From positions 29,202 through 93,201 of the IMG/VR virus record IMGVR_UViG_3300042891_001130: DNA of 64,000 nucleotides. One strand, given 5' to 3'. Position numbers and translations under genes: made by a program. Each line of letters opens with the position of its first letter. Position 1 is the first letter of the stretch. Below are positions 1-64,000 of this stretch, in pieces. The notes under the pieces are model-generated. The model did not search any database. It was given only the letters and a program-made list of their open reading frames with translations, and was not told where the DNA came from. Source of the stretch: a virus.

Positions 1-1077
1 GACTGGTGTCCAACGCTGGCTACTGACGGTCGCAATTTTTACTTTAATTACGGGTTTGTTAATAAATTGACTCCAAAAGAATGCGAATTTGGTTTCGCAC
101 ACGAAGTACTTCATAATGTGTTTGACCATATTGGACGTCGCGAAGGAAGAGATCCTCGACTGTCTAATATTGCCGCAGACTTTGCAGTTAATCAAATTCT
201 TGTAGATGAAAAAATTGGAAGTGTTCCGAAATGGATACAAATTTTTCAACTTGACAAATATCGAGGAAAGGCCTACGAAGAAATTTATTCAGACCTTTAC
301 GATAATGCTGAAAAAATTAATATCGACGAACTTGGAGAATTGCTAGACGAACATTTAGACGGTGAGGGCGACGACGGAGATGGAGATGATGGCAATGACG
401 GAAAAGGTAAACGTCCAAAATTGACTCCAGAAGAACGTAAAGCAATTAGAGACGAAATTAAAGAAGCAATGGTAGCAGCCGCGCAAAGTGCAGGCGCTGG
501 TAGGGTTCCAGCAGGTGTTGCTCGCCTTATTAAAGACTTTACTGAGCCGAAGATGGATTGGAGACAATTACTTCGAATGAATATTCAAAGTATTCTAAAA
601 AGTAATTTTAGTTTTGCCCGTCCAAATCGTAAAAGTCAACATTCAGGTGCTATCCTTCCGGGCATGATGAACGAAGAAACTATCGATGTTTCTGTTGCTA
701 TTGATATGTCTGGAAGTATTTCAGACGTCCAAGCAAAAGATTTTATCAGCGAAGTAAAAGGAATCATGGATGAATACGTAGATTTTAAACTGGATATTTG
801 GTGCTTTGATACCGAAGTTTATAACTATGCAAAATTCACTGGTGATAACGCAGATGAAATTGTTTCTTATGAAGTTAAAGGCGGGGGCGGAACTGACTTT
901 GAAGCAAACTGGGGGTTTATGAAGAACGAAAACATCACTCCCAAAAAATTCATTATGTTTACTGACGGCTATCCTTGTGGAAGTTGGGGTGACGAAGATT
1001 ACTGCGATACCCTTTTTGTAATTCACGGAAACGAATCTATTATTGCTCCATTTGGTCAAACTGCATATTATAAATAA
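1..1077 (+). CDS. Metallopeptidase-like / VWA-domain protein (5' truncated)
   Basis: The frame is open from the first base of the window, so the gene starts upstream; an internal TTG at 67 is a possible but unlikely start because conserved sequence (ATDGRNFYFN) precedes it. The visible 358 residues begin with a zincin-like motif, HEVLH (about residues 34-38 of the visible part), followed by conserved NIAADFAVN. A highly acidic Gly/Asp linker follows (about 120-140), then a C-terminal von Willebrand A domain with a MIDAS motif DMSGS (D235) and GGGGTDF. This is the architecture of the DUF2201 putative metallopeptidase plus VWA-like family, which in bacteria and T4-like phages often sits beside a MoxR-type AAA+ ATPase; such a partner would lie outside the window. 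The substrate is unknown. Family call is confident, biochemical activity is inferred. Confidence 0.85.
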   Translation, partial: DWCPTLATDGRNFYFNYGFVNKLTPKECEFGFAHEVLHNVFDHIGRREGRDPRLSNIAADFAVNQILVDEKIGSVPKWIQIFQLDKYRGKAYEEIYSDLYDNAEKINIDELGELLDEHLDGEGDDGDGDDGNDGKGKRPKLTPEERKAIRDEIKEAMVAAAQSAGAGRVPAGVARLIKDFTEPKMDWRQLLRMNIQSILKSNFSFARPNRKSQHSGAILPGMMNEETIDVSVAIDMSGSISDVQAKDFISEVKGIMDEYVDFKLDIWCFDTEVYNYAKFTGDNADEIVSYEVKGGGGTDFEANWGFMKNENITPKKFIMFTDGYPCGSWGDEDYCDTLFVIHGNESIIAPFGQTAYYK

Positions 1078-1089
1078 ACTAGGTATATT

Positions 1090-1377
1090 ATGCCATTAAA
1101 TAGGGGAAAAATAAATCCATTAAATGTTCTGGGTTTAAGAAAACTATCTTTTATCCCAGAACATTTTTCTAAAATATCTATTGATCACAAAACAGATATC
1201 AAATTATTAGAACACTGGATTGAATATAACTTAAATAGCAGATATGGTATTCAACAGAGATTTAGCATAGATGATGACAGAAAAATGATCAATGTAATTG
1301 ATATTGGATTAGAAGATCCGAGAGAATTAACTATGCTTACTGTAGGTTGTCAATACATACATAAAAAAAGGAACTAA
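1090..1377 (+). CDS. Hypothetical protein (95 aa)
   Basis: Not recognised. A 95-residue soluble protein without signal peptide or membrane segment; it has a basic start (MPLNRGKINPLN) and a mixed, moderately acidic body ending in basic KKRN. It begins 12 bases after the VWA gene and ends one base before the next gene, so it is probably cotranscribed and translationally coupled with its neighbours. Reading frame, AT-rich codon use and tight spacing support a real gene. No function can be proposed from the sequence. Confidence 0.7.
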   Translation: MPLNRGKINPLNVLGLRKLSFIPEHFSKISIDHKTDIKLLEHWIEYNLNSRYGIQQRFSIDDDRKMINVIDIGLEDPRELTMLTVGCQYIHKKRN

Positions 1378-1378
1378 A

Positions 1379-1603
1379 ATGGAAAATTTAGATAATACAA
1401 AAAATACACCAGAAAATAAAACACCAGATTTAACAATTGCAGATCTTACAAATTTAAGAGCAGTGGTTGATGTTGCAGTAAGACGAGGTGCATTTAGTGC
1501 ATCAGAAATTTCCGGTGTTGGTTCTGTCTATGATAAACTTAATGCATTTTTAAACGCATTACAGCAACCTAAGTCAGAAGAACCAAATAAAGCACCACAA
1601 TAA
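1379..1603 (+). CDS. Small conserved-type phage protein (74 aa)
   Basis: A 74-residue protein with a polar Asn/Thr/Lys-rich N-terminus, a helical core (about residues 19-60, containing DLTNLRAVVDVAVRRGAF and a SEISGVG turn) and a Pro/Lys-rich tail. The core resembles small proteins of unknown function in T4-like marine phages; this is from memory of the family and was not checked by search. The start is preceded by AAGGAACTAAA, a good ribosome binding site that lies at the end of the preceding gene. It sits in the run leading to DHFR/thymidylate synthase. Confidence 0.72.
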   Translation: MENLDNTKNTPENKTPDLTIADLTNLRAVVDVAVRRGAFSASEISGVGSVYDKLNAFLNALQQPKSEEPNKAPQ

Positions 1604-1613
1604 GGAGAAATAA

Positions 1614-2219
1614 ATGAAACATGTGGGAAAAATGAAAAACAATGCAGCAAGAGTTGCAGTTGTTTTTAGAACATTGCCCGGAGAAGCAAATAATGCATTA
1701 GTAGTAGGAACTTCCGGACTTCCTGATGCATATCACGACTCTCTAATGAGTCTTATTGAAAGTGACACAGGTCAACAAGCAAATGAATTAGCAGATGTAT
1801 TAGCGTCCCGTCGTTTTCCAGATGGGGAAATAATGCTTCAATGGCTACATTCAAGAGGGCAACTGAAAAAGGTTCCCACTAGTTTAGTTTTAATGACTCC
1901 TAATACTCAAACTGCGATTCCATTGGACCAAGTAAATCAGGCTATTGCAGAAAGTAAAGGAATTCGTGTTGAAGATCTAGCAGTAGGTGAAAATTTAACC
2001 GCAGTTGAATCAAAAACTACTGAAACCAAACCAACTCGTCAACGAGAAGAAATCATCGTCGATACTACGGAAACTACAACTCAAGACTCACCTATTACAC
2101 CTTCCGATCTTAGATCGATGGCTGACAAACTGTTTAAAGAAGCGCAGGCTCTTAGGAGAAAAGCAGACGAGATTGATCCGCCTGCAAAAAAAACAAAGAC
2201 AGTTAAAGCGGAAGCATGA
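1614..2219 (+). CDS. Hypothetical phage protein (201 aa)
   Basis: Preceded by a strong AAGGAG site six bases before ATG. The first ~130 residues form a compact mixed domain (GKMKNNAARVAVVFRTLPGE, then a segment DALASRRFPDGE-like with ADVLASRRFPDGEIMLQWLH). The C-terminal ~70 residues are Thr-rich and then helical and charged (LRSMADKLFKEAQALRRKAD), a probable coiled-coil tail. It resembles an uncharacterised protein found in marine T4-like phages. Its stop codon overlaps the DHFR start as ATGA, indicating translational coupling with nucleotide metabolism genes, but there is no evidence that it acts in that pathway. Confidence 0.75.
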   Translation: MKHVGKMKNNAARVAVVFRTLPGEANNALVVGTSGLPDAYHDSLMSLIESDTGQQANELADVLASRRFPDGEIMLQWLHSRGQLKKVPTSLVLMTPNTQTAIPLDQVNQAIAESKGIRVEDLAVGENLTAVESKTTETKPTRQREEIIVDTTETTTQDSPITPSDLRSMADKLFKEAQALRRKADEIDPPAKKTKTVKAEA

Positions 2220-2698
2220 TCAACTGTATAGTTGCAGTAGAACGCAACCAGGGCATTGGATTTGAAGGTCAAATGCCCTGGCCTCGCCTTACCGGCGACA
2301 TGCGTTGGTTCAGAGAACAAACTACTGATCAAATTGTTATTATGGGTCGAAAAACTTGGGATAGTATTGGTGCAAAAATTTTGCCTAATAGAATTAACTT
2401 AGTGTTAAGTAGATCTAAAATTAAAGGTCCAGATTTTTGTTCAGACGACCCAGATAGACTTTTACAGTACTCTAGAATGTTTTATCCTTTTAAAGAAATT
2501 TTTATCATCGGCGGAAGTGCCGTTTATCAGCATTATCTTGATATTGTAGATCGATTTTACGTTACAGAAATTGATGCAGATTATAAGTGTGATACATTCT
2601 TTGATTTAAATTATGTTCGAGAAAACTTTACAAAAATAAAAGAACATGCTACATTTAATGAACCAATCAAATACACAATAAAAGAATATAATTTATGA
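2216..2698 (+). CDS. frd: Dihydrofolate reductase
   Basis: Reduces dihydrofolate to tetrahydrofolate with NADPH, regenerating the cofactor consumed by the thymidylate synthase encoded next. The 160-residue length matches DHFR. Visible motifs: N-terminal IVAVERNQGIG, MPWPRLTGDMRWF with the active-site acidic residue at about D28 (equivalent to E. coli D27), the NADPH-binding IVIMGRKTWDSIG, and FIIGGSAVY near residues 97-105. The start ATG overlaps the previous stop (ATGA) and its own stop overlaps the next start, the same coupling as T4 frd-td. T4 DHFR is also a baseplate component; whether that applies here cannot be told. Confidence 0.95.
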   Translation: MINCIVAVERNQGIGFEGQMPWPRLTGDMRWFREQTTDQIVIMGRKTWDSIGAKILPNRINLVLSRSKIKGPDFCSDDPDRLLQYSRMFYPFKEIFIIGGSAVYQHYLDIVDRFYVTEIDADYKCDTFFDLNYVRENFTKIKEHATFNEPIKYTIKEYNL

Positions 2699-3579
2699 AA
2701 CATCAAGAATTTGTATATCTAAACGCATTGAAAGATATTTTAGAGAACGGCGAACATAGGCCGGACAGAACCGGCACAGGAACTATTAGTAAATTTGGTG
2801 TTCCGATGCGTTTTAATTTAGAAAACGAGTTTCCCGCAATCACAACTAAAAAATTAGCGTGGAAATCAGTAGTTAGCGAACTACTGTGGTTTATTGAAGG
2901 CAGTGGCGACGAAAACAGATTGAAAGAAATTCTCCATGGTGAACGATATATCGATAAAAAAACTATCTGGACTGAAAATGCCAATGCACCATATTGGGTT
3001 GAAAAAAGATTAAAACGGCATGCCGGAGATCTTGGAAGAATATATGGAGTTCAATGGCGGAAATGGCGACAACCACTAATTCGAATTAACAAAGTCATTT
3101 TACAAAATTTAGATCAATTGCAAAATTTAATTGACGGTATTAAAAAAGATCCATACGGTCGGCGCCATATAATCACTGCATGGAATCCAGGAGAACTAGA
3201 CTTAATGGCATTGCCTCCATGTCATATGATGGCACAATTTTATGTAGCAAATGGGAAACTTAGTTGCCAAATGTATCAGCGTTCAGCAGATATGTTCTTA
3301 GGTGTTCCGTTTAATATTGCATCATATGCTTTGTTTACACATATGATTGCTCAAGTTACTAATTTAAAAGTAGGAGAATTAATTGTTGTGTTAGGAGATG
3401 CACACATCTATGAAAATCATATAGAGCAGGTAAAAGAACAACTTACAAGAAATCCTTTACCATTTCCTACACTGAGTTTAAATTCAGAGATTAAAGATAT
3501 CAATAAGTTTACAATGGACGATGTACAGTTGTTAAATTATAACAGCCACGATACCATTAAAGCACAGATGGCTGTTTAA
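2695..3579 (+). CDS. td: Thymidylate synthase (ThyA type)
   Basis: Converts dUMP plus methylene-THF to dTMP and dihydrofolate. The 294 residues carry the hallmark motifs in order: RPDRTGTGT (22-30, phosphate-binding Arg), TTKKLAWKSVVSELLWF, GDLGRIYGVQWRKW, DPYGRRHIITAWNP, the catalytic Cys176 in LPPCHMMAQFYV, QRSADMFLGVPFNIASYA, and GDAHIYENH. No intron or frameshift is present, unlike T4 td. The gene ends in a TAA that shares its bases (TTAA, 3576-3579) with the stop of the convergent tail gene, leaving no space for a terminator. Confidence 0.97.
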   Translation: MKHQEFVYLNALKDILENGEHRPDRTGTGTISKFGVPMRFNLENEFPAITTKKLAWKSVVSELLWFIEGSGDENRLKEILHGERYIDKKTIWTENANAPYWVEKRLKRHAGDLGRIYGVQWRKWRQPLIRINKVILQNLDQLQNLIDGIKKDPYGRRHIITAWNPGELDLMALPPCHMMAQFYVANGKLSCQMYQRSADMFLGVPFNIASYALFTHMIAQVTNLKVGELIVVLGDAHIYENHIEQVKEQLTRNPLPFPTLSLNSEIKDINKFTMDDVQLLNYNSHDTIKAQMAV

Positions 3580-4832
3580 ATTAAAATTTCAATTAATCCC
3601 TTTATTCCAGAATAGTCAACCAAAGATTTTCCTAAAACTGCATTTGGGTTATCACCCTGTCTATATGCCTCTGCATATCCAGGATAAGAACTAGTAACTA
3701 ACAGTTCACCTTTTTTAATAGGTCCAATTACTTTACAAAAAACTCTGCCCCTTAATGCAACATAAGGATGTGTTTTATCATCTCCTGCTGCTGCATTCAT
3801 CATATAAGCAGGATTTTTAGAAATAACCCCTGCAACTGAGGTATCTGCTCTGTTGTGTGTTTCAGTTATTTCTTTTTTCCCACCTATTACTACCACAGTT
3901 CCAACATCGTATGATTGATCTGTTTCATATCTTTCTGCTAGGTCTGCATAATAAGCACTGGTCGCAACTCCCCTAAATAAAACAGAATTTACAGATCTTT
4001 CAGTAGGGTTATAGAAAAACGTAGATGTAGAATATATTTCTGTTGCTTTTAAAACTGAAGTAGAAGTATTAACGTATGGAATTGGAAAATTTCCTGTTGG
4101 TGGAGAAATTTTCATAGTTAACCCAATCGCCGAGGTTGCTGTATTTGCTTCTACAGCATGGCGTGCTGAACCCCAAAAATAATTCCCAGAAGATTCAGAA
4201 TTTCCAGTAATTGCATCTGCACCAATTAATGTAATTCCTTTTGATACTTTAGTTACAGAAAAATTATTATATATAGGATACTTAGGAAACGGAGATTCAG
4301 TTGCAAGGTCAACTGTAAAAGTCTCGGCTGATGCAACGGCAATAACTTCATTATTAATCCCCACTACCGCCTTAATCATATATTTTTTAGCACGATCTTC
4401 TGCGCTGTCTTCGATGTCCCCCCTCCACTGTGCTCTAGTATCAGCACCGCTAGGAGGACCGATTAACCCAAATTCTGATCCATTAAATGCGTATAGTTGT
4501 TCTTCAAATGTATTATACCAAAGATCTCCAATTTTTGGCTGTAATGGAGTATCTGTAGAATTGGTTAAATTTGCTAGAGATTTCCAACGCTCGCCATCAA
4601 ACGCATTTACGTTTTTATTACTTGTATCAAACCACAGTTGACCTTCAATAGGCTTAGGTGGACTAATAGTATTAGCAAAATTTTCTAAAAGTTTAACAAA
4701 ATTTTCATTTTGCCATTCGCCATAACCTGCATAATTTCTACCAACAAAAATTAAATCTGTATTAGTATCAATTGTAGCATCTTGAACTACAGCAATTGTA
4801 GTTCCATTAGTTTTGTTTAAAATATATGGCAT
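3576..4832 (-). CDS. Tail fibre/structural protein with conserved N-terminal domain
   Basis: 418 residues, last gene of the long minus-strand tail block. The N-terminus contains a module shared with the two genes upstream in the operon: YGEWQNENFVKLLENFAN followed by GQLWFDT and, after ~40 residues, a second GDLWYNT. The central part is Ser/Thr-rich beta sequence. The C-terminal ~110 residues (from YDVGTVVVIGG) look like the self-cleaving or capping domain found at the ends of many phage tail fibres and spikes (Peptidase_G2-like); this is a resemblance only. Likely a distal tail appendage or its cap. Stop overlaps the thymidylate synthase stop. Confidence 0.75.
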   Translation of the reverse strand: MPYILNKTNGTTIAVVQDATIDTNTDLIFVGRNYAGYGEWQNENFVKLLENFANTISPPKPIEGQLWFDTSNKNVNAFDGERWKSLANLTNSTDTPLQPKIGDLWYNTFEEQLYAFNGSEFGLIGPPSGADTRAQWRGDIEDSAEDRAKKYMIKAVVGINNEVIAVASAETFTVDLATESPFPKYPIYNNFSVTKVSKGITLIGADAITGNSESSGNYFWGSARHAVEANTATSAIGLTMKISPPTGNFPIPYVNTSTSVLKATEIYSTSTFFYNPTERSVNSVLFRGVATSAYYADLAERYETDQSYDVGTVVVIGGKKEITETHNRADTSVAGVISKNPAYMMNAAAGDDKTHPYVALRGRVFCKVIGPIKKGELLVTSSYPGYAEAYRQGDNPNAVLGKSLVDYSGIKGLIEILI

Positions 4833-4835
4833 ACA

Positions 4836-5801
4836 TTAATCCTGAAATACAATATTGTTGTTTATTGTGGTATAACTATTCAAATAGTTGTCAACCGGTC
4901 TCCACAATAAAACACCACCAAAATCTTCTATTTGAAAATGTCGAATAGATATTTTTGCATTATATTGACAAAGAACTTTTACTTCAGAACCCGCTTTAAA
5001 TGTACTTGTACTAAACAAATAAGGTAAAACCTTTGTTCTCAATGCATCATTACTCGATTGAATTCTTGTGTCATTTGTAGAAGTCGATCCTGTCTGTGTA
5101 TCGCCGTAAGAAGTAATATCTAAATAAGTCGTTAGATTTTTATCATATACAGTATTACCACGGACATACAAATCTCCCCTAATGTCAAGTGTACCTAATA
5201 ATGTTACCCCGGACACTACTTCAGTAACCTGAGAAGTATTAAAATATACTGTAGAACTTGATGTCGACATATCAAATGTCGCAGTTGTTATCAATGCAGT
5301 AGGTCGACCATATGAATATAAAACTGCAACATTTTGTTCTTGATTAAAATCATTTTCTAAAATAGGAGTTGCCGGCCTATCTAAACCAAATTTTCCATAT
5401 AAAGATGATACTTGCGGTCCAATAACTTTAAATTTATTTCCATCCCATATATTCAATTGACTATTGACAGTATCATACCATAAATCTCCAGTACTAGTAG
5501 AACTAAATCCGCTGTCAGAAACAGATGCACCGTCTAAAGTCTTCCATCCTGTTCCGTCCCAAACAGTCAATTTTTTTAATGTAGTGTTAAACCAAACTTG
5601 ACCAACTTGCGGGCTTCTGGGTTGATTAGCCGAAGATGATGCAAAGTTTGTTAATAATCTTGTAAAATTATTATTTAAATACTGACCATAATTATTTAAA
5701 TTTTGGCCGAATAAATCCAAACTAGTAGAAACAGAATCTACTTCTCCTGTCGGTAAAGTTAATAAAACTGTTCCATCATTATTATAAATTACATAGGCCA
5801 T
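4836..5801 (-). CDS. Tail fibre/structural protein, paralogue of its neighbours
   Basis: 321 residues. Repeats the N-terminal module of the flanking genes: YGQYLNNNFTRLLTNFAS, GQVWFNT and then GDLWYDT with a following WDGNKFKVIGPQ. The middle has a fibre-like stretch (LLGTLDIRGDLYVRGNTVYD) similar to the beta repeat of the plus-strand adhesin genes. The C-terminal third (from about residue 240) is a distinct domain ending in NNNIVFQD. Three bases separate it from the downstream gene, four from the upstream one, so the three paralogues form a single transcriptional and probably duplicated unit. Probably a virion tail component; receptor role inferred. Confidence 0.72.
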   Translation of the reverse strand: MAYVIYNNDGTVLLTLPTGEVDSVSTSLDLFGQNLNNYGQYLNNNFTRLLTNFASSSANQPRSPQVGQVWFNTTLKKLTVWDGTGWKTLDGASVSDSGFSSTSTGDLWYDTVNSQLNIWDGNKFKVIGPQVSSLYGKFGLDRPATPILENDFNQEQNVAVLYSYGRPTALITTATFDMSTSSSTVYFNTSQVTEVVSGVTLLGTLDIRGDLYVRGNTVYDKNLTTYLDITSYGDTQTGSTSTNDTRIQSSNDALRTKVLPYLFSTSTFKAGSEVKVLCQYNAKISIRHFQIEDFGGVLLWRPVDNYLNSYTTINNNIVFQD

Positions 5802-5805
5802 TATT

Positions 5806-7581
5806 TTATCTCTTTATTATGTAATGAATTGGAATGCCTCCGGCAGCAGATGTAACTCCTGTCAAATTAGGCAAATTAAAATTAGCACCAGACCCACCAT
5901 AGGTATATCCAATTACTGTGAATAATTTTGAATCTGTAATAATATTTTTCGATGATCCATTGCAAATATACCAATCATTTTGCATTAATGTTGTTAAAGT
6001 TGATGTACCGTATGCTGTTATCATTCCAGTTTGAAATATCTGAGCATATACATCTGAAAGAAAATCAGATTTACTAATTTTGTTTAATTGACCAGATGCA
6101 ATAGTGGATGTATCAACTACAAGAATCGTTTGAGTAGCGGTAGTAGATGTAGTTAAAACTTGTCCAGTAATTAATTGTGAAGTCGCTGTTGTTACTAAAT
6201 TCACATTGCTAGTTCCGTTAAATGAAACAGGCGAGGATGTTTGAACTTGTCCGGAGATAGAAAAATTTCGCCCAACTTCAAGTTGTGAAGAAGTAGTTAC
6301 CGCCCCGTAAATAGTAATTGGCGAGGAAGGACTTCCAATTTTAGAAACAAATATCTGTCTAAATGCTTTAATTGGAGATCCTAGATCATATGAATCGTTT
6401 GCCGCCGGTTCAATAATTACTCCAGAACCCACAGCGGCTCCAACGACCACCTTTCCAGTTAATGTACTGATCCCACTTACTCTTAAATTTTCATTTATAT
6501 TGACACTTTTAGCAAAGGAAGAAAGTCCGCTAACACTTAATGCCAATGATGTTGTAGTAAGATTTAATGTATTTGAAAATCTTCCAGAACCTAATACGTC
6601 AAACGTTGACTGAGGATCAGGATTGTTAACCCCAACCGTATTTAAAGATCCAACAAATTTAATATAAGACTTATTGGTTATTCCTACTGTAAAGTTAGAC
6701 GTTTGATTTGTGTATTCTACTTTGCCGCCAGCATTCGAAAAAACATTAATCTGTTCACCAGAATCAGCGTTTCTAATTTGTATTCCTGCTGAAGATTCTA
6801 CTCTAAATGTTCCCGTATGCGTTTGAGGGGTTAATAAAGATTTGTTTTTTAATACTTCAGTTGCCCTTATTGACAATGTCGGAGAAATATATAAAGAAGT
6901 AGCACTTTCTGCCACACCGTTATATCTTGCCGGTATTCTTCTAGTTAAATTTGTTCCAGGTTTTATAGTAGAAAAACCATCAATAACAGTTCTAGGTGTA
7001 AATTCATTGTATGCTAAAATTTCAACAACCTTGCCATTAATCCAATTTAATATTACAGGATAAGTTACATTGGGATCAATATTACTCTGTAGCCTAACTG
7101 TTTCAGAACCAGACTTTAGTTCGCCTGCTTCTATATTTGGCCCAACTGTGATCCAACTACTTTGATTTCTAATCTTTACTTGATACGATGAAGTATCAAC
7201 CCAAAGATCTCCAACTTTTACGTTTTGACTGTAACTTAAACTTGGATCTTGAGCCTGCTGAAACACTCCATTAGTAGGTTGCCATCTATTGCTTGTATTC
7301 GATCCGTTATTGACTCGCAACACACTTCTTTCGGGATTACTTGTATCATACCATAACTGGCCTTTTATAGAATTAATTGGCGGATTAGGTCCGGCAAAAT
7401 TTTCTAACAATTTAAGAAAATTTTGCGAAATATCTTGTCCGTAATTAGTATAACCCGAACCAACAAGATCTAAACTTGTACTGTAATTATTTTTTCCACT
7501 GCCAACAGAAGTACCAAGAACTTCAATAACTTCAGTATTATTAGGATCTGAAAAAGTTAAAGTAAAAATATATGATGACAT
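5806..7581 (-). CDS. Tail fibre protein with C-terminal tail-collar domain
   Basis: 591 residues. The N-terminus carries the shared module (YGQDISQNFLKLLENFAG, GQLWYDT, GDLWVDT). A long beta-rich shaft follows with fibre-type repeats such as LRVSGISTLTGKVVVG and NFSISGQVQTSSPVSF. The last ~80 residues are a phage tail-collar domain: DWYICNGSS, then IGYTYGGSGANFNLPNLTG, ending HYIIKR. Tail-collar domains terminate short/long tail fibres and often contact receptor. Order N-module, shaft, collar suggests a trimeric fibre attached to the baseplate by the N-module. The collar assignment is firm, the attachment role inferred. Confidence 0.82.
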   Translation of the reverse strand: MSSYIFTLTFSDPNNTEVIEVLGTSVGSGKNNYSTSLDLVGSGYTNYGQDISQNFLKLLENFAGPNPPINSIKGQLWYDTSNPERSVLRVNNGSNTSNRWQPTNGVFQQAQDPSLSYSQNVKVGDLWVDTSSYQVKIRNQSSWITVGPNIEAGELKSGSETVRLQSNIDPNVTYPVILNWINGKVVEILAYNEFTPRTVIDGFSTIKPGTNLTRRIPARYNGVAESATSLYISPTLSIRATEVLKNKSLLTPQTHTGTFRVESSAGIQIRNADSGEQINVFSNAGGKVEYTNQTSNFTVGITNKSYIKFVGSLNTVGVNNPDPQSTFDVLGSGRFSNTLNLTTTSLALSVSGLSSFAKSVNINENLRVSGISTLTGKVVVGAAVGSGVIIEPAANDSYDLGSPIKAFRQIFVSKIGSPSSPITIYGAVTTSSQLEVGRNFSISGQVQTSSPVSFNGTSNVNLVTTATSQLITGQVLTTSTTATQTILVVDTSTIASGQLNKISKSDFLSDVYAQIFQTGMITAYGTSTLTTLMQNDWYICNGSSKNIITDSKLFTVIGYTYGGSGANFNLPNLTGVTSAAGGIPIHYIIKR

Positions 7582-7584
7582 ATT

Positions 7585-8205
7585 TTAAGTTCCAGTACTC
7601 AAACTTTGAATTCTAATTGTATAATCAATTTGAATCATTCTGTTTAAAGATTTTTGAACAGGATGGAAAATTACATGAGTTAACAAATCTCCAGTATTCG
7701 GACCGTCTGGGTTAAATGCCCTTAACCCTAATTCGTCAAAAACAAATGGACTATCTAAATTAGTTTCATTGTCAAATGCAGACTGACCACTAGGTTCTCC
7801 AAAATCTAATAAACAACTTATTAAAATATCTGTGTAAACAGTGCCTTCTATGTGCCTAGTTTCCATGAAATTTCTTGCAGGATCTAAAGAATAACTGCTC
7901 TTAGAATCTACATTTTTATAATAGGTTTGATTATATAAAGTTGCACCTCTACCAATGGAATTTGGAGTTAGATAAGTAATAACGCCATTTGTTACTCTAG
8001 TCCCTCCGTTACCAAAAACCATTTCGGAAATGATTCCTCGTCCTTGATTAGAAATACTTTGAGCAAGTGCAATAGAAAAATTTTCATAATGAATTGCATT
8101 TCGTTTGTTAATAAAAATTTCTCCAGTACTAGGATCAAATATTTTTATATGACCTTGAATACTAAACGCACCGGTCTCATGTTTTAAATCTTGTTTGTTA
8201 TTCAT
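7585..8205 (-). CDS. Probable virion/tail structural protein (206 aa)
   Basis: 206 residues; resembles small structural proteins found downstream of the giant tail gene in marine T4-like phages, though I cannot name a domain. Visible features are an initial GAFSIQGHIKIFDPSTGE strand-rich segment, a NAIHYENFSIALAQSISNQG helix, a central FGNGGTRV and a C-terminal IQIDYTIRIQSLS. Similar segments occur in phage baseplate-fibre connector proteins. A sequence ATAAATA (minus strand, plus positions 8211-8217) lies just before the ATG with no obvious Shine-Dalgarno. Gene position between the nitroreductase-like gene and the fibre paralogues argues for a tail role. Confidence 0.68.
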   Translation of the reverse strand: MNNKQDLKHETGAFSIQGHIKIFDPSTGEIFINKRNAIHYENFSIALAQSISNQGRGIISEMVFGNGGTRVTNGVITYLTPNSIGRGATLYNQTYYKNVDSKSSYSLDPARNFMETRHIEGTVYTDILISCLLDFGEPSGQSAFDNETNLDSPFVFDELGLRAFNPDGPNTGDLLTHVIFHPVQKSLNRMIQIDYTIRIQSLSTGT

Positions 8206-8227
8206 AATGGTATTTATCCATATAATT

Positions 8228-8905
8228 TTATCGAATTTCTACAATAGTTTCATTACTAGGTTTTAATTTTCTAATTTTATCTGTTAAGTGTTGAGGAATA
8301 TTATAATTATCGTATCCAACTATTTTATTTTCATGGTATACTGCTTTTAATAAACATGGATTAGAGACATCACTATGATCTTGCATGTATCCCACACCCA
8401 ATGCAACTAAAGCATATTCGTCTGTATAACCTAAAGCATTGGCTACATTTTTTGAATCAAAACAAATAGAAAATCCTGTATCTAACCCAAGATCTTCAGC
8501 AATTGTCATTACTACGCCTGCACCAATTCCAGATTCTAAAAATGCCTTTTGTATTCTTTTTTCAAATCTATATTTTTGAATTGCCCAATTTTCTTCAGTT
8601 CCGTCAACTTCCTTATATCTAGTTACCCACATAAAAAGATATTGTGCAAGTAGTTGCCCGTTAAAATATTTAACAACACCGGGTCCTAATAATTTATTAT
8701 TTTCATCAGCCCAAGCATAGTTATCGTAAATATTTTTTTTAATATCATAAGAATTTGGACCAAAAATGACACATTTTTGTTCGTATCCGCATTGTTTACT
8801 AGGAACTCGATATAAGTTTTCAATAATAGTATCAATTTTTTCTTTTTCTACTACTCTTGTATAATCCCACCATCTTGCGGTAATTCTATTTTCTAAGTAT
8901 GTCAT
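8228..8905 (-). CDS. Nitroreductase-like protein
   Basis: 225 residues matching the layout of the nitroreductase (FMN-dependent oxidoreductase) superfamily: an N-terminal ARWWDYTRVV followed by a helix and VPSKQCGYEQKCVIFGP (like the family's pS..nQpw segment, about residues 34-50), then GIGAGVVMTIAEDLGLDTGF (about 126-145), and LVALGVGY near 167-173, where the family has a conserved glycine-rich strand. Such enzymes reduce flavin, nitro or enone substrates with NAD(P)H. FMN-contacting arginines are not clearly conserved, so the protein may be non-enzymatic. It is embedded in the tail operon between the giant gene and a structural gene, suggesting a virion or assembly role. Fold call moderate, activity unknown. 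Confidence 0.7.
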   Translation of the reverse strand: MTYLENRITARWWDYTRVVEKEKIDTIIENLYRVPSKQCGYEQKCVIFGPNSYDIKKNIYDNYAWADENNKLLGPGVVKYFNGQLLAQYLFMWVTRYKEVDGTEENWAIQKYRFEKRIQKAFLESGIGAGVVMTIAEDLGLDTGFSICFDSKNVANALGYTDEYALVALGVGYMQDHSDVSNPCLLKAVYHENKIVGYDNYNIPQHLTDKIRKLKPSNETIVEIR

Positions 8906-8925
8906 ATTGTTCCTTCAAAAAATTA

Positions 8926-11900
8926 TTAATTTGAATTTCCGTAATACCATTTATCAGGAATTTCTGTAGAATGTCGCCTTATGAACTTAGATTGAATTGA
9001 CTCGGATTCCATCAACGATGTTGATGTATTCCAATAATTTCCTATTTTTTGTTCTATTTCAACTTTAGTTCTTAAAGTAAAATCTTCAACATGAATATTT
9101 AATTCAAAATTACCAGTTGATTCATTAAATTTAACAGTAAATTCTGGATCAAGTGTTCTTAAACTTGTAGACGTAGAATCGTATGCTAAATTGTAATCAT
9201 GTACTTTAGACGCAGTTTTTCTCAACAGTCTACCACCAAATTTAACAGAAATCTGATCGTTAAGGTACTGCTCTAAACCATTTGTTGTACTTAATATAAT
9301 ACCATCTCCACCAGACTGATACATAGTTCCGGTGTTAATAACAAATGAACTTGAACTAATAGCAATCGTGTACGTTCCATTAGAATTTGTAACAGTATTA
9401 ACAACATATGTTCCAGTGGCTTCAGATGTTATATGATACTGTTTCTTAATGGTATCAGTATAAGGAATAAATTGTTGAGGGCTTTGATCAAAGACTTTTG
9501 TTCCAACATCGGATATTTCTGCAGGAGAAGTACCCATAGTACCCCTTCTAAGTCCGCTTAGTACATTACTATCTTTAGAGAAAAATTCAATTCTTTCGCT
9601 ATCGACGAATATAACTCCCGGAATATTTCTGTGGAAATTAGGAGGTATTAAACTTGAAGAATCTGTTACATGAATTTCAGTATCAGTTAACTTTAATTCT
9701 TTAGTTAATCTTGTACCGTAAAAATTAGATAATCTAGAATATGTGGTTCTATTAAAAATGTCATTAAATATTTTATATCCATAAACTAAATTAGATCGTA
9801 ATGTTGTCGAAACATATGAAATAGTAATTTCGTCATCAGATTGAATACTAATAGAATTGTTTAGTGAAACTGTTCTAAAATCATCCAAAATAGTAAAATC
9901 ATTGTTAGCAATCAAATATTGTTTATTCAATGCTACCCAAACATATCTACTATCAGATACCGGCAATCCTAAAGTAAATTTTAGACCAGCATCGCCTTTA
10001 AATCTTTCCGTCCTCAACATCATTCCATCATAATCAGCAAATGATATAACTTTAACTGAACTAGAAGGTTGAATTGGAGTTGTAAAAATTATAGTGTTAT
10101 TATTAATTACATAATCAAAATTAACTAATGATTCAATTGCTAAAATTGCGCCGTTAGATGCTATTCCAGATGATATTGTCACTGTACCAGTAACACTATT
10201 AATAGAATAATCAAAACCAGGAGCAAGCAATCGACCGTTTAAATAGACTTTAATATTTGAATTAGTATATGTTCCCGGAGGACGGCTTGTATTGTCAATA
10301 TTGAAAGTTGTTGTCGATCCATCCAATTTATAGTAATTAACATCAGGAGGATTTAAACGCTTTCTGCCTTTAACTAAAGTAGTCGAATCTGGTTCATATA
10401 CTTCAACAAATACTTGAGCACTTAACGGCTCAGTTGTTCCTAATAAATTTGTGACCAAAATACTAGAAGTAGGTGCTGCAATACTAAATTGTTCTTCAAA
10501 TATTTGACTAAATTTTCCAAAATTAGATTTTAAAAACCAAGCCTGGATTGTTCGTTTACTGTCTGCAATATTAGTTACCCTAACTGCCGCCCTCTTATTT
10601 TTTGGTCCCGCAGGTATTAGTTCGTAATTGCTAGAATTAACTTCACGACCGTCTATTGTCACATATACACTTCTTATATCATCAATAAACGCAGAACTAA
10701 TCAATGTCGCAGTACTCTGTCCATATTCAGTTAATAACGTAACCGAGTCTGCAACATATTCTCCGCCAATAGTTAATAAATTGTAACCTACTTTACCGTT
10801 AACATCTTGAGGCGCAATATACAATTCATCATTCATAACGTAAAATTGAGAAGAGGTTGTAAAGAAATACTCATCAACAACTCCACTGCTAGGAGGTTCA
10901 TATATTCTATCTAACATCTTTCCTTCGAAATTTACAGTTATATAAATTGATTCTTCTAAAGGTACTCCCAATTTAAACGATGATATAGCGTTTGCACTAA
11001 TAGGGACTATACCGGACATTGCAATCGGCGACGATTTATTTTCTTGAGTAAACACATTGATAGAAACAGATTCATATGTATTACCTTTAACATGCTCTTC
11101 CGGTGATTGACCAATATTTTGAGATATTAATCCACTACCGTCAATAACTAAATCACCAGGATTAATGCCAAGGGCTCCTACAAAATTTCCAGAACCGTTC
11201 CACGACCCTGCACTTATTTCAGTATCTAATTCATCAAAACTAAAGTTATCTTTCCAAAATTCTACAATTGGATATCCATACAAATCAACTTTTATTTTGT
11301 TTGTTACATTTGAATTTAGATTAAAAATTTCAACATTATATGTGTTATTTGAAGTAGTTGAAACATTATAATAACTTCCATACAATAGATCGTTTACATA
11401 TATGGTAACCGTAGAAACACTGTTAAATAAAACATTTGTGTCATAGGCCACTGTTGAAGTATTAGATACTAAATTTTCAAAAGAATAAATGTTGTAAAGA
11501 GAATTTACATTAACTTCATTAAATACCGCCGGAACAGTTACCTTTGCAGTTACACCTAAAGTTTTTACTGTTGATGTTGTCAATAATGTAATAGCGTGTG
11601 TTCCGGTTCCTACAGCAGTAAATCTATCTGTTCCAGAATTAGTAACAATATATTTTCCGTCAAATCCTAAAATAGTTCCGTCGTCAACTCCGGATATTTC
11701 TATAATAGAACCACTAGTTATTTTTCCATTAAAATCTTCGGTAGTAAAAAATACTATATTTCCTTGAGTAGTTAAGGAATCAGATATAATTCGTTTTAAT
11801 CTGTATTCAGAATTTGCAATAGAAACTGTTTTAGTAGAAGTATTAACAGCAGATACTACTGCATCACTTCTTATATGAGATGTAGAAGTATTTGTTAATA

Positions 11901-14900
11901 AAATTTTCTGACCAATACTTACACCTTCAACAGAATCTAGATAAAGAACTGTTCCAGAATAATTTATATTTTTAACTAATTTAGCCGAAGTATAATAGTT
12001 AACTAAATTTGACCACGCTGAATCGTTATCAAAATAACCGTAATTCCATGGTAACGAATAACCAAAATTTAACCCTTGAATTACTGTATTTTTATATTCT
12101 GCTCCCGACATCAATAGCGGGATTTCTTTACCTACCATATCGTCCGTTGGTTGATAAAATTTGTTAATTCTATCAACAGCATGATAAATTGATATATTTT
12201 TCTCGTAGGTAATTTTAAATTTTTGTCCTAATTTTGGAATATAATTTAAAAATACAAACTCACAATATTGACTTGTATAATTATTAATATTTTCTGTAAA
12301 ATATTCAATTGTATAATCAGTTGAAAAAATAATTTTACTATCCAATAAAGGAACAATTTTTGATTTATTCGGTTGCGCTAACCATGTTAATCTAAATCTA
12401 TTATTTCCAGTACACTCAAAAGTTTCAGTAATTCTAGAACTATCTATTTCTTCATTAACTCCAGTTCTATCAAATTTAATGCCTAATATATTTTTTCTAA
12501 TATAATCATTGCCTAATTCTACCGAAACCTTTGCAGGTTTTACAACATTTGGGCCGCCACCGACTATAGTAACAGTAGGTGGTCGAACATATCCGCTTCC
12601 AGGATTTGAAACTAAAACTTTAAATACTCCGCCATTTCGAATATATGCTTCTGCAGTTGCTCCACTGCCTGTATCACCGAGTGCAGGAGTTATAACTACC
12701 GTAGGATTCTGTGTGTATCCTTCTCCGTTGTCAGCAACTAAGACATTCTTAACATAATATTTGTAATTGTCAGCCCACCATTTCCAAGGATACTCAGTAA
12801 TCTCACTACTTGTCAATCCAACTAATTCATAACTGTTTGAAACAGTATTAAAATATGCAGGCAAATCAAAATCTGTAGATACACTATTTGAAGTTTCATT
12901 TGTTAATGAGTATTTTGATGTGTAAGATCTAATTTTTGTTCTATATGGTTTTACTTCTCTAATATAATCTTCGAAATAGTTTTCGTTGTCTAACCTATAA
13001 ACTGATTTTTGATCTAATTCGCCAACTTGATTGTTAACAGAAATAAAACTAGTTTTAAATACCCAATCTAAAAGTTTTTGTTCAGTAAATGCATATCGAA
13101 CTGCTTTAAAGAAGAATAAATTCCAATTTATTTTTAGATTACCTACAAAAATATCGTCTTTTAGGGCATATAAAATATGATTTAATTCTTGATCAGGAAT
13201 TTGATCATATAAAGTTTCTTCCAATGTAGCAGCGTCATAGGAATAATTAGATTCTTTAAAATTCCAAATTTCATCAGAAATTTGAATTGTTCCATTTTGG
13301 CTATAGACAATTTTATATTGTAGGGCAAAATCTCCTATTTGATCACTATCTAATTTTTCTAGAATTATGTATCGACCATCACCTACATTATTGATTTTTA
13401 CATAATCACCCGTGACAGTAGAAGACGCTATCGGCAATTCTGTTGGATCTTTTAATACTACTGCGTAGTCTTTATAACCATTGTAATTTTCGTCTACCCA
13501 ATCTACATAATTCCAATACAACGGAGTATTATAAGATTGTGTCTGAATTCTTGTCCAATTTTTAAATTCATAATTGAAAAGATGTTTAGTCCACCTGTTT
13601 CCGTATTCTGAATTTGTTCGAACAATCGTCGTGTGCCCTCTTATAATAATTTTTTCTGAACTATCTAAATTTCCTAGATAATTTTTTCCAGGGTTAGAAA
13701 TTATTACATTAATAACTCTTCCACTTCCGTCAATTTCAGATAATAGTTCGGCACCTTCTCCAGAACTAGAAAGTATTTCAATTTTTGGAGGAATGCTATA
13801 CCCAAAACCAGGATTTATAATTTCAACACTAACTACTTTTCCATTATATGTACTATAGATTAGTTCTGCTTGTGAGAATTTAGAAATATCAATTTGATCT
13901 AATTCTTCTAAATCATCAACAATAAAATCATACTCTCTAGATAAAATATCTGGTATTTCTTCTTTCTTATTTAGGTTAGTAAAATCATAAAACCCAGTAA
14001 TTTTATTTTTTATTAGTACAGAATTAGTAAACTCAACAAGATTTCTTAACGCCAATAATCTATCTTTAAACATTGATTGACGAGGTCTTATTTCTATGCC
14101 ATACCTATTTCTTACTGATAAATTTAAATCAGGAACTGTTTGACCTAAATCATCGTGACCTAATAAACTATCAAATAACTTTTTAGTTAACGTGGTAGTT
14201 GGGACACTGTCTTTATTTCCTTCTTCTAATAGCAACCATTCTGTATGTTTAGGAATATTATTATTAATTTCATCAAATGAAATGTTTGAATTAATTCTAT
14301 CGCCGACTAAAATTGGTTGAACATTCGCAAACGAAATAGCATTTTGAGACAATATCGATGCAAATCTTATTCCATTTGCAGCAGGATCTAAAATCAAATT
14401 AGCAACTTGTATAGCACTGATTCTTCTATTACGAGAATTAGGTACAGTAACTTTATTTTTTACCCAGAAATAATAAACATTCTCAAAAGAATTAGTAACA
14501 TTGTTGAACACCTGTTTAACAGACATTACTGAATTATCTGGATATTTTGGTTGTCCGCTAATTCCTTTTGTTAATCCTTCATTAGTATCTGCTTGCGCAG
14601 CCCATTCTGACGGCAATAAATCGGATTTAACCCATTCGTAAATATCTATACTTGATCCAGGAAAAATTTTACCCCAATTATTTTTTCTAAATATTTCATC
14701 GCCCTGTTCATACCATAGATATTTAACAGTACTTAGATCCCACCATAAATCACCTATATGGTCATCAATCCAACTAGAATTTGAATCTACAGAATTTAAT
14801 GCAGTTCCTATCGAATACATTGCAGGATCAAACGTAGATTTGTATTTTAACTCTTGTTCTGCTAATCCTATAATTTTTCCTTTTACAGGATCAAAAATAT

Positions 14901-17900
14901 CTAGATACTCAATTATTTCTTCTTTAAAAGAATCTATTAATTTAATACTTTTGATTTTTTGAGAATCTACTAGATTTGGTTGATTTCTTAAAACTTTCCA
15001 ACTGTTGATTGAAGTATCTAATTTGTCAAATTTAAAGAACGTAGAATCGTCTAGAGAAGTAGCATTTTTAATCCACGGTGCGCCTACAAGAATAAAATCA
15101 TTTAGAGAAGACACAGAAAAACCAAATCTACTTCCTTCTAAAATTGAAGAATCGCTTAATTCTTCAGATTGAATAAAATATCCATCTAAGTTGTTGAAAA
15201 CATAAACAGTTCCAGAATCGTCAACAGGTGAAATAAATTCTGTGCTTCCTTTATCAAATGTTGTTTTTCCTACATTTGAATTTTCATCAAATACATAAGT
15301 TGATGATCTATTTCTTCCAAGAGCGCCTACTGTTAAAATATCTTCATTCTTGTTTAGAGAAATACTTACTCCAAATTTTAAATCTGTAGTAAACGATGGA
15401 TTTTCTATAATTTGATTTAAGACGTAAGTTCCAGTAGATGTTAAATTTGTAGCAGAATAAACTGCAATATTTCCAAATGTACCATCACTATTTTTTATGT
15501 CAGGAGACGAAATTAATAAGAATTTTCCTGACGATGAAACAAAAATATCAGAACCAAATGTTCGATTTTCTTCAAACGGAGAATATATAACTTGCTTTGA
15601 AACTAAATTTTTATTAAAAATTTCCACCAACCCTGTTTTACTACCGGTTGTAAATCCAGGTGCCGAAACTGCAATAAAATTTCCATTATCGCTTCCGGAT
15701 ATTTTTTCACCCCACTTACTGTATTGAGTAAGTATTACGGAAGAAGTTAAAGATATACCAGCGGTATGTTGAACTAAACTTATTGCGTTAGAATCAGTAG
15801 AAGTAGTTAAATGATATGCAAACACAAATCCAGTTGATGTATTGTTAACTCCATCGCCAGGTGCTCCAATTAATACTGTCGTAGCAGTTGATTTGTTAAC
15901 TTTATCAACATATATTGTATTTCCGAATCTTAAATAATTTGCTTTAGCAGATGTGTTAGAGTAAGAGCCTGGAGCAAGCAATATTGCTACAGTTTCTTCC
16001 TCTTCTACTGTAGATTTTTCTCTACTAATTTTTACTAATCCTTCAGAAATAAATCCCTTAGAACTTCCCGTGCCCGTACTAAAAGAAATTGTTCCAGTGT
16101 TGTTAGTAATAATATTAGATGCTTTAGGTGCTCCAGCAAAAATTAATTCTTTACCATCATCATAATTTAATGTATATCCAAATTCAGAATTTGTCGATGT
16201 ACTGCAATAAATTTTGTTGTTTGAATTTAAAATGTATTCGAACAACTTATCTAATATATTCTGTTTTTGGTTGTAAACCCATATTCTTCCAACACTATTA
16301 GCACTACCGCTGTTCCAAGATGGAGAAGAAACTAAAACAACTTGAGAATTGTCTCTAGCATAAATTGAATACCCTAATTCTTGTCCAAAAGGATTACCCA
16401 AAGAATTAAAATAGGTTCCTGTACTATAATTTTTAACTTTTTCATAGACAGACCACTTTTGATCAACTTTATCTACCCAAATTTTTTCTCCGTTTTCAAA
16501 TTTATATAATTCTTTAAACTCTGAAACTTTTAAAAAATCTTCAAATCTAACTGATTGAAATTTAAAAATACTACCTAGTTCAACAAGATCGTCGTCTACA
16601 ATCGAAGATAGAGTAGAATCAACTGTAAATTGATTTAATTTTGGTACTGCTTTAACATTATAGATACCGTTTACTTGATCATTAAAATTAACAACGGAAA
16701 CAATATCTCCAATTTTTAAATCATGAAATAGATCACAAGAAAATGTGATATCAATTCCAGGTGAACTTACAAACACTCCTGTAATTTTTGCTGTTTGTTT
16801 AGAATACCTGTAAACGTCCCAATTTCCATTGTCTAAAAATCCTATCCATATTGTATCTTTTTCATTTAATAAATTGTTGTTTGCAATATCAAGAATACTG
16901 TTAGTGTTGTATGCTGTTACATTTACATCATCGGGTCTAACATAACCTGCTGAAGGAAATTGAAATAAACTTTCGTCTTGCACTTCATTTTTACTAATCT
17001 TAAATACGTCATTTATTTCAAAATTTGTAGGCTTAATTAAAATATCTTCTGATAGAATATAATTAATTAAGTTATTTTTTTCTGCAGGAACTTCATTGCT
17101 AAACTTAACAATATAAGGATTTTCTAAAGAATTTCCTTCATTTAATTTAAATTCTACTTCTTGGAATGTTTCGTATCCACCATAATGACCGACTCTAAAT
17201 GCCCACTCTTCAGTAAAATTAATACTTCCTTTTCTAGCATAAGATCCAACTTTTACAATTTTATCTAATGCGTTTTTGGTTCCTTTTTCTTTAATGTAAC
17301 CTTGATAAAATTTATACTGAGTTGTTGGGTTAGTAAAAATGTTATTTAAATAAGGTCTCTCAGAGTAACCTATTAGGTGTTGCGCTAATTGTTGTTGAGA
17401 GATATCAAAATTATCAATATCTAAACTGTAAAAATCTTCAAACTGATTAATCTTATAAGAAAAATTAGGCAATAAATCTGGAGAAGGTTGTTCTCTTAAT
17501 TTCGACCATTCATTAAAATTAAAAAATTCACTTCCCACAATTTTAATGTTTGATTGATAATAAACTCCATTATACCTAACAATTGAACCCGGCAAGTAGG
17601 AAACAAATGGTTTCCAATCGCCAACAAAAACTTCATCATAAACAAATCCCGGACTAAAGAAATCACCGTTCCAATTTGCTGTTCTAAATCCAGAAATTTT
17701 TAATCTTCTTTGTCTGTAGCCGGTGTCTAAATCATAAATTATATCATTGAATAATGTCCTATTATCAAAAATCATTGCATGTTCTTTTTGTACAGTATTC
17801 AATAATGCAAAAAACAATCCTTCTTCAGTGTTAACAGTTTCGATGACACAAATACCATCATCTCTAGATAACTTAATATTTTCTTTTGGAAAACTTTTTC

Positions 17901-20900
17901 CATCTGCTTTTAATAAGTTATATTCATAAGAATTATAATTGATATCATCAACTATAGAATTCTTATTTCCAAATTTTAAAGATTTTGCAAAAGGACTAAT
18001 TGTTATGAGATTATTATTACTCCAATTTTGAGTTGTCCAAAATAAAAATTCTTTCGCGGAAAATTTCCAATCTAATATCTCAGTTAGGTCATTATCATAC
18101 TGATCAAATATAAAACCATTTGATTCTAACCAACGACTGTAACCTAAAATAACATTATAAACTTCTTGAATTGTAGAATACATTGTTCCATACGGAATAC
18201 GAACAGACCTTGATTCAAATAAAGATGGGACTAAAACAGTAACTCCGCCTTTTACTGGTAATTTTGATATTGGTTGGAATAATGTAGGATCAAAATTTGA
18301 AGAAGCATTATGACCAACTTTTACTCTATAGTATGAATTATTGTATCTAACCAGTTGACCTGATTTATAATACCTAGTGGTATTAACGTTGGCTGTAGTT
18401 GTATCAGAAAAAGTTACACTAGAATTTGCATTACCAGTAATGCTAGACCATTCAGTAAACGGTTCTGCAATCCCTCCGACCGTAACTGATTTTGAATTTC
18501 CAGATATAATAGCAGGAAAAATTTCAAAATATGGATTTGATTTATCGTATCCTTTAATTAAAAATTTTCCATTGTATTTTTGAATTACAATACCAGAAAT
18601 TCTAAATGATTGAATTGTATTACTTTTATTTAAAATAAGGTCATAATTTTCAGGAGGTAAAATGGCGCCCTGTGACATAGAAGAAACATCAACAGTGTCC
18701 ATAATCAATTGAATTTTGTTTTTACTTGTAAATCCTCCCAATTTATGAAATAGATTAAAGTCTAAGAAAGACAAATCATTTTTTAAAGTGTTTAAATAAT
18801 TGAGATTTTTCAATCTACCATATTCTATAATTAAATTTCCAAATCCAGAACTTTGGTTATTTTCATTATCTAAAATTAACTTATTTGGGTTCAAATATAA
18901 ATCATCATTGTATAAAATTTGATTTAATTCATTAATAGTTGTCCTACTAACATCAAACAATTTAGAAGTATATGAACAAGGATCAAGTAAGGCCGCTACA
19001 ATGTTTAATGCAAAAGGCCAAAGACTGCTTCTTCTCCATGCAACTTCTGCAGGACTGAAATCTCCAAATTTCCAATCTTGTTGTTTTTCAAATATAGAAG
19101 ATTCTGATACTAAAAATGTATCAGGAGATTTTAAATTTCCAAATTCATCTACCGGTATAATAGATAACAATCCAGATCTTGCATAATTTAAGTTATATCT
19201 ATTTTCTCCTCGAATGTATCCATTACTCAAGTCTGTCCAAAGCAATACATTTGAAGATGTATACGGTGCTAATCCGTAAGTAGTTGTCCACCAGTTTGGT
19301 CTTTCATTAAAACCCAACATTTCCCACGGTGTTAAATGAGGCTTATCTGTATCATAAAAATACTGGTATATTCCTCGCCATGAACCGCTTACATTTTTTG
19401 AAAATAAAGTATCAACAGTTGTTGAATAGTTAAATGTAAAAGGATTTGTTTCATCAAAGGTTGTATTTGACGAAAAATTAACATTAAATTGATTTGTCCA
19501 ATTTATAAATTCTTTTATTAAAATATTATTAGAGTCGTCGATTGTATATCTGTTGATTCTGAAAGCACCAGAAATGACAGAATTCATATCAAACAATTTA
19601 GAATTGTAACTTACTTTGATATTGTTATAAATTCTTTTTTCAAATTCTAAAATAATTTGATCCCTGTAATCACCATATGCCTTTGTTAAACTTCCATCGT
19701 GTCCAAGTATCATCGTCACTGGACCTTGTACATAAGAAGTATCTTCGACTATTGCAGGTTTAAATTTTGGATACAACCCCAATTTGCTAGGAGTCGGTGG
19801 CACAAAAGATCCTGTGGTGTCGTTATAAAAATAAATTTTAATTTTATCTCCAGTAGATAAATTTGATAATATTTCTACTGTCGAGTCTAACGAATTTATT
19901 TGATAATCTTGACCGTTAATTAGTAAACTATCATTTACATACACAGAAAGTGCATTAAAACTTAACTTTGTATTGTCAAAATTATCTCTAATAGGGTAAA
20001 TTTTATTAACTACGATACCAACCGTAAATTCAGTAACAATTTTGTCTTCACCATAAGGTACCATATCGGACCTGTAAAATAAAGAATCTATATTGTTGTT
20101 TCTGTTAATATACTTCAGTGCAATATCTAATGCTTCTGCAGGAGAAAACTGACTTTCAATCTTTCCTAATGTGTCAAACAAATTTAATTTATATTGGTTA
20201 TATAAGTACCCAACAAATCTTAAGGAATCTAAAACATTATGATCTTTTTTTGCTAAAAATAATTTTGAATATACTAGCGGAGTAGAATTAATTATAAGCC
20301 TTGTACCAAATTTTGAATAATTGCTTAAATCTCTTAAATTGCTTTTTCCCGGAAATTGTCCTTGAAAATTTGTAATTTTTGGTATCATCGATCCTACATG
20401 ATCTGATAATTCACTTAATGTAAAACTAGAAATTGGACCATTTAATGGATTGTTAGTTAAGTTTAAAACAGGTTCATAAAATCCGTTGTTGTTTGGAGAA
20501 TTATTAGAAAATATATTAAAATAAATGGCATCATTTTCTTTTAGCGGCTGTGAAAATGTGACCGTTGCTGTTTGATTAAAAGAAACTGTAGATTGAACAA
20601 TATTATTGTTAACATAAGAAATTACTTGAGTAGATGTATCAAAAGGATAATCTAATGATTTTAATTCTATTGTTGTTGTATTTGTTTGAACCGTTTGATT
20701 TTCAACAATTGGAATTTTATATCCTTCCGCCGAAGACCAAACATTAACTAAAAAGTTACCTAATTTTAAATATCCTAATGCAAGACTTTTTTGAGAAGTT
20801 ACGTTATCAATAGTAACATTTATTGTATCAGTAGTGAAATAGTTTTTAAAAAGATAGTTTCCTATTCCCGAATTATTATTCTTTAAAGGAAATCCTAAAA

Positions 20901-22647
20901 TTGAATCAGAAATTCCACTACCAATTTCGTAACCAAAAATCTTTGTTCCCGAAAAATCATTAGTTATTTCTTGTTTAGTAAAACTAATACCATTTTTATC
21001 AAACAAATCAAACAACGGAGCATCATTTATAGAGGCATGTTGCTGACCAAATTTCCAGTTTTTATCGTCAGCACTGAAATACCATTCAGTTCCTCCATAA
21101 ATATTTCCAAGATTAATTGCTACAGAGTCTAAGTCATTAGGGTTATAAAATTCTACTAATTTTATCACAGTAGAATCTAAAAACGGATCATAATTTATAG
21201 ATTTAATTAATTCATCGCCTATTTCTTTAATCCAAGTCGACTGGCTTAGATTGAAATACCATCTAGATTCTGATTGAGAATTTCCATTTTTAATATAAAC
21301 TAAATCTCTATCTTTTGTTTTATAAAATTCAACTAATCTTAATTTTAGAACTGAGTTGTCATTGAATTGTTGAACTCTATAAATAATTCCTCTTTTGGTT
21401 AAATCAGCAGCAGCATTATAAACCACTAATTGATTTTCTAATAAGGGTACACCGTCTATTGAAGAACTAACAACTCCATTTAAAAGTGAAGTTAAATTTG
21501 TAGTTGCTGTATCAATTAAGTTAATTTGAATTCTATTTTTAAATTCAATGCTGTAAATTTTTCCTTTTACATTTTCATTTAAATCATTGTTGAAAATAAC
21601 TTTTTGTCCGCCTTCAACTAACACACCGTCTACATAATAACCGTATGTTCCATCAATTTGATCAAAAGCGTTAGTTGTTATTGTATCTATTAAATCAACA
21701 TTGCCAATTCCCTTAACACCATAATTGTATAGTTTTAAATTTGCTTTAAATTCTATAATTGGTCTCTTTGCTTTACTTTGAACAGGATAAATTGGTGATT
21801 TATTATTAATCAGAGCAACAGTCTTAATTACATCTTCATGAAACCATCGATTATATCTAGTCCAAGGATTTAAATCATTGCTAGATTTATTAATTGTGAT
21901 ATATTCGGGTGTTCCGGGAAGTTTTCTGTCGCCGTCAAAGGGCAACGAATCAAACGGTGCATTATCAAATTTTTCGTTAAAAGTTTCTGCAAAATTCTTA
22001 TTAATTTCTAATTTGTCAAAATCAACTAAAACAATAGAATCTCCTACCCCTTCAACGATATATTCTCTACCAACGCTTATTTCAAATCCATTATAAGTTT
22101 CATTTTTACTAAATGTTAATTTCATACCATTGGATAATTTGTATCCATAACTAGTAGTATAATTTTGATTTCCTAAAATAGATGGCAAAACATTTGAAGA
22201 CAAATTGTCAATTAGTATTGATTCAGGACCCGACGGTAACCAGTAATAAAAAGAATAGTTGATTAGTTTATCCCAGTCAATTAATGGATCGTATGCACTA
22301 AACTCATTTTTAAAAAGTTTATTATGATCTTGTGTATTTCCACCTTGATTTTTTATTTCATTTAATAAATCATCATATGCAATAGCATCTTTTACATTTG
22401 ACAGAGAATCTTTAATAATTAAAGCCGGCTCTAACTGATAATTTCTTCTTAATGGGGTATCTTTTTCTAAATAAAGATCTAAAATTGTATTATAATTAGG
22501 TGTTAATTTTGAACCAATAAATGCATTAATTCTTTCAAGTTCGGGCTCTTGAATAAATTGATCAATGGTGCTAGATAAAAATTTAGAATTTTTTTCTGAT
22601 CTAATATATTCAGGAAGAAGATTTACGGTTTTTCTTTTTTCTGCCAT
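8926..22647 (-). CDS. Giant tail/baseplate structural protein (4573 aa)
   Basis: A single uninterrupted 13.7-kb frame, one fifth of the window. It follows gp6 in the operon (one base apart), where T4 has gp7, and resembles the very long virion proteins of T4-like marine phages. The start MAEKRKTVNLLPEYIRS is conserved-looking. Visible content: about 2088-2525, seven FG-GAP-like repeats (for example FGFSVSSLNDFILVGAPW), consistent with a seven-bladed beta-propeller; about 2940-3365, four copies of a NPGxGYxxPPxVxI motif; the last ~1000 residues hold repeated beta domains (VYLNGRLLAPGFDYSIN) and a SERIEFFSKDSNVLSGLRRGT segment seen in other phage structural proteins. No protease, membrane or signal sequence was noticed. 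Probably a huge baseplate or fibre protein; exact role inferred from position. Confidence 0.85.
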   Translation of the reverse strand: MAEKRKTVNLLPEYIRSEKNSKFLSSTIDQFIQEPELERINAFIGSKLTPNYNTILDLYLEKDTPLRRNYQLEPALIIKDSLSNVKDAIAYDDLLNEIKNQGGNTQDHNKLFKNEFSAYDPLIDWDKLINYSFYYWLPSGPESILIDNLSSNVLPSILGNQNYTTSYGYKLSNGMKLTFSKNETYNGFEISVGREYIVEGVGDSIVLVDFDKLEINKNFAETFNEKFDNAPFDSLPFDGDRKLPGTPEYITINKSSNDLNPWTRYNRWFHEDVIKTVALINNKSPIYPVQSKAKRPIIEFKANLKLYNYGVKGIGNVDLIDTITTNAFDQIDGTYGYYVDGVLVEGGQKVIFNNDLNENVKGKIYSIEFKNRIQINLIDTATTNLTSLLNGVVSSSIDGVPLLENQLVVYNAAADLTKRGIIYRVQQFNDNSVLKLRLVEFYKTKDRDLVYIKNGNSQSESRWYFNLSQSTWIKEIGDELIKSINYDPFLDSTVIKLVEFYNPNDLDSVAINLGNIYGGTEWYFSADDKNWKFGQQHASINDAPLFDLFDKNGISFTKQEITNDFSGTKIFGYEIGSGISDSILGFPLKNNNSGIGNYLFKNYFTTDTINVTIDNVTSQKSLALGYLKLGNFLVNVWSSAEGYKIPIVENQTVQTNTTTIELKSLDYPFDTSTQVISYVNNNIVQSTVSFNQTATVTFSQPLKENDAIYFNIFSNNSPNNNGFYEPVLNLTNNPLNGPISSFTLSELSDHVGSMIPKITNFQGQFPGKSNLRDLSNYSKFGTRLIINSTPLVYSKLFLAKKDHNVLDSLRFVGYLYNQYKLNLFDTLGKIESQFSPAEALDIALKYINRNNNIDSLFYRSDMVPYGEDKIVTEFTVGIVVNKIYPIRDNFDNTKLSFNALSVYVNDSLLINGQDYQINSLDSTVEILSNLSTGDKIKIYFYNDTTGSFVPPTPSKLGLYPKFKPAIVEDTSYVQGPVTMILGHDGSLTKAYGDYRDQIILEFEKRIYNNIKVSYNSKLFDMNSVISGAFRINRYTIDDSNNILIKEFINWTNQFNVNFSSNTTFDETNPFTFNYSTTVDTLFSKNVSGSWRGIYQYFYDTDKPHLTPWEMLGFNERPNWWTTTYGLAPYTSSNVLLWTDLSNGYIRGENRYNLNYARSGLLSIIPVDEFGNLKSPDTFLVSESSIFEKQQDWKFGDFSPAEVAWRRSSLWPFALNIVAALLDPCSYTSKLFDVSRTTINELNQILYNDDLYLNPNKLILDNENNQSSGFGNLIIEYGRLKNLNYLNTLKNDLSFLDFNLFHKLGGFTSKNKIQLIMDTVDVSSMSQGAILPPENYDLILNKSNTIQSFRISGIVIQKYNGKFLIKGYDKSNPYFEIFPAIISGNSKSVTVGGIAEPFTEWSSITGNANSSVTFSDTTTANVNTTRYYKSGQLVRYNNSYYRVKVGHNASSNFDPTLFQPISKLPVKGGVTVLVPSLFESRSVRIPYGTMYSTIQEVYNVILGYSRWLESNGFIFDQYDNDLTEILDWKFSAKEFLFWTTQNWSNNNLITISPFAKSLKFGNKNSIVDDINYNSYEYNLLKADGKSFPKENIKLSRDDGICVIETVNTEEGLFFALLNTVQKEHAMIFDNRTLFNDIIYDLDTGYRQRRLKISGFRTANWNGDFFSPGFVYDEVFVGDWKPFVSYLPGSIVRYNGVYYQSNIKIVGSEFFNFNEWSKLREQPSPDLLPNFSYKINQFEDFYSLDIDNFDISQQQLAQHLIGYSERPYLNNIFTNPTTQYKFYQGYIKEKGTKNALDKIVKVGSYARKGSINFTEEWAFRVGHYGGYETFQEVEFKLNEGNSLENPYIVKFSNEVPAEKNNLINYILSEDILIKPTNFEINDVFKISKNEVQDESLFQFPSAGYVRPDDVNVTAYNTNSILDIANNNLLNEKDTIWIGFLDNGNWDVYRYSKQTAKITGVFVSSPGIDITFSCDLFHDLKIGDIVSVVNFNDQVNGIYNVKAVPKLNQFTVDSTLSSIVDDDLVELGSIFKFQSVRFEDFLKVSEFKELYKFENGEKIWVDKVDQKWSVYEKVKNYSTGTYFNSLGNPFGQELGYSIYARDNSQVVLVSSPSWNSGSANSVGRIWVYNQKQNILDKLFEYILNSNNKIYCSTSTNSEFGYTLNYDDGKELIFAGAPKASNIITNNTGTISFSTGTGSSKGFISEGLVKISREKSTVEEEETVAILLAPGSYSNTSAKANYLRFGNTIYVDKVNKSTATTVLIGAPGDGVNNTSTGFVFAYHLTTSTDSNAISLVQHTAGISLTSSVILTQYSKWGEKISGSDNGNFIAVSAPGFTTGSKTGLVEIFNKNLVSKQVIYSPFEENRTFGSDIFVSSSGKFLLISSPDIKNSDGTFGNIAVYSATNLTSTGTYVLNQIIENPSFTTDLKFGVSISLNKNEDILTVGALGRNRSSTYVFDENSNVGKTTFDKGSTEFISPVDDSGTVYVFNNLDGYFIQSEELSDSSILEGSRFGFSVSSLNDFILVGAPWIKNATSLDDSTFFKFDKLDTSINSWKVLRNQPNLVDSQKIKSIKLIDSFKEEIIEYLDIFDPVKGKIIGLAEQELKYKSTFDPAMYSIGTALNSVDSNSSWIDDHIGDLWWDLSTVKYLWYEQGDEIFRKNNWGKIFPGSSIDIYEWVKSDLLPSEWAAQADTNEGLTKGISGQPKYPDNSVMSVKQVFNNVTNSFENVYYFWVKNKVTVPNSRNRRISAIQVANLILDPAANGIRFASILSQNAISFANVQPILVGDRINSNISFDEINNNIPKHTEWLLLEEGNKDSVPTTTLTKKLFDSLLGHDDLGQTVPDLNLSVRNRYGIEIRPRQSMFKDRLLALRNLVEFTNSVLIKNKITGFYDFTNLNKKEEIPDILSREYDFIVDDLEELDQIDISKFSQAELIYSTYNGKVVSVEIINPGFGYSIPPKIEILSSSGEGAELLSEIDGSGRVINVIISNPGKNYLGNLDSSEKIIIRGHTTIVRTNSEYGNRWTKHLFNYEFKNWTRIQTQSYNTPLYWNYVDWVDENYNGYKDYAVVLKDPTELPIASSTVTGDYVKINNVGDGRYIILEKLDSDQIGDFALQYKIVYSQNGTIQISDEIWNFKESNYSYDAATLEETLYDQIPDQELNHILYALKDDIFVGNLKINWNLFFFKAVRYAFTEQKLLDWVFKTSFISVNNQVGELDQKSVYRLDNENYFEDYIREVKPYRTKIRSYTSKYSLTNETSNSVSTDFDLPAYFNTVSNSYELVGLTSSEITEYPWKWWADNYKYYVKNVLVADNGEGYTQNPTVVITPALGDTGSGATAEAYIRNGGVFKVLVSNPGSGYVRPPTVTIVGGGPNVVKPAKVSVELGNDYIRKNILGIKFDRTGVNEEIDSSRITETFECTGNNRFRLTWLAQPNKSKIVPLLDSKIIFSTDYTIEYFTENINNYTSQYCEFVFLNYIPKLGQKFKITYEKNISIYHAVDRINKFYQPTDDMVGKEIPLLMSGAEYKNTVIQGLNFGYSLPWNYGYFDNDSAWSNLVNYYTSAKLVKNINYSGTVLYLDSVEGVSIGQKILLTNTSTSHIRSDAVVSAVNTSTKTVSIANSEYRLKRIISDSLTTQGNIVFFTTEDFNGKITSGSIIEISGVDDGTILGFDGKYIVTNSGTDRFTAVGTGTHAITLLTTSTVKTLGVTAKVTVPAVFNEVNVNSLYNIYSFENLVSNTSTVAYDTNVLFNSVSTVTIYVNDLLYGSYYNVSTTSNNTYNVEIFNLNSNVTNKIKVDLYGYPIVEFWKDNFSFDELDTEISAGSWNGSGNFVGALGINPGDLVIDGSGLISQNIGQSPEEHVKGNTYESVSINVFTQENKSSPIAMSGIVPISANAISSFKLGVPLEESIYITVNFEGKMLDRIYEPPSSGVVDEYFFTTSSQFYVMNDELYIAPQDVNGKVGYNLLTIGGEYVADSVTLLTEYGQSTATLISSAFIDDIRSVYVTIDGREVNSSNYELIPAGPKNKRAAVRVTNIADSKRTIQAWFLKSNFGKFSQIFEEQFSIAAPTSSILVTNLLGTTEPLSAQVFVEVYEPDSTTLVKGRKRLNPPDVNYYKLDGSTTTFNIDNTSRPPGTYTNSNIKVYLNGRLLAPGFDYSINSVTGTVTISSGIASNGAILAIESLVNFDYVINNNTIIFTTPIQPSSSVKVISFADYDGMMLRTERFKGDAGLKFTLGLPVSDSRYVWVALNKQYLIANNDFTILDDFRTVSLNNSISIQSDDEITISYVSTTLRSNLVYGYKIFNDIFNRTTYSRLSNFYGTRLTKELKLTDTEIHVTDSSSLIPPNFHRNIPGVIFVDSERIEFFSKDSNVLSGLRRGTMGTSPAEISDVGTKVFDQSPQQFIPYTDTIKKQYHITSEATGTYVVNTVTNSNGTYTIAISSSSFVINTGTMYQSGGDGIILSTTNGLEQYLNDQISVKFGGRLLRKTASKVHDYNLAYDSTSTSLRTLDPEFTVKFNESTGNFELNIHVEDFTLRTKVEIEQKIGNYWNTSTSLMESESIQSKFIRRHSTEIPDKWYYGNSN

Positions 22648-22648
22648 T

Positions 22649-25600
22649 TTAAGTTCCGCTTGATGTTACAATATTCGAAGATGACTTTAATTGCGACGCA
22701 GTTATAGCACTTATTACTTCGATATCATTAATTGATACTGAATGAATAAAAAGTTCATTCGGTTGACTTGAAATTTCATAAAAACTTCCGAACCCTGAAT
22801 TACCTTTTGGTACTATAACAAAGTTAGTTATGTCTGGAGTTAACTTGTTCATTACGTATGTAGAAAGTTCACTAAAATAAAAAGTTTGTCCAAATTCCCA
22901 ATTTTCTAAAGAGAAAAATTCATTTATAGCATTTAAAATTTTAGTTTTTATATCATTATCAGTTATTAGTCTTTCGTTATTTTTTACTGCTTTAAATGTT
23001 GCTTGCAAATTAGGATCTGCTTTTTCTCCAAATAAAATTTTATACTTTACAGGATGAAAAATAATTTCATCACTAATAGATTTAATGTTGTCTAATTTTG
23101 ATTTATAGTTTTGTTCTAAACTTTGCGTAGTTGGCGCAAGTGGTTCTTGATTAACCACTCCTGATAGATATTGTCTAAATTCATTATCATACGAAACTGT
23201 TAAAAGATATATATCAATAATATTTGATTTACTCGGATCTATTCTTCTATTGTTTCCACTATTGTGTGTATATTGAAACTTTAAATCAGCCCTTCCTGAT
23301 CTTCCTATATAGTTTTCGTCAAATATCAAAGTTGAAGTTTCTGTAGACCACTTTTTTACCACATTCTCGTTTGGATTATAAAAATAAAATAAATCTCCAT
23401 TATTAATCGGTTGGTTAATTGGATTCAAAAGATAACTATTCCAATTATCTTCTGATTCAATAGCATCTCTTACATCTGTAGTTAATCTATAAATGCCATC
23501 AGAATCTAATTTAAAATAAACAAATTTATTATCGCCGACAATTTTATCAAAAGAATCAGGATCTTCAATTTGACCTAGCGTGTTAAAATCATAAAAATTT
23601 ATTTTAACTTTTCTAGGATTTACATAGCCATCTTTTTCTATTGTAGGACTTTCAATTTGCCATAGAAAATCATTACCTAATTCTCCAGTAATATTTGAAC
23701 TTTGTACCCAAACTCCTGACATTTTTTGAAATATAGTTCCATTAGTAGTGTTCAAATAATAAGACCCATCCTGTCCAATAGTATTAGAAGGATTTGTAGG
23801 GCCTCCAAACCATTTTGGTATACCTGTTGGAACTGAATTTACCGATAATACATTAATTTTATCTTTTAAAACTGTATTATCATTAAAATTGTAATTCACA
23901 GAAGAGTTGTCAACAAAAAATGCTGTTTTTTGATTACTTTCAAAAACAAAATTTAAAGTTCTATAAGTTACTTTATATTTTTTACCAGTCCATACAAATG
24001 AAATTATCCAACTTGAATCTAATCCTATATCTTCGATATTATTTTGATTTGCTAACGAAAATGCATCTTGAAGATTTAAATTAGAATTTAAAATAAATTG
24101 CCATTCCCTCGAAACAGAATCAATTGTTAAACCAAAATTTCTTTGTCCTAAACAAAAATTAGAAATTTCATTTTCTAAACCAAAAGACAGCAAATTGTTA
24201 TACTTGGGTATAACTTCTGTAGGAATAGCACTATTTGAATTTGTACCGTCACCGGGAATTTTTGTTGAAAAAATTATAGGACCAGTGCCGTCGTCGAGCG
24301 CACCAAGCCCACCGTTTGAACCATCTAATACTACCTGTTTTACCATCGACCAAAAATATATTTTTCCACCAGATGGAATAATATTTGATGTTGGAATAGT
24401 CTTAATGTTGTTGTTATCGTCAAAATACTTGCCGGTAGGAGCAATGAATTTTACTAAAGCACCTGGAGTTATATATTTTAAATTAGATATAGAAAATGTT
24501 CCAACTGAAAAAACTTGAGATCCTAAATTAAAATATCCTCTACTTTCGTTAGGAATTTTGTTAACTTCGGTCCATCTTATACCTAAATATGCTAAATCAA
24601 TTTTAGAATACTTGTCTAAATAAAAATTTTTTAATTTTGAACTATTAACAATAGGCGCTAATTGATTTTTAATTACAGAAAGTATTTGAGATCGGCTGGC
24701 AAAATCAAATTCAAAAAATTCTTCTATTTCTTCTTTATACAAAATCCCGTCATCTGCAAAAATGTTTGTTTGACTATACTTTCCTGTTACATCAGAAATA
24801 TCAAAATATTTGCTTAATCCACTAGAAATTCTATTAATACTTTTAACTTTTAAAATATCAGACCCGGCATTTAATGGAGAAATGTTATAATCTTCTCCAG
24901 TAATCATTCTATTTTGTGTGTAATAAAGTTGAGGTGCTTTTAACTGTATACTAGCATTTGATTCTGGGCCAGCACTATTGCTTACCGTATATTCAAGACT
25001 TAGCGTTAGTTGCAATTCTTGAGACTGACCAAATGAATTAAAATATGGAATAGTAATAACTACTCCAGACATCTGCTCTGGTTTAATTATATAACTTAAA
25101 CCATTGCTCTGTCTGTAAAATAATCGAAAATCTCCTTTAGGTAAATCTCCAAAAACGCCATCAGCAAAATTTAAATCAATTTGATCATCATTTCTAGTTG
25201 ATACAGCATATATAGATCTCAAACTTTGATTTAAACTATTATAAATTACGTTATTTCCTAGTAATGCCGGGACTTGAGTCCATAATGTACTATAATTTCC
25301 GTTTTTGTCTAATTGCCATAACCAAACATCAGAATTATTAATATTAGGAGTATTAACGCCAACAATTTCATTAGGTACCGGATTATCTAAACTAAAGTTC
25401 GCCAAACTTAATGTTCCTTGTCTAAAATGAACTAAAAATCCTGTATTTGGACTAGCCGAGCCTTGATTGTCATTTTTATAAATTAAACTAAATGATTTTC
25501 CAGGTGCTGGCGAATCTTCATAAATGTACGATTCTCCTGTAAAAGTACAAGGAACAATTTCAAAATTCATTGACACCCCATTAATAACTTTTGAAAAATT

Positions 25601-26188
25601 AAAAATAGGCACATCATTATTAGAACTGTTAACTACATACCTTTCTGTTAACGCTCCAGATATTGTATCTCTATCAACTGGATTGCCAAACGCTGTAGTC
25701 ATTGCAGAATTCATTATGTTGACAAATTGCTGATACCAATCTTGATTTGTTGGATCGTTCCACGCAATAACTGTGTTTGCTAAATTTACACCGTTTGCAT
25801 CAAAAACATTATCTGTAGTAGAAATAGCAGTAACTTTTAAAAATCCGTTTGCTGGAACATTTCTTGCAGGATTATAACTAATTAACTGTGCTAATCTTAA
25901 AATACTCTCACGACGTTCAGCAGTTTCTAAAAAGTTTTCTCTAGCATTTAAGTCAATTCTAAAACTTAAATTTTGGCCAAGGTACGCAATTAAATCAATT
26001 AACGCAATGTATTCACTACTGTCAATGAAGTCATTAAATTCTTCAGGATAATTTTCACGAAGATAAGAAATCATTACCCTTTTAAGGGTTTCAAAATCAT
26101 AACTTTTAAAATCGGCATTTTTAAAAGATTGGTATACTTTTTTCCAATCTTCTGCCACTAATAATTTTGTATTTGTAGATGGAATCAT
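22649..26188 (-). CDS. 6: Baseplate wedge protein gp6
   Basis: 1179 residues. The N-terminal ~200 residues match T4-like gp6 (baseplate J-like family): NYPEEFNDFIDSSEYIALID, LIAYLGQNLSFRIDLNAREN, FLETAERRESILRLAQLISY, NPARNVPANG. gp6 forms the iris/dome ring of the wedge and binds gp7, gp25 and gp53; here gp25 and gp53 are encoded just upstream in the same operon. It is about twice the length of T4 gp6 (660 residues), with the extra sequence in the middle and C-terminal parts, as is usual in cyanophage-type relatives. An ATAAATA late-promoter-like box lies 19 bases before the ATG. Confidence 0.92.
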   Translation of the reverse strand: MIPSTNTKLLVAEDWKKVYQSFKNADFKSYDFETLKRVMISYLRENYPEEFNDFIDSSEYIALIDLIAYLGQNLSFRIDLNARENFLETAERRESILRLAQLISYNPARNVPANGFLKVTAISTTDNVFDANGVNLANTVIAWNDPTNQDWYQQFVNIMNSAMTTAFGNPVDRDTISGALTERYVVNSSNNDVPIFNFSKVINGVSMNFEIVPCTFTGESYIYEDSPAPGKSFSLIYKNDNQGSASPNTGFLVHFRQGTLSLANFSLDNPVPNEIVGVNTPNINNSDVWLWQLDKNGNYSTLWTQVPALLGNNVIYNSLNQSLRSIYAVSTRNDDQIDLNFADGVFGDLPKGDFRLFYRQSNGLSYIIKPEQMSGVVITIPYFNSFGQSQELQLTLSLEYTVSNSAGPESNASIQLKAPQLYYTQNRMITGEDYNISPLNAGSDILKVKSINRISSGLSKYFDISDVTGKYSQTNIFADDGILYKEEIEEFFEFDFASRSQILSVIKNQLAPIVNSSKLKNFYLDKYSKIDLAYLGIRWTEVNKIPNESRGYFNLGSQVFSVGTFSISNLKYITPGALVKFIAPTGKYFDDNNNIKTIPTSNIIPSGGKIYFWSMVKQVVLDGSNGGLGALDDGTGPIIFSTKIPGDGTNSNSAIPTEVIPKYNNLLSFGLENEISNFCLGQRNFGLTIDSVSREWQFILNSNLNLQDAFSLANQNNIEDIGLDSSWIISFVWTGKKYKVTYRTLNFVFESNQKTAFFVDNSSVNYNFNDNTVLKDKINVLSVNSVPTGIPKWFGGPTNPSNTIGQDGSYYLNTTNGTIFQKMSGVWVQSSNITGELGNDFLWQIESPTIEKDGYVNPRKVKINFYDFNTLGQIEDPDSFDKIVGDNKFVYFKLDSDGIYRLTTDVRDAIESEDNWNSYLLNPINQPINNGDLFYFYNPNENVVKKWSTETSTLIFDENYIGRSGRADLKFQYTHNSGNNRRIDPSKSNIIDIYLLTVSYDNEFRQYLSGVVNQEPLAPTTQSLEQNYKSKLDNIKSISDEIIFHPVKYKILFGEKADPNLQATFKAVKNNERLITDNDIKTKILNAINEFFSLENWEFGQTFYFSELSTYVMNKLTPDITNFVIVPKGNSGFGSFYEISSQPNELFIHSVSINDIEVISAITASQLKSSSNIVTSSGT

Positions 26189-26206
26189 AATTTTAACTCG
26201 ATACCA

Positions 26207-26213
26207 TATTTAT
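26207..26213 (-). promoter_or_regulatory. Late promoter box before gp6
   Basis: Minus-strand AAATAAATATGG (core ATAAATA, plus 26207-26213), 18 bases before the gp6 ATG inside the 46-base gap to gp25. Would allow gp6 and the giant gene to be transcribed separately from the upstream tail genes. Confidence 0.45.
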
Positions 26214-26234
26214 TTTTAAAATAAACTGCATACT

Positions 26235-26672
26235 TTATTCTGCAAGAAGGCCAAGTTTTTGATCAAACATTAACCTCAATTGCGTACTTTGATTTGTCTC
26301 AGTTAAATTCAAAGTAATTTCTAATAAAAATCCCTGTTCGTATTCTCTTATATCAATCTGTGTAGGATATGTTCTAGGATCAAAAGTACAAATTGTTTTT
26401 ATATCATTAGTTAACAATTCTCTTGTTTCTTCAGTTAAAGGTTCCATTAATAAATCCCAAATTATTGTTCCAAACTGAGGATTCATCACCCTACTACCTT
26501 TTCTAGTATTAAAATGATTTAAAATATTTTGTTTGATAAGATCATAATCATACAATTTTGATCCAAAGTTTAATGGGTTAACTGTACTAAACCCTTTATA
26601 AAATTGGCTTAATTTATTAGTATGAGTTTCTCTGTAATTAGAAACATTAATTTCAATAGTTTTGTAAGGCAT
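26235..26672 (-). CDS. 25: Baseplate wedge protein gp25
   Basis: 145 residues, typical of the gp25/GPW family (T4 gp25 is 132). Conserved elements: NPLNFGSKLYDYDLIKQNIL, NHFNTRKGSRVMNPQFGT (the family's R.GeR...P.fG signature), IWDLLMEPLTEETRELL and a final beta hairpin QLRLMF. gp25 forms the wedge core with gp6 and gp53 and is lysozyme-like only in name. It lies between gp5 and gp6 in the operon. No strong Shine-Dalgarno is seen immediately before its ATG; the GGAGG upstream is about 20 bases away. Confidence 0.93.
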   Translation of the reverse strand: MPYKTIEINVSNYRETHTNKLSQFYKGFSTVNPLNFGSKLYDYDLIKQNILNHFNTRKGSRVMNPQFGTIIWDLLMEPLTEETRELLTNDIKTICTFDPRTYPTQIDIREYEQGFLLEITLNLTETNQSTQLRLMFDQKLGLLAE

Positions 26673-26685
26673 AATAATATTTATT

Positions 26686-29010
26686 TTAACCTCCAGACCC
26701 GGTTCTTATAGGATTTCCCTGACCATCTGTTACAATTCCACCAGAGCCTGTTCCTAAAAGTTGTCCTTGCAACTGACCTAAAAAGCATTCATAAAAACCT
26801 TTTTTCTTTGCTTTAATATCAGCAGTATTATTTCCAACAGCCTTGCAAGCGGCTTCAAAATAACCAGGATTAGTTTGATCTAATTTAACTCTGTCTAGTA
26901 GATATATAACTGCGGATTCCGCTGCAAGATCTGGTCTGTTTAATAGTTTAGGATTTTTAACTAAATCCCATTTCATTAATTTTCCATATTTTTCATAGTT
27001 GGCTCGACCGGTTATTTGTATATAGCCTCGGCCAATAAATTTTGTTCCGTCACCAGGTTCTTTATTTCCTAATTCTCTACCTTTTGCGCCTTGATACCCA
27101 TATAAAAATTCAGGTAAACTATTATTAGGATTTCCTGCATACTTTTCTGCAAGGCTTCGATCTCCTTTAAATATACTAGGAAACACTTGTAACAATCGAT
27201 TAGCAGTATAATTAAAATTTTCTTCTTTTACTTCCCATAATGTTTCTCCTCCGCAAATCCCCAATAACGAAGCGACTGCATAAGGACTTTTTAACCCATA
27301 TTTTTCTGCGGCAGTTTTTAAAGCATCTATCCCAAACCCAGATGTTCCTTTGTTAATTGCTCTAGCATATTCAATTGTACAAGTTCCCGGAACAACTACT
27401 GGAGGGTTTGTTGGTTCAACTGGCGGTGTATTTTGACTTACTTGTCCCGATGCTCGAGCAGCAGCAGAAGCAGGATTTGGAGGGATTCCGTCGGCTGTTC
27501 TATCTGCCAATGTTACATCTGTTTTGGGCGGTTCTACTTTTGGAGGATTAATGTTTTCGTGTTGATCCCACGGTTCGTGTGTTGGAACCCTCTGCATAAT
27601 ACTTTTAATATCTGGTGCTTTATAAAATTCTCCGTTTGACCAACCAGAGTTTGCTTTTCTATTAGGTAAAGTGAATAAAGGCAAATCTGGAGGAATTGCT
27701 GCATTTTCTGCACTGCTAGGTGCGGCAGCAGCAGGGCCATTCAAATGAATTACTGACCCGCTTGCTATAATTTGTCCGTTGGCGCCTAAATTTAGTGTTG
27801 CAGCAGTTCCTATGTTGATATTTGATTCTGCTCCTATATTAAAACTTGCGCCCGCTGTTTCTTTAATATCACCGGCGACATTTAAATTAAACGAATTAGC
27901 AACCGAAACTTTAGCCACTCCCCCAATCGTTTTATCATAAGTTTTCGTAACAGAAATTTTGGCATCTTTATCAACATTTAAAAAATAATGGCCGACAATA
28001 TTTGTTTCCATGTTTCCATCGGCCCTAATGTGTATGTTGCGACCTGCTTCTAAATTTATATCTCTATCTGCTCTAAAATTAAAATCATTTTCAGTATGAA
28101 TACTAACACTATCCTGAGCAAAAATATCAATCTTACCGTTACTAGTTAATTCAATCCATGCTGTACCTTTACTGTTAGCAATGTAGATTAAATCTTGACT
28201 ATTATGCATTAATATTTGATGCCCGGTGCGTGTTCTTAATCTTACTAATTCATTTTGACCATTAACATCCCCGTCATCCATTACAAAAGTTGTACCACCC
28301 AATCTGCTTACAGGTATCCTTGCTTTAGATTGATATCCAATTTCTCCACGTTTTGCACCGGGGCTATCATCAATGGGCCCTGGTGTAGATATTCCGAATA
28401 CTCCGCTAGGTATTTCTCTTCTTGCAGAACTAGACGTAACACCTCTTGTAGTATCTAGTAATAAACCTTGTTGCAATAGCCTATCAGCAAAAGGATGAAC
28501 AGGTTTGGTAAATTTGTCAACACTTAAAGAAAACTTTCGAGAAGATTTATGAAATTCAGCAACTGGTAACAAATCTGTACCGTATTTTCTTCGTTGCTCG
28601 TCCGTAATAGCAGATTGTTTTGATGCTGCAATTCCAGGAATCATGTGATTTTGAAACATGTCAGAAACACAACCAAACCAATATCCCTGATTAGGATCCC
28701 CGTCAATAAACACAACCATAACTGTTGATCCAATGTCCGGAGGTACTGCCCACCATCCGTAACTTTTTTGAACATCGTTAAAATCAGAACTGTTAGTGCC
28801 TTCGTATTTTATGCTTGTATTTCCTGCAAATGGACTTAAATATCTAACAATATATGTTTCTGCTTGAAGATCAAAATCTGGTGCTACACCTTTAAATAGT
28901 GCAACTTCTAAACTTCCCATATAAGTGGGATCTAGGTGATTTCTAACCTCTGCTAAAAAAGGGCCGGGCGACCCTAATTTTGCCGAGCGTCTTTTTTCAA
29001 AATTTGCCAT
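26686..29010 (-). CDS. 5: Baseplate hub/tail spike gp5 with C-terminal GH19 lysin
   Basis: 774 residues. Residues ~1-130 form the OB-fold of gp5/VgrG-type spikes (PTYMGSLEVALF, YGWWAVPPDIGSTVMVVFID, YWFGCV). Residues ~270-425 carry short repeats (DINLEAGRNIHIRADG, SNINIGTAATLNLGAN) of the triple beta-helix needle. A Pro/Ala-rich linker (~425-555) leads to a glycoside hydrolase family 19 domain (~560-750) with catalytic-type Glu589 in GGETLWE, the ENFNYTANRLLQVFP segment and GRGYIQITGRANY. T4 gp5 instead has a GH24 lysozyme between the OB-fold and helix. The domain should cut peptidoglycan locally during injection. Family assignment is strong; activity is inferred. Confidence 0.93.
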   Translation of the reverse strand: MANFEKRRSAKLGSPGPFLAEVRNHLDPTYMGSLEVALFKGVAPDFDLQAETYIVRYLSPFAGNTSIKYEGTNSSDFNDVQKSYGWWAVPPDIGSTVMVVFIDGDPNQGYWFGCVSDMFQNHMIPGIAASKQSAITDEQRRKYGTDLLPVAEFHKSSRKFSLSVDKFTKPVHPFADRLLQQGLLLDTTRGVTSSSARREIPSGVFGISTPGPIDDSPGAKRGEIGYQSKARIPVSRLGGTTFVMDDGDVNGQNELVRLRTRTGHQILMHNSQDLIYIANSKGTAWIELTSNGKIDIFAQDSVSIHTENDFNFRADRDINLEAGRNIHIRADGNMETNIVGHYFLNVDKDAKISVTKTYDKTIGGVAKVSVANSFNLNVAGDIKETAGASFNIGAESNINIGTAATLNLGANGQIIASGSVIHLNGPAAAAPSSAENAAIPPDLPLFTLPNRKANSGWSNGEFYKAPDIKSIMQRVPTHEPWDQHENINPPKVEPPKTDVTLADRTADGIPPNPASAAARASGQVSQNTPPVEPTNPPVVVPGTCTIEYARAINKGTSGFGIDALKTAAEKYGLKSPYAVASLLGICGGETLWEVKEENFNYTANRLLQVFPSIFKGDRSLAEKYAGNPNNSLPEFLYGYQGAKGRELGNKEPGDGTKFIGRGYIQITGRANYEKYGKLMKWDLVKNPKLLNRPDLAAESAVIYLLDRVKLDQTNPGYFEAACKAVGNNTADIKAKKKGFYECFLGQLQGQLLGTGSGGIVTDGQGNPIRTGSGG

Positions 29011-29022
29011 ATTATTCTTCCA

Positions 29023-32000
29023 TTATTCTAACGGTGGTAGTCCTAATCTTTTTCTAATTATTGGATCATCACCTGTATAAGGAGGCGCATTGGGATCATT
29101 TAATTTATTAAACAGTCGATCAAGTGGACTTGGAGAAGATGCATTACTTCCAAATTTAGACCCAACTGATCCTAATATACTTTTATCTTTTACAGATTTA
29201 CTTCCTATTTGATTCGAAATTAATTTTGACGAAGTTTCATACTTATCTTTAATAATAGTACTATCAATTCTATTTTCAGTCGAAATTAAATTTTTATAAG
29301 GATTAATTTCAAAATTTTGAGGGTTATTTGAAACTTGACTTAATAAATCTTCTGGTACAATATTCGTTGACAAATTTTTAAAACTTCTAGACCCATATAA
29401 GTCTGCAAGACCTTGCACTCCTTTTTTAGAAACTACAGATCTTGCATAACTTTTGTCAATCTCAGATAAAGGATTAGGTGCAACAGAATATGGCGCAGTA
29501 GGAGGAATATTTGGAATCTTGCTCGACGGCAATATATCAAACGCTAAACCTGTATCCACGGCTTGTTCTAAATTAACATCAGAGGGAATAGATTTTGATA
29601 GGTCTTTTATTTGCCCTAAAACTTTACTTTGTAATTTAGGATCAATACCAGATAAAGAAGAAGGATTAATTCCTACGCCGGCAGCAACTGCTTCTGGATC
29701 TGCAGGACCTCCGGCAAAAGATTTAATTTTATCTCCAACTTTTCCAACAAACTTTCCAACATCATTTGCCATTCCAGAAACTGCATTTAAGGTATCTTTA
29801 CCTAACTTCTTAAAAGGCTCTACTGTACCTGAAAATTGATTTTCAGGCAAACTAGTATCAGCAGGGTTTGTTATAGAAACAGTTGCCCCCTCACCAATTC
29901 CAGAACCGACATTAGATTGATTTTTAATAGATTTTAATGCAGAATTAATAACTCCTGTTGCTAATAACCCTATAGCTCTTTCTTTAGGCAAATTTCCAGT
30001 AAGAACATTTGTAGCAATTGCCAATGCTGCTGCAGAATCTATATCTCCCTTGGCTCGATCAAATAAACCACCAGGATTAATAGAAGGTTGAGGAATTCTT
30101 GAAACTGCTGGTACTATATCTTTAGCCTGTCTAGAATTAATATAAAGTCCTGTAACACTGTTTTGCATTCTTGATCCTTGAAAGATTGCAGATGAAGGAA
30201 TGTTATTTGACATTAATCTAATGTTTGATGAGACATCAACTGGCAAAGGTTGTCCAATAACAGATGATCCTGCAAATAATCCGCTAGGTCTGCCTGCCAG
30301 TCCATAGGATCTAGTTAAATTAGTAACAGGAGTACCACCAAGACCACCGCTGGGAGGTGGAGGGGGTGGAGGAGGTGCCTCTTCTTGAATTTGATCTGCG
30401 GCAGTTGTAGCAGAAGATCCTTGGCTAAGTTGTTCTGCTATCGTTGCAGAACTAGGTCTAAAACTAGCACCCCTAGCAGTTGAAGAATCAGCCCTAACTT
30501 GATCAACAGGATCACTTGTTTGAACTAACAGCGTTTTTGGATCAGTAGGTTTTACACTATAATCTAATATTTGACCAGGTACTCTAATAACACTTAAAGT
30601 TTGTTTAAACACACCTTCTCTAAAAGTACTTAAAATTTCAGTAACTTGATATGATCCACTAAAAGGTACTCTATTTTTATCAAAAAACATAGTACCTCCG
30701 TTTTCTAAAGGTAAAATATCAATTGGATTTCTAAAATTAATTGTTATTAAAAGTTGTCCGTAAAGATGATTCGCTTCGCCATTTTTATTTAGACCTCTTT
30801 TTTCTGGTTCCAAATTTATATTGCCTATACCGCCGGTTATTAAAAATAATGGATCGCCTAAAATTTCTAATTTTCCATCAACAAGACTTGCTTTAGAATT
30901 AACTACAGCCTCATGCATATGTCTCGCCATAACAGAATATGGATCGTCTAATGGCTGACTTGCATTACCTCCATATGCTTGAACTGGAGTAATTGCTATC
31001 TTTTTAGGTGGAAGAGGAACTTGCGATTGTTTTTGATCTCCAACAGTCGGTGATTCTGCTCCAATTTTTTTACCACCATCACTAGTAGATCCAAGTTGAG
31101 AACTAGGCCTTTTATCATTAGCCATAGCAGCAGGTAATGCTTCAAAAAACAATGTATTAAAATTTAATCTAAAATTTATAACATCATAGTTTTGACCAGT
31201 ATATATGTAATTATATTCTCTTAAACTTAATTTTTTAAGTTCAGATTCATTAATAATTGCATCTGAATAATTTGGTATTTCTGTATAATGAATCTTATAT
31301 GGTGAAACAACATATGTAATATTTTGTGCTGGTTTTTTTGTTACTTTATTAATTCCGTTTTTTAATGTTACTTCTATTCGAACCGTAAAATAATCAACCA
31401 TTCCAAACTGGTCTGGAATATTTGGAACTTTTCCTAAGAAAGCAATTAAATTTTTTGTATATTCACTGTCTCTTATAACTGACGCAATAACTTCGTGAAC
31501 GTTTGCGTTTTCATTAATATGAATTACTGATTTAGTAGGAGTTAACTTTGACCCTTCAGGATTTCTAGATTGATCCTGAGGAGTAGGTTGAGGATTTTGT
31601 TGCGGAGCACCTTCTACCTTATAAGCAGTAGGCTGAGTTGTTTCGGCAGGATCTTCCATCTTATATAACGCATTTTCTTTCATAACTTTGACAAAAATAG
31701 ATTTTGCCAATGGACTGTCATCACTATCTATCCATCCTTGTTCATTATCAAAAATTTTAAACTTAATAAAATATTCGTCAATTTGTGTACTATCTAGTCC
31801 AGCATTTGTATCTTTATACATTTGAACTGTTTGCGAATTTAAATTTTTAATAAGATTATATAAAATTTCTTTAACTGTATTTCCTTCGGATTTGAGAGGT
31901 TTCTTAATTTGATTTGCTTCACCAAAAAGTTTTTCGTTTGCAGGCACAGCCTCGCATCTATAACGAGTTCCTCTTTCAGTAATATCAACTTCAATATTTG

Positions 32001-32715
32001 AAAATGTTATAGGAAAATATCGAGTAGATTTTGGAACTGTTTCTGGATCTGAAAATTCGTTGCCATCTTTATAACCTTTAAATTCTAATTTTAAAATAAA
32101 ATTTGCTTGCACATAACTTGTATATCCTGTTGCAATAGAAGTTACATAAAGAGCTTCAAGAAATCCATTTACACTATATGGTTCAATTATTTCAAATTTG
32201 ATTGACGTAGGCATTGATACATTTGACTGTTTACTAAATGATGCTACTGATTGAATTTCTACATTGTCTATAAACATGTCAAATCGACCAGGACTGTCTT
32301 TATTAAAGCCTGCGACTGTAGATGATGCACTATAATCTGTCACAGTAATGTCTTTAGTTCCTGCAACTACAACTTCATTTCCTTCCATTACTGTAATCTT
32401 TTCTTCTCCAACTTTTCTTTCGATACCTGCAACGTTAGTTGAAAGACCTGTGGTACCTTTACCTCCAGATTTTAAAATTACAAAATCTAATTCTCCTTCA
32501 CTTAATAGTTGTGGATTTGAAAGAAATTCTTTTTTACATCCGGCCAATGTCCAATTATATGTAACTGATCTATAATTGTGAAGGATATTTTTTTCACCGG
32601 ACTGAACAACTTCTTGTTTGTTTTGTTCCTGAAATTGATTTTCTTCAGAATTAGTATTTCTAGAAATTTCTGGAGAATCATATACATTATTTTGAACATC
32701 TATCCTGGAAGACAT
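29023..32715 (-). CDS. Large baseplate protein, hub (gp27-position) candidate
   Basis: 1230 residues, between gp53 and gp5. The first ~270 residues read like a beta-rich baseplate domain (FIDNVEIQSVASFSKQSN, ANFILKLEFKGYKDG, YFPITFSNIEVDITERGTRY) followed by a helical NTVKEILYNLIKNLNSQ. Around 600-700 there is another conserved-looking block (GQLLITINFRNPIDILPLEN, FSGSYQVTEILSTFREGVFK). Near 775-790 is a run of eight or more prolines, after which the sequence is low in structure, Ser/Pro/Gly-rich to the end. T4 gp27 adjoins gp5 physically and genetically, so a hub role is plausible from position, but I see no decisive gp27 motif and the protein is three times longer. Confidence 0.75.
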   Translation of the reverse strand: MSSRIDVQNNVYDSPEISRNTNSEENQFQEQNKQEVVQSGEKNILHNYRSVTYNWTLAGCKKEFLSNPQLLSEGELDFVILKSGGKGTTGLSTNVAGIERKVGEEKITVMEGNEVVVAGTKDITVTDYSASSTVAGFNKDSPGRFDMFIDNVEIQSVASFSKQSNVSMPTSIKFEIIEPYSVNGFLEALYVTSIATGYTSYVQANFILKLEFKGYKDGNEFSDPETVPKSTRYFPITFSNIEVDITERGTRYRCEAVPANEKLFGEANQIKKPLKSEGNTVKEILYNLIKNLNSQTVQMYKDTNAGLDSTQIDEYFIKFKIFDNEQGWIDSDDSPLAKSIFVKVMKENALYKMEDPAETTQPTAYKVEGAPQQNPQPTPQDQSRNPEGSKLTPTKSVIHINENANVHEVIASVIRDSEYTKNLIAFLGKVPNIPDQFGMVDYFTVRIEVTLKNGINKVTKKPAQNITYVVSPYKIHYTEIPNYSDAIINESELKKLSLREYNYIYTGQNYDVINFRLNFNTLFFEALPAAMANDKRPSSQLGSTSDGGKKIGAESPTVGDQKQSQVPLPPKKIAITPVQAYGGNASQPLDDPYSVMARHMHEAVVNSKASLVDGKLEILGDPLFLITGGIGNINLEPEKRGLNKNGEANHLYGQLLITINFRNPIDILPLENGGTMFFDKNRVPFSGSYQVTEILSTFREGVFKQTLSVIRVPGQILDYSVKPTDPKTLLVQTSDPVDQVRADSSTARGASFRPSSATIAEQLSQGSSATTAADQIQEEAPPPPPPPPSGGLGGTPVTNLTRSYGLAGRPSGLFAGSSVIGQPLPVDVSSNIRLMSNNIPSSAIFQGSRMQNSVTGLYINSRQAKDIVPAVSRIPQPSINPGGLFDRAKGDIDSAAALAIATNVLTGNLPKERAIGLLATGVINSALKSIKNQSNVGSGIGEGATVSITNPADTSLPENQFSGTVEPFKKLGKDTLNAVSGMANDVGKFVGKVGDKIKSFAGGPADPEAVAAGVGINPSSLSGIDPKLQSKVLGQIKDLSKSIPSDVNLEQAVDTGLAFDILPSSKIPNIPPTAPYSVAPNPLSEIDKSYARSVVSKKGVQGLADLYGSRSFKNLSTNIVPEDLLSQVSNNPQNFEINPYKNLISTENRIDSTIIKDKYETSSKLISNQIGSKSVKDKSILGSVGSKFGSNASSPSPLDRLFNKLNDPNAPPYTGDDPIIRKRLGLPPLE

Positions 32716-32716
32716 A

Positions 32717-33016
32717 TTAGATACCTAACACTCGTTGAATGGTTGTTATTTTAGGAAGATATATATTTGTGCCTGCCCGCATATCAAAAATTGGATCTTT
32801 AATTTTTGCTTTATTTCTTACAGAAAAAACCCACCATAACTTTTCATTTTTGTACAAATCGTAAGCCAATAAATCTGGCCTATTTTCGTATGTCGAGGTA
32901 ATGGTGTATAAAATATCATCCTTTTCTGCAGGTATATCTCTAGGAACATAGGTATCAAGATAACCATTTGATACAGATGTCAAATAATAAGGACTGTCTT
33001 TAGAATACAATGCCAT
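32717..33016 (-). CDS. 53: Baseplate wedge protein gp53
   Basis: 99 residues matching the short form of gp53 in T4-like marine phages: LYSKDSPYYLTSVSNGYLDT, the IPAEKDDILYTITSTYENRP helix, DLLAYDLYKNEKLWWVFSVR and the ending GTNIYLPKITTIQRVLG. The C-terminal part looks like a LysM-related fold. gp53 clamps gp6 and gp25 in the wedge and helps join six wedges around the hub. Its ATG overlaps the stop of the upstream gp48-like gene (TAATG) and its stop lies next to the following gene, indicating coupled translation. Confidence 0.92.
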   Translation of the reverse strand: MALYSKDSPYYLTSVSNGYLDTYVPRDIPAEKDDILYTITSTYENRPDLLAYDLYKNEKLWWVFSVRNKAKIKDPIFDMRAGTNIYLPKITTIQRVLGI

Positions 33017-33942
33017 TATACAAACCCTTTAGAAGATATAAAATTCGATTCATTGTTAATATATTTTGTAACACTGAAATCTTGCATTTCTGCTCTACTG
33101 TACATAGGTATACAAGTAACAGAAATTGTTGAGACAACAGGAACTGAAGTTGATCCAAAAATTTCATCATCGACGATTGTAAAATAATCAACACTATCGG
33201 GCAGTTCCATCCTAACACTACCTATGGCTACCGGCACATTATCAAGTATAAATTTTCCATGTGCTACGAGCCTACAAACTGGAGGAGGACTACCGCTGTC
33301 AGGATCCCCTGTCCTTCCTCCAGATCGCATCCTTGTCAAGGATTTAAGAAGATGCATAGTCGATAGCAATACCAATGCATCGTTTTTTGATTCTACAGTA
33401 AATTTTCCCGAAACACTAATATTTCCTATTGAAGATTTTTGATAAAAATTTATCTGAAAGTTAGAGTGCAGCGGTGTTGCCGAACTATAGTCTGCTTTTA
33501 AATCAAACTGAATGCTAGGGGTATATGGAAAAATTACACCTTTAAGTGTTCTCAATGCGCCATTTGGCCCTGAAGTAATTTTTGTCCAATAATTAGGAGG
33601 AACTAAAATTTTAACTCTAAGATCTTGTCCTAATTTTTTTCCTCCCACATCATAAACATTGACAACAGGATCGCCTTTTTGTTTTTTAGGCATAGCACCA
33701 GGATCTCCTGCAGGAGTCGGTCTAGCACCGTAGTCAACTTCAGGAGTTTCTTCACGAGGCAAGTTTCTTCCTGCTCCATAAATGTCAATTTCTGGAGTAA
33801 AAATTTCTGCTGTTTGTTGCCTGGCTTGTCTTGCATTGTCTGTTCTACTAGGCAATGTTGTTGAATCTATAGAACTTCTAAACGCTTCATACTCAGCCTT
33901 TGAAACTTGCTTTCCATTGATAGTATAAACTTCAGTGCTCAT
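33016..33942 (-). CDS. 48: Baseplate tail-tube junction protein, gp48-like
   Basis: First gene of the minus-strand tail block. The start is placed at 33942 (MSTEVYTINGKQVSKAEYE, 308 residues) because AAGGA lies 9-13 bases before it; a longer frame upstream to 34131 crosses the divergent promoter region and has no site. Characteristic segments are VKILVPP-type RVKILVPPNYW, GVIFPYTPSIQFDLKADYSS, SGKFTVESKNDALVLLSTMH, PPPVCRLVAHGKFILDNVPV and SVDYFTI, shared with proteins annotated as gp48 in marine T4-like phages. gp48 caps the hub and starts tube polymerisation. Family resemblance is from memory; gp54 is the alternative. Confidence 0.78.
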   Translation of the reverse strand: MSTEVYTINGKQVSKAEYEAFRSSIDSTTLPSRTDNARQARQQTAEIFTPEIDIYGAGRNLPREETPEVDYGARPTPAGDPGAMPKKQKGDPVVNVYDVGGKKLGQDLRVKILVPPNYWTKITSGPNGALRTLKGVIFPYTPSIQFDLKADYSSATPLHSNFQINFYQKSSIGNISVSGKFTVESKNDALVLLSTMHLLKSLTRMRSGGRTGDPDSGSPPPVCRLVAHGKFILDNVPVAIGSVRMELPDSVDYFTIVDDEIFGSTSVPVVSTISVTCIPMYSRAEMQDFSVTKYINNESNFISSKGFV

Positions 33943-33996
33943 TTCTTTTTTCCTTATCATTGTATTTAACCAATAAATAAACCACCCGTTTAATGG

Positions 33997-34025
33997 TTGA
34001 CATTTGCAGTTTTTATTAATACAAT
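33997..34025 (+). promoter_or_regulatory. Sigma70-type promoter for gp55 and the early block
   Basis: TTGACA (33997-34002), a 17-base spacer and TACAAT (34020-34025) give a near-consensus bacterial promoter, with predicted start about 34032 and the gp55 ATG at 34049. It lies in the 106-base divergent gap between gp48 and gp55. A host-sigma promoter is what would be expected for the gene of the late sigma factor itself. Confidence 0.72.
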
Positions 34026-34048
34026 CAACTACAAAGGAAAAAACAATA

Positions 34049-34954
34049 ATGACCGACCCAGTGTTACCGACTTTACGAAAAGTAAAATATTTAAATAATA
34101 AAGATTTATTAGCAGAAATCCATAAGAGCAAATGCAGTTTTTCGAGTTTTACTAAAAAAGAATACAGCCAACATGATATAATCTTGTCAAATATAGATAA
34201 AATTAATATTCGATCAATAGCAGAAGCAAAAAGAAATCGAGCAAAAAGATTAGGTTTAGAATTATTTTTAAAATTAAAAACCGAAGGAGATAAAAAAACA
34301 AAACTTTCGGAATGTATCCCAAATTATAAAACTATTCCAAAAACAGATCTAATATTTAGAATAATGACATTTGATCATATTCCCCTGTCTCCGGGAAGAA
34401 AAAAAACAACAAAAACTACCGCAGATAGTCACGATAAAGTTAATTTTCCCCCGTTCCAACATTGGAAATTTGATGAAAACGACGAATTAGTGTGTGTCGG
34501 TAAAAGCCATTGGAAGGGCACTTTAGAAAAAGGAAAATTTTCAAAGGATCATGGAAGAATTACTGAAGAATTGGGAAAGATGTTCTTAAAATTAAGTGAA
34601 CGATATGCACAGAGATCAAACTGGCGTGGTTATACTTACGTAGACGAAATGAAGGGACAAGCCATACTACAACTAAGTCAAATTGGGTTGCAATTTGACG
34701 AAAGCAAATCAGAAAATCCTTTTGCATATTATACTGCGGCAGTAACTAATAGTTTTACTAGAGTGTTAAACATTGAAAAGAAAAATCAAAACATTCGAGA
34801 CGACATGTTGGAAGAAGCCGGATTAACTCCAAGTATTACTCGACAATATCAACACGAATACGCAGAAGAAACTGCAAGACAGGCCGAAATTTATAAAAAT
34901 TTTAGAGCACCTAAAACCAAATCGTTAGAAGATGAAGAAGAACCTGGGGCTTGA
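34049..34954 (+). CDS. 55: Late-transcription sigma factor gp55
   Basis: Directs host RNA polymerase to phage late promoters, in T4 together with gp33 and the gp45 clamp. The start at 34049 (MTDPVLPTLRKVKYLNN, 301 residues) follows AAAGGA by ten bases; an ATG at 34004 would precede the predicted transcription start. The diagnostic block is near residues 190-260: NWRGYTYVDEMKGQAILQLS, FDESKSENPFAYYTAAVTNS, FTRVLNIEKKNQNIRDDMLE, matching the sigma region 2-like core of gp55. The N-terminal ~170 residues are Lys-rich and longer than in T4 gp55 (185 residues total); the C-terminus ends in acidic EDEEEPG. Confidence 0.92.
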   Translation: MTDPVLPTLRKVKYLNNKDLLAEIHKSKCSFSSFTKKEYSQHDIILSNIDKINIRSIAEAKRNRAKRLGLELFLKLKTEGDKKTKLSECIPNYKTIPKTDLIFRIMTFDHIPLSPGRKKTTKTTADSHDKVNFPPFQHWKFDENDELVCVGKSHWKGTLEKGKFSKDHGRITEELGKMFLKLSERYAQRSNWRGYTYVDEMKGQAILQLSQIGLQFDESKSENPFAYYTAAVTNSFTRVLNIEKKNQNIRDDMLEEAGLTPSITRQYQHEYAEETARQAEIYKNFRAPKTKSLEDEEEPGA

Positions 34955-34979
34955 CTTTTACTCTTAATATATTTAAAAT
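34951..34979 (+). promoter_or_regulatory. Sigma70-type promoter before gp47
   Basis: TTGACT (34951-34956), 17-base spacer, TAAAAT (34974-34979), overlapping the gp55 stop. One mismatch in each hexamer. Predicted start is about 34986, at the AGGAG (34986-34990) ribosome binding site of gp47, so the leader would be very short; this lowers confidence slightly. Confidence 0.55.
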
Positions 34980-34999
34980 AATACTAGGAGAAAAATTAT

Positions 35000-36013
35000 A
35001 TGAACCTTTTTAAAAAGGTAGCCTGTTTTACAGATCTTCATGTTGGATTAAAAAGTAATTCACCGATACATCTTAAAGATTGCGAAGAGTTTATCGATTG
35101 GTTTATTTTAGAAGCCAAAAAAAATAATTGTGAGACTGGAATATTTTTAGGGGATTGGAGTCATAATCGAAATAGTTTAAATCTTGTAACACTAGATACA
35201 AGTATTAAGTTATTAGAAAAACTCGGATCTTCTTTTGAACAATTTTTTTGGTTTCCGGGCAATCACGACTTATTTTACAAAGACAAAAGAGATGTCCACA
35301 GTTCTGCCTTTGGAAGACATATTCCAGGCGTCACTGTAGTCGAAAATGTATGCACCATAGGTGATGTGACTTTAGTACCGTGGTTGGTAGGCGACGAATG
35401 GAAAGATATCAGTAAAATTAAAAGTCGATATATGTTCGGTCATTTTGAACTACCGTTGTTTTACATGAACGCCATGGTTCAAATGCCAGACACCGGTGAA
35501 TTACAAGCAGAACATTTTAAAAATCAAGACTACGTTTTTAGTGGTCATTTTCATAAAAGACAAAGTAGAGGAAAAGTGCATTATATTGGTAATGCATTTC
35601 CTCATAATTTTGCAGACTCTTGGGACGACGAGCGCGGTATGATGATACTAGAATGGGGAGGTGAGCCACAATATATAAACTGGCTCGATTGTCCCAAATT
35701 TAGACATGTTAAACTTTCAGATTTAATTGATAAGAAGGATGAAATTTTAAAATCTAAAATGTACTTAAAAGTAAATTTAGATATCGATATTAGTTTTGAA
35801 GAAGCAAATTTTATTAAAGAAACTTTCACTAAAGAACACGATATTAGAGAAATAAGTTTAATTCAAGATAAAATAAATCTTGAAGGGACTATTGATGACA
35901 ACCCAGATCAAAAATTTGAAAGTGTTGATCAAATTGTTTCAGAACAACTAGTTAATATTGATAGCAAAGATTTTGACAAAAACGTTTTATTAAAAATTTA
36001 CAACAGCATATGA
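35000..36013 (+). CDS. 47: Recombination nuclease subunit gp47 (Mre11/SbcD-like)
   Basis: Metallophosphoesterase-family nuclease that with gp46 resects DNA ends for recombination-dependent replication and helps degrade host DNA. The 337-residue length matches T4 gp47 (339). The five metal-binding motifs are visible in order: FTDLHVG (D12, H14), FLGDWSHNR, FPGNHDLFYKDKRD, MFGHFE, and FSGHFHKRQ. Well-placed AGGAG precedes the start. The stop overlaps the following glycosyltransferase start (ATGA), so the gene separating it from gp46 is read in the same operon. Confidence 0.95.
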   Translation: MNLFKKVACFTDLHVGLKSNSPIHLKDCEEFIDWFILEAKKNNCETGIFLGDWSHNRNSLNLVTLDTSIKLLEKLGSSFEQFFWFPGNHDLFYKDKRDVHSSAFGRHIPGVTVVENVCTIGDVTLVPWLVGDEWKDISKIKSRYMFGHFELPLFYMNAMVQMPDTGELQAEHFKNQDYVFSGHFHKRQSRGKVHYIGNAFPHNFADSWDDERGMMILEWGGEPQYINWLDCPKFRHVKLSDLIDKKDEILKSKMYLKVNLDIDISFEEANFIKETFTKEHDIREISLIQDKINLEGTIDDNPDQKFESVDQIVSEQLVNIDSKDFDKNVLLKIYNSI

Positions 36014-36840
36014 AAATAGTAGACTGTTTTATGTTTTTTAATGAATTTGAATTATTAAAAGGAAGATTACAATATCTAAAAGATCATGTCGACTTTTTTG
36101 TTCTTGTAGAATCGAACATTACACAAAGTGGTCATGAAAAACCTTTGCACTTTGCAGAAAATTTATTTAGGTATAGAGAATTTTTAGATAAAATTCTCTA
36201 TTTTCCCTTTATTGTAGATCGAGAAAAGTTTAATTATAATAAATTACCTTCCTGGGAAAGAGATTATGACACAGGGCCGTGGCAACAAGAAAATGCTCAA
36301 AGAAACTATATTAGCAAAGCATTAAATTTATTCGATGACCACGATATTATTATGATTAGTGACCTTGACGAAATTCCTCATAAAGAATGTATTAACATTG
36401 CCAAAGAATATTTTTCTAAAGGTTGGGATAGATTAGCAGTTGAGCAAGATCATTATGCATATAATTTTAGACAAAAACAGGTTGTCCCAATAAGAGGTAC
36501 TACAATCAGCACTAACAAAATTGTTAAAGAACTAAGCCCGCAACAACTAAGAAATGAAAAATACGGTTATGGTTTAATTTCTAGAGGCGGATGGCACCTA
36601 ACTTATTGGGGTGATGTAAAAACTATTCAATATAAAATCGAAACATTTGCTCACCAAGAATTTAATCAAGACAAATTTAAAACACCCGAACACATCAAAG
36701 AAAAAATTTTAAAAGGTGAAGATATGTTCAATCGAAACAATCCTTATGTAAAGGTTGACCCTGAAAAAGAAATTCCCAAAGATGTTCTTGAAATTTTTGG
36801 TGAATTTGAAAGAAAAAACTTAGAATCAATCAATGTTTAA
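36010..36840 (+). CDS. Glycosyltransferase family 17-like protein
   Basis: 276 residues resembling GT17 (beta-1,4-N-acetylglucosaminyltransferase III-like): N-terminal IVDCFMFFNEFELLKGRL, then VDFFVLVESNITQSGHEKPL, GPWQQENAQRN (88-99) and a DxD-type metal/nucleotide-sugar motif ISDLDEIP (116-123), later GYGLISRGGWHLTYWG. These are the hallmark stretches of the family. No membrane anchor, so probably cytosolic. It overlaps gp47 by four bases and gp46 by eight, so it is firmly integrated in the recombination operon. Acceptor is unknown: host surface glycan, virion protein or modified base are all possible. Confidence 0.85.
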   Translation: MKIVDCFMFFNEFELLKGRLQYLKDHVDFFVLVESNITQSGHEKPLHFAENLFRYREFLDKILYFPFIVDREKFNYNKLPSWERDYDTGPWQQENAQRNYISKALNLFDDHDIIMISDLDEIPHKECINIAKEYFSKGWDRLAVEQDHYAYNFRQKQVVPIRGTTISTNKIVKELSPQQLRNEKYGYGLISRGGWHLTYWGDVKTIQYKIETFAHQEFNQDKFKTPEHIKEKILKGEDMFNRNNPYVKVDPEKEIPKDVLEIFGEFERKNLESINV

Positions 36841-38611
36841 ACTAAAAACTATTACTGTTAAAAATTTCATGAGCGTGGGTAATCAAACTCAGGCAGTAAA
36901 TTTTAATAAAGATCATTTAACTCTTGTGCTTGGATCAAACTTAGACCTTGGCGGAGACGATACTGGTTCAAGAAACGGTACCGGTAAAACTACAATTATT
37001 AATGCATTAAGTTACGCATTGTACGGCCAAGCATTAACTAATATTAAAAAAGAAAATCTTATTAATAAAATCAACGGTAAAAACATGTTAGTTACTGTTG
37101 ACTTTGAAAAAAACAACGCACACTATCGAATTGAGCGTGGCAGAAAATCTAACATTTTAAAATTGTTTGTTAATAACAAAGAATTAAAAGCCAAAGATGA
37201 AGACGAAAGTCAAGGAGATAGTAGAGAAACTCAAAAAACAATTGAAGAAATGCTCGAAATGAGTCATTCAATGTTTAAACATCTTGTTGCCCTTAATACA
37301 TACACTGAACCGTTCCTTGCAATGAGAGCGGCAGATCAACGAGAAATTATTGAACAACTTCTTGGAATTACTATTCTTTCTACAAAAGCAGAAAATTTAA
37401 AAATTGAAATCAAAAATACCAAAGATAAAATTTTAGCAGAAAATTTAAAAATTGAAACTATTAAAACATCAAACGAAAACATACAAAAAAGTATTGATAG
37501 TTTGCAATTAAAAAGTAATCTATGGGATACTAAACATCAACAAGAATTGGAAAGTTTAGGTCGAGCCATTGTTAATCTCGAATCAGTAGATATTATTCAA
37601 GAATTAGAAAATCATAAAAATTTAAAACTTTGGGAAGAACTTGATACAAAAATTCGAGGTCTTAACAAACAAAAAGCAACCCTAGAAAGCGCAGTTATAC
37701 AGGCTCAAAAAACTAGAGACAAATATGTTCGAGAAGTAGAGTCTCTATCTAGTAAAACTTGCCCGGCGTGTGAACAAGAGTTGCACGATCATAAACACCA
37801 AGAAATGACTGCAACTGCTATGAATAATTTAGCCGATGCACAAACTTACTTTGATAAGGTAGTAAATGATTTAGAAAAAATATCAGAAGAAATTAGCGAA
37901 AAAAATGTTTTTCCTAAACCTAACACATTTTACGAAACAGAAGCAGAAGCACTGGGACACAAAAATAATCTCGATAATTTAGAAAAATCTTTGTTAGAAA
38001 AAGCAGACGAAAAAAATCCTTATCAAGAACAAATAGATGATTTAAAGAAAACTGCAATTCAAACAGTCGATTGGACTGCCATTAACGATCTAACAAAATT
38101 AAAAGATCATCAAGAGTTTTTATTAAAATTATTAACTAATAAAGATAGTTTTATCAGAAAGAAAATTATAGATCAAAATTTAAATTACCTAAACAAAAGA
38201 TTAACCTATTACATTGACAAGTTAGGGCTTCCTCACAAGGTTGTGTTTCAAAACGATTTAACTGTAGAAATTACTCAATTAGGTCAAGAATTAGACTTTG
38301 ATAATTTAAGCAGGGGAGAACGAAATAGACTGATCCTTTCAATGAGTTTTGCTTTTAGAGATGTTTGGGAAGGACTGTACCAAAGTATCAATTTGTTGTT
38401 TATTGATGAATTGGTTGATGCAGGAATGGACTTTGCCGGCGTTGAAGCCAGTTTAGCGGTATTGAAAAAAATGGCCAGGGATAGAAATAAGAATATATAC
38501 TTAATATCTCATAAAGATGAATTGATTGGACGAGTTAACAACGTATTAAAAGTAACAAAAGAAAACGGATTTACAAGTTATTCAAATGATATTGATTATG
38601 TCGAACATTGA
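36833..38611 (+). CDS. 46: Recombination nuclease ATPase gp46 (Rad50/SbcC-like)
   Basis: 592-residue ABC-type ATPase partner of gp47. Visible: Walker A region GSRNGTGKTTI (45-55), Q-loop area HLVALNTYTEPFLAM, long coiled coils either side of a zinc hook CPAC (C310/C313), ABC signature NLSRGERNRLILSMSFAFRD, Walker B LLFIDELVDAGMD and the switch His in LISHKDE. Length is close to T4 gp46 (560). The start overlaps the GT17 gene by eight bases. Acts as a 46/47 complex on DNA ends; the hook dimerises two arms. Confidence 0.96.
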   Translation: MFKLKTITVKNFMSVGNQTQAVNFNKDHLTLVLGSNLDLGGDDTGSRNGTGKTTIINALSYALYGQALTNIKKENLINKINGKNMLVTVDFEKNNAHYRIERGRKSNILKLFVNNKELKAKDEDESQGDSRETQKTIEEMLEMSHSMFKHLVALNTYTEPFLAMRAADQREIIEQLLGITILSTKAENLKIEIKNTKDKILAENLKIETIKTSNENIQKSIDSLQLKSNLWDTKHQQELESLGRAIVNLESVDIIQELENHKNLKLWEELDTKIRGLNKQKATLESAVIQAQKTRDKYVREVESLSSKTCPACEQELHDHKHQEMTATAMNNLADAQTYFDKVVNDLEKISEEISEKNVFPKPNTFYETEAEALGHKNNLDNLEKSLLEKADEKNPYQEQIDDLKKTAIQTVDWTAINDLTKLKDHQEFLLKLLTNKDSFIRKKIIDQNLNYLNKRLTYYIDKLGLPHKVVFQNDLTVEITQLGQELDFDNLSRGERNRLILSMSFAFRDVWEGLYQSINLLFIDELVDAGMDFAGVEASLAVLKKMARDRNKNIYLISHKDELIGRVNNVLKVTKENGFTSYSNDIDYVEH

Positions 38612-38888
38612 ATTAGAAAAATATAAAAATTTATACTCTCAACTAATTTCAGAGTTTGCTACTTTACACAATTCTCACCAACTCTTTATAAGAACCAAAG
38701 GTAGAGATCCTGCTATGGTTTCTAGAAGGAGTTTAAGATCTATTGCAAAAATTGCTAATGAAATGAAAAGACAAGGTCAAAAAGTATCACAAGAATTTAT
38801 GGCAAACAAAAGATTAGAAAAAATTCGTCTTAGAGAAGAAAAAGCAACGAAAAAGACGAAAAAACATGACTTGGCTATATCAAAATAA
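38586..38888 (+). CDS. Small basic conserved-type protein (100 aa)
   Basis: Overlaps the 3' end of gp46 by 26 bases; the ATG at 38598 (MSNIELEKYKNLY) is an equally good start, and neither has a clear ribosome binding site. The protein is helical and strongly basic, with a central RTKGRDPAMVSRRSLRSIAK motif and a Lys/Arg-rich tail (RLREEKATKKTKKH). It resembles short proteins located after gp46 in marine T4-like phages. Nucleic-acid binding is a guess from charge. It overlaps the next gene by 23 bases. Confidence 0.72.
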   Translation: MILIMSNIELEKYKNLYSQLISEFATLHNSHQLFIRTKGRDPAMVSRRSLRSIAKIANEMKRQGQKVSQEFMANKRLEKIRLREEKATKKTKKHDLAISK

Positions 38889-39291
38889 TACCATAACAGA
38901 ATTACCCGAAGATTGTGTAGGCTTTGTTTATATCATTACTAACAAAATAACAAATAGAAAATACATTGGCAAAAAATTGGCAAAATTTAGTAAAACGACC
39001 TACAAGACTGTAAAGTTAAAGAACGGCACAAAAAAGAAAAAGAAAATTCGAAGCAAAATAGACAGCGACTGGCAAGATTATTATGGCTCAAACGAACAAT
39101 TGAATAAAGATGTAGTACAACTAGGCACAGAAAATTTTATAAGAGAAATACTTTATTTTTGTAAATCTAAAGCAGAATGCAGTTACATTGAGGCAAGAGA
39201 ACAATTTTCAAGGCGAGTTTTAGAAACAAACGAATATTATAACGGGCATATACAAGTCCGTGTCCATGGCTCACACATATTAAAATCTTAA
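38866..39291 (+). CDS. SegE-like GIY-YIG putative endonuclease
   Basis: 141 residues. The N-terminal half has the GIY-YIG signature in divergent form: GFVYIITNKITNRKYIGKK (19-37), followed by a Lys-rich insert and SDWQDYYGSN, as in the SegE-like subfamily. A glutamate in the helix ECSYIEAREQF (about 105-115) is where the family's catalytic Glu would lie. T4 Seg proteins are freestanding homing endonucleases; many T4-like marine phages keep a version of this gene at the same place beside gp46, hinting at a fixed rather than mobile role. It is followed directly by the structured non-coding segment. Confidence 0.8.
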   Translation: MTWLYQNNTITELPEDCVGFVYIITNKITNRKYIGKKLAKFSKTTYKTVKLKNGTKKKKKIRSKIDSDWQDYYGSNEQLNKDVVQLGTENFIREILYFCKSKAECSYIEAREQFSRRVLETNEYYNGHIQVRVHGSHILKS

Positions 39292-39731
39292 GGCACTTTT
39301 AAGCGGTAAAGGCTCAGCGTAGGCTAATTTCTTATGCCCAATACCTGGATCTCGGATCGCAGGGAACGGAAAACTCTCGCCGCTGTGAGTACTCAACCAC
39401 TACCCGAAAGGATGAGGATCGCTACTAAGCCCTGCGATTTGGTTGTTTGAAGAGGATTGAATAGGCAAAAAGAAGGGTAATTCCCTAACGGACATATAGG
39501 TGATAGCATGCCTAGATGCTCCTGCCGTCGAATAAAGACGCTGCTCGTGGTACCGGTCGACCGCCACTGTAATGCAGTAATGCTATGTGACTGTGCAACT
39601 CAGATGATGTTCAGTTATTTTTTTGCCCTGCTCGGGCAAAGAGTGACCACTTAATCTAGATGATATATCTCTCTTAACTATCTAAATATGCTTCGAGTCC
39701 TTAGACGAAGAAGCATACGAACGCAGTTCGT
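39292..39731 (+). ncRNA. Candidate large structured non-coding RNA
   Basis: The only gene-free stretch over 300 bases. Hand count of 39361-39600 gives about 49% G+C (118/240), well above surrounding genes. Inverted repeats: ATCGCAGGG (39356-39364) with CCCTGCGAT (39430-39438), nine perfect pairs; CAACCA inside its loop (39394-39399) can pair with TGGTTG just outside (39440-39445), a pseudoknot layout; ATAGCAT (39503-39509) with ATGCTAT (39580-39586) enclosing hairpins at 39526-39540, 39547-39567 and 39566-39578; TTTGCCC/GGGCAAA (39622-39640); TATGCTTC/GAAGCATA (39687-39717); ACGAAC/GTTCGT (39717-39731). Strand assumed from the flanking genes. No tRNA, tmRNA, RNase P or group I intron core was recognised. 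True ends are unknown. Confidence 0.55.
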
Positions 39732-39732
39732 T

Positions 39733-39740
39733 TATAAATA
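39733..39740 (+). promoter_or_regulatory. T4-type late promoter box
   Basis: TATAAATA, the exact T4 late -10 consensus recognised by gp55 polymerase, 22 bases before the ATG of the next gene and directly after the last hairpin of the RNA candidate. It separates the early block from the structural genes, which suits a switch to late transcription here. Confidence 0.6.
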
Positions 39741-39762
39741 GTGATATAGAGTGGATAAAATT

Positions 39763-41253
39763 ATGCCTTTAACTTTTTCTCAAAGATTAATTGTAGAAGA
39801 AAAATTAAACGAAAGCCGAATTCTCTTAGAGAATATATGCCGAGGTTTGACTGAAGAACAAAATACAATAATTAAAAGAATACATAGAGAGTTTTTACCT
39901 TTAATTGAAGCAACATTAACTACAGATCAAATATCTCAATTATTTAAAAATGTAGAGCAATCAGCAACTGCTAGTGGATCTAACAGAACTGGATTGGGAA
40001 AAGCCGTAGATGTTGCAAAATTGCCTGTCCAAGCAGTTCAAAAAGTTAACGATATTATTAACAAAGCAGGGCAGTGGGCGCAAAACACTAAACCTGTACA
40101 GGCGTTTGATCAAAAATTTGAAGAACTAAAAGCAAAGATTAGTTCTAAGTTTCCAAATTTAACTCAAAACTTAACTCAAGCAGGAGAATGGGCTAAAGCA
40201 AATCCTGGAAAAACCGCAGTAATTATTGGTGTATTAACTGCTGTGGCATCATTAGCAGGAGGACCTTTAGGTGGTGCTATCGCAGGTCAAATACTGAGAG
40301 GCACTACTGAATTAATGAAAGGTGAAAAACTTTCGACTGCAATTGGCAAGGGTGCTAAAGCAGCCGCAGTTGGTGCTTTAGCCGGTTGGAGTATTGATAA
40401 AATTGGAGATTTCTTAGGCAGTGGGTTAAAAATGGTTGCTGATAACTTATTTCCTGGGGCACGTAGACTTAATCTTTCCTTTATGGTTAGTGGTACGGGA
40501 CCTTCTACATTTCAAAATTTACGAGATGTAATAGGCAAACCTGAAGATTTAGAACCTATACGTGGTGCATGGAATCAAGCAGCAGAGGCTTGGAGGAACG
40601 GTCAATATAGTCAAGCAGAAGCATTGTTTCAGCAGGCAAAAGATGCAGCAGCCAAATTAGCCGATCCTGGTTATGCTGCTCAATTAGCACAAGATGAAAA
40701 TGCAAGACAAGCAATTGTAGATGGTGCTAAAAGTGTAATGGCTGCGTCTGACGCTTTGGCAGTGGCTGCACAAGGCGCTGTTACAGGTGCGGTTGGAAAT
40801 CAAAAACCAACGCAGCAATCAACGCCGGAAAGTTTATCTTTTCAACAAATTAAAAAAATATTCTATACTGTAGATAGAAAATATCTAGTTCAAGAAGGTA
40901 TTGCAGATACAATTAAACAATTTGGTTCAAATTTAACTACTAAAATTACCGCCGATAAGTTAATGAAAGCATGGAAGGCGGCAGGAAGTCCGACAGACAG
41001 CAATGCTATTGCTGATATTTTAAAAAATGCCGGAGTTGACGATTCTATTATTTCGTCAACTTTTCAATCTATGAATATTGCATCAACTCAATCTTCACCG
41101 GTATCTCAAACATCAAGTCAGCCATCTACAAAACTTACTGTGGCTCAAATTAATCAAGCAATTAAAATTTTAAGATTACGAGATTTACAAAGTATTCAAA
41201 AAACAGTAAATAACGTATTATCGAAGAGATCTAATCAACCTACTACTCCTTGA
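39763..41253 (+). CDS. Unknown protein with glycine-rich hydrophobic segments
   Basis: The ATG at 39763 (MPLTFSQRLIVEEKLNESR, 496 residues) is preferred to the in-frame GTG at 39751, which is too near the late promoter. The N-terminus is helical; around 148-180 and 194-215 lie hydrophobic Gly/Ala-rich stretches (VIIGVLTAVASLAGGPLGGA, AAAVGALAGWSI) of the sort that can insert in membranes. The region 260-310 is Ala/Gln-rich helix. Near the C-terminus VAQINQAIKILRLRDLQS is shared with the next gene. I cannot name a family; a virion internal or ejected protein is possible given late expression and the tail genes nearby. Confidence 0.78.
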   Translation: MPLTFSQRLIVEEKLNESRILLENICRGLTEEQNTIIKRIHREFLPLIEATLTTDQISQLFKNVEQSATASGSNRTGLGKAVDVAKLPVQAVQKVNDIINKAGQWAQNTKPVQAFDQKFEELKAKISSKFPNLTQNLTQAGEWAKANPGKTAVIIGVLTAVASLAGGPLGGAIAGQILRGTTELMKGEKLSTAIGKGAKAAAVGALAGWSIDKIGDFLGSGLKMVADNLFPGARRLNLSFMVSGTGPSTFQNLRDVIGKPEDLEPIRGAWNQAAEAWRNGQYSQAEALFQQAKDAAAKLADPGYAAQLAQDENARQAIVDGAKSVMAASDALAVAAQGAVTGAVGNQKPTQQSTPESLSFQQIKKIFYTVDRKYLVQEGIADTIKQFGSNLTTKITADKLMKAWKAAGSPTDSNAIADILKNAGVDDSIISSTFQSMNIASTQSSPVSQTSSQPSTKLTVAQINQAIKILRLRDLQSIQKTVNNVLSKRSNQPTTP

Positions 41254-41263
41254 AGGATATAAA

Positions 41264-41974
41264 ATGCGTATTGAAGAACTTATTATTGAAAACCAACAAC
41301 TTGATGAACTAACAGCAGCGCAAGTCGGACAAGGAATTGGTAGAGCTGCTACTGCTACTGGTACAGCATTAGGTGCAACTGCTGGCGGAGCAGTTCAAGC
41401 AGGTAAAAATTTCTGGCAAGGAGTAAAGCAAGGTTGGCAATCAGGAAAAAGTTCAGTCGGCGGTGGAGCAGCACCTGCTGCGGGAACAGCACCTACAACT
41501 GGGGCAGCACCTGCAACAGCACCTGCTGCGGGAACAGCACCTACAACTGGGGCAGCACCTGCTGCGGGAACAGCACCTGCTGCGGGAACAGCACCTGCTG
41601 CGGGAACAGCACCTGCTGCGGGAACAGCACCTGCTGCGGGAACAGCACCTGCAACAGCACCTGCTGCGGGAACAGCACCTACAACTGGGGCAGCACCAAA
41701 AGTTACCGTAACACAAATTAATCAAGCAATACCAACTTTAAGAACAAGAGATTTGCAAAGTGTTAAGAAAAATGTAGACGCTATTGTTGCAAAGAAAAGC
41801 AGAGGAGCAGCGCCTGCAACTGGAGCAGCACCTACAACAGCGCCTGCAACTGGGACACCTAATTTACAAGTACAACAAGGTGGTAAGAAGAAAACTGCTG
41901 CCTTGTTACAACCTAAACAACAAGCAGTTCCTGAATCAAAATTTTACAGTAAATTTTTAAATATGGACATTTAA
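41264..41974 (+). CDS. Ala/Pro/Thr/Gly-repeat protein with shared C-terminal motif
   Basis: 236 residues, preceded by GAAGGA. The start MRIEELIIENQQLDELTAAQ is followed by a Gly/Ala-rich segment, then a low-complexity region (about 67-145) made of APAAGT and APTTGA units, then VTQINQAIPTLRTRDLQS (about 148-165), the same motif that ends the preceding protein, and a short tail with a second Ala/Pro/Thr run. The layout looks like a binding motif on a flexible spacer. Function unknown; the two genes probably arose by duplication of the motif. The stop shares TTAA with the convergent gene. Confidence 0.75.
   Translation: MRIEELIIENQQLDELTAAQVGQGIGRAATATGTALGATAGGAVQAGKNFWQGVKQGWQSGKSSVGGGAAPAAGTAPTTGAAPATAPAAGTAPTTGAAPAAGTAPAAGTAPAAGTAPAAGTAPAAGTAPATAPAAGTAPTTGAAPKVTVTQINQAIPTLRTRDLQSVKKNVDAIVAKKSRGAAPATGAAPTTAPATGTPNLQVQQGGKKKTAALLQPKQQAVPESKFYSKFLNMDI
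41555..41644 (+). repeat. 18-bp tandem repeat, five perfect copies
   Basis: GCACCTGCTGCGGGAACA is repeated five times without change, inside a longer degenerate array at about 41470-41698 with interspersed variants carrying ACAACTGGGGCA. Each unit encodes A-P-A-A-G-T. Perfect identity at the DNA level implies recent slippage or unequal crossing-over. Long open frames on other frames and the opposite strand here are by-products of the repeat. Confidence 0.93.
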
Positions 41975-42189
41975 AAGAAAGGTAGTCCAGTTTTTTTAGT
42001 TGTTTCTAAATTATCTTCAATGATTTTAGAAATTAACATTCTTTCTTCTTGACTAAGTTCATAGGCTTCAGATAAAGTTATTCCGCCCCTCATGTACCAA
42101 CAAATTTTGTAAAGTTCTGATTTTAAGGCTTTTGTATCTTTATCGTATTCTTTGATAAACTTATCAATACCTTCAACGTCTAGATACAA
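41971..42189 (-). CDS. Tail assembly chaperone C-terminal part, probably made by -1 frameshift from gp26
   Basis: As a free ORF this gives 72 residues (LDVEGIDKFIKEYDKDTKAL to TTKKTGLPFF) but it has only a TTG start, three bases after a weak AAGG. The frame extends upstream into the end of gp26, and is the -1 frame entered from the slippery heptamer at 42201-42207. Slippage would give a 364-residue fusion: 288 gp26 residues, then RLRL, then this sequence. Segments WYMRGGITLSEAYELSQEER and KIIEDNLETTKKTGLPFF resemble a small protein conserved in T4-like marine phages. This parallels lambda gpG/gpGT and the T4 gene pair 26-51. Confidence 0.8.
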   Translation of the reverse strand: MYLDVEGIDKFIKEYDKDTKALKSELYKICWYMRGGITLSEAYELSQEERMLISKIIEDNLETTKKTGLPFF

Positions 42190-42207
42190 AAGCCTTAGAC
42201 GAAAAAA
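42124..42207 (-). promoter_or_regulatory. Programmed -1 ribosomal frameshift signal
   Basis: On the minus strand the gp26 end reads act-ttt-ttc-gtc-taa. T TTT TTC (plus 42201-42207) is a canonical X XXY YYZ slippery heptamer in the correct phase. Three bases later begins UAAGGCUUUUGUAUCU (plus 42182-42197), which pairs perfectly over 16 bp with plus 42124-42139 across a 42-base loop; the loop itself can fold GTAT/ATAC and TGATA/TATCA. The gp26 stop codon lies inside the stem. Shift by -1 enters the 72-residue frame exactly. Confidence 0.75.
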
Positions 42208-43064
42208 GTTGATGGGTCAAACACTAGTGGTACTTCAATTTTATCTTCTGTGTAACCTTTATCTTTAATATCTTGCGGTGTTGTAATAGTTAAATTGGGA
42301 ACAGCATTGTTGGCTTTTTGTGTTTCTAAAAAATTTTGTATTGTATTAAACATTTGTTTGTCAATGTTATTAACAAATTCTTTTATATGTTGAGGATTGT
42401 CAGTACTACCGGCTGATGAATCAATTTTATAAACACTATTTTGAACAATACTAATTGTTACTTCAGTTAGTTTATTAAAACTTTCTTTAAACGCTTTTAT
42501 TTTTTCTTCTTCAGAAATTTCATCATTGCCTACAATTGACATTATTTTTTGAGTTTCAAAAGATTTTAATGCTGCTTCTGAAATATGTTTATATGTTAAT
42601 GGTTTTACAAAAACAGTTAAATTATCATTAATAGATATAGCATCTTCCCAAGAAATTTTTGCATATAATGAATCTAAAACTTGTCGTAGGTCAACATTAC
42701 ATGTAAATTCGTTTTCTCCTACTGTAATAGGAGTTTCCATAATTTCACCGTAGGTTGCTAATCGTAGTCCAATTAATATTATATCTAAATCAATAGCCGG
42801 AATATGCCAAGCATTTTTTATGTGTGGCATACAATTTTGAATTACATCAACCACTGCTTGACCGCTCATAACAGCATCCGGAATTTTTAACATTAACTCA
42901 TCTCTAGCAGTCATTGAATAAACAGGATATTCTCCTGTTTCGGTTACTTCTAAACTTCCATTAGGCCAAAATTTACCTTGGCTAGGTAATTTAATATAAA
43001 TCTTTGGCTGACGCATAAATGCAGCCAAAGGATTCGGTGTAATTTTTAGTGGATCAGATGTCAT
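42195..43064 (-). CDS. 26: Baseplate hub / tail assembly protein gp26
   Basis: 289 residues of the T4 gp26 family (T4_baseplate). Typical blocks: QPKIYIKLPSQGKFWPNGSL, YPVYSMTARDELMLKIPDAV, SGQAVVDVIQNCMPHIKNAW, IPAIDLDIILIGLRLATYGE, and CNVDLRQVLDSL. T4 gp26 is classed as a hub assembly protein and has been compared with the tape-measure chaperones of other phages, which fits the tape measure gene diverging 71 bases upstream. The last codons TFFV-stop overlap the frameshift signal. Ribosome binding site CGGAG lies about 8 bases before ATG. Confidence 0.9.
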   Translation of the reverse strand: MTSDPLKITPNPLAAFMRQPKIYIKLPSQGKFWPNGSLEVTETGEYPVYSMTARDELMLKIPDAVMSGQAVVDVIQNCMPHIKNAWHIPAIDLDIILIGLRLATYGEIMETPITVGENEFTCNVDLRQVLDSLYAKISWEDAISINDNLTVFVKPLTYKHISEAALKSFETQKIMSIVGNDEISEEEKIKAFKESFNKLTEVTISIVQNSVYKIDSSAGSTDNPQHIKEFVNNIDKQMFNTIQNFLETQKANNAVPNLTITTPQDIKDKGYTEDKIEVPLVFDPSTFFV

Positions 43065-43103
43065 TTTAATCTCCGATAAATAAACTGATAAACCCGGATA
43101 AAC

Positions 43104-43110
43104 TATTTAT
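43104..43110 (-). promoter_or_regulatory. Late promoter box for gp26
   Basis: Minus-strand GATAAATAG (ATAAATA core at plus 43104-43110) stands about 40 bases before the gp26 ATG in the 71-base divergent gap. The same gap has plus-strand GATAAATAAAC (core 43076-43082), 54 bases before the tape measure start, so the gap may hold back-to-back late promoters. Confidence 0.45.
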
Positions 43111-43135
43111 CTACTAATTTAACTCATAAAAAACA

Positions 43136-46027
43136 ATGGCTGACGTAACAGGAACAATTGGCAACGAATACGTTGAATTAAACAACGCAGCAACAGAAGC
43201 GACTTTGCGGGCATTATTAATGGCCGTTACTTCTGCAAATAAGCAGAATGTTTCCGAAATACGACGACTTGCAGAAAAAACAGGTGCTGCCAGTGCTGGA
43301 GGAGCAACAGTTGACCCCGGAGCAGTGCAATCAGTTAATACTGGATTAATGGGGATAGGTCAAAAAGTTGGAGGATTTGCTGCCAGTGTCGTTAGTGCCG
43401 GTATTAATGTAGGAAAGGCTTTAGGAGATTTTGGAGGAAAATTATTAGAAGGACAAGCACAAACTAGCGATCTTTTAAAAGCATTTACAGCATTGCCCGG
43501 TCCTATAGGAAAAGTAGCAGAAGGTTTTAGATTAATACAATTATACCAAGAACAAAATTTTAAAACATTTCAACAAATTACCAGTGTCGGTGTAAATTTT
43601 GGAGGAGAACTAACTGCGGTAAGGTCAGCAATGGCTGCGATGCGACTTACCCAAGAAGAATACGTTGCATTTAATAAGGCTAACTCACAAAATTTAGCAA
43701 AAATGGGTTCCGATGTAAACAACGGTGCTAAAAATTTTAAAGAACTTTCCAACGCACTTCAAGAAGGTGAAACTGGTATAAGATTAAAAGCATTGGGATT
43801 TACAGCAGCAGAAGTTAACAGCGGTTTAGCAAGTTTTGTCAGTGCGTCTGGTGGTAGAAGTCGTCAAGAAATGCAAAACACAGCGGCTCTTGAAAAAAGT
43901 GCAAAAGCGTATTTAGAACAATTAGATGCATTAGCAAGATTGACAGGTGAAAGTAGAGAAGAGCAAGAAGCACAGGCAAAAGAACGAGCAGCGAACGCTG
44001 CCTTACAAAATCATTTATCTACATTAAGTGTAGAAGAAAGAGCAAAAGCAGAAGCAGCATTGGCTCAGGCTCGACAACGAGGAGGCAAGGGAGCAGAACA
44101 GGCGTTAATGTCGAGAATATTAGGATTGCCTCCTATGACAGGTCCTGCTAAAAAGTTTGAAGCATTTGCTACTAATGCAGGAGAAGTACTAGGAAAATAT
44201 GCAGACACAGTTAAAGATAAAACAAAAACTATTGATGATATTGGAAAATTAGGCGCTTCATTACAAGGTGCGTTAATAAAAGACGTTAAAGACAAACAAG
44301 AAGTATTAAGAGTATTATCTTTACAACAAGGTGAAAATGCTGAAATAGCAACTGATTTATTAAAAATTCAAAATAGATCAACTATGCAAGGCATTGAAAC
44401 TGAAGAAGATGCCCAAGCACAAGAAGAACGAATAAGAAAAGAACAATTAGCACAACAAACTGGATCTCAAGCAAGGACTCAAGCCACATTTCTTCAATCT
44501 ATGGAAGAAATAAGAAAATCTCTGATAGATAAATTTATAAATCCAATTGTTCAACTAGTTGAACCTGTATTGAACAGATTTGGAAATTTTTTAAAAGATG
44601 TTCTTGTTCCTAAAATTGAACAGTTAGGGAATTATCTCAATAATGAAATAATTCCCATGTTTAAAAAAATGTGGACTACTGTTAGTGAAATGCTTGAACC
44701 TTGGTTAAGTGCAGCAGGTGTCGCTTTAGAAATTTTATGGGGCATTGTAACAAGAGTTGGAGAGTTTATTGGCGGTGCATTTAAACTATCTTTTGAAGCA
44801 TTAAAAGTTGTGGTAGATCTCCTAAAAGAACCTTTTGAATTTTTAGGAAATAAAGTTAAAAGTGCATTAGAAGGATTTCAAAAGTTAGATGCTGCATTAG
44901 GTGGAAGTTTAACTAATGCAATTGCTGGGGTAGTAACTGGATTACTTGGACTTAAAGCCATTTTAATGGCAAAAGAATGGTTAGATGCAAAAAAAGCAGC
45001 AGGAGCAGCAGGAGCAGCAGGTCCTGGAGGTGGTGGAACTGGCGGAGGTGGATTGTTAACTAGACGCGGTTATAGTCCTGATAAACCACTTTTTGTACAA
45101 CTTGTAGGAGGATTTGGTGGAAGAGGCAGAGGAAGGGGAAGAGGCCGAGCACCTACTGCTGGAGGCGGACCTAGACCAGGTGGCGCCCCTGCTGTTAGTA
45201 CACCTCCCAGCCCACCTGCAGGAGGCGGCGGAGCAACAGCCGCTAGAGCGGCAACTACTGCCGCAGCCGGTGCCGGTACGACAGCAGCAACCGCAGCAGG
45301 ATCTGCAACGGCTGGCGCAGGCGCGGGTGCAGGCGCCACAGGCGCTGCTGGTTCAAAATTTAGTGTTCCAAAACGATTTTTAGATATTTTGAAAACTGTG
45401 AGAGGTGTGCCCGGACTAGCAGCCTTAGTTGGTGCTTTAGATTTAGTAAACATTGGATTAAGCAAAGGTCAATATCCAGATGAAAGTGCATTCTATGCAG
45501 ATATAGCCAAGTCAATTTCAAGTACAGCCGGCGGTGTCGCCGGAGGGGCATTAGGTTCAGCACTAGGATCATTAGTTTTACCTGGTATTGGAACGATTGC
45601 CGGTGGCGCAGCAGGTTGGATGATTGGAGCATATGGAGGAGATTGGTTTGCTGGTAAAGTTGTAGATTACTTAAAAGCAGGTAAAGAAAAAGTTCCAATG
45701 GCTGCTGGGGGAATTGTAACTAAACCTACTAATGCCCTTATTGGAGAAGCAGGACAACCAGAAGCAGTATTACCTTTAGATAGATTAGGAGAAATCTTAC
45801 AAAATTATTCAACAGGTCCGACACAAAATTCATCTGCTGCTGCTCAAAAATTGCCCGGAGATGTTAGTTCTACTTCAGATGTGTCGTGGGAAAGTTTACA
45901 TAATGAGTTACAACGATTAAATAATATATCGTCGGAAACCTTAAAATATATTAAAGAAACAGCCGAATATTCAAGGAGAACTGTTGATGCGACTCGCGCT
46001 CTAAGCGGCGATCTTTTTAGCATGTAA
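43136..46027 (+). CDS. Tail tape measure protein (gp29-type role)
   Basis: 963 residues. The C-terminus has the widespread tape-measure ending AAGGIVTKPTNALIGEAG followed by PEAVLPLDRLGEIL (about 856-885). The N-terminal and central parts are long alpha-helical (EEYVAFNKANSQNLAKMGSD, EEQEAQAKERAANAAL), and two Gly/Ala-rich hydrophobic stretches occur (AGGALGSALGSLVLPGIG near 800), as in tape measures that meet the membrane at ejection. Residues ~660-740 are extremely low in complexity: RGRGRGRGR, then Pro/Gly, then Ala/Thr/Gly. It sets tail length and is ejected ahead of DNA. Position next to gp26 fits. Sequence equivalence to T4 gp29 was not tested. Confidence 0.85.
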   Translation: MADVTGTIGNEYVELNNAATEATLRALLMAVTSANKQNVSEIRRLAEKTGAASAGGATVDPGAVQSVNTGLMGIGQKVGGFAASVVSAGINVGKALGDFGGKLLEGQAQTSDLLKAFTALPGPIGKVAEGFRLIQLYQEQNFKTFQQITSVGVNFGGELTAVRSAMAAMRLTQEEYVAFNKANSQNLAKMGSDVNNGAKNFKELSNALQEGETGIRLKALGFTAAEVNSGLASFVSASGGRSRQEMQNTAALEKSAKAYLEQLDALARLTGESREEQEAQAKERAANAALQNHLSTLSVEERAKAEAALAQARQRGGKGAEQALMSRILGLPPMTGPAKKFEAFATNAGEVLGKYADTVKDKTKTIDDIGKLGASLQGALIKDVKDKQEVLRVLSLQQGENAEIATDLLKIQNRSTMQGIETEEDAQAQEERIRKEQLAQQTGSQARTQATFLQSMEEIRKSLIDKFINPIVQLVEPVLNRFGNFLKDVLVPKIEQLGNYLNNEIIPMFKKMWTTVSEMLEPWLSAAGVALEILWGIVTRVGEFIGGAFKLSFEALKVVVDLLKEPFEFLGNKVKSALEGFQKLDAALGGSLTNAIAGVVTGLLGLKAILMAKEWLDAKKAAGAAGAAGPGGGGTGGGGLLTRRGYSPDKPLFVQLVGGFGGRGRGRGRGRAPTAGGGPRPGGAPAVSTPPSPPAGGGGATAARAATTAAAGAGTTAATAAGSATAGAGAGAGATGAAGSKFSVPKRFLDILKTVRGVPGLAALVGALDLVNIGLSKGQYPDESAFYADIAKSISSTAGGVAGGALGSALGSLVLPGIGTIAGGAAGWMIGAYGGDWFAGKVVDYLKAGKEKVPMAAGGIVTKPTNALIGEAGQPEAVLPLDRLGEILQNYSTGPTQNSSAAAQKLPGDVSSTSDVSWESLHNELQRLNNISSETLKYIKETAEYSRRTVDATRALSGDLFSM

Positions 46028-46032
46028 AAATT

Positions 46033-47751
46033 ATGTCTTGGAAAAAATACTTCACTCCTGTTAATACTTCTGGTGCGTTAAGTCCAATAAATGGATCAAA
46101 TGCATCAAGTTTATCATCAACACCCGCACATAGAAATTATTCTAGTTTTTTGCCAGATGTTTATTCTGGTCATCCGAACCGTTTAGAAAGATATGGGCAA
46201 TACGACACTATGGATGCAGATAGTGAGGTAAACGCTGCATTAGATATTTTAGCGGAATTTTGCACACAACAAAACGAAGAAAACGGTACACCATTTAGAA
46301 TATTTTTTAAAGAACAAGCCACAACTACAGAAGTAACAGTTATTAAAAAATACCTTCAACAATGGTCAAAACTGAATAAATTTCAAAAAAGAATATTTAA
46401 AATTATTAGAAATGCATTCAAATATGGTGATGTATTTTTTGTAAGAGATCCAGAAAATCAAAGTTGGATGTATGTTGATCCGGCAAAGGTTGACAGTATT
46501 ATTGTTAACGAAAGCGAGGGTAAATTACCTGAACAATATCTAATTCGAGATTTTAATCCTAATTTACAAACATTGGCAACAACTGCTATTAATCCTAGTA
46601 ACGTAACAGGCGGTGGAAGTCAATATGCCAGCGGTTATGCAGGTAATAATGCAGGTGTTGGTATGAGTAGGGGCATGACCGGTGCGTATCCTACAAATTT
46701 AAATGCCAATAGATTTCAAAAAAATGAACAGCAATATGCTATAGATGCAGAACATGTTATTCATATCAGCATGAGTGAAGGATTAGATAATAACTATCCT
46801 TTTGGTACTAGTTTGTTAGAAGCAATTTTTAAAGTATATAAACAAAAAGAATTGCTTGAAGATGCTATTATTATCTATCGAATTCAACGAGCACCGGAGC
46901 GTAGGGTATTTTATATTGACGTTGGAAACATGCCAAGTCACTTAGCAATGGGGTTTGTGGAAAGAGTAAAAAATGAAGTAAACCAAAGACGCATCCCAAG
47001 TGTCACTGGCGGGAGCCAAAGCGTAATAGATGCCGGATATAATCCACTTTCAATTAATGAGGACTATTTTTTCCCACAAACAGCAGAAGGTCGAGGTAGT
47101 AAAGTTGAAGTATTACCTGGGGGCACTAATTTAGGAGAAATTGATGATCTTAAGTATTTTACTAATAAGTTGTTTCGTGCTTTACGGATTCCTAGCAGTT
47201 ATCTACCTACTGGTCCCGACGACGGAGGATCTAACTTCAATGATGGTCGAGTTGGAACAGCATACATTCAAGAATTACGATTTAACAAGTATTGTGAGAG
47301 ATTACAAAGTTTAATTAACGAGCATTTCGATAATGAATTTAAATTGTATCTTCATAACAAAGGAATTAATGTCGACAGCAATATTTTTGAAGTAAAATTT
47401 AATCCTCCTCAAAACTTTGCAAGTTATCGTCAAGCAGAAATGGATGGAGTTAGAATGACTAACTTTACCAATGTTTCTCAAATTCCTTATTTGTCAAAGA
47501 GATTTGCTTTAAAGAGATTCTTAGGATTATCTGCTGAAGAAATGGCCGATAATGAAAAACTTTGGAAAGAAGAAAATGTTGATGAAGATGTAACATTATC
47601 AGCAGGTGCAGAATTGAGAAGTGTAGGTATTACTGCTTCGGGAATGGGCAGTGATATGTCGGCTTTATCTAATGCTACTACTCCACCGACAGCGCCTGCA
47701 GAAGGAATGCCATCTGAACAGCCACCTGTTGAACCAGCACCACCGGCATAA
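46033..47751 (+). CDS. 20: Portal vertex protein gp20
   Basis: 572 residues forming the dodecameric DNA gate at one capsid vertex. Recognisable T4-type blocks: RLERYGQYDTMDADSEVNAA, LDILAEFCTQQNEENGTPF, KIIRNAFKYGDVFFVRDP, IYRIQRAPERRVFYIDVGN, FFPQTAEGRGSKVEVLPGGT, YLPTGPDDGGSNFNDGRVG and YCERLQSLINEHFDNEF. A Gly/Ser/Tyr-rich insertion occurs near residues 195-225. The C-terminal 40 residues are Pro/Ala-rich. It starts five bases after the tape measure gene, without the gp18-gp19 genes that precede gp20 in T4. Confidence 0.97.
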   Translation: MSWKKYFTPVNTSGALSPINGSNASSLSSTPAHRNYSSFLPDVYSGHPNRLERYGQYDTMDADSEVNAALDILAEFCTQQNEENGTPFRIFFKEQATTTEVTVIKKYLQQWSKLNKFQKRIFKIIRNAFKYGDVFFVRDPENQSWMYVDPAKVDSIIVNESEGKLPEQYLIRDFNPNLQTLATTAINPSNVTGGGSQYASGYAGNNAGVGMSRGMTGAYPTNLNANRFQKNEQQYAIDAEHVIHISMSEGLDNNYPFGTSLLEAIFKVYKQKELLEDAIIIYRIQRAPERRVFYIDVGNMPSHLAMGFVERVKNEVNQRRIPSVTGGSQSVIDAGYNPLSINEDYFFPQTAEGRGSKVEVLPGGTNLGEIDDLKYFTNKLFRALRIPSSYLPTGPDDGGSNFNDGRVGTAYIQELRFNKYCERLQSLINEHFDNEFKLYLHNKGINVDSNIFEVKFNPPQNFASYRQAEMDGVRMTNFTNVSQIPYLSKRFALKRFLGLSAEEMADNEKLWKEENVDEDVTLSAGAELRSVGITASGMGSDMSALSNATTPPTAPAEGMPSEQPPVEPAPPA

Positions 47752-47759
47752 ATATTATC

Positions 47760-48002
47760 ATGTTTTTAAGAGAATTCATTTATTTTGATAAAAAGAATGC
47801 AGAAATGCAGGAAGATCCTCGATATGAATCTTCCAAAGACACTAGCGTCTTAAATCCTGATGATTTAAGAAAAACTAGATTAACTCTTAGAATGTTAAAC
47901 GAATTAAGAAAAGCAGGCGATGCAAGGGAAAAAGAAAGAAAAGAAGATTTGGCACTGGTAAGAAAAATATATGCTGCACCTCCACCTGAAGCAGCACCAT
48001 AA
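47760..48002 (+). CDS. Small protein between portal and protease, gp67-like position
   Basis: 80 residues, mostly charged helix: FLREFIYFDKKNAEMQEDPR, DTSVLNPDDLRKTRLTLRML, AREKERKEDLALVRKIYAAP, ending in Pro/Ala/Glu. In T4 this slot holds the prohead core protein gp67 (80 residues) and marine relatives have a similar short protein here. An ATAAATA (47748-47754) is only five bases before the ATG and no Shine-Dalgarno is evident, so expression may depend on read-through from gp20. Prohead core role inferred from position and size. Confidence 0.72.
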   Translation: MFLREFIYFDKKNAEMQEDPRYESSKDTSVLNPDDLRKTRLTLRMLNELRKAGDAREKERKEDLALVRKIYAAPPPEAAP

Positions 48003-48023
48003 AAATAATTTTTTTTAATTTTT

Positions 48024-48054
48024 TAGGTCAAAAATTGCTATTTTTGGCCTATTT
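48024..48054 (+). terminator. Possible weak terminator hairpin
   Basis: TAGGTCAAAAAT (48024-48035) pairs with ATTTTTGGCCTA (48040-48051) over 12 positions including one G-U pair, loop TGCT, followed by TTTC. Located in the 125-base gap between the gp67-like gene and the acidic prohead gene. The stem is A-U-rich and the T tract short, so it may attenuate or protect RNA rather than stop transcription. The rest of the gap is T-rich without other features. Confidence 0.45.
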
Positions 48055-48127
48055 CGTCTGCATTTTTTTAATATTTTTTAAATAATAACACAGCCTTGCC
48101 GCAACCAAAATAAGGAGAATATTTGCA

Positions 48128-49171
48128 ATGTCTAAAAAGTTTGAAGAACTTGTAGACTTAGTCGTCAACGAAGAAATGGATAAAGCCCACGAACTTTTTC
48201 ACGAAATCGTTGTTGAAAAGTCTAGAGAAATTTACGAAAATTTAATTGCTGAAGAAGCAGAAGACGACGTTGAAGAAGGTATGACGGACGACGATGTCGA
48301 AGAAGGAATGGAAGACGATGTCGAAGAATCTGCCGAAGATGATGTCGAAGAAGGAATGGAAGACGATGTCGAAGAATCTGCCGAAGATGATGTCGAAGAA
48401 GGAATGGACGACGCCGAATTTGAAGATGCTTACGACATGGACGAAGGAGACGACGACGTAGAACCTTCTGGATTAGAAAAAACTGGCGATTTTGAAAAAG
48501 AAATTTCTGCTGACGAACCTGGTTCTGAAGAAGATGCCATGTCAGGAATTAAAGATGCTATTGCTGAACTAGAAGCAGCCTTTGCTGAATTAGAAATGGC
48601 AAAAGGTGGAGAAATGGGCAGCATGGATGACATGGGTGACATGGGCGACGCAATGCCCGGTGACGATAAGCCAGAAGATCTAAAAATGGGGTTTGCTGAA
48701 GGCAAACGCATGACCCGTGAATATGTTGAAAAAGTTGGTAATGATTGGGACAAAAATTCCATGAAAAGCCAAGGTCAATATGTCGGAGCAGGAACAGGTG
48801 ATAAAGATGGTGCTCCAGTAGAAGGCCGTAGCCCAATTGCATCCGGTAAAAACAAACCAGGTCCTGCAGGTGTTAATGCAGGAAACCTAGTTCAAGGTGG
48901 AGTTGAAGGACAAAGTAATACTGGAACAAGTCCTGGCAAAGTTAATCATGGTGTTGTAAAAGCATCCGGTGAAAAGTTTGACAAAGGACAAGGAAATGTT
49001 CCTGGCGGAAAAATGGGTGTTAAAAACCTAAGCAAAGTCGCAGGTGGACACGGTGCCGAGAGGAAGGGCGCAGGTCCAGGTCCAGTAGGTTCCGGAACAG
49101 GCGACAAAGCCGGTCAAACTAGCATTGATCCTGCAACAAGCAAGCAATTCTTAAAGCCATATAGCAAGTAA
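48128..49171 (+). CDS. Acidic prohead core-like protein
   Basis: 347 residues with AAGGAG before the start. The N-terminal ~45 residues (LVNEEMDKAHELF, IVVEKSREIYENLIAEEAED) match a short domain found in T4-like marine phage prohead proteins between gp20 and gp21. Residues ~50-110 are almost wholly Asp/Glu with the repeat DDVEEGMEDDVEESAE; then an Ala/Glu helix, and a Gly-rich basic tail with GAGTGDKDGAP-type repeats. Highly acidic core proteins act as removable filling of the T4 prohead and are cut by gp21. Likely a gp68/gp67 analogue; sequence family otherwise unknown. Confidence 0.75.
   Translation: MSKKFEELVDLVVNEEMDKAHELFHEIVVEKSREIYENLIAEEAEDDVEEGMTDDDVEEGMEDDVEESAEDDVEEGMEDDVEESAEDDVEEGMDDAEFEDAYDMDEGDDDVEPSGLEKTGDFEKEISADEPGSEEDAMSGIKDAIAELEAAFAELEMAKGGEMGSMDDMGDMGDAMPGDDKPEDLKMGFAEGKRMTREYVEKVGNDWDKNSMKSQGQYVGAGTGDKDGAPVEGRSPIASGKNKPGPAGVNAGNLVQGGVEGQSNTGTSPGKVNHGVVKASGEKFDKGQGNVPGGKMGVKNLSKVAGGHGAERKGAGPGPVGSGTGDKAGQTSIDPATSKQFLKPYSK
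48311..48406 (+). repeat. 48-bp perfect direct repeat, two copies
   Basis: Copies at 48311-48358 and 48359-48406 are identical and head-to-tail; each encodes 16 residues beginning EDDVEESAEDDVEEGM. Diverged half-copies precede it from about 48264. It expands the acidic region of the prohead core-like protein and shows recent duplication. Confidence 0.93.
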
Positions 49172-49184
49172 TTAGAGAACCTGG

Positions 49185-49814
49185 ATGAAATTTGCATATT
49201 TAAAAGAACATTTAAGTTTTGATCAGTCCGGTATCATAATGGAGTCGGACGACAAAGATGGCAAAAATCTTTATTTAAAAGGTATTGCTATCCAAGGAGG
49301 TATTCGAAATGCTAATCAACGAGTATATCCTGTTGACGAAATTGAACGTGCAGTTAAAACTTTAAATCAACAGATCGAAAGTGGTTATAGTGTTCTTGGA
49401 GAAGTAGATCATCCAGATGATCTTAAAGTTAATTTAGACCGTGTTAGTCACATGATTATGAACATGTGGATGGACGGTCCTAATGGATACGGTAAGTTTA
49501 AAATCTTACCAACCCCAATGGGCAACCTTATTCGCACAATGCTTGAAAGTGGTGTAAAACTTGGCGTCAGTAGTAGAGGCAGCGGCAACGTTGACGATAT
49601 GACTGGCAAAGTATCTGACTTTGAAATTATTACTGTGGATATAGTTGCACAACCTAGCGCCCCAGGTGCTTATCCGACTCCTGTTTATGAGCATTTGATG
49701 AACACTAGGGGAGGAAATAAAGCATTTAGAGTTGCTACAGAAGTAAAAGAAGATCCAAAGGCCCAAAAATATCTTAAGGAATCACTCCTTAATATTATTA
49801 AAGGTCTAAAATAA
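49185..49814 (+). CDS. 21: Prohead maturation protease gp21
   Basis: 209 residues, serine protease that processes scaffold, core and capsid proteins. The family's catalytic His is in SVLGEVDHPDD (H76) and Ser in LGVSSRGSG (S130/S131); DFEIITVDIVAQPSAPGA follows, as in other gp21 homologues. Length is equal to T4 gp21 (212). It lies between core-like protein and scaffold gp22 as in T4. An AG-rich site (GAGAACCTGG) precedes the ATG; not a strong one. Confidence 0.95.
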   Translation: MKFAYLKEHLSFDQSGIIMESDDKDGKNLYLKGIAIQGGIRNANQRVYPVDEIERAVKTLNQQIESGYSVLGEVDHPDDLKVNLDRVSHMIMNMWMDGPNGYGKFKILPTPMGNLIRTMLESGVKLGVSSRGSGNVDDMTGKVSDFEIITVDIVAQPSAPGAYPTPVYEHLMNTRGGNKAFRVATEVKEDPKAQKYLKESLLNIIKGLK

Positions 49815-49832
49815 GCCCGAGGAGAAATATAA

Positions 49833-50924
49833 ATGTTGGACGCATTCAAAAAATTGGTTGAAAGTGGGTTAATTAACGAAGACGTTAAGTCTGAGTTAGA
49901 AACTGCTCTTGCCCAAAAATTACAAGAGAATCGCGACCAAGTAACCGCTGAACTTCGTGAAGAATTTGCTCAGAAGTACAATCATGATAAACACATTATG
50001 GTTGAAGCAATCGACAAAATGTTAAGCGACAGATTGGCCGCAGAAATGGCCGAATTGCATGAAGACAAAAAGGCTCTAGCAGAAGCAAAATCAGCATATC
50101 TTTCAAAGATGAATGAGAATGCTAAAAAGCTAGAAGGATTTGTAATCAAACAACTCGGTAAAGAAGTAGTAGAATTTCAAAATGATCGCCGTAAGGTAGG
50201 TGAAAATTTTGAAAAATTAGAACAGTTTATTGTACACGCACTTGCTAAAGAAATTAAAGAATTTGCGGTCGATAAACAAGATTTAGCAGAAACAAAAGTT
50301 AAACTTATTCGTGAAGCGAAATCTAAATTTGAAGAACTCAAAACTGCATTCATTAAACGTTCCGCAAAAGTTGTTGAAGAGGCTGTGACTAAGAAACTTA
50401 CTGCTGAAATTACTCAGCTTAAGGAAGATATTGACAGTGCTCGTAACAATGATTTTGGAAGAAGAATTTATGAAGCATTTGCACAGGAGTATGCCGGTTC
50501 TTACTTAAATGAAAAATCTGAAACAAGCAAATTGTTAAAGATTATTCAAAAGAAAGAACAAGAACTAGCAGAAGCAAAACAGGCTGTTGAAGAAAAGTCG
50601 ACTTTAGTAGAATCTGCACAACGTGAAATTCGCGTTACTAAAGATCTAATGGAGCGCAAACAATTAATGGCCGAATTAATGTCACCACTTAGTGGTGAAA
50701 AAAGAGGGGTAATGCAAGAATTGTTAGAAAGTGTTCAAACACCAAAACTACGTTCTGCATTCGACAAATACCTACCCGCAGTAATGGAAGGCGCAAAAAC
50801 AAAAGTAGAAAAGAAAACTACTTTAACAGAAGGGACTGCTGTAACAGGCAACCGTGAAGTAAAGCCCGAGGTAGGCTTAGATAACATTGTAGATATCCGC
50901 AAATTGGCGGGTCTATCAAAATAA
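49833..50924 (+). CDS. 22: Prohead scaffold protein gp22
   Basis: 363 residues, almost entirely charged alpha-helix with long coiled-coil stretches (AEMAELHEDKKALAEAKSAY, EQELAEAKQAVEEKSTLVES), starting LDAFKKLVESGLINEDVKSE and containing NDFGRRIYEAFAQEYAGSYL, a conserved block of T4-like gp22. It shapes the capsid and is degraded by gp21; several L-x-E or I-x-E sites of the gp21 type can be found. Preceded by GAGGAG. Gene order 21-22-23 is as in T4. Confidence 0.95.
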   Translation: MLDAFKKLVESGLINEDVKSELETALAQKLQENRDQVTAELREEFAQKYNHDKHIMVEAIDKMLSDRLAAEMAELHEDKKALAEAKSAYLSKMNENAKKLEGFVIKQLGKEVVEFQNDRRKVGENFEKLEQFIVHALAKEIKEFAVDKQDLAETKVKLIREAKSKFEELKTAFIKRSAKVVEEAVTKKLTAEITQLKEDIDSARNNDFGRRIYEAFAQEYAGSYLNEKSETSKLLKIIQKKEQELAEAKQAVEEKSTLVESAQREIRVTKDLMERKQLMAELMSPLSGEKRGVMQELLESVQTPKLRSAFDKYLPAVMEGAKTKVEKKTTLTEGTAVTGNREVKPEVGLDNIVDIRKLAGLSK

Positions 50925-50943
50925 ATTCAAGGAGAAGACTTAA

Positions 50944-52125
50944 ATGTCAAAACTTTTAAATGAAAGATGGTCAGAGACCAAAGAAGCTCTGCTTGAAGGC
51001 CTACAAGGTAACCGTAAAGCTTCTATGGGCGTTTGCCTAGAAAACACACGTCGTTACTTAGCAGAGTCTGCAACAGCAGGTGCAACAAGTGCTGGAAATA
51101 TTGCTACACTAAATCGTGTCATTCTTCCAGTTATTCGTCGTGTTATGCCAACAGTTATTGCTAACGAAATCATTGGTGTTCAGCCAATGACAGGACCTGT
51201 TGCACAGATCCACACTCTACGTGTTCGTTATGCTGACGGTGTTGGTTCTGGTGATGTTGTGACAGCAGGTGAAGAAGCACTAAGCCCATTCAAGATTGCT
51301 CAAGCATATTCTGGAAATAACGCTTCTGCAGGCGGCGCAGCAACAACTGCCGCTCTAGAAGGTACACCAGGTAAGCGTATGAGCATTCAAATCTTAAAGA
51401 CACCAGTCGAAGCTAAGTCTCGTAAACTAAGCGCACGCTGGACCTTTGAGGCTGCACAAGATGCACAAGCACAACAAGGTATTGATATCGAAGCAGAAAT
51501 TATGGCTGCTCTAGCACAAGAAATTACTGCTGAAATTGACCAAGAGATTTTAACAAATCTACGTGCTCTAGCAAGTGTTGAAGAAACATACGACCAGGCT
51601 TTAGTTTCTGGTACTGCTACATTCGTTGGTGACGAACATGCTGCTCTAGCAATTCAAATCAACCGTGTAAGTAACTTAATTGCTCAAAGAACACGTCGTG
51701 GTTCTGCTAACTGGGCAGTTGTTTCTAACCAGGCTCTAACAATTCTACAGAGCGCAACAACCAGTGCATTTGCACGTACAACAGAAGGCACATTCGAGGC
51801 TCCAACAAACACCAAGTTCGTTGGTACTCTAAATGGTGCAATGCGTGTTTATGTTGATGCATACATGAGCGACACAAACGACAACAACCAAATTCTTGTT
51901 GGTTATAAGGGTTCTAGCGAAGCAGACGCTGCTGCGTTCTATTGCCCATATATTCCTCTAATGAGTTCTGGTGTTGTTCTAGATCCAGCAACATTCGAGC
52001 CAGTAGTTGGCTTCCTAACACGTTACGGATATGTTGAGTTAACAAACACAGCATCTTCTCTAGGTAACGCTGCTGATTACTTAGGTAAGGTTGCAATCAC
52101 AAGTGCAAACGTAAGTTTCAAGTAA
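50944..52125 (+). CDS. 23: Major capsid protein gp23
   Basis: 393 residues (T4 gp23 is 521). Conserved blocks: LPVIRRVMPTVIANEIIGVQ, PMTGPVAQIHTLRVRYADG, KSRKLSARWTFEAAQDAQAQ, GIDIEAEIMAALAQEITAEI, and near the end YCPYIPLMSSGVVLDPATFE. A gp21-type cleavage site L-A-E at residues 39-41 (YLAE/SATAG) would remove a short leader. Codon use is more GC-rich and uniform than its neighbours, as expected of a very highly expressed gene. AAGGAG precedes the start and a strong terminator follows. Confidence 0.97.
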   Translation: MSKLLNERWSETKEALLEGLQGNRKASMGVCLENTRRYLAESATAGATSAGNIATLNRVILPVIRRVMPTVIANEIIGVQPMTGPVAQIHTLRVRYADGVGSGDVVTAGEEALSPFKIAQAYSGNNASAGGAATTAALEGTPGKRMSIQILKTPVEAKSRKLSARWTFEAAQDAQAQQGIDIEAEIMAALAQEITAEIDQEILTNLRALASVEETYDQALVSGTATFVGDEHAALAIQINRVSNLIAQRTRRGSANWAVVSNQALTILQSATTSAFARTTEGTFEAPTNTKFVGTLNGAMRVYVDAYMSDTNDNNQILVGYKGSSEADAAAFYCPYIPLMSSGVVLDPATFEPVVGFLTRYGYVELTNTASSLGNAADYLGKVAITSANVSFK

Positions 52126-52150
52126 TCAACTACTTGATTTTTACACCATC

Positions 52151-52174
52151 AAAACCCGCTTCGGCGGGTTTTTT
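52151..52174 (+). terminator. Rho-independent terminator after gp23
   Basis: AAAACCCGC - TTCG - GCGGGTTTT gives a nine-pair stem with a stable UUCG tetraloop, followed by further T residues (to 52174). A textbook terminator 25 bases after the gp23 stop. The reverse orientation also has A/T flanks but there is no gene to terminate. Confidence 0.92.
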
Positions 52175-52253
52175 ATTAAATACAGAGTCTAGAGTATTAT
52201 GCGGAGGTCCAACCGCGTATGGCCTAGAACGCCAAATATAAGGAGAAAAACAA

Positions 52254-52904
52254 ATGGGACGTCCTATTAAATCAAAATATTTCGGAGTACCTAAAGGAAC
52301 AGGTACAGGTGGTGAAGGTGTTAGTTTAGTTACACTTGGAACAAACCCTGAATCTACATTAACAGTTACCGTTGTTTTCAGTGCACCGGACTTGCCGGGC
52401 GGAACAACTGCTGCTGGTACTGCTGTAAAAACTGGAAACACAGTAACAAGCGTAACAGTAGATTCTGCAGGATCTGGATACCTAACAGTACCATCAGTTT
52501 CGTTTACTGGAACTAGTATGAGTGTTATTGGAAGTGCAACTGCTACATTAACAACTAGCGTAAGCAACGTTATTCGTGCTACTGCATTTTTAACAGGCGG
52601 TTCTGCATTAGTTGCAGACATCGACGAACAGGTAGCAAGTAAAAAATACCGTGTTCAAACAGCAAATGGTACAGATGTAGCAAGATTAGTCAGTACTAAT
52701 ACAGATCAACTAGTTGCAGGTCAGATGAATATTCTTGCAACAGATGGAAATGGAAGTACTTATTGGGTTAAAAAATTAACTGCCCGCAGAGCCGTAGTTG
52801 TTCAATCTACAGCCAGTGGAAGTTTTGTCTTTAACAGCGGTGCTTCTGTTGGATGGAATTTAGATGCAGCAAACAGTACTGATGTCTTAGTTGACAATCA
52901 TTGA
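52254..52904 (+). CDS. Possible capsid decoration or structural protein (216 aa)
   Basis: 216 residues with a strong AAGGAG site. Beta-rich, Ser/Thr/Gly/Val-rich. It contains VDSAGSGYLTVPSVSFTG (about 62-79), the GxGYxxPxVxF motif also present four times in the giant tail protein, and IDEQVASKKYRVQTANG, RLVSTNTDQLVAGQMNILAT, YWVKKLTARRAVVVQS in its C-terminal half. It is flanked by its own terminator on both sides (after gp23 and after itself), so forms a monocistronic unit probably transcribed at high level; location right after gp23 suggests a head-associated role. Family not named. Confidence 0.75.
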   Translation: MGRPIKSKYFGVPKGTGTGGEGVSLVTLGTNPESTLTVTVVFSAPDLPGGTTAAGTAVKTGNTVTSVTVDSAGSGYLTVPSVSFTGTSMSVIGSATATLTTSVSNVIRATAFLTGGSALVADIDEQVASKKYRVQTANGTDVARLVSTNTDQLVAGQMNILATDGNGSTYWVKKLTARRAVVVQSTASGSFVFNSGASVGWNLDAANSTDVLVDNH

Positions 52905-52925
52905 TGTCTAGTTAAATCTAAATTA

Positions 52926-52950
52926 ATAGGGGGCTCGCCCCCTATTTTTT
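52926..52950 (+). terminator. Rho-independent terminator
   Basis: ATAGGGGG (52926-52933), loop CTCG, CCCCCTAT (52938-52945) then a T run to about 52951. Eight-pair GC-rich stem, closing the 216-residue gene's transcript 21 bases after its stop. It precedes a TAAATA box and the next gene. Confidence 0.92.
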
Positions 52951-52969
52951 TATACAGGTAAATAGTAGT

Positions 52970-53494
52970 ATGACATCAAATTGGGCTTTACCTACAAACA
53001 TCATTCAATATTCCGAAGAAGATAGTGAAACCTCTCATGTTCAATGGACTGAAATTGACAACTTTTATAGTTTAAAAAATTTAGACGGTAAATTTGTTAA
53101 AACTCAAAGAGACTTATTACACATTGCTCGTGATCCAAAAAAAGATTTAGTTGAAAAAACATATTTTTTAAAGTTAACCGGATTTAATTTTATCAATATT
53201 CCGTCGAACATATCAGGTTTTGAAGTAAAAATTACAATGAATAGATTCGGTAGAATAACTGATGATACCATTCAATTGTGTCTCAATGACAAATTAATTG
53301 GAGATAATAAAGCAAATTTAGATTTAGCACCAATTAAAATTTATGGAAACGAAAATGACTTATGGGAAACAAACATATCAAACTCAGGTGTTATTAACAA
53401 TTCATTCGGAATTGTTTTAAGATTTATGAGTCATCCAAGATGGCCTCATAAAAATTCTGCAATGATAGACACGGTACAAATAAGAATCCATTAA
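52970..53494 (+). CDS. Hypothetical protein (174 aa), probably virion-associated
   Basis: Not recognised. 174 residues with no signal or membrane segment; strand-rich in the second half (NISGFEVKITMNRFGRITDD, LWETNISNSGVINNSFGIVL, MIDTVQIRIH), reminiscent of a jelly-roll or lectin-like beta sandwich, but no motif confirms it. It starts just after a GTAAATAG box (TAAATA 52959-52964) with no clear Shine-Dalgarno. It precedes the fibre genes with a 27-base gap that holds another late-type box, so it is likely a late gene. Confidence 0.7.
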   Translation: MTSNWALPTNIIQYSEEDSETSHVQWTEIDNFYSLKNLDGKFVKTQRDLLHIARDPKKDLVEKTYFLKLTGFNFINIPSNISGFEVKITMNRFGRITDDTIQLCLNDKLIGDNKANLDLAPIKIYGNENDLWETNISNSGVINNSFGIVLRFMSHPRWPHKNSAMIDTVQIRIH

Positions 53495-53496
53495 AA

Positions 53497-53503
53497 ATAA
53501 ATA
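53497..53503 (+). promoter_or_regulatory. Late promoter box before the 1878-aa fibre gene
   Basis: AATAAATA (core ATAAATA 53497-53503) lies 18 bases before the ATG at 53522, with TGAGGA ribosome binding site between them. Agrees with the T4 late consensus except the first base. Confidence 0.5.
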
Positions 53504-53521
53504 CATCTGAGGATCGAATAA

Positions 53522-56500
53522 ATGTCACTTACTAATGTATCAAATTATCCCGGAAATTATGTAATTAAGGCCCTAGACGGTTATGTATTAGTTTTTGTGC
53601 CGAATAGTAACATTATTTTACAATCTCCCAAAACTAGGGTGACGGGAGATCTGTTTGTTGATCAAAATGCCACAGTTGAAAGAGATTTAACTGTTAATAA
53701 TAACTCTATATTCGGTAACACTGATGCTGATACAATTAACCCTATTGCACAGTTTATTAATAACTTAATTCCTCAAGAAGAAGAAACTTACGATATTGGC
53801 TCCCAAGAAAATTATTGGAATAGGTTATATGTAGGAAGTTTTTTGACTTTAGGAACAGGTACTACTTACAGAAACACAATTACTAATACAGAAAACGTTT
53901 GGAATCCGTACTTACCTTCACCACAAGGACGACCATACGATCCAAATGATGTTTACGGTACAAAAGAACAACGAGAACAAGGTGCATTATATATTGCTGG
54001 CGGTGTTGGTATTGAAAAAGATTTAAACGTCGGCGGATACATTTATGGTAGAATCGAAACTGCAAACACAACAACTTTCGTTGATTATACTGCAACAAAT
54101 ATAGATCAAGAACTAAAATTAATTTTCATTAACGAAGATCCTTCAAATCAAAGTGCAGTTTTTATTGATGAAATAGGAACTGAAGACGGATTAAATTATA
54201 ATCCTTTCTTAGGAAGAATTACCACAGATAGAATAATCGTTGCTGAAACAGATCAAGCGACTAGTACTTTAACAGGTGCTTTGCAAGTTGTTGGCGGAGC
54301 TGGAATACAAAAAAATGTATTTGTCGGAGAAAATATTAATGTTGCTCAAGATGCTTATGTTGGCGGAAATGTAACAGCGACAAATGTATTACCTCAAGTA
54401 GATTCTACTGGTACAATTGGTCAAGAAAATAGGCAGTGGACAGACGGATTCATTGAAAATTTATACACTAAAATTATTAGATCCACGACAGGTAGTATAC
54501 AAATTATACCAAAAGATCCTTTAACTGAGATTATTGGTGATATTAGAGTTCGTGGTACTAATCCAGTTGGTACTGCACCAGTAGTTACAAATACATTGTA
54601 TGTCACTGTTGACGGAAATGATACCAATGACGGTCGTGCGCAAGATTCTAGCCGAGCATGTCGTACAATTGGAGGTGCATTAAACAGTCCGTATTATCAA
54701 CCAGGTACACAGATTTTAGTCAGCGCCGGGCGTTATCTTGAAGATAATCCATTAAGATTAAAACCTTATACAAGTATTCGTGGTTCTGACATTAGAACTA
54801 CATTTATTGAACCAATTAATAAAACACAAGATTTATTCCATGTAGATAGTGGATGTTATCTAAACTACATGACATTTTTAAATGGTCGAAGTGGATTATT
54901 AGAAGGCCCATATGCTCCTGGATTTAATAGAGGAGCCTATGCGACAGCGTTTCCTCCATTAGAAGGTGATAAACGAATTGATTTATTCCATTCTCCTTAT
55001 GTACAAAACTGTACAAATCAGAGCGGACCTTGGTTGAAAGATGGAACATTATATCAACCAAATCAAACAGTTCAAATTCCTGAAGCAGTTGGCACTGGTA
55101 CTTGGGTTAAGAACACCACAACTTTATTAGTTACAGTTACTACAGGAACTATTACTGCTGGAATGAGTATAAATTCAGGACAGCAAAATCCTGGATTCTT
55201 CAATGCTAGAACTTTAATGCTAGCAAATAAACCTTTCTTGCAAGAACAAGTTATTAATTGGATCTCTGATCAAATTACCACCAATATAGGAAATACATCA
55301 AGTATTTGGTGGAATACTGCAACGAATACATCATTTACTTATAGCCAAGAAAAGTGCAGAAGAGATGTTGGAATATTAGTTGAAAATGTTGCGTATGATG
55401 CAGCGTTCGGTGGAAACCAAAAATCAGTTGAAAGTGGCTTGGCATATTACAATGGAGTTGTAAGTTTAATCGCAGGTCAAGAAGCACAAACTACTGCTGC
55501 AATTAATTATCTTGGCACTTTAACACAACAAATAATTGTTAATTCTACTGCAACAGTTATAGGCAGTAACAATTATTCTCAAGTCATTAACTGGGTTTTA
55601 ACTGGTGGAGAAATAGCAAGTCAGTCAATAGATAATTTGTTTACTATTATAACAGATATTATTAATGACGGGCCTGATGCAAAACCAGATTTATATCAAA
55701 GTACTGGACCTGATTCTGCATTTGTTAGCGCAGAAATATTAATGCAGGCTAACAGAAAGTTCATGCAAGAAGAAACTATCAATTATATTAATAATAACTT
55801 AATTGGTGCAAGTTTCCCTTATAGTGAAATAAAATGCCGCAGAGACACTGGATTAATTATTGATTCTATAGCGTTTGATATGCTGTATCCAACTGCAAAT
55901 TGGAGTCAATCAACATTTGCTGGATTGCAATATTGGAAGCAACAAGATTTAACACCAACGATTGTAGATGAAATCAATACAACTACGCTGGCTATTTCTT
56001 ACTTGAAAGAATTAGCAGGAAAAATTATTTTAAATATTACACCTGCAGATGATCTAATTCCTAGATATCAAACACTTGTTCCTCAGGTAACAACTACATA
56101 TCAAGCAGCAACACTTAATGAAGTATCTATTATTAATAGTAGATTTGATGAAATTTTAGAAATTTTAAATGGTAAAACTACAGGTTGGACTGATATAATA
56201 GAATCAAATGGTAAACCTAGTAATTTCTTATCAGTACAAAATGCTACAAATAATTTAAGATCAAACATTGATTACATGGCCAATGAAGTTACTGCATACG
56301 TAGATTATGTAACTTCAGGAACAGGCTTTGTCTATAACACAGCAACTTGCCAGCGAGACGTTGGATATATTATTGATGCAGTTGCTTTTGATTTATTACA
56401 CGGTGGTAATAGACAAAGTATTCAAAATGGACTTTATTATTATGGATTTAGTGTAACAACATCATCTGTTGAAGCACAGCAATCACAAACTATAGAAGCA

Positions 56501-59158
56501 TTTGAATATCTATCTCTGTTAAGTAATCAAGTAATTCAAAATATTCCTGTAACACCAAAACAAAACAAAGTAAAGCAGGTGTTTACTCAAGTAACTGCTA
56601 CAGTTTCTGAATCTGCAATATTAAATTCTGCAATTAATGTAATTAACGGAATTATAACTGGAACATCGGCAGTAGCATTACCTCCTCAATCAATTGCATT
56701 TACTGCTAGTACAGTGACAAATGTATTAGAAGCATTTGACAATCTTTATGCTAATAAAGAATTTTTAGTTGAAGAAGTTATTGCTTATATTGATCAAACA
56801 TATAATCCAACTGCATTCAATTATGATGAAGCAAAATGCTACAGAGATATCGGGTTGTTAATTGATGCAGTAAGCCAAGATATATTATTAGGCGGAAATC
56901 AAAAGAGCGTTGAAGCCGGTCTTGCATATTGGAGTGCTGGTTATAATTATGTTTCGGGACAAGTTACTACAACTACATTGGCTATTAATTATGTGTCTTT
57001 CTTAAGCACTATGACCGCAGCCAACGAAGTAATTACACCTCAAACTAATACAGATGCTACTCAAGTAATTAATTTGTTCTTTGATTATGGATACGAATAC
57101 GGTCCTCAAGAAGCAATTAAACGAAATTTTAATATCATAACAACAATTATCGAAAAAGGACCACAATATGCTCCTCCTGTGTATGCCGGTGGGGGCTTAT
57201 TTGCACTTACCGGCTTAAATGGATCGGATGTTATAATCAGTCCACAGGTTACTGCGGTGTATACTGCATCTACTGGTACTTATTTGATTGGATTGAATAC
57301 ATCGACTGTAGGTTTTGGTACTAATGCTACTTTATATTTTGGTGATACTACAATATTCCCGTATACTGATGCAGAAGTTGAAAAATTAAGTTTTGAACTT
57401 ACAGGAAACACAAGCACATGGAATCAAAGAAAAGTTGATACAATTGGATCCATGGGTGGAAGTTTAGTAGACGGCGCTGTAATTAGTGATCGCAGTCCAA
57501 TTCAATCTTTTGTTTATGACGCCTTTACACAGGTAAATCAAGGTGGTAGAGGTATTCATATTACCAATGACGGATATGCTCAGTTAGTTTCTGTGTTTAC
57601 AATTTTCTGTTCCGTAGGAGTTCAAACAGACAACGGAGGCATTGCAAGTATTGTCAACAGTAACGCAAACTTCGGAGACATTTGTTTGCTATCTAAAGGA
57701 TTTGGTAAACGTAAATTTAGCGGAACTATTTACAACCCTCCAGGAAAAGCATTTGATACAAACACAGGCGCAAGGAATCCAGATTTTGATCAGTTTTTCC
57801 CTGACGGATATTGGCCAAAAGCAGCAAAAGTAGAAGTGTTTATTCCTGATTTAGCAGATAGGCCTCATATATCGTTAATTATGGAAGTAGAGCCTCCAGA
57901 AGGACATCTCAACGAACAATTGTTGCCTGGATTTTTAAATGCTGCTCCAAATAAATCTACATTAACAACAGGAACCATTGTTATTACAGATATAGATACA
58001 GAAGGAATTGCTATAGGAAATAGCCTCTATATCAGAGATCAAAACAATAATCGATTCTATGCAGATACCGGTACTGTGGTCACAGATGTAGGTTATAGAA
58101 GTGTTACATTGAACAAAGCATTAATTAGTGGCGGGGGAGACCCAAACAATCCTAATTTCTTTGATTTGTATTTCTGCGGTAACGCATACTATACAGTATT
58201 AAGCAGCGATGTAGCAGTTAATCCTAAAACAAACGGTATAAATTTACTTTCGACTGCTTCTACAGGATTGGTATACGATCAAGTTGAACCACATGCAGAT
58301 GCTATTAGATTTTTAAACAGCCTAACATTAAAGGTAATTGATAATCAACCAATAACACCATTGAACACATCTACAACATATACTCCAGATCCTATGGTTA
58401 AAGGTGGTAGTCAGGCTGCAAACTTTATTAATCTACGTTTTGGTGAAATACTATCTATTTTAACTGCTACTAACGTGACATCAGCAGAAGCAATTATACC
58501 TGAACGATTGAGAAATAAAAAAGGAACTCAACCTCTTGGTGCAGGTAATGCTGCTACCTTAATTTCAAGGAATATAGAATTTTTAGCAGATGAGGTATCG
58601 GCATATACAACTAATACATATGCAGGAACGATATTTAACGGTATTTCTCAAAGTACATATGATATGATTGTAGAAAAATGTCAACGAGACGTTAAATTAA
58701 TTCTAAGAAGACTAGTCTACGATCTAGAAACCGGAGGTAGATATAATTCTGTAATGTCGGGGTTAAGTTATTGGTCAAGAAATGGTACTCATCATTTAGT
58801 TGATTTAGGAGAAAACGTAAGAAGAACAGATTTATTCCCAGACGGTTCTACTATAAATTTCTATCAACGTAGTTACATGAGTGCTAGTGGATATGTGTTT
58901 GAATATGTTGGTGCAGGTGTAACTTATGGAGCATTACCACAAAGAGGCCGAGCAGATCCAGTTCAAGGAAAAGAAACAGTTCAACTAAGTGGCGGTAAAG
59001 TATTCTTTACTAGCACAGATCAAAACGGAGATTTTAGAATTGGTCCGGGATTAGTAATTAGTCAAGCAACTGGTGTATTAAGTGGTAGAACATTTACTAA
59101 ATCTCTATTTGCAAATATGACACCGTTTATATTAGCAATCGAAGGCGGCGGAACATAA
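53522..59158 (+). CDS. Large fibre/adhesin protein (1878 aa)
   Basis: Starts with a fibre-shaft section of G-V-G-I beta repeats (GALYIAGGVGIEKDLNVGG, GALQVVGGAGIQKNVFVGE). From about residue 360 a pectate-lyase-like parallel beta-helix begins (YVTVDGNDTNDGRAQDSSRA, GTQILVSAGRYLED, YTSIRGSDIRTT). Between 605 and 1750 there are five copies of a KCRRDVGxIIDAVAFDxxxGGN motif (about 611, 770, 941, 1105, 1719), each followed by a helical segment. The C-terminus (FFTSTDQNGDFRIGPGLVIS) resembles endings of marine phage fibre proteins. Most likely a long tail fibre or baseplate-attached adhesin; glycan degrading activity is possible but no catalytic site is evident. Confidence 0.82.
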   Translation: MSLTNVSNYPGNYVIKALDGYVLVFVPNSNIILQSPKTRVTGDLFVDQNATVERDLTVNNNSIFGNTDADTINPIAQFINNLIPQEEETYDIGSQENYWNRLYVGSFLTLGTGTTYRNTITNTENVWNPYLPSPQGRPYDPNDVYGTKEQREQGALYIAGGVGIEKDLNVGGYIYGRIETANTTTFVDYTATNIDQELKLIFINEDPSNQSAVFIDEIGTEDGLNYNPFLGRITTDRIIVAETDQATSTLTGALQVVGGAGIQKNVFVGENINVAQDAYVGGNVTATNVLPQVDSTGTIGQENRQWTDGFIENLYTKIIRSTTGSIQIIPKDPLTEIIGDIRVRGTNPVGTAPVVTNTLYVTVDGNDTNDGRAQDSSRACRTIGGALNSPYYQPGTQILVSAGRYLEDNPLRLKPYTSIRGSDIRTTFIEPINKTQDLFHVDSGCYLNYMTFLNGRSGLLEGPYAPGFNRGAYATAFPPLEGDKRIDLFHSPYVQNCTNQSGPWLKDGTLYQPNQTVQIPEAVGTGTWVKNTTTLLVTVTTGTITAGMSINSGQQNPGFFNARTLMLANKPFLQEQVINWISDQITTNIGNTSSIWWNTATNTSFTYSQEKCRRDVGILVENVAYDAAFGGNQKSVESGLAYYNGVVSLIAGQEAQTTAAINYLGTLTQQIIVNSTATVIGSNNYSQVINWVLTGGEIASQSIDNLFTIITDIINDGPDAKPDLYQSTGPDSAFVSAEILMQANRKFMQEETINYINNNLIGASFPYSEIKCRRDTGLIIDSIAFDMLYPTANWSQSTFAGLQYWKQQDLTPTIVDEINTTTLAISYLKELAGKIILNITPADDLIPRYQTLVPQVTTTYQAATLNEVSIINSRFDEILEILNGKTTGWTDIIESNGKPSNFLSVQNATNNLRSNIDYMANEVTAYVDYVTSGTGFVYNTATCQRDVGYIIDAVAFDLLHGGNRQSIQNGLYYYGFSVTTSSVEAQQSQTIEAFEYLSLLSNQVIQNIPVTPKQNKVKQVFTQVTATVSESAILNSAINVINGIITGTSAVALPPQSIAFTASTVTNVLEAFDNLYANKEFLVEEVIAYIDQTYNPTAFNYDEAKCYRDIGLLIDAVSQDILLGGNQKSVEAGLAYWSAGYNYVSGQVTTTTLAINYVSFLSTMTAANEVITPQTNTDATQVINLFFDYGYEYGPQEAIKRNFNIITTIIEKGPQYAPPVYAGGGLFALTGLNGSDVIISPQVTAVYTASTGTYLIGLNTSTVGFGTNATLYFGDTTIFPYTDAEVEKLSFELTGNTSTWNQRKVDTIGSMGGSLVDGAVISDRSPIQSFVYDAFTQVNQGGRGIHITNDGYAQLVSVFTIFCSVGVQTDNGGIASIVNSNANFGDICLLSKGFGKRKFSGTIYNPPGKAFDTNTGARNPDFDQFFPDGYWPKAAKVEVFIPDLADRPHISLIMEVEPPEGHLNEQLLPGFLNAAPNKSTLTTGTIVITDIDTEGIAIGNSLYIRDQNNNRFYADTGTVVTDVGYRSVTLNKALISGGGDPNNPNFFDLYFCGNAYYTVLSSDVAVNPKTNGINLLSTASTGLVYDQVEPHADAIRFLNSLTLKVIDNQPITPLNTSTTYTPDPMVKGGSQAANFINLRFGEILSILTATNVTSAEAIIPERLRNKKGTQPLGAGNAATLISRNIEFLADEVSAYTTNTYAGTIFNGISQSTYDMIVEKCQRDVKLILRRLVYDLETGGRYNSVMSGLSYWSRNGTHHLVDLGENVRRTDLFPDGSTINFYQRSYMSASGYVFEYVGAGVTYGALPQRGRADPVQGKETVQLSGGKVFFTSTDQNGDFRIGPGLVISQATGVLSGRTFTKSLFANMTPFILAIEGGGT

Positions 59159-59168
59159 AGGAAAAATT

Positions 59169-59552
59169 ATGGCATTAATTCCATTAAACACATTTAAAAC
59201 AAAAACAGCAATATTAACTGATATTACTACAGCAACAGTTTACACAGCACCTGTTGGTGTAACTTCTATCGTATTAATGGCACAAATTTCTAATATTTCT
59301 ACTACAACGCAATATGTTAATGTCAGTCATTATAGAAATTTACCAATTTTAGCCGATGCTCAAGGATTTGGATCACAACTTGCTAATACTGTATCACCAT
59401 TAGTAAAAGATTTTGCAATTCCAGAAAACGATGCTGCTAGTGTATTAACAGGAAAATTAATTATTGAAAGTTTAGACAGTATTAGGGCTTCTGCATTAAC
59501 ATCTGGAACTTGTCAGTTAATTTTAAGTATACTTGAAACTGCTAATGAATAA
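59169..59552 (+). CDS. Small fibre-associated protein (127 aa)
   Basis: 127 residues, preceded by AAAGGA. Beta-rich with features of phage structural accessory proteins: NTFKTKTAILTDITTATVYT, APVGVTSIVLMAQISNIS, and VLTGKLIIESLDSIRASALT. Similar short proteins sit among fibre genes of marine T4-like phages (from memory). The 10-base gap to the gene upstream and 16-base gap to that downstream put it in the fibre operon. Probably a chaperone, cap or oligomeric structural subunit; not determinable from sequence. Confidence 0.72.
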   Translation: MALIPLNTFKTKTAILTDITTATVYTAPVGVTSIVLMAQISNISTTTQYVNVSHYRNLPILADAQGFGSQLANTVSPLVKDFAIPENDAASVLTGKLIIESLDSIRASALTSGTCQLILSILETANE

Positions 59553-59568
59553 TATTTAGAGACTTATT

Positions 59569-61542
59569 ATGCCAAGATTATTAAGTGGATCAACATTAAG
59601 ACGTGGTGGAAGCGGAGAATTTATCGATCTAAAAGGAGCGATGCCTCAACTCCCACCAACAGAAACTATTGACACAGGATTTACTATTGTTACTGATAGT
59701 TTATTAAGAACTACTTATAGATCAAGTCTTGGGTTTATTGAATTTAATACTGCTAGCATGAGAAGTGCATTGCCTGAGGGTGTAATTAGAGTATTGCAAA
59801 CAGGGTCAACGTACTATTCAACTTCTACTCAAAGTGCAACACTGGTCGTCGAAGGAAGCCTTGGTGTTGGCTTAAACATGCATGTTGGAAAAGATTTAGT
59901 AGTTAATAAATTACAAATTGGTGCAGGATGGAATATTGAAAATGAATTTCAAGGTTGGAACAACATTGTATTCAAAGGAACAGCAACAACACCAGGTAAT
60001 GATTTTAATAATGGACAACAGGTAATTGCTATCGGTCACGGCACTGTAGATGGACTAGAAACTGCAAACAAAGTTATAGCAATAGGTAGATATGCAGTTA
60101 GTTCAGGTACAGATATTAATAATATTATTGCCATAGGTGACAGTGCATTAAAAGAAATTGGAGTGTTGCACGAACAATTTATTGGAAATATTACTTCGGC
60201 AACAAATACTAATCCGGTGATAATTGAAGTAATTGGGCATAATGTTGTTACTGGTACACATGTTCTTATAGAAAATGTTGTGGGAATGACCGAACTCAAT
60301 AATAATGATTATTGGGTAGATGCAGTTAACAATAATGAATTAGCATTATATACAAACAACATTTTATCTACTTCGTTAAACGGAACTGGCTTTTCATCGT
60401 ATGTCAGTGGCGGTACTGTTGGAAAAATTTTACAAAGAAATAACAACATTGCAATAGGAAATAGTGCTGCTGAAAAATTAATAGATGGAACAAAAAATTT
60501 CTTCTTTGGTGATAAGATTGCTAAAAATTTAATAACAGGTTCTAACAATCTGTTTATAGGCAGTGATGTTGCACAAAATATTACCGAAGGAAGTGGTATA
60601 ATTTCTATTGCAAGCGACAACTTAGTAGACAAGCGAGATAATCAAATTGCTATTGGTAGTGTATTCTATTATGATGGAACAGGTACTACTAATATTAATG
60701 CAAATGCAGAAATTGGTATTGGAACACAGTCGACAGGAACAACTTCCGGAGGTTTAAGAGTAATAGGTGGTGCAGCGGTTCAAAGAAATCTATTTGTTGG
60801 TGAAGAATTTAATGTTTTTGGAACTAGCACATTTTATAAAAATTTAATTCCAGGAAATTCTACAGTAAATCTTGGAACAGCAAACAATCCGTTTAATAGT
60901 TTATACTTAATTGGATCAACTCTTTATCTAGGAACAGTAACACTAAAGTCGTATAACTCTACTGATTTTACTATAGAAAGTCCGTCAGGTTATGTTACAC
61001 AAACAGTTGGAAATTTATTTTTAAATTCTGGCGTTATTTCGACTACATCAAATAACGGAAGTTTAGTAGTTACTGGAGGCGTTGGGATTAGTGGAGGACT
61101 TAATGTCGGTGGTACATCTGATGTCGATATAAGTCCATCTGGTGCAACTGTTACTATTAAGCCTTCTGCAGGCGGAACAGTTGATATCAGACCAAATGCA
61201 ACTGGAAACATCGATAATATTGTTATTGGAGCAAATGATCCCGATTCTGCATATTTTACAAGTTTAGAAAGCGGTACTGTTAATGTAACTTCTTCAGCAA
61301 CTTCAACTTCTACAACAACAGGAGCGTTAACAGTTGCAGGCGGAGTAGGAATAAGAGGCGATGTGTATTCAAGAACCGGGCATCCCGACGAAAACTTACT
61401 ACTTTACACTCCGAAGTCTGAAGTTTCAACAACTGCTCCATTAAATCCAAGAATTGGAGATTTCTGGATAGATCCAACAGGACCGTATGTTTTACAGTAT
61501 GTTAAAGACGGGTCTAACAGAATTTGGGTTCAAATTACGTAA
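59569..61542 (+). CDS. Fibre/adhesin protein (657 aa)
   Basis: N-terminus PRLLSGSTLRRGGSGEFIDL then a beta-rich body. Contains the shared fibre repeat at four places (for example SLGVGLNMHVGKDLVV, GGLRVIGGAAVQRNLFVGE, GSLVVTGGVGISGGLNVGG, GALTVAGGVGIRGD). The central ~170-330 region has adhesin-head-like repeats, NIIAIGDSALKEIG, NIAIGNSAAEKLIDG, NLFIGSDVAQNITEG, typical of YadA/Hia left-handed parallel beta-rolls. The end PKSEVSTTAPLNPRIGDFWI looks like a separate small domain also used at the start of the next protein (NPQIGDTYVI). Probably a trimeric autotransporter-like fibre of the virion. Confidence 0.82.
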   Translation: MPRLLSGSTLRRGGSGEFIDLKGAMPQLPPTETIDTGFTIVTDSLLRTTYRSSLGFIEFNTASMRSALPEGVIRVLQTGSTYYSTSTQSATLVVEGSLGVGLNMHVGKDLVVNKLQIGAGWNIENEFQGWNNIVFKGTATTPGNDFNNGQQVIAIGHGTVDGLETANKVIAIGRYAVSSGTDINNIIAIGDSALKEIGVLHEQFIGNITSATNTNPVIIEVIGHNVVTGTHVLIENVVGMTELNNNDYWVDAVNNNELALYTNNILSTSLNGTGFSSYVSGGTVGKILQRNNNIAIGNSAAEKLIDGTKNFFFGDKIAKNLITGSNNLFIGSDVAQNITEGSGIISIASDNLVDKRDNQIAIGSVFYYDGTGTTNINANAEIGIGTQSTGTTSGGLRVIGGAAVQRNLFVGEEFNVFGTSTFYKNLIPGNSTVNLGTANNPFNSLYLIGSTLYLGTVTLKSYNSTDFTIESPSGYVTQTVGNLFLNSGVISTTSNNGSLVVTGGVGISGGLNVGGTSDVDISPSGATVTIKPSAGGTVDIRPNATGNIDNIVIGANDPDSAYFTSLESGTVNVTSSATSTSTTTGALTVAGGVGIRGDVYSRTGHPDENLLLYTPKSEVSTTAPLNPRIGDFWIDPTGPYVLQYVKDGSNRIWVQIT

Positions 61543-61551
61543 GGAATAAAA

Positions 61552-62568
61552 ATGCCATTAGGTTTCCCATCAAATCCTCAAATCGGAGATACCTATGTAA
61601 TAGGTAGTACAACATATATCTGGAACGGTACGGCTTGGTTAATTTTAAGATCAAATGTTAGTGCATCTACGGTTAATTCTACCGGAACTATTATTACAAC
61701 ATCAAATTCTCAATCTGTTAATACAACTAGTGGTGCATTAATAGTATCCGGCGGAATAGGTGCCGGCGGAAATTTATACATTGGCGGAAATATTGTTTCA
61801 ACTTCGACAAATTCGACAATCATATACTCAAGTGGAAGTTTTGAAACTTTGTATGTAACAAGCGGAATTCCATCAACTAATACATCATCGGGTGCTCTAG
61901 TAGTTACTGGTGGTGCTGCAATTAGCGGAGATCTATATTTAGGTGGAATTTTGTATTCTGGCGGTCAACCAGTATTAACTAGTTCTACTTTTGCAGAAGG
62001 ATTCCAAGACGGTGATGACATAGATATCGTTACTGAATCTACAGGAACTATGACGTACCTGATTATTAATAATATTTCTACATTACAATCAGTAACTGAT
62101 CGAGGAAATTCTACTACAAATATAATTAAAGTCTTAAACACAACAAACAGTACAACTACTGATACTGGAGCGTTGATTGTATCAGGAGGTATTGGTTTAG
62201 GTGGAAGATTAAATGCCGAATCAATTCAAATTGCAGATGCAGTTCTTGATTCTACAAAAACTTTGGTAAATACAGATGATCCGACAATAATAGATAGTTA
62301 TAACACACAGCAGTATAGAGGAGCGAAATATTTAATTCAAATAGATGAGGGCACTGGATCAGGAGCAGATTTCGAATTAATTGAAATTTTATTAGTAGCA
62401 GATAACAATGGAAATGTCTTTGCAACTGAATATGGTGTAGTCACCTCGAATGGATATTTAGGAAATTTTGATACAGAATTTGTGGGTGGTGTTGTTAATT
62501 TGTATTTTACTGCAAATACAGCGACAAATAAAACAATTAAGGTATTGAGGACAGGAATAACAACCTAA
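61552..62568 (+). CDS. Fibre/adhesin protein (338 aa)
   Basis: Preceded by AAGGAATAAAA. The N-terminal ~35 residues (NPQIGDTYVIGSTTYIWNGT) are a small domain that resembles the end of the previous protein. The middle has three fibre repeats (GALIVSGGIGAGGNLYIGG, GALVVTGGAAISGDLYLGG, GALIVSGGIGLGGRLNAES). The C-terminal ~110 residues (YRGAKYLIQIDEGTGSGADF, FELIEILLVADNNGNVFATE) form a distinct domain present at fibre ends in T4-like marine phages, possibly the host-contact or trimerisation tip. The gene follows in tight array with the preceding ones. Confidence 0.82.
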   Translation: MPLGFPSNPQIGDTYVIGSTTYIWNGTAWLILRSNVSASTVNSTGTIITTSNSQSVNTTSGALIVSGGIGAGGNLYIGGNIVSTSTNSTIIYSSGSFETLYVTSGIPSTNTSSGALVVTGGAAISGDLYLGGILYSGGQPVLTSSTFAEGFQDGDDIDIVTESTGTMTYLIINNISTLQSVTDRGNSTTNIIKVLNTTNSTTTDTGALIVSGGIGLGGRLNAESIQIADAVLDSTKTLVNTDDPTIIDSYNTQQYRGAKYLIQIDEGTGSGADFELIEILLVADNNGNVFATEYGVVTSNGYLGNFDTEFVGGVVNLYFTANTATNKTIKVLRTGITT

Positions 62569-62583
62569 AGGAATAAAAACACT

Positions 62584-64000
62584 ATGTCGTTAACATCAGT
62601 TCAAAGAGATTTTTTTGTAAAATCCGGTTTAACTGTTCTAGGAACTTCGACAGTAACTTCATCGACTGGTAATACTGCGGCTTTACAAGTCGACGGCGGA
62701 GCAGGGGTTGCTAAAAATTTAATTGTAGGGCAACAAGCGGATATTTACGGTGCATTGACTGTTAGTGGCGGAACACGACTGCAGGTAACTACAGCAACAG
62801 CATTAACAGTAACAGGGCAAAGCACTTTAGGTGCTGTAAATGCTACTGTTACCACAGTTACAAATTTAACTGCTAGCGGAACATTAAACGTAACAGGTCA
62901 AAGCACATTAGGTGCTGTAAATGCTACTGTTACCACAGTTACAAATTTAACTGCTAGCGGAACATTAAACGTAACGGGGCAAAGTACTTTAGGTGCTGTA
63001 AATGCTACTGTTACCACAGTTACAAATTTAACTGCTAGTGGAACATTAAACGTAACAGGTCAAAGCACATTAGGTGCTATTTCTGGTGCTGCTACCACAG
63101 TTACAACACTAACTGCTAGTGGCATTACAAATATAACAAATAATACACAATCAACATCTACAACAAGTGGTGCATTGACAGTAGTAGGCGGTGTTGGTAT
63201 TGGTGGTAATTTATTTGTTGGTGGTAGTATAACTGGAAGTATAACTACTGCAAGTAACTTAGCCGGCGGCGCAACAGGAAGTATTCCATACCAAAGAAAT
63301 CCTGGAGTTACAGATTTTATTGCGATTGGAACTGCTGGGTTTCTTTTACAATCGAACGGAACAACAGCAACATGGGTCAGTACTGGTTCGTTAGTTGCAG
63401 GTAATGCTTCCACAGCATCTAACATAGCAGGTGGCGCACAGTATCAAATTCCTTATCAAACAGGTGCTGGATCTACAGCATTCGAAGCAGGATTTGAATA
63501 TAATTACACCAGTAATACATTCAATGTTGATAACGCTAAAATTAATGGCACAACCAATGCAGGATCTACTGCCACAGGTGCATTACAGGTAGTAGGTGGT
63601 ATAGGAGTTGGGAAAGATATAGTAGTAGGAAATAATTCTCATATTTTAGGATATGAAATTATTTCTGGAAATCTAACGGTCAACGGGGGCAACTTATACA
63701 GTACAGCAACCACATTTAATATTTTACCTCAAACTGCAACTACAATTAATATTGGCGACTTAGGTACAGCCATTACAATTGGTGCAAACGGCAGTGGATA
63801 TACCAGAGTTAGAAATCAATTTACTGTAACTGATACAACAAACGCAACTTCGACATTGACGGGTGCGTTACAAGTTCGCGGCGGCGCAGGGATTGGTAGA
63901 GATCTAGTTGTTGGCGGATCCGTTGATATTTTAGATTTGACTGCCAGCACTACAACCGTTGCTACCAACGCTTTGTATGTAGCAGGGGGTGTGGGTATTG
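62584..64000 (+). CDS. Fibre/adhesin protein, truncated by window end
   Basis: The frame starts at the ATG after AAAGGAATAAAAACACT and is open to the last base (472 codons seen). The start MSLTSVQRDFFVKSGLTVLG is followed by the shared repeat (AALQVDGGAGVAKNLIVGQQ), then a near-exact 27-residue tandem array (VTGQSTLGAVNATVTTVTNL...), then more shared repeats (GALTVVGGVGIGGNLFVGG, GALQVVGGIGVGKDIVVGN, GALQVRGGAGIGRDLVVGG) and a further partial one at the very end. Tail fibre built of beta-roll repeats. Not in a list of complete frames because it has no stop here. Confidence 0.85.
   Translation, partial: MSLTSVQRDFFVKSGLTVLGTSTVTSSTGNTAALQVDGGAGVAKNLIVGQQADIYGALTVSGGTRLQVTTATALTVTGQSTLGAVNATVTTVTNLTASGTLNVTGQSTLGAVNATVTTVTNLTASGTLNVTGQSTLGAVNATVTTVTNLTASGTLNVTGQSTLGAISGAATTVTTLTASGITNITNNTQSTSTTSGALTVVGGVGIGGNLFVGGSITGSITTASNLAGGATGSIPYQRNPGVTDFIAIGTAGFLLQSNGTTATWVSTGSLVAGNASTASNIAGGAQYQIPYQTGAGSTAFEAGFEYNYTSNTFNVDNAKINGTTNAGSTATGALQVVGGIGVGKDIVVGNNSHILGYEIISGNLTVNGGNLYSTATTFNILPQTATTINIGDLGTAITIGANGSGYTRVRNQFTVTDTTNATSTLTGALQVRGGAGIGRDLVVGGSVDILDLTASTTTVATNALYVAGGVGI
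62809..63132 (+). repeat. 81-bp in-frame tandem repeat, three near-perfect copies plus one diverged
   Basis: Copies at 62809-62889, 62890-62970 and 62971-63051 differ at only a few third-codon positions and encode the same 27 residues; a fourth at 63052-63132 has drifted. Each unit encodes VTGQSTLGAVNATVTT and an 11-residue remainder. The third-position changes show the array is under protein-level selection or conversion rather than just duplicated. Confidence 0.93.

Follow-up and report, generated by a model that had tools for sequence, protein, structure and literature searches.

A gene whose product looks like a redox enzyme lies among the tail genes of the virus studied here, which raises the question of what such an enzyme would do in that place: serve in the virion, lend its fold to a structural part, travel as a metabolic passenger, or carry out chemistry for the phage. 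The window, that is, the whole stretch of DNA analysed, comprises 64 kb out of a virus record of 93,201 bases, and the gene at 8228-8905 is a single open reading frame on the (-) strand, with an ATG start, GAAGGAA directly 5' of it and a product of 225 aa. A first-pass annotation had called the gene nitroreductase-like and pointed to the segments GIGAGVVMTIAEDLGLDTGF and ALGVGY, both of which are found in the translation. The naming holds, since the match to the Pfam family PF00881 exceeds chance (E=3.8e-9, with 37.4 bits where the cut-off is 23.5) and covers profile positions 2-167 of 167. Membership of the product in the nitroreductase superfamily is thus confirmed.

Beyond the superfamily, the familiar resources place the protein poorly. 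The NCBIfam search gave no match and the PHROGs search no family, while tblastn found nothing at 1e-5 in the phage records and nothing up to E 10 in plasmids, and a scan of genome contigs, which is sensitive to close relatives only, returned zero relatives. One tblastn match in an Aeromonas phage (E 0.4) was discarded because it runs antisense to annotated genes. Relatives were gathered by a degenerate pattern scan followed by alignment-guided scans, and a profile run over 140 loci gave 30 distinct rows, which include a host-type sequence (L093), two pieces of a split gene (L094) and the window gene. The resulting clade counts 28 genes with that of the window and is marked by the motifs PSK, N-x-Q-x-x-A and G-x-x-x-G. 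The window protein matches two clade profiles at E 3.9e-63 and 2.7e-60, values to be read with the window row being part of both; independently of the profiles, its best pairwise match is the L100 gene (BLASTP, 33.9% identity, E 3.7e-18). In the tree the phage clade stands apart from 4 canonical outgroups with support of 100/99, and the window gene sits inside it on a long branch without a firm partner. When seven other clade proteins were searched against PHROGs, five had no match and two, both of them fusions, had weak ones only, those to tail fibres lying over the extension. Two members also occur in an isolate, Pelagibacter phage Mosig EXVC030M (QOI69057.1 and QOI69046.1, profile E 5.1e-19 and 1.6e-14). 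These sequence comparisons show the window gene to belong to a divergent phage nitroreductase clade. As a separate observation, L094 11531-12581 carries a nitroreductase fusion split over two frames, in which a CxRD domain (described below) stands between both nitroreductase parts.

The same results bear on the idea that the gene is a generic metabolic passenger of host origin, for instance a nitroreductase of NfsB type with a detoxifying role, which ended up in the tail operon by chance. In favour of it, NfsB-like sequences turn up in 9 phage records, mostly unannotated, and a nitroreductase-domain protein is named among the auxiliary metabolic genes of hydrothermal-mat viruses in a passage of PMC10159854. 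However, the 225-aa protein does not belong to the NfsB-type oxygen-insensitive family: NCBIfam is negative, identity to NfsB is 18-19%, and the tree places NfsB on the outgroup side of the split noted above. The empty plasmid search and the contig scan, the latter for close relatives, argue in the same direction, and we regard a host-derived passenger as scarcely probable.

Whether the protein is still an enzyme depends on its fold and its cofactor site. From the single sequence, AlphaFold2 reached a pLDDT of 41.6 for the 225 aa; with an alignment of relatives it gave a pLDDT of 73.9 and a pTM of 0.74. That alignment has 25 rows; among the 30 distinct profile rows it leaves out the host-type L093, the window duplicate L001, the near-copies L103 and L129 and both pieces of the split L094 gene, and in the model residues 178-216 have a pLDDT <50. 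Foldseek of the model against the PDB found 7jh4 as best match (E=6.1e-10) and 197 chains passing 0.001, the top 50 rows being nitroreductase or flavin-oxidoreductase-type entries throughout; VIA-align gave Z values from 14.1 to 16.4 across the best 50 entries, with 3of4 at Z 16.4 and an rmsd of 5.0 over 174 residues. Among viral predicted structures only three match at E<=0.001, namely A0A1B1IWW4, A0A7S6LFJ4 and A0A6J5TAD2, the last named as an NfnB nitroreductase of an uncultured Caudovirales phage, and their identity to the window protein is 13-20%. A profile of 25 clade relatives searched against the PDB agrees with this, with a best match of 4e-11 and nitroreductase-superfamily-type names for all 36 of the 36 matches with E<=0.1 (nitroreductase, NADH oxidase or dehydrogenase, flavin oxidoreductase, iodotyrosine deiodinase, BluB-like, albonoursin synthase). 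The nitroreductase fold claimed by the first-pass annotation is accordingly supported by Pfam, by the PDB profile search and by AlphaFold2 with Foldseek and VIA-align, and the fold prediction which it had proposed as a check returns this fold once the alignment is supplied.

Compared with the canonical PF00881 enzymes (3of4, 3gbh, 7jh4, NfsB), the window protein has in common the whole Pfam profile, the fold and the FMN-phosphate positions, but identity is about 20% or less and its C-terminal part is longer and modelled with low confidence. Residues R7, T9 and R11 align, by alignment only, with the N-terminal FMN-phosphate positions of the canonical enzymes; in NfsB we take the phosphate residues to be R10, S12, K14 and K205/R207. 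K215 is a candidate for the C-terminal ligand, matched by eye to K205/R207 and lying in the low-confidence part of the model. Two features of NfsB are replaced in the window protein, namely the Asn that follows the PS motif and the Glu-Gly loop. Across the clade, P35, N82, Q84, A87, G126, G140, G144 and G172 are kept in all 25 of 25 rows, the R7 position is R/K in 20 of them and the K215 position K/R in 21; T is found at T9 in 5/25 and a basic residue (R, K or H) at R11 in no more than 9/25, so that the FMN site varies across the clade. With all four candidate ligands kept, the window enzyme would rank among the more canonical of these proteins. The protein is thus predicted to bind FMN, and it may well form a homodimer as such enzymes do by inference from the fold family. 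Among tailoring enzymes of this fold, albonoursin synthase/cyclodipeptide oxidase (8uc3) matches the model with a VIA Z of 15.0 and an rmsd of 3.1 over 161 residues and the clade profile weakly (E 0.015); it offers a precedent for peptide chemistry, whereas the same reaction or its partner subunit finds no sequence support in the window protein.

The first-pass annotation had also suggested a fold reused structurally, which we take as an FMN-free relic of a nitroreductase serving as a building block of the tail. The substituted Asn and Glu-Gly loop fit such a relic, and in some clade members two of the three phosphate ligands near the N-terminus are missing. Yet R7, T9, R11 and K215 of the window protein are all retained where canonical ligands align, the N82-x-Q84 pair is found in every clade row, and the radical-SAM company of the clade, described below, suggests enzymes. 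Because the FMN-phosphate ligands are apparently retained, the suggestion is weakened, and we consider a structural relic very unlikely. Of what that annotation proposed, the fold has stood, the structural reuse has lost ground, and a virion flavoprotein is a possible but unlikely account.

The gene is set in a tail operon whose members, listed in their order on the (-) strand, are as follows.

26686-29010, (-) strand: baseplate hub/lysozyme, from PHROGs.
26235-26672, (-) strand: baseplate wedge subunit, from PHROGs.
22649-26188, (-) strand: baseplate wedge subunit, from PHROGs.
8926..22647, (-) strand: virion structural protein of 4573 aa, upstream neighbour and border of the slot (phrog_10938; homologues in Atu_ph07 and Phosso).
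8228..8905, (-) strand: nitroreductase-superfamily gene, 225 aa, predicted FMN-binding, of a phage-specific clade (open reading frame, PF00881, clade profile, AlphaFold2, Foldseek, VIA-align).
7585..8205, (-) strand: phrog_11259 protein with function not assigned, downstream neighbour and other border of the slot (E=3.1e-67).
5806..7581, (-) strand: Collar-domain fibre-like protein, next in the operon (PF07484, E=2e-11).

Hub/lysozyme, wedge and virion structural genes with the Collar domain on one strand substantiate the tail operon setting described earlier, and the gaps, put then at about 20 bases, measure 20 nt on the side of the 4573-aa gene (8926-22647) and 22 nt on that of 7585-8205. 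The product of the latter has tblastn matches in 60 phage records, some annotated as structural, and among the 40 matches listed it is 41-55% identical to proteins of jumbo phages (Phosso, Atu_ph07, RaK2 etc.).

Conservation of the gene's position in relatives had been proposed as a further check. We surveyed the slot, defined as the interval between the 4573-aa gene and the homologue of 7585-8205, taking the 416 relatives of the downstream neighbour and keeping the best 80. By motif, collagen-like genes are found in 46/80 loci and S8-like genes in 28/80, 24 of these also with collagen-like ones; Pfam on slot examples finds Collagen in 1/1 and S8/YHYH in 2/2. The slot is empty within 200 nt in 13/80 loci, 5/80 stop short of the large gene, and the remaining 11/80 hold small or unnamed ORFs or have an interval, uncertain or longer, for which no ORF is listed. 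A nitroreductase occupies the slot in one locus of the 80, which must be taken as the same virus, since its identity to the window is 99.995% over 18,905 bases and 100% over 18,205; PF00881 likewise occurs in 1/80 of the slot-relative records, namely that same-virus record. The position is thus not conserved, and across the 80 loci the gene does not behave as a conserved structural component of the virion. In Phosso the slot is empty and in Atu_ph07 it holds a GIY-YIG/NUMOD3 gene of homing-endonuclease type, so that, with collagen-like and S8 genes elsewhere, the slot admits both fibre-like and non-structural cargo. The slot between the two tail-region genes is shown by this survey to be hypervariable. 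Among its occupants are the large S8 subtilase and YHYH proteins at L067 6919-9897 and L080 7352-9964, of a kind that many relatives carry in this slot side by side with collagen-like proteins.

It is at this point that a virion flavoprotein has to be weighed, an enzyme on the tail tip which would be docked to a fibre or to the 4573-aa protein and act on the host surface or the tail at adsorption. The place between tail genes with gaps of 20-22 nt speaks for it, as do the collagen-like proteins and S8 proteases, presumably exposed, that mostly fill the slot in relatives, and the domain homologous to tail-fibre repeats in many other clade genes (see below). However, neither a fibre domain nor a docking domain is present in the window protein, its position recurs in that single locus, the Atu_ph07 slot is taken by a homing-endonuclease-type gene, and most relatives of the enzyme are located in enzyme islands; moreover, a scan of ten proteins encoded close to the nitroreductase in L124, L129, L133 and L136 gave a PHROG tail or virion match for only 3/10. 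The usual content of the slot and the shared domain leave this account with an appreciable minority share of the probability, and we judge it unlikely rather than remote; the same grade goes to the broader notion that some enzyme rides on the virion. For an assembly factor, also proposed in the first-pass annotation, we found no positive evidence.

What the relatives are accompanied by points elsewhere. Radical-SAM genes occur in 22/22 clade records at E<=1e-3, 21/22 being over the Pfam cut-off, and at 1e-8 they occur in 21/22 clade records against 3/42 slot-relative records, this background being 42 of the 79 other slot-relative records and mostly longer ones. On the gene maps, most clade genes are surrounded by genes of radical-SAM/SPASM type and by hydroxylase and glycosyltransferase genes, with SPASM naming done by eye; looser cases, among the matches listed, have the nearest radical SAM at about 18 kb (L124) and about 7 kb (L137). 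In Mosig the island that harbours both clade members consists of MoaA-like, Asp/Arg-hydroxylase, aminotransferase and methyltransferase genes and has tail and baseplate genes nearby: beyond the second member a VrlC gene starts at about 4 kb and the baseplate gp8 gene lies about 10 kb away. In contrast, the window gene is on its own, with a tail-region gene on either side, and outside the radical-SAM island of its virus; the nearest radical-SAM-like genes in the window's own record (G000) are about 12.5 kb off and not island-type in look. A longer contig of the same virus (G001) has a radical-SAM island of its own at 0-20 kb.

We therefore favour, as the probable explanation, a functional FMN oxidoreductase which stems from the modification islands of phages and is carried as cargo in the variable slot of the tail operon. 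Counting against it are the place of the gene outside the island of its own virus, the long branch, the FMN site that varies across the clade and the low model confidence around K215. According to this proposal, the product would be a folded and probably catalytic member of the superfamily, whose clade relatives mostly cluster with radical-SAM enzymes, Asp/Arg-hydroxylase-type oxygenases and glycosyltransferases, while in the virus of the window the gene would be cargo outside the conserved tail machinery. It would probably be translated together with the late tail operon, so presumably at a late stage, and the enzyme might oxidise or reduce, by two electrons, some peptide or small molecule that the phage makes or modifies.

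Regarding the islands, the nitroreductase fusion of L110 is flanked by genes which match L142 (on G001, of the same virus) 15590-18813 and 18815-19573 with 52-74% identity, and in L142 the gap at that place is 1 nt; L142 15590-19573 and L110 6530-11298 form a syntenic island cassette. A simple transfer of the window gene from the island of the same virus is not claimed, as the tree does not pair the window gene with that of L110. Within the radical-SAM island of G001, L142 11168-12124 encodes a TctC-type tricarboxylate-binding receptor (PF03401, E=1.9e-29). Genes of this type are typical of Burkholderiales, and this one is a possible hint to the host.

The most surprising result is a phycobiliprotein-like module common to tail fibres and enzyme. 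An N-terminal domain of about 130 residues is fused to the nitroreductase in 12 of the 27 other clade genes. These fusions (IMG/VR loci L102, L107, L110, L129-L133, L140 and others) have the same nitroreductase domain as the window protein, with the PSK, N-x-Q-x-x-A and glycine motifs, whereas the window protein lacks the ~130-aa domain; the fusion of L133, for example, is at 7602-8549. The window has the module in a different gene, one of whose repeats is at 56627-57136.

53522..59158, (+) strand: tail-fibre protein of 1878 aa with five CxRD repeats, phycobiliprotein-like (phrog_5342 tail fibre, 5.6e-69; PF00502, E=4.5e-6).

A profile of the window tail-fibre repeats, run against the 140 loci, retrieves the fusions down to E 1.6e-7, and its only ten matches up to E 10 are all fusions. 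Comparing the profiles of the repeats and of the nitroreductase extensions by hhalign gives 96.7% and E=3.8e-10, and in a joint alignment of 11 rows the C, R and D of C-x-R-D are the sole invariant columns; the first alignment had taken four of the five window repeats, the later one all five. That the CxRD ORFs besides the tail fibre are all nitroreductase fusions carries a selection bias, since it was mostly by way of the nitroreductase that these loci had been gathered.

As to what the domain is, the tail fibre matches PF00502 with 27.2 bits against a cut-off of 22.2, while among the fusions L110 reaches 18.1 bits, below the cut-off, and L107, L106 and L133 have no match. Against the PDB, 48/50 matches of the joint alignment are phycobiliproteins or the derived smURFP (best 0.0047). 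The fusion domains alone give 32/34 phycobiliprotein-type matches, the best of those at 0.071 and the top overall a spindle-pole protein at 0.013; the tail repeats alone reach 6.3e-5, with phycobiliproteins making up most of the best 60 of 75 matches, the weak ones of which include PCNA entries and one encapsidation protein. Each of these signals is weak alone, yet they agree, and in sequence the CxRD domain resembles phycobiliproteins. In phycobiliproteins it is the CxRD that holds the bilin. With one tail-fibre repeat as query, tblastn found matches in 125 of 50,697 phage records, every one of them named as a Synechococcus, Cyanophage or Prochlorococcus phage; the cultured cyanophage S-MbCM7/ACG-2014h is an example of a phage with the repeat. 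Phycobilin lyases are common in T4-like cyanophages according to a passage of PMC10665884.

One may go further and suppose that the clade nitroreductases act jointly with CxRD modules, fused to them in many phages and here free-standing beside tail genes, with five modules in the tail fibre. A cofactor or a modified cysteine that CxRD holds would be the substrate of the flavoenzyme or its partner in a redox reaction, and tail fibres would bear a tetrapyrrole or an altered side chain installed by phage enzymes. We offer this as a long shot. A titles-level search of the literature on phage nitroreductase, radical SAM and phycobilisome or phycobiliprotein with tail fibre or structural protein found no such system, which at that level does not establish absence from print. 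Should the CxRD domain hold a cofactor or modification, phage tails would carry chemistry so far not looked for, as far as the literature was searched, and the cyanophage phycobilin lyases described in PMC10665884 might have an unsuspected target. In any case, an odd gene has turned into a testable system, in which a phage-specific flavoenzyme clade is tied to radical-SAM islands and a domain is common to enzyme and tail fibre.

A few further genes were noted along the way. In the window, 36010-36840 is a family-17 glycosyltransferase gene (PF04724) and 38866-39291 a SegE-type GIY-YIG endonuclease gene (PF19835). Outside it, on G000, L141 4402-5955 and 12123-12971 look by eye like a transglycosylase-like and a QueE-like radical-SAM gene; by Pfam the former has no match and the latter a radical-SAM match below threshold, and the pair possibly serves 7-deazaguanine modification of DNA.
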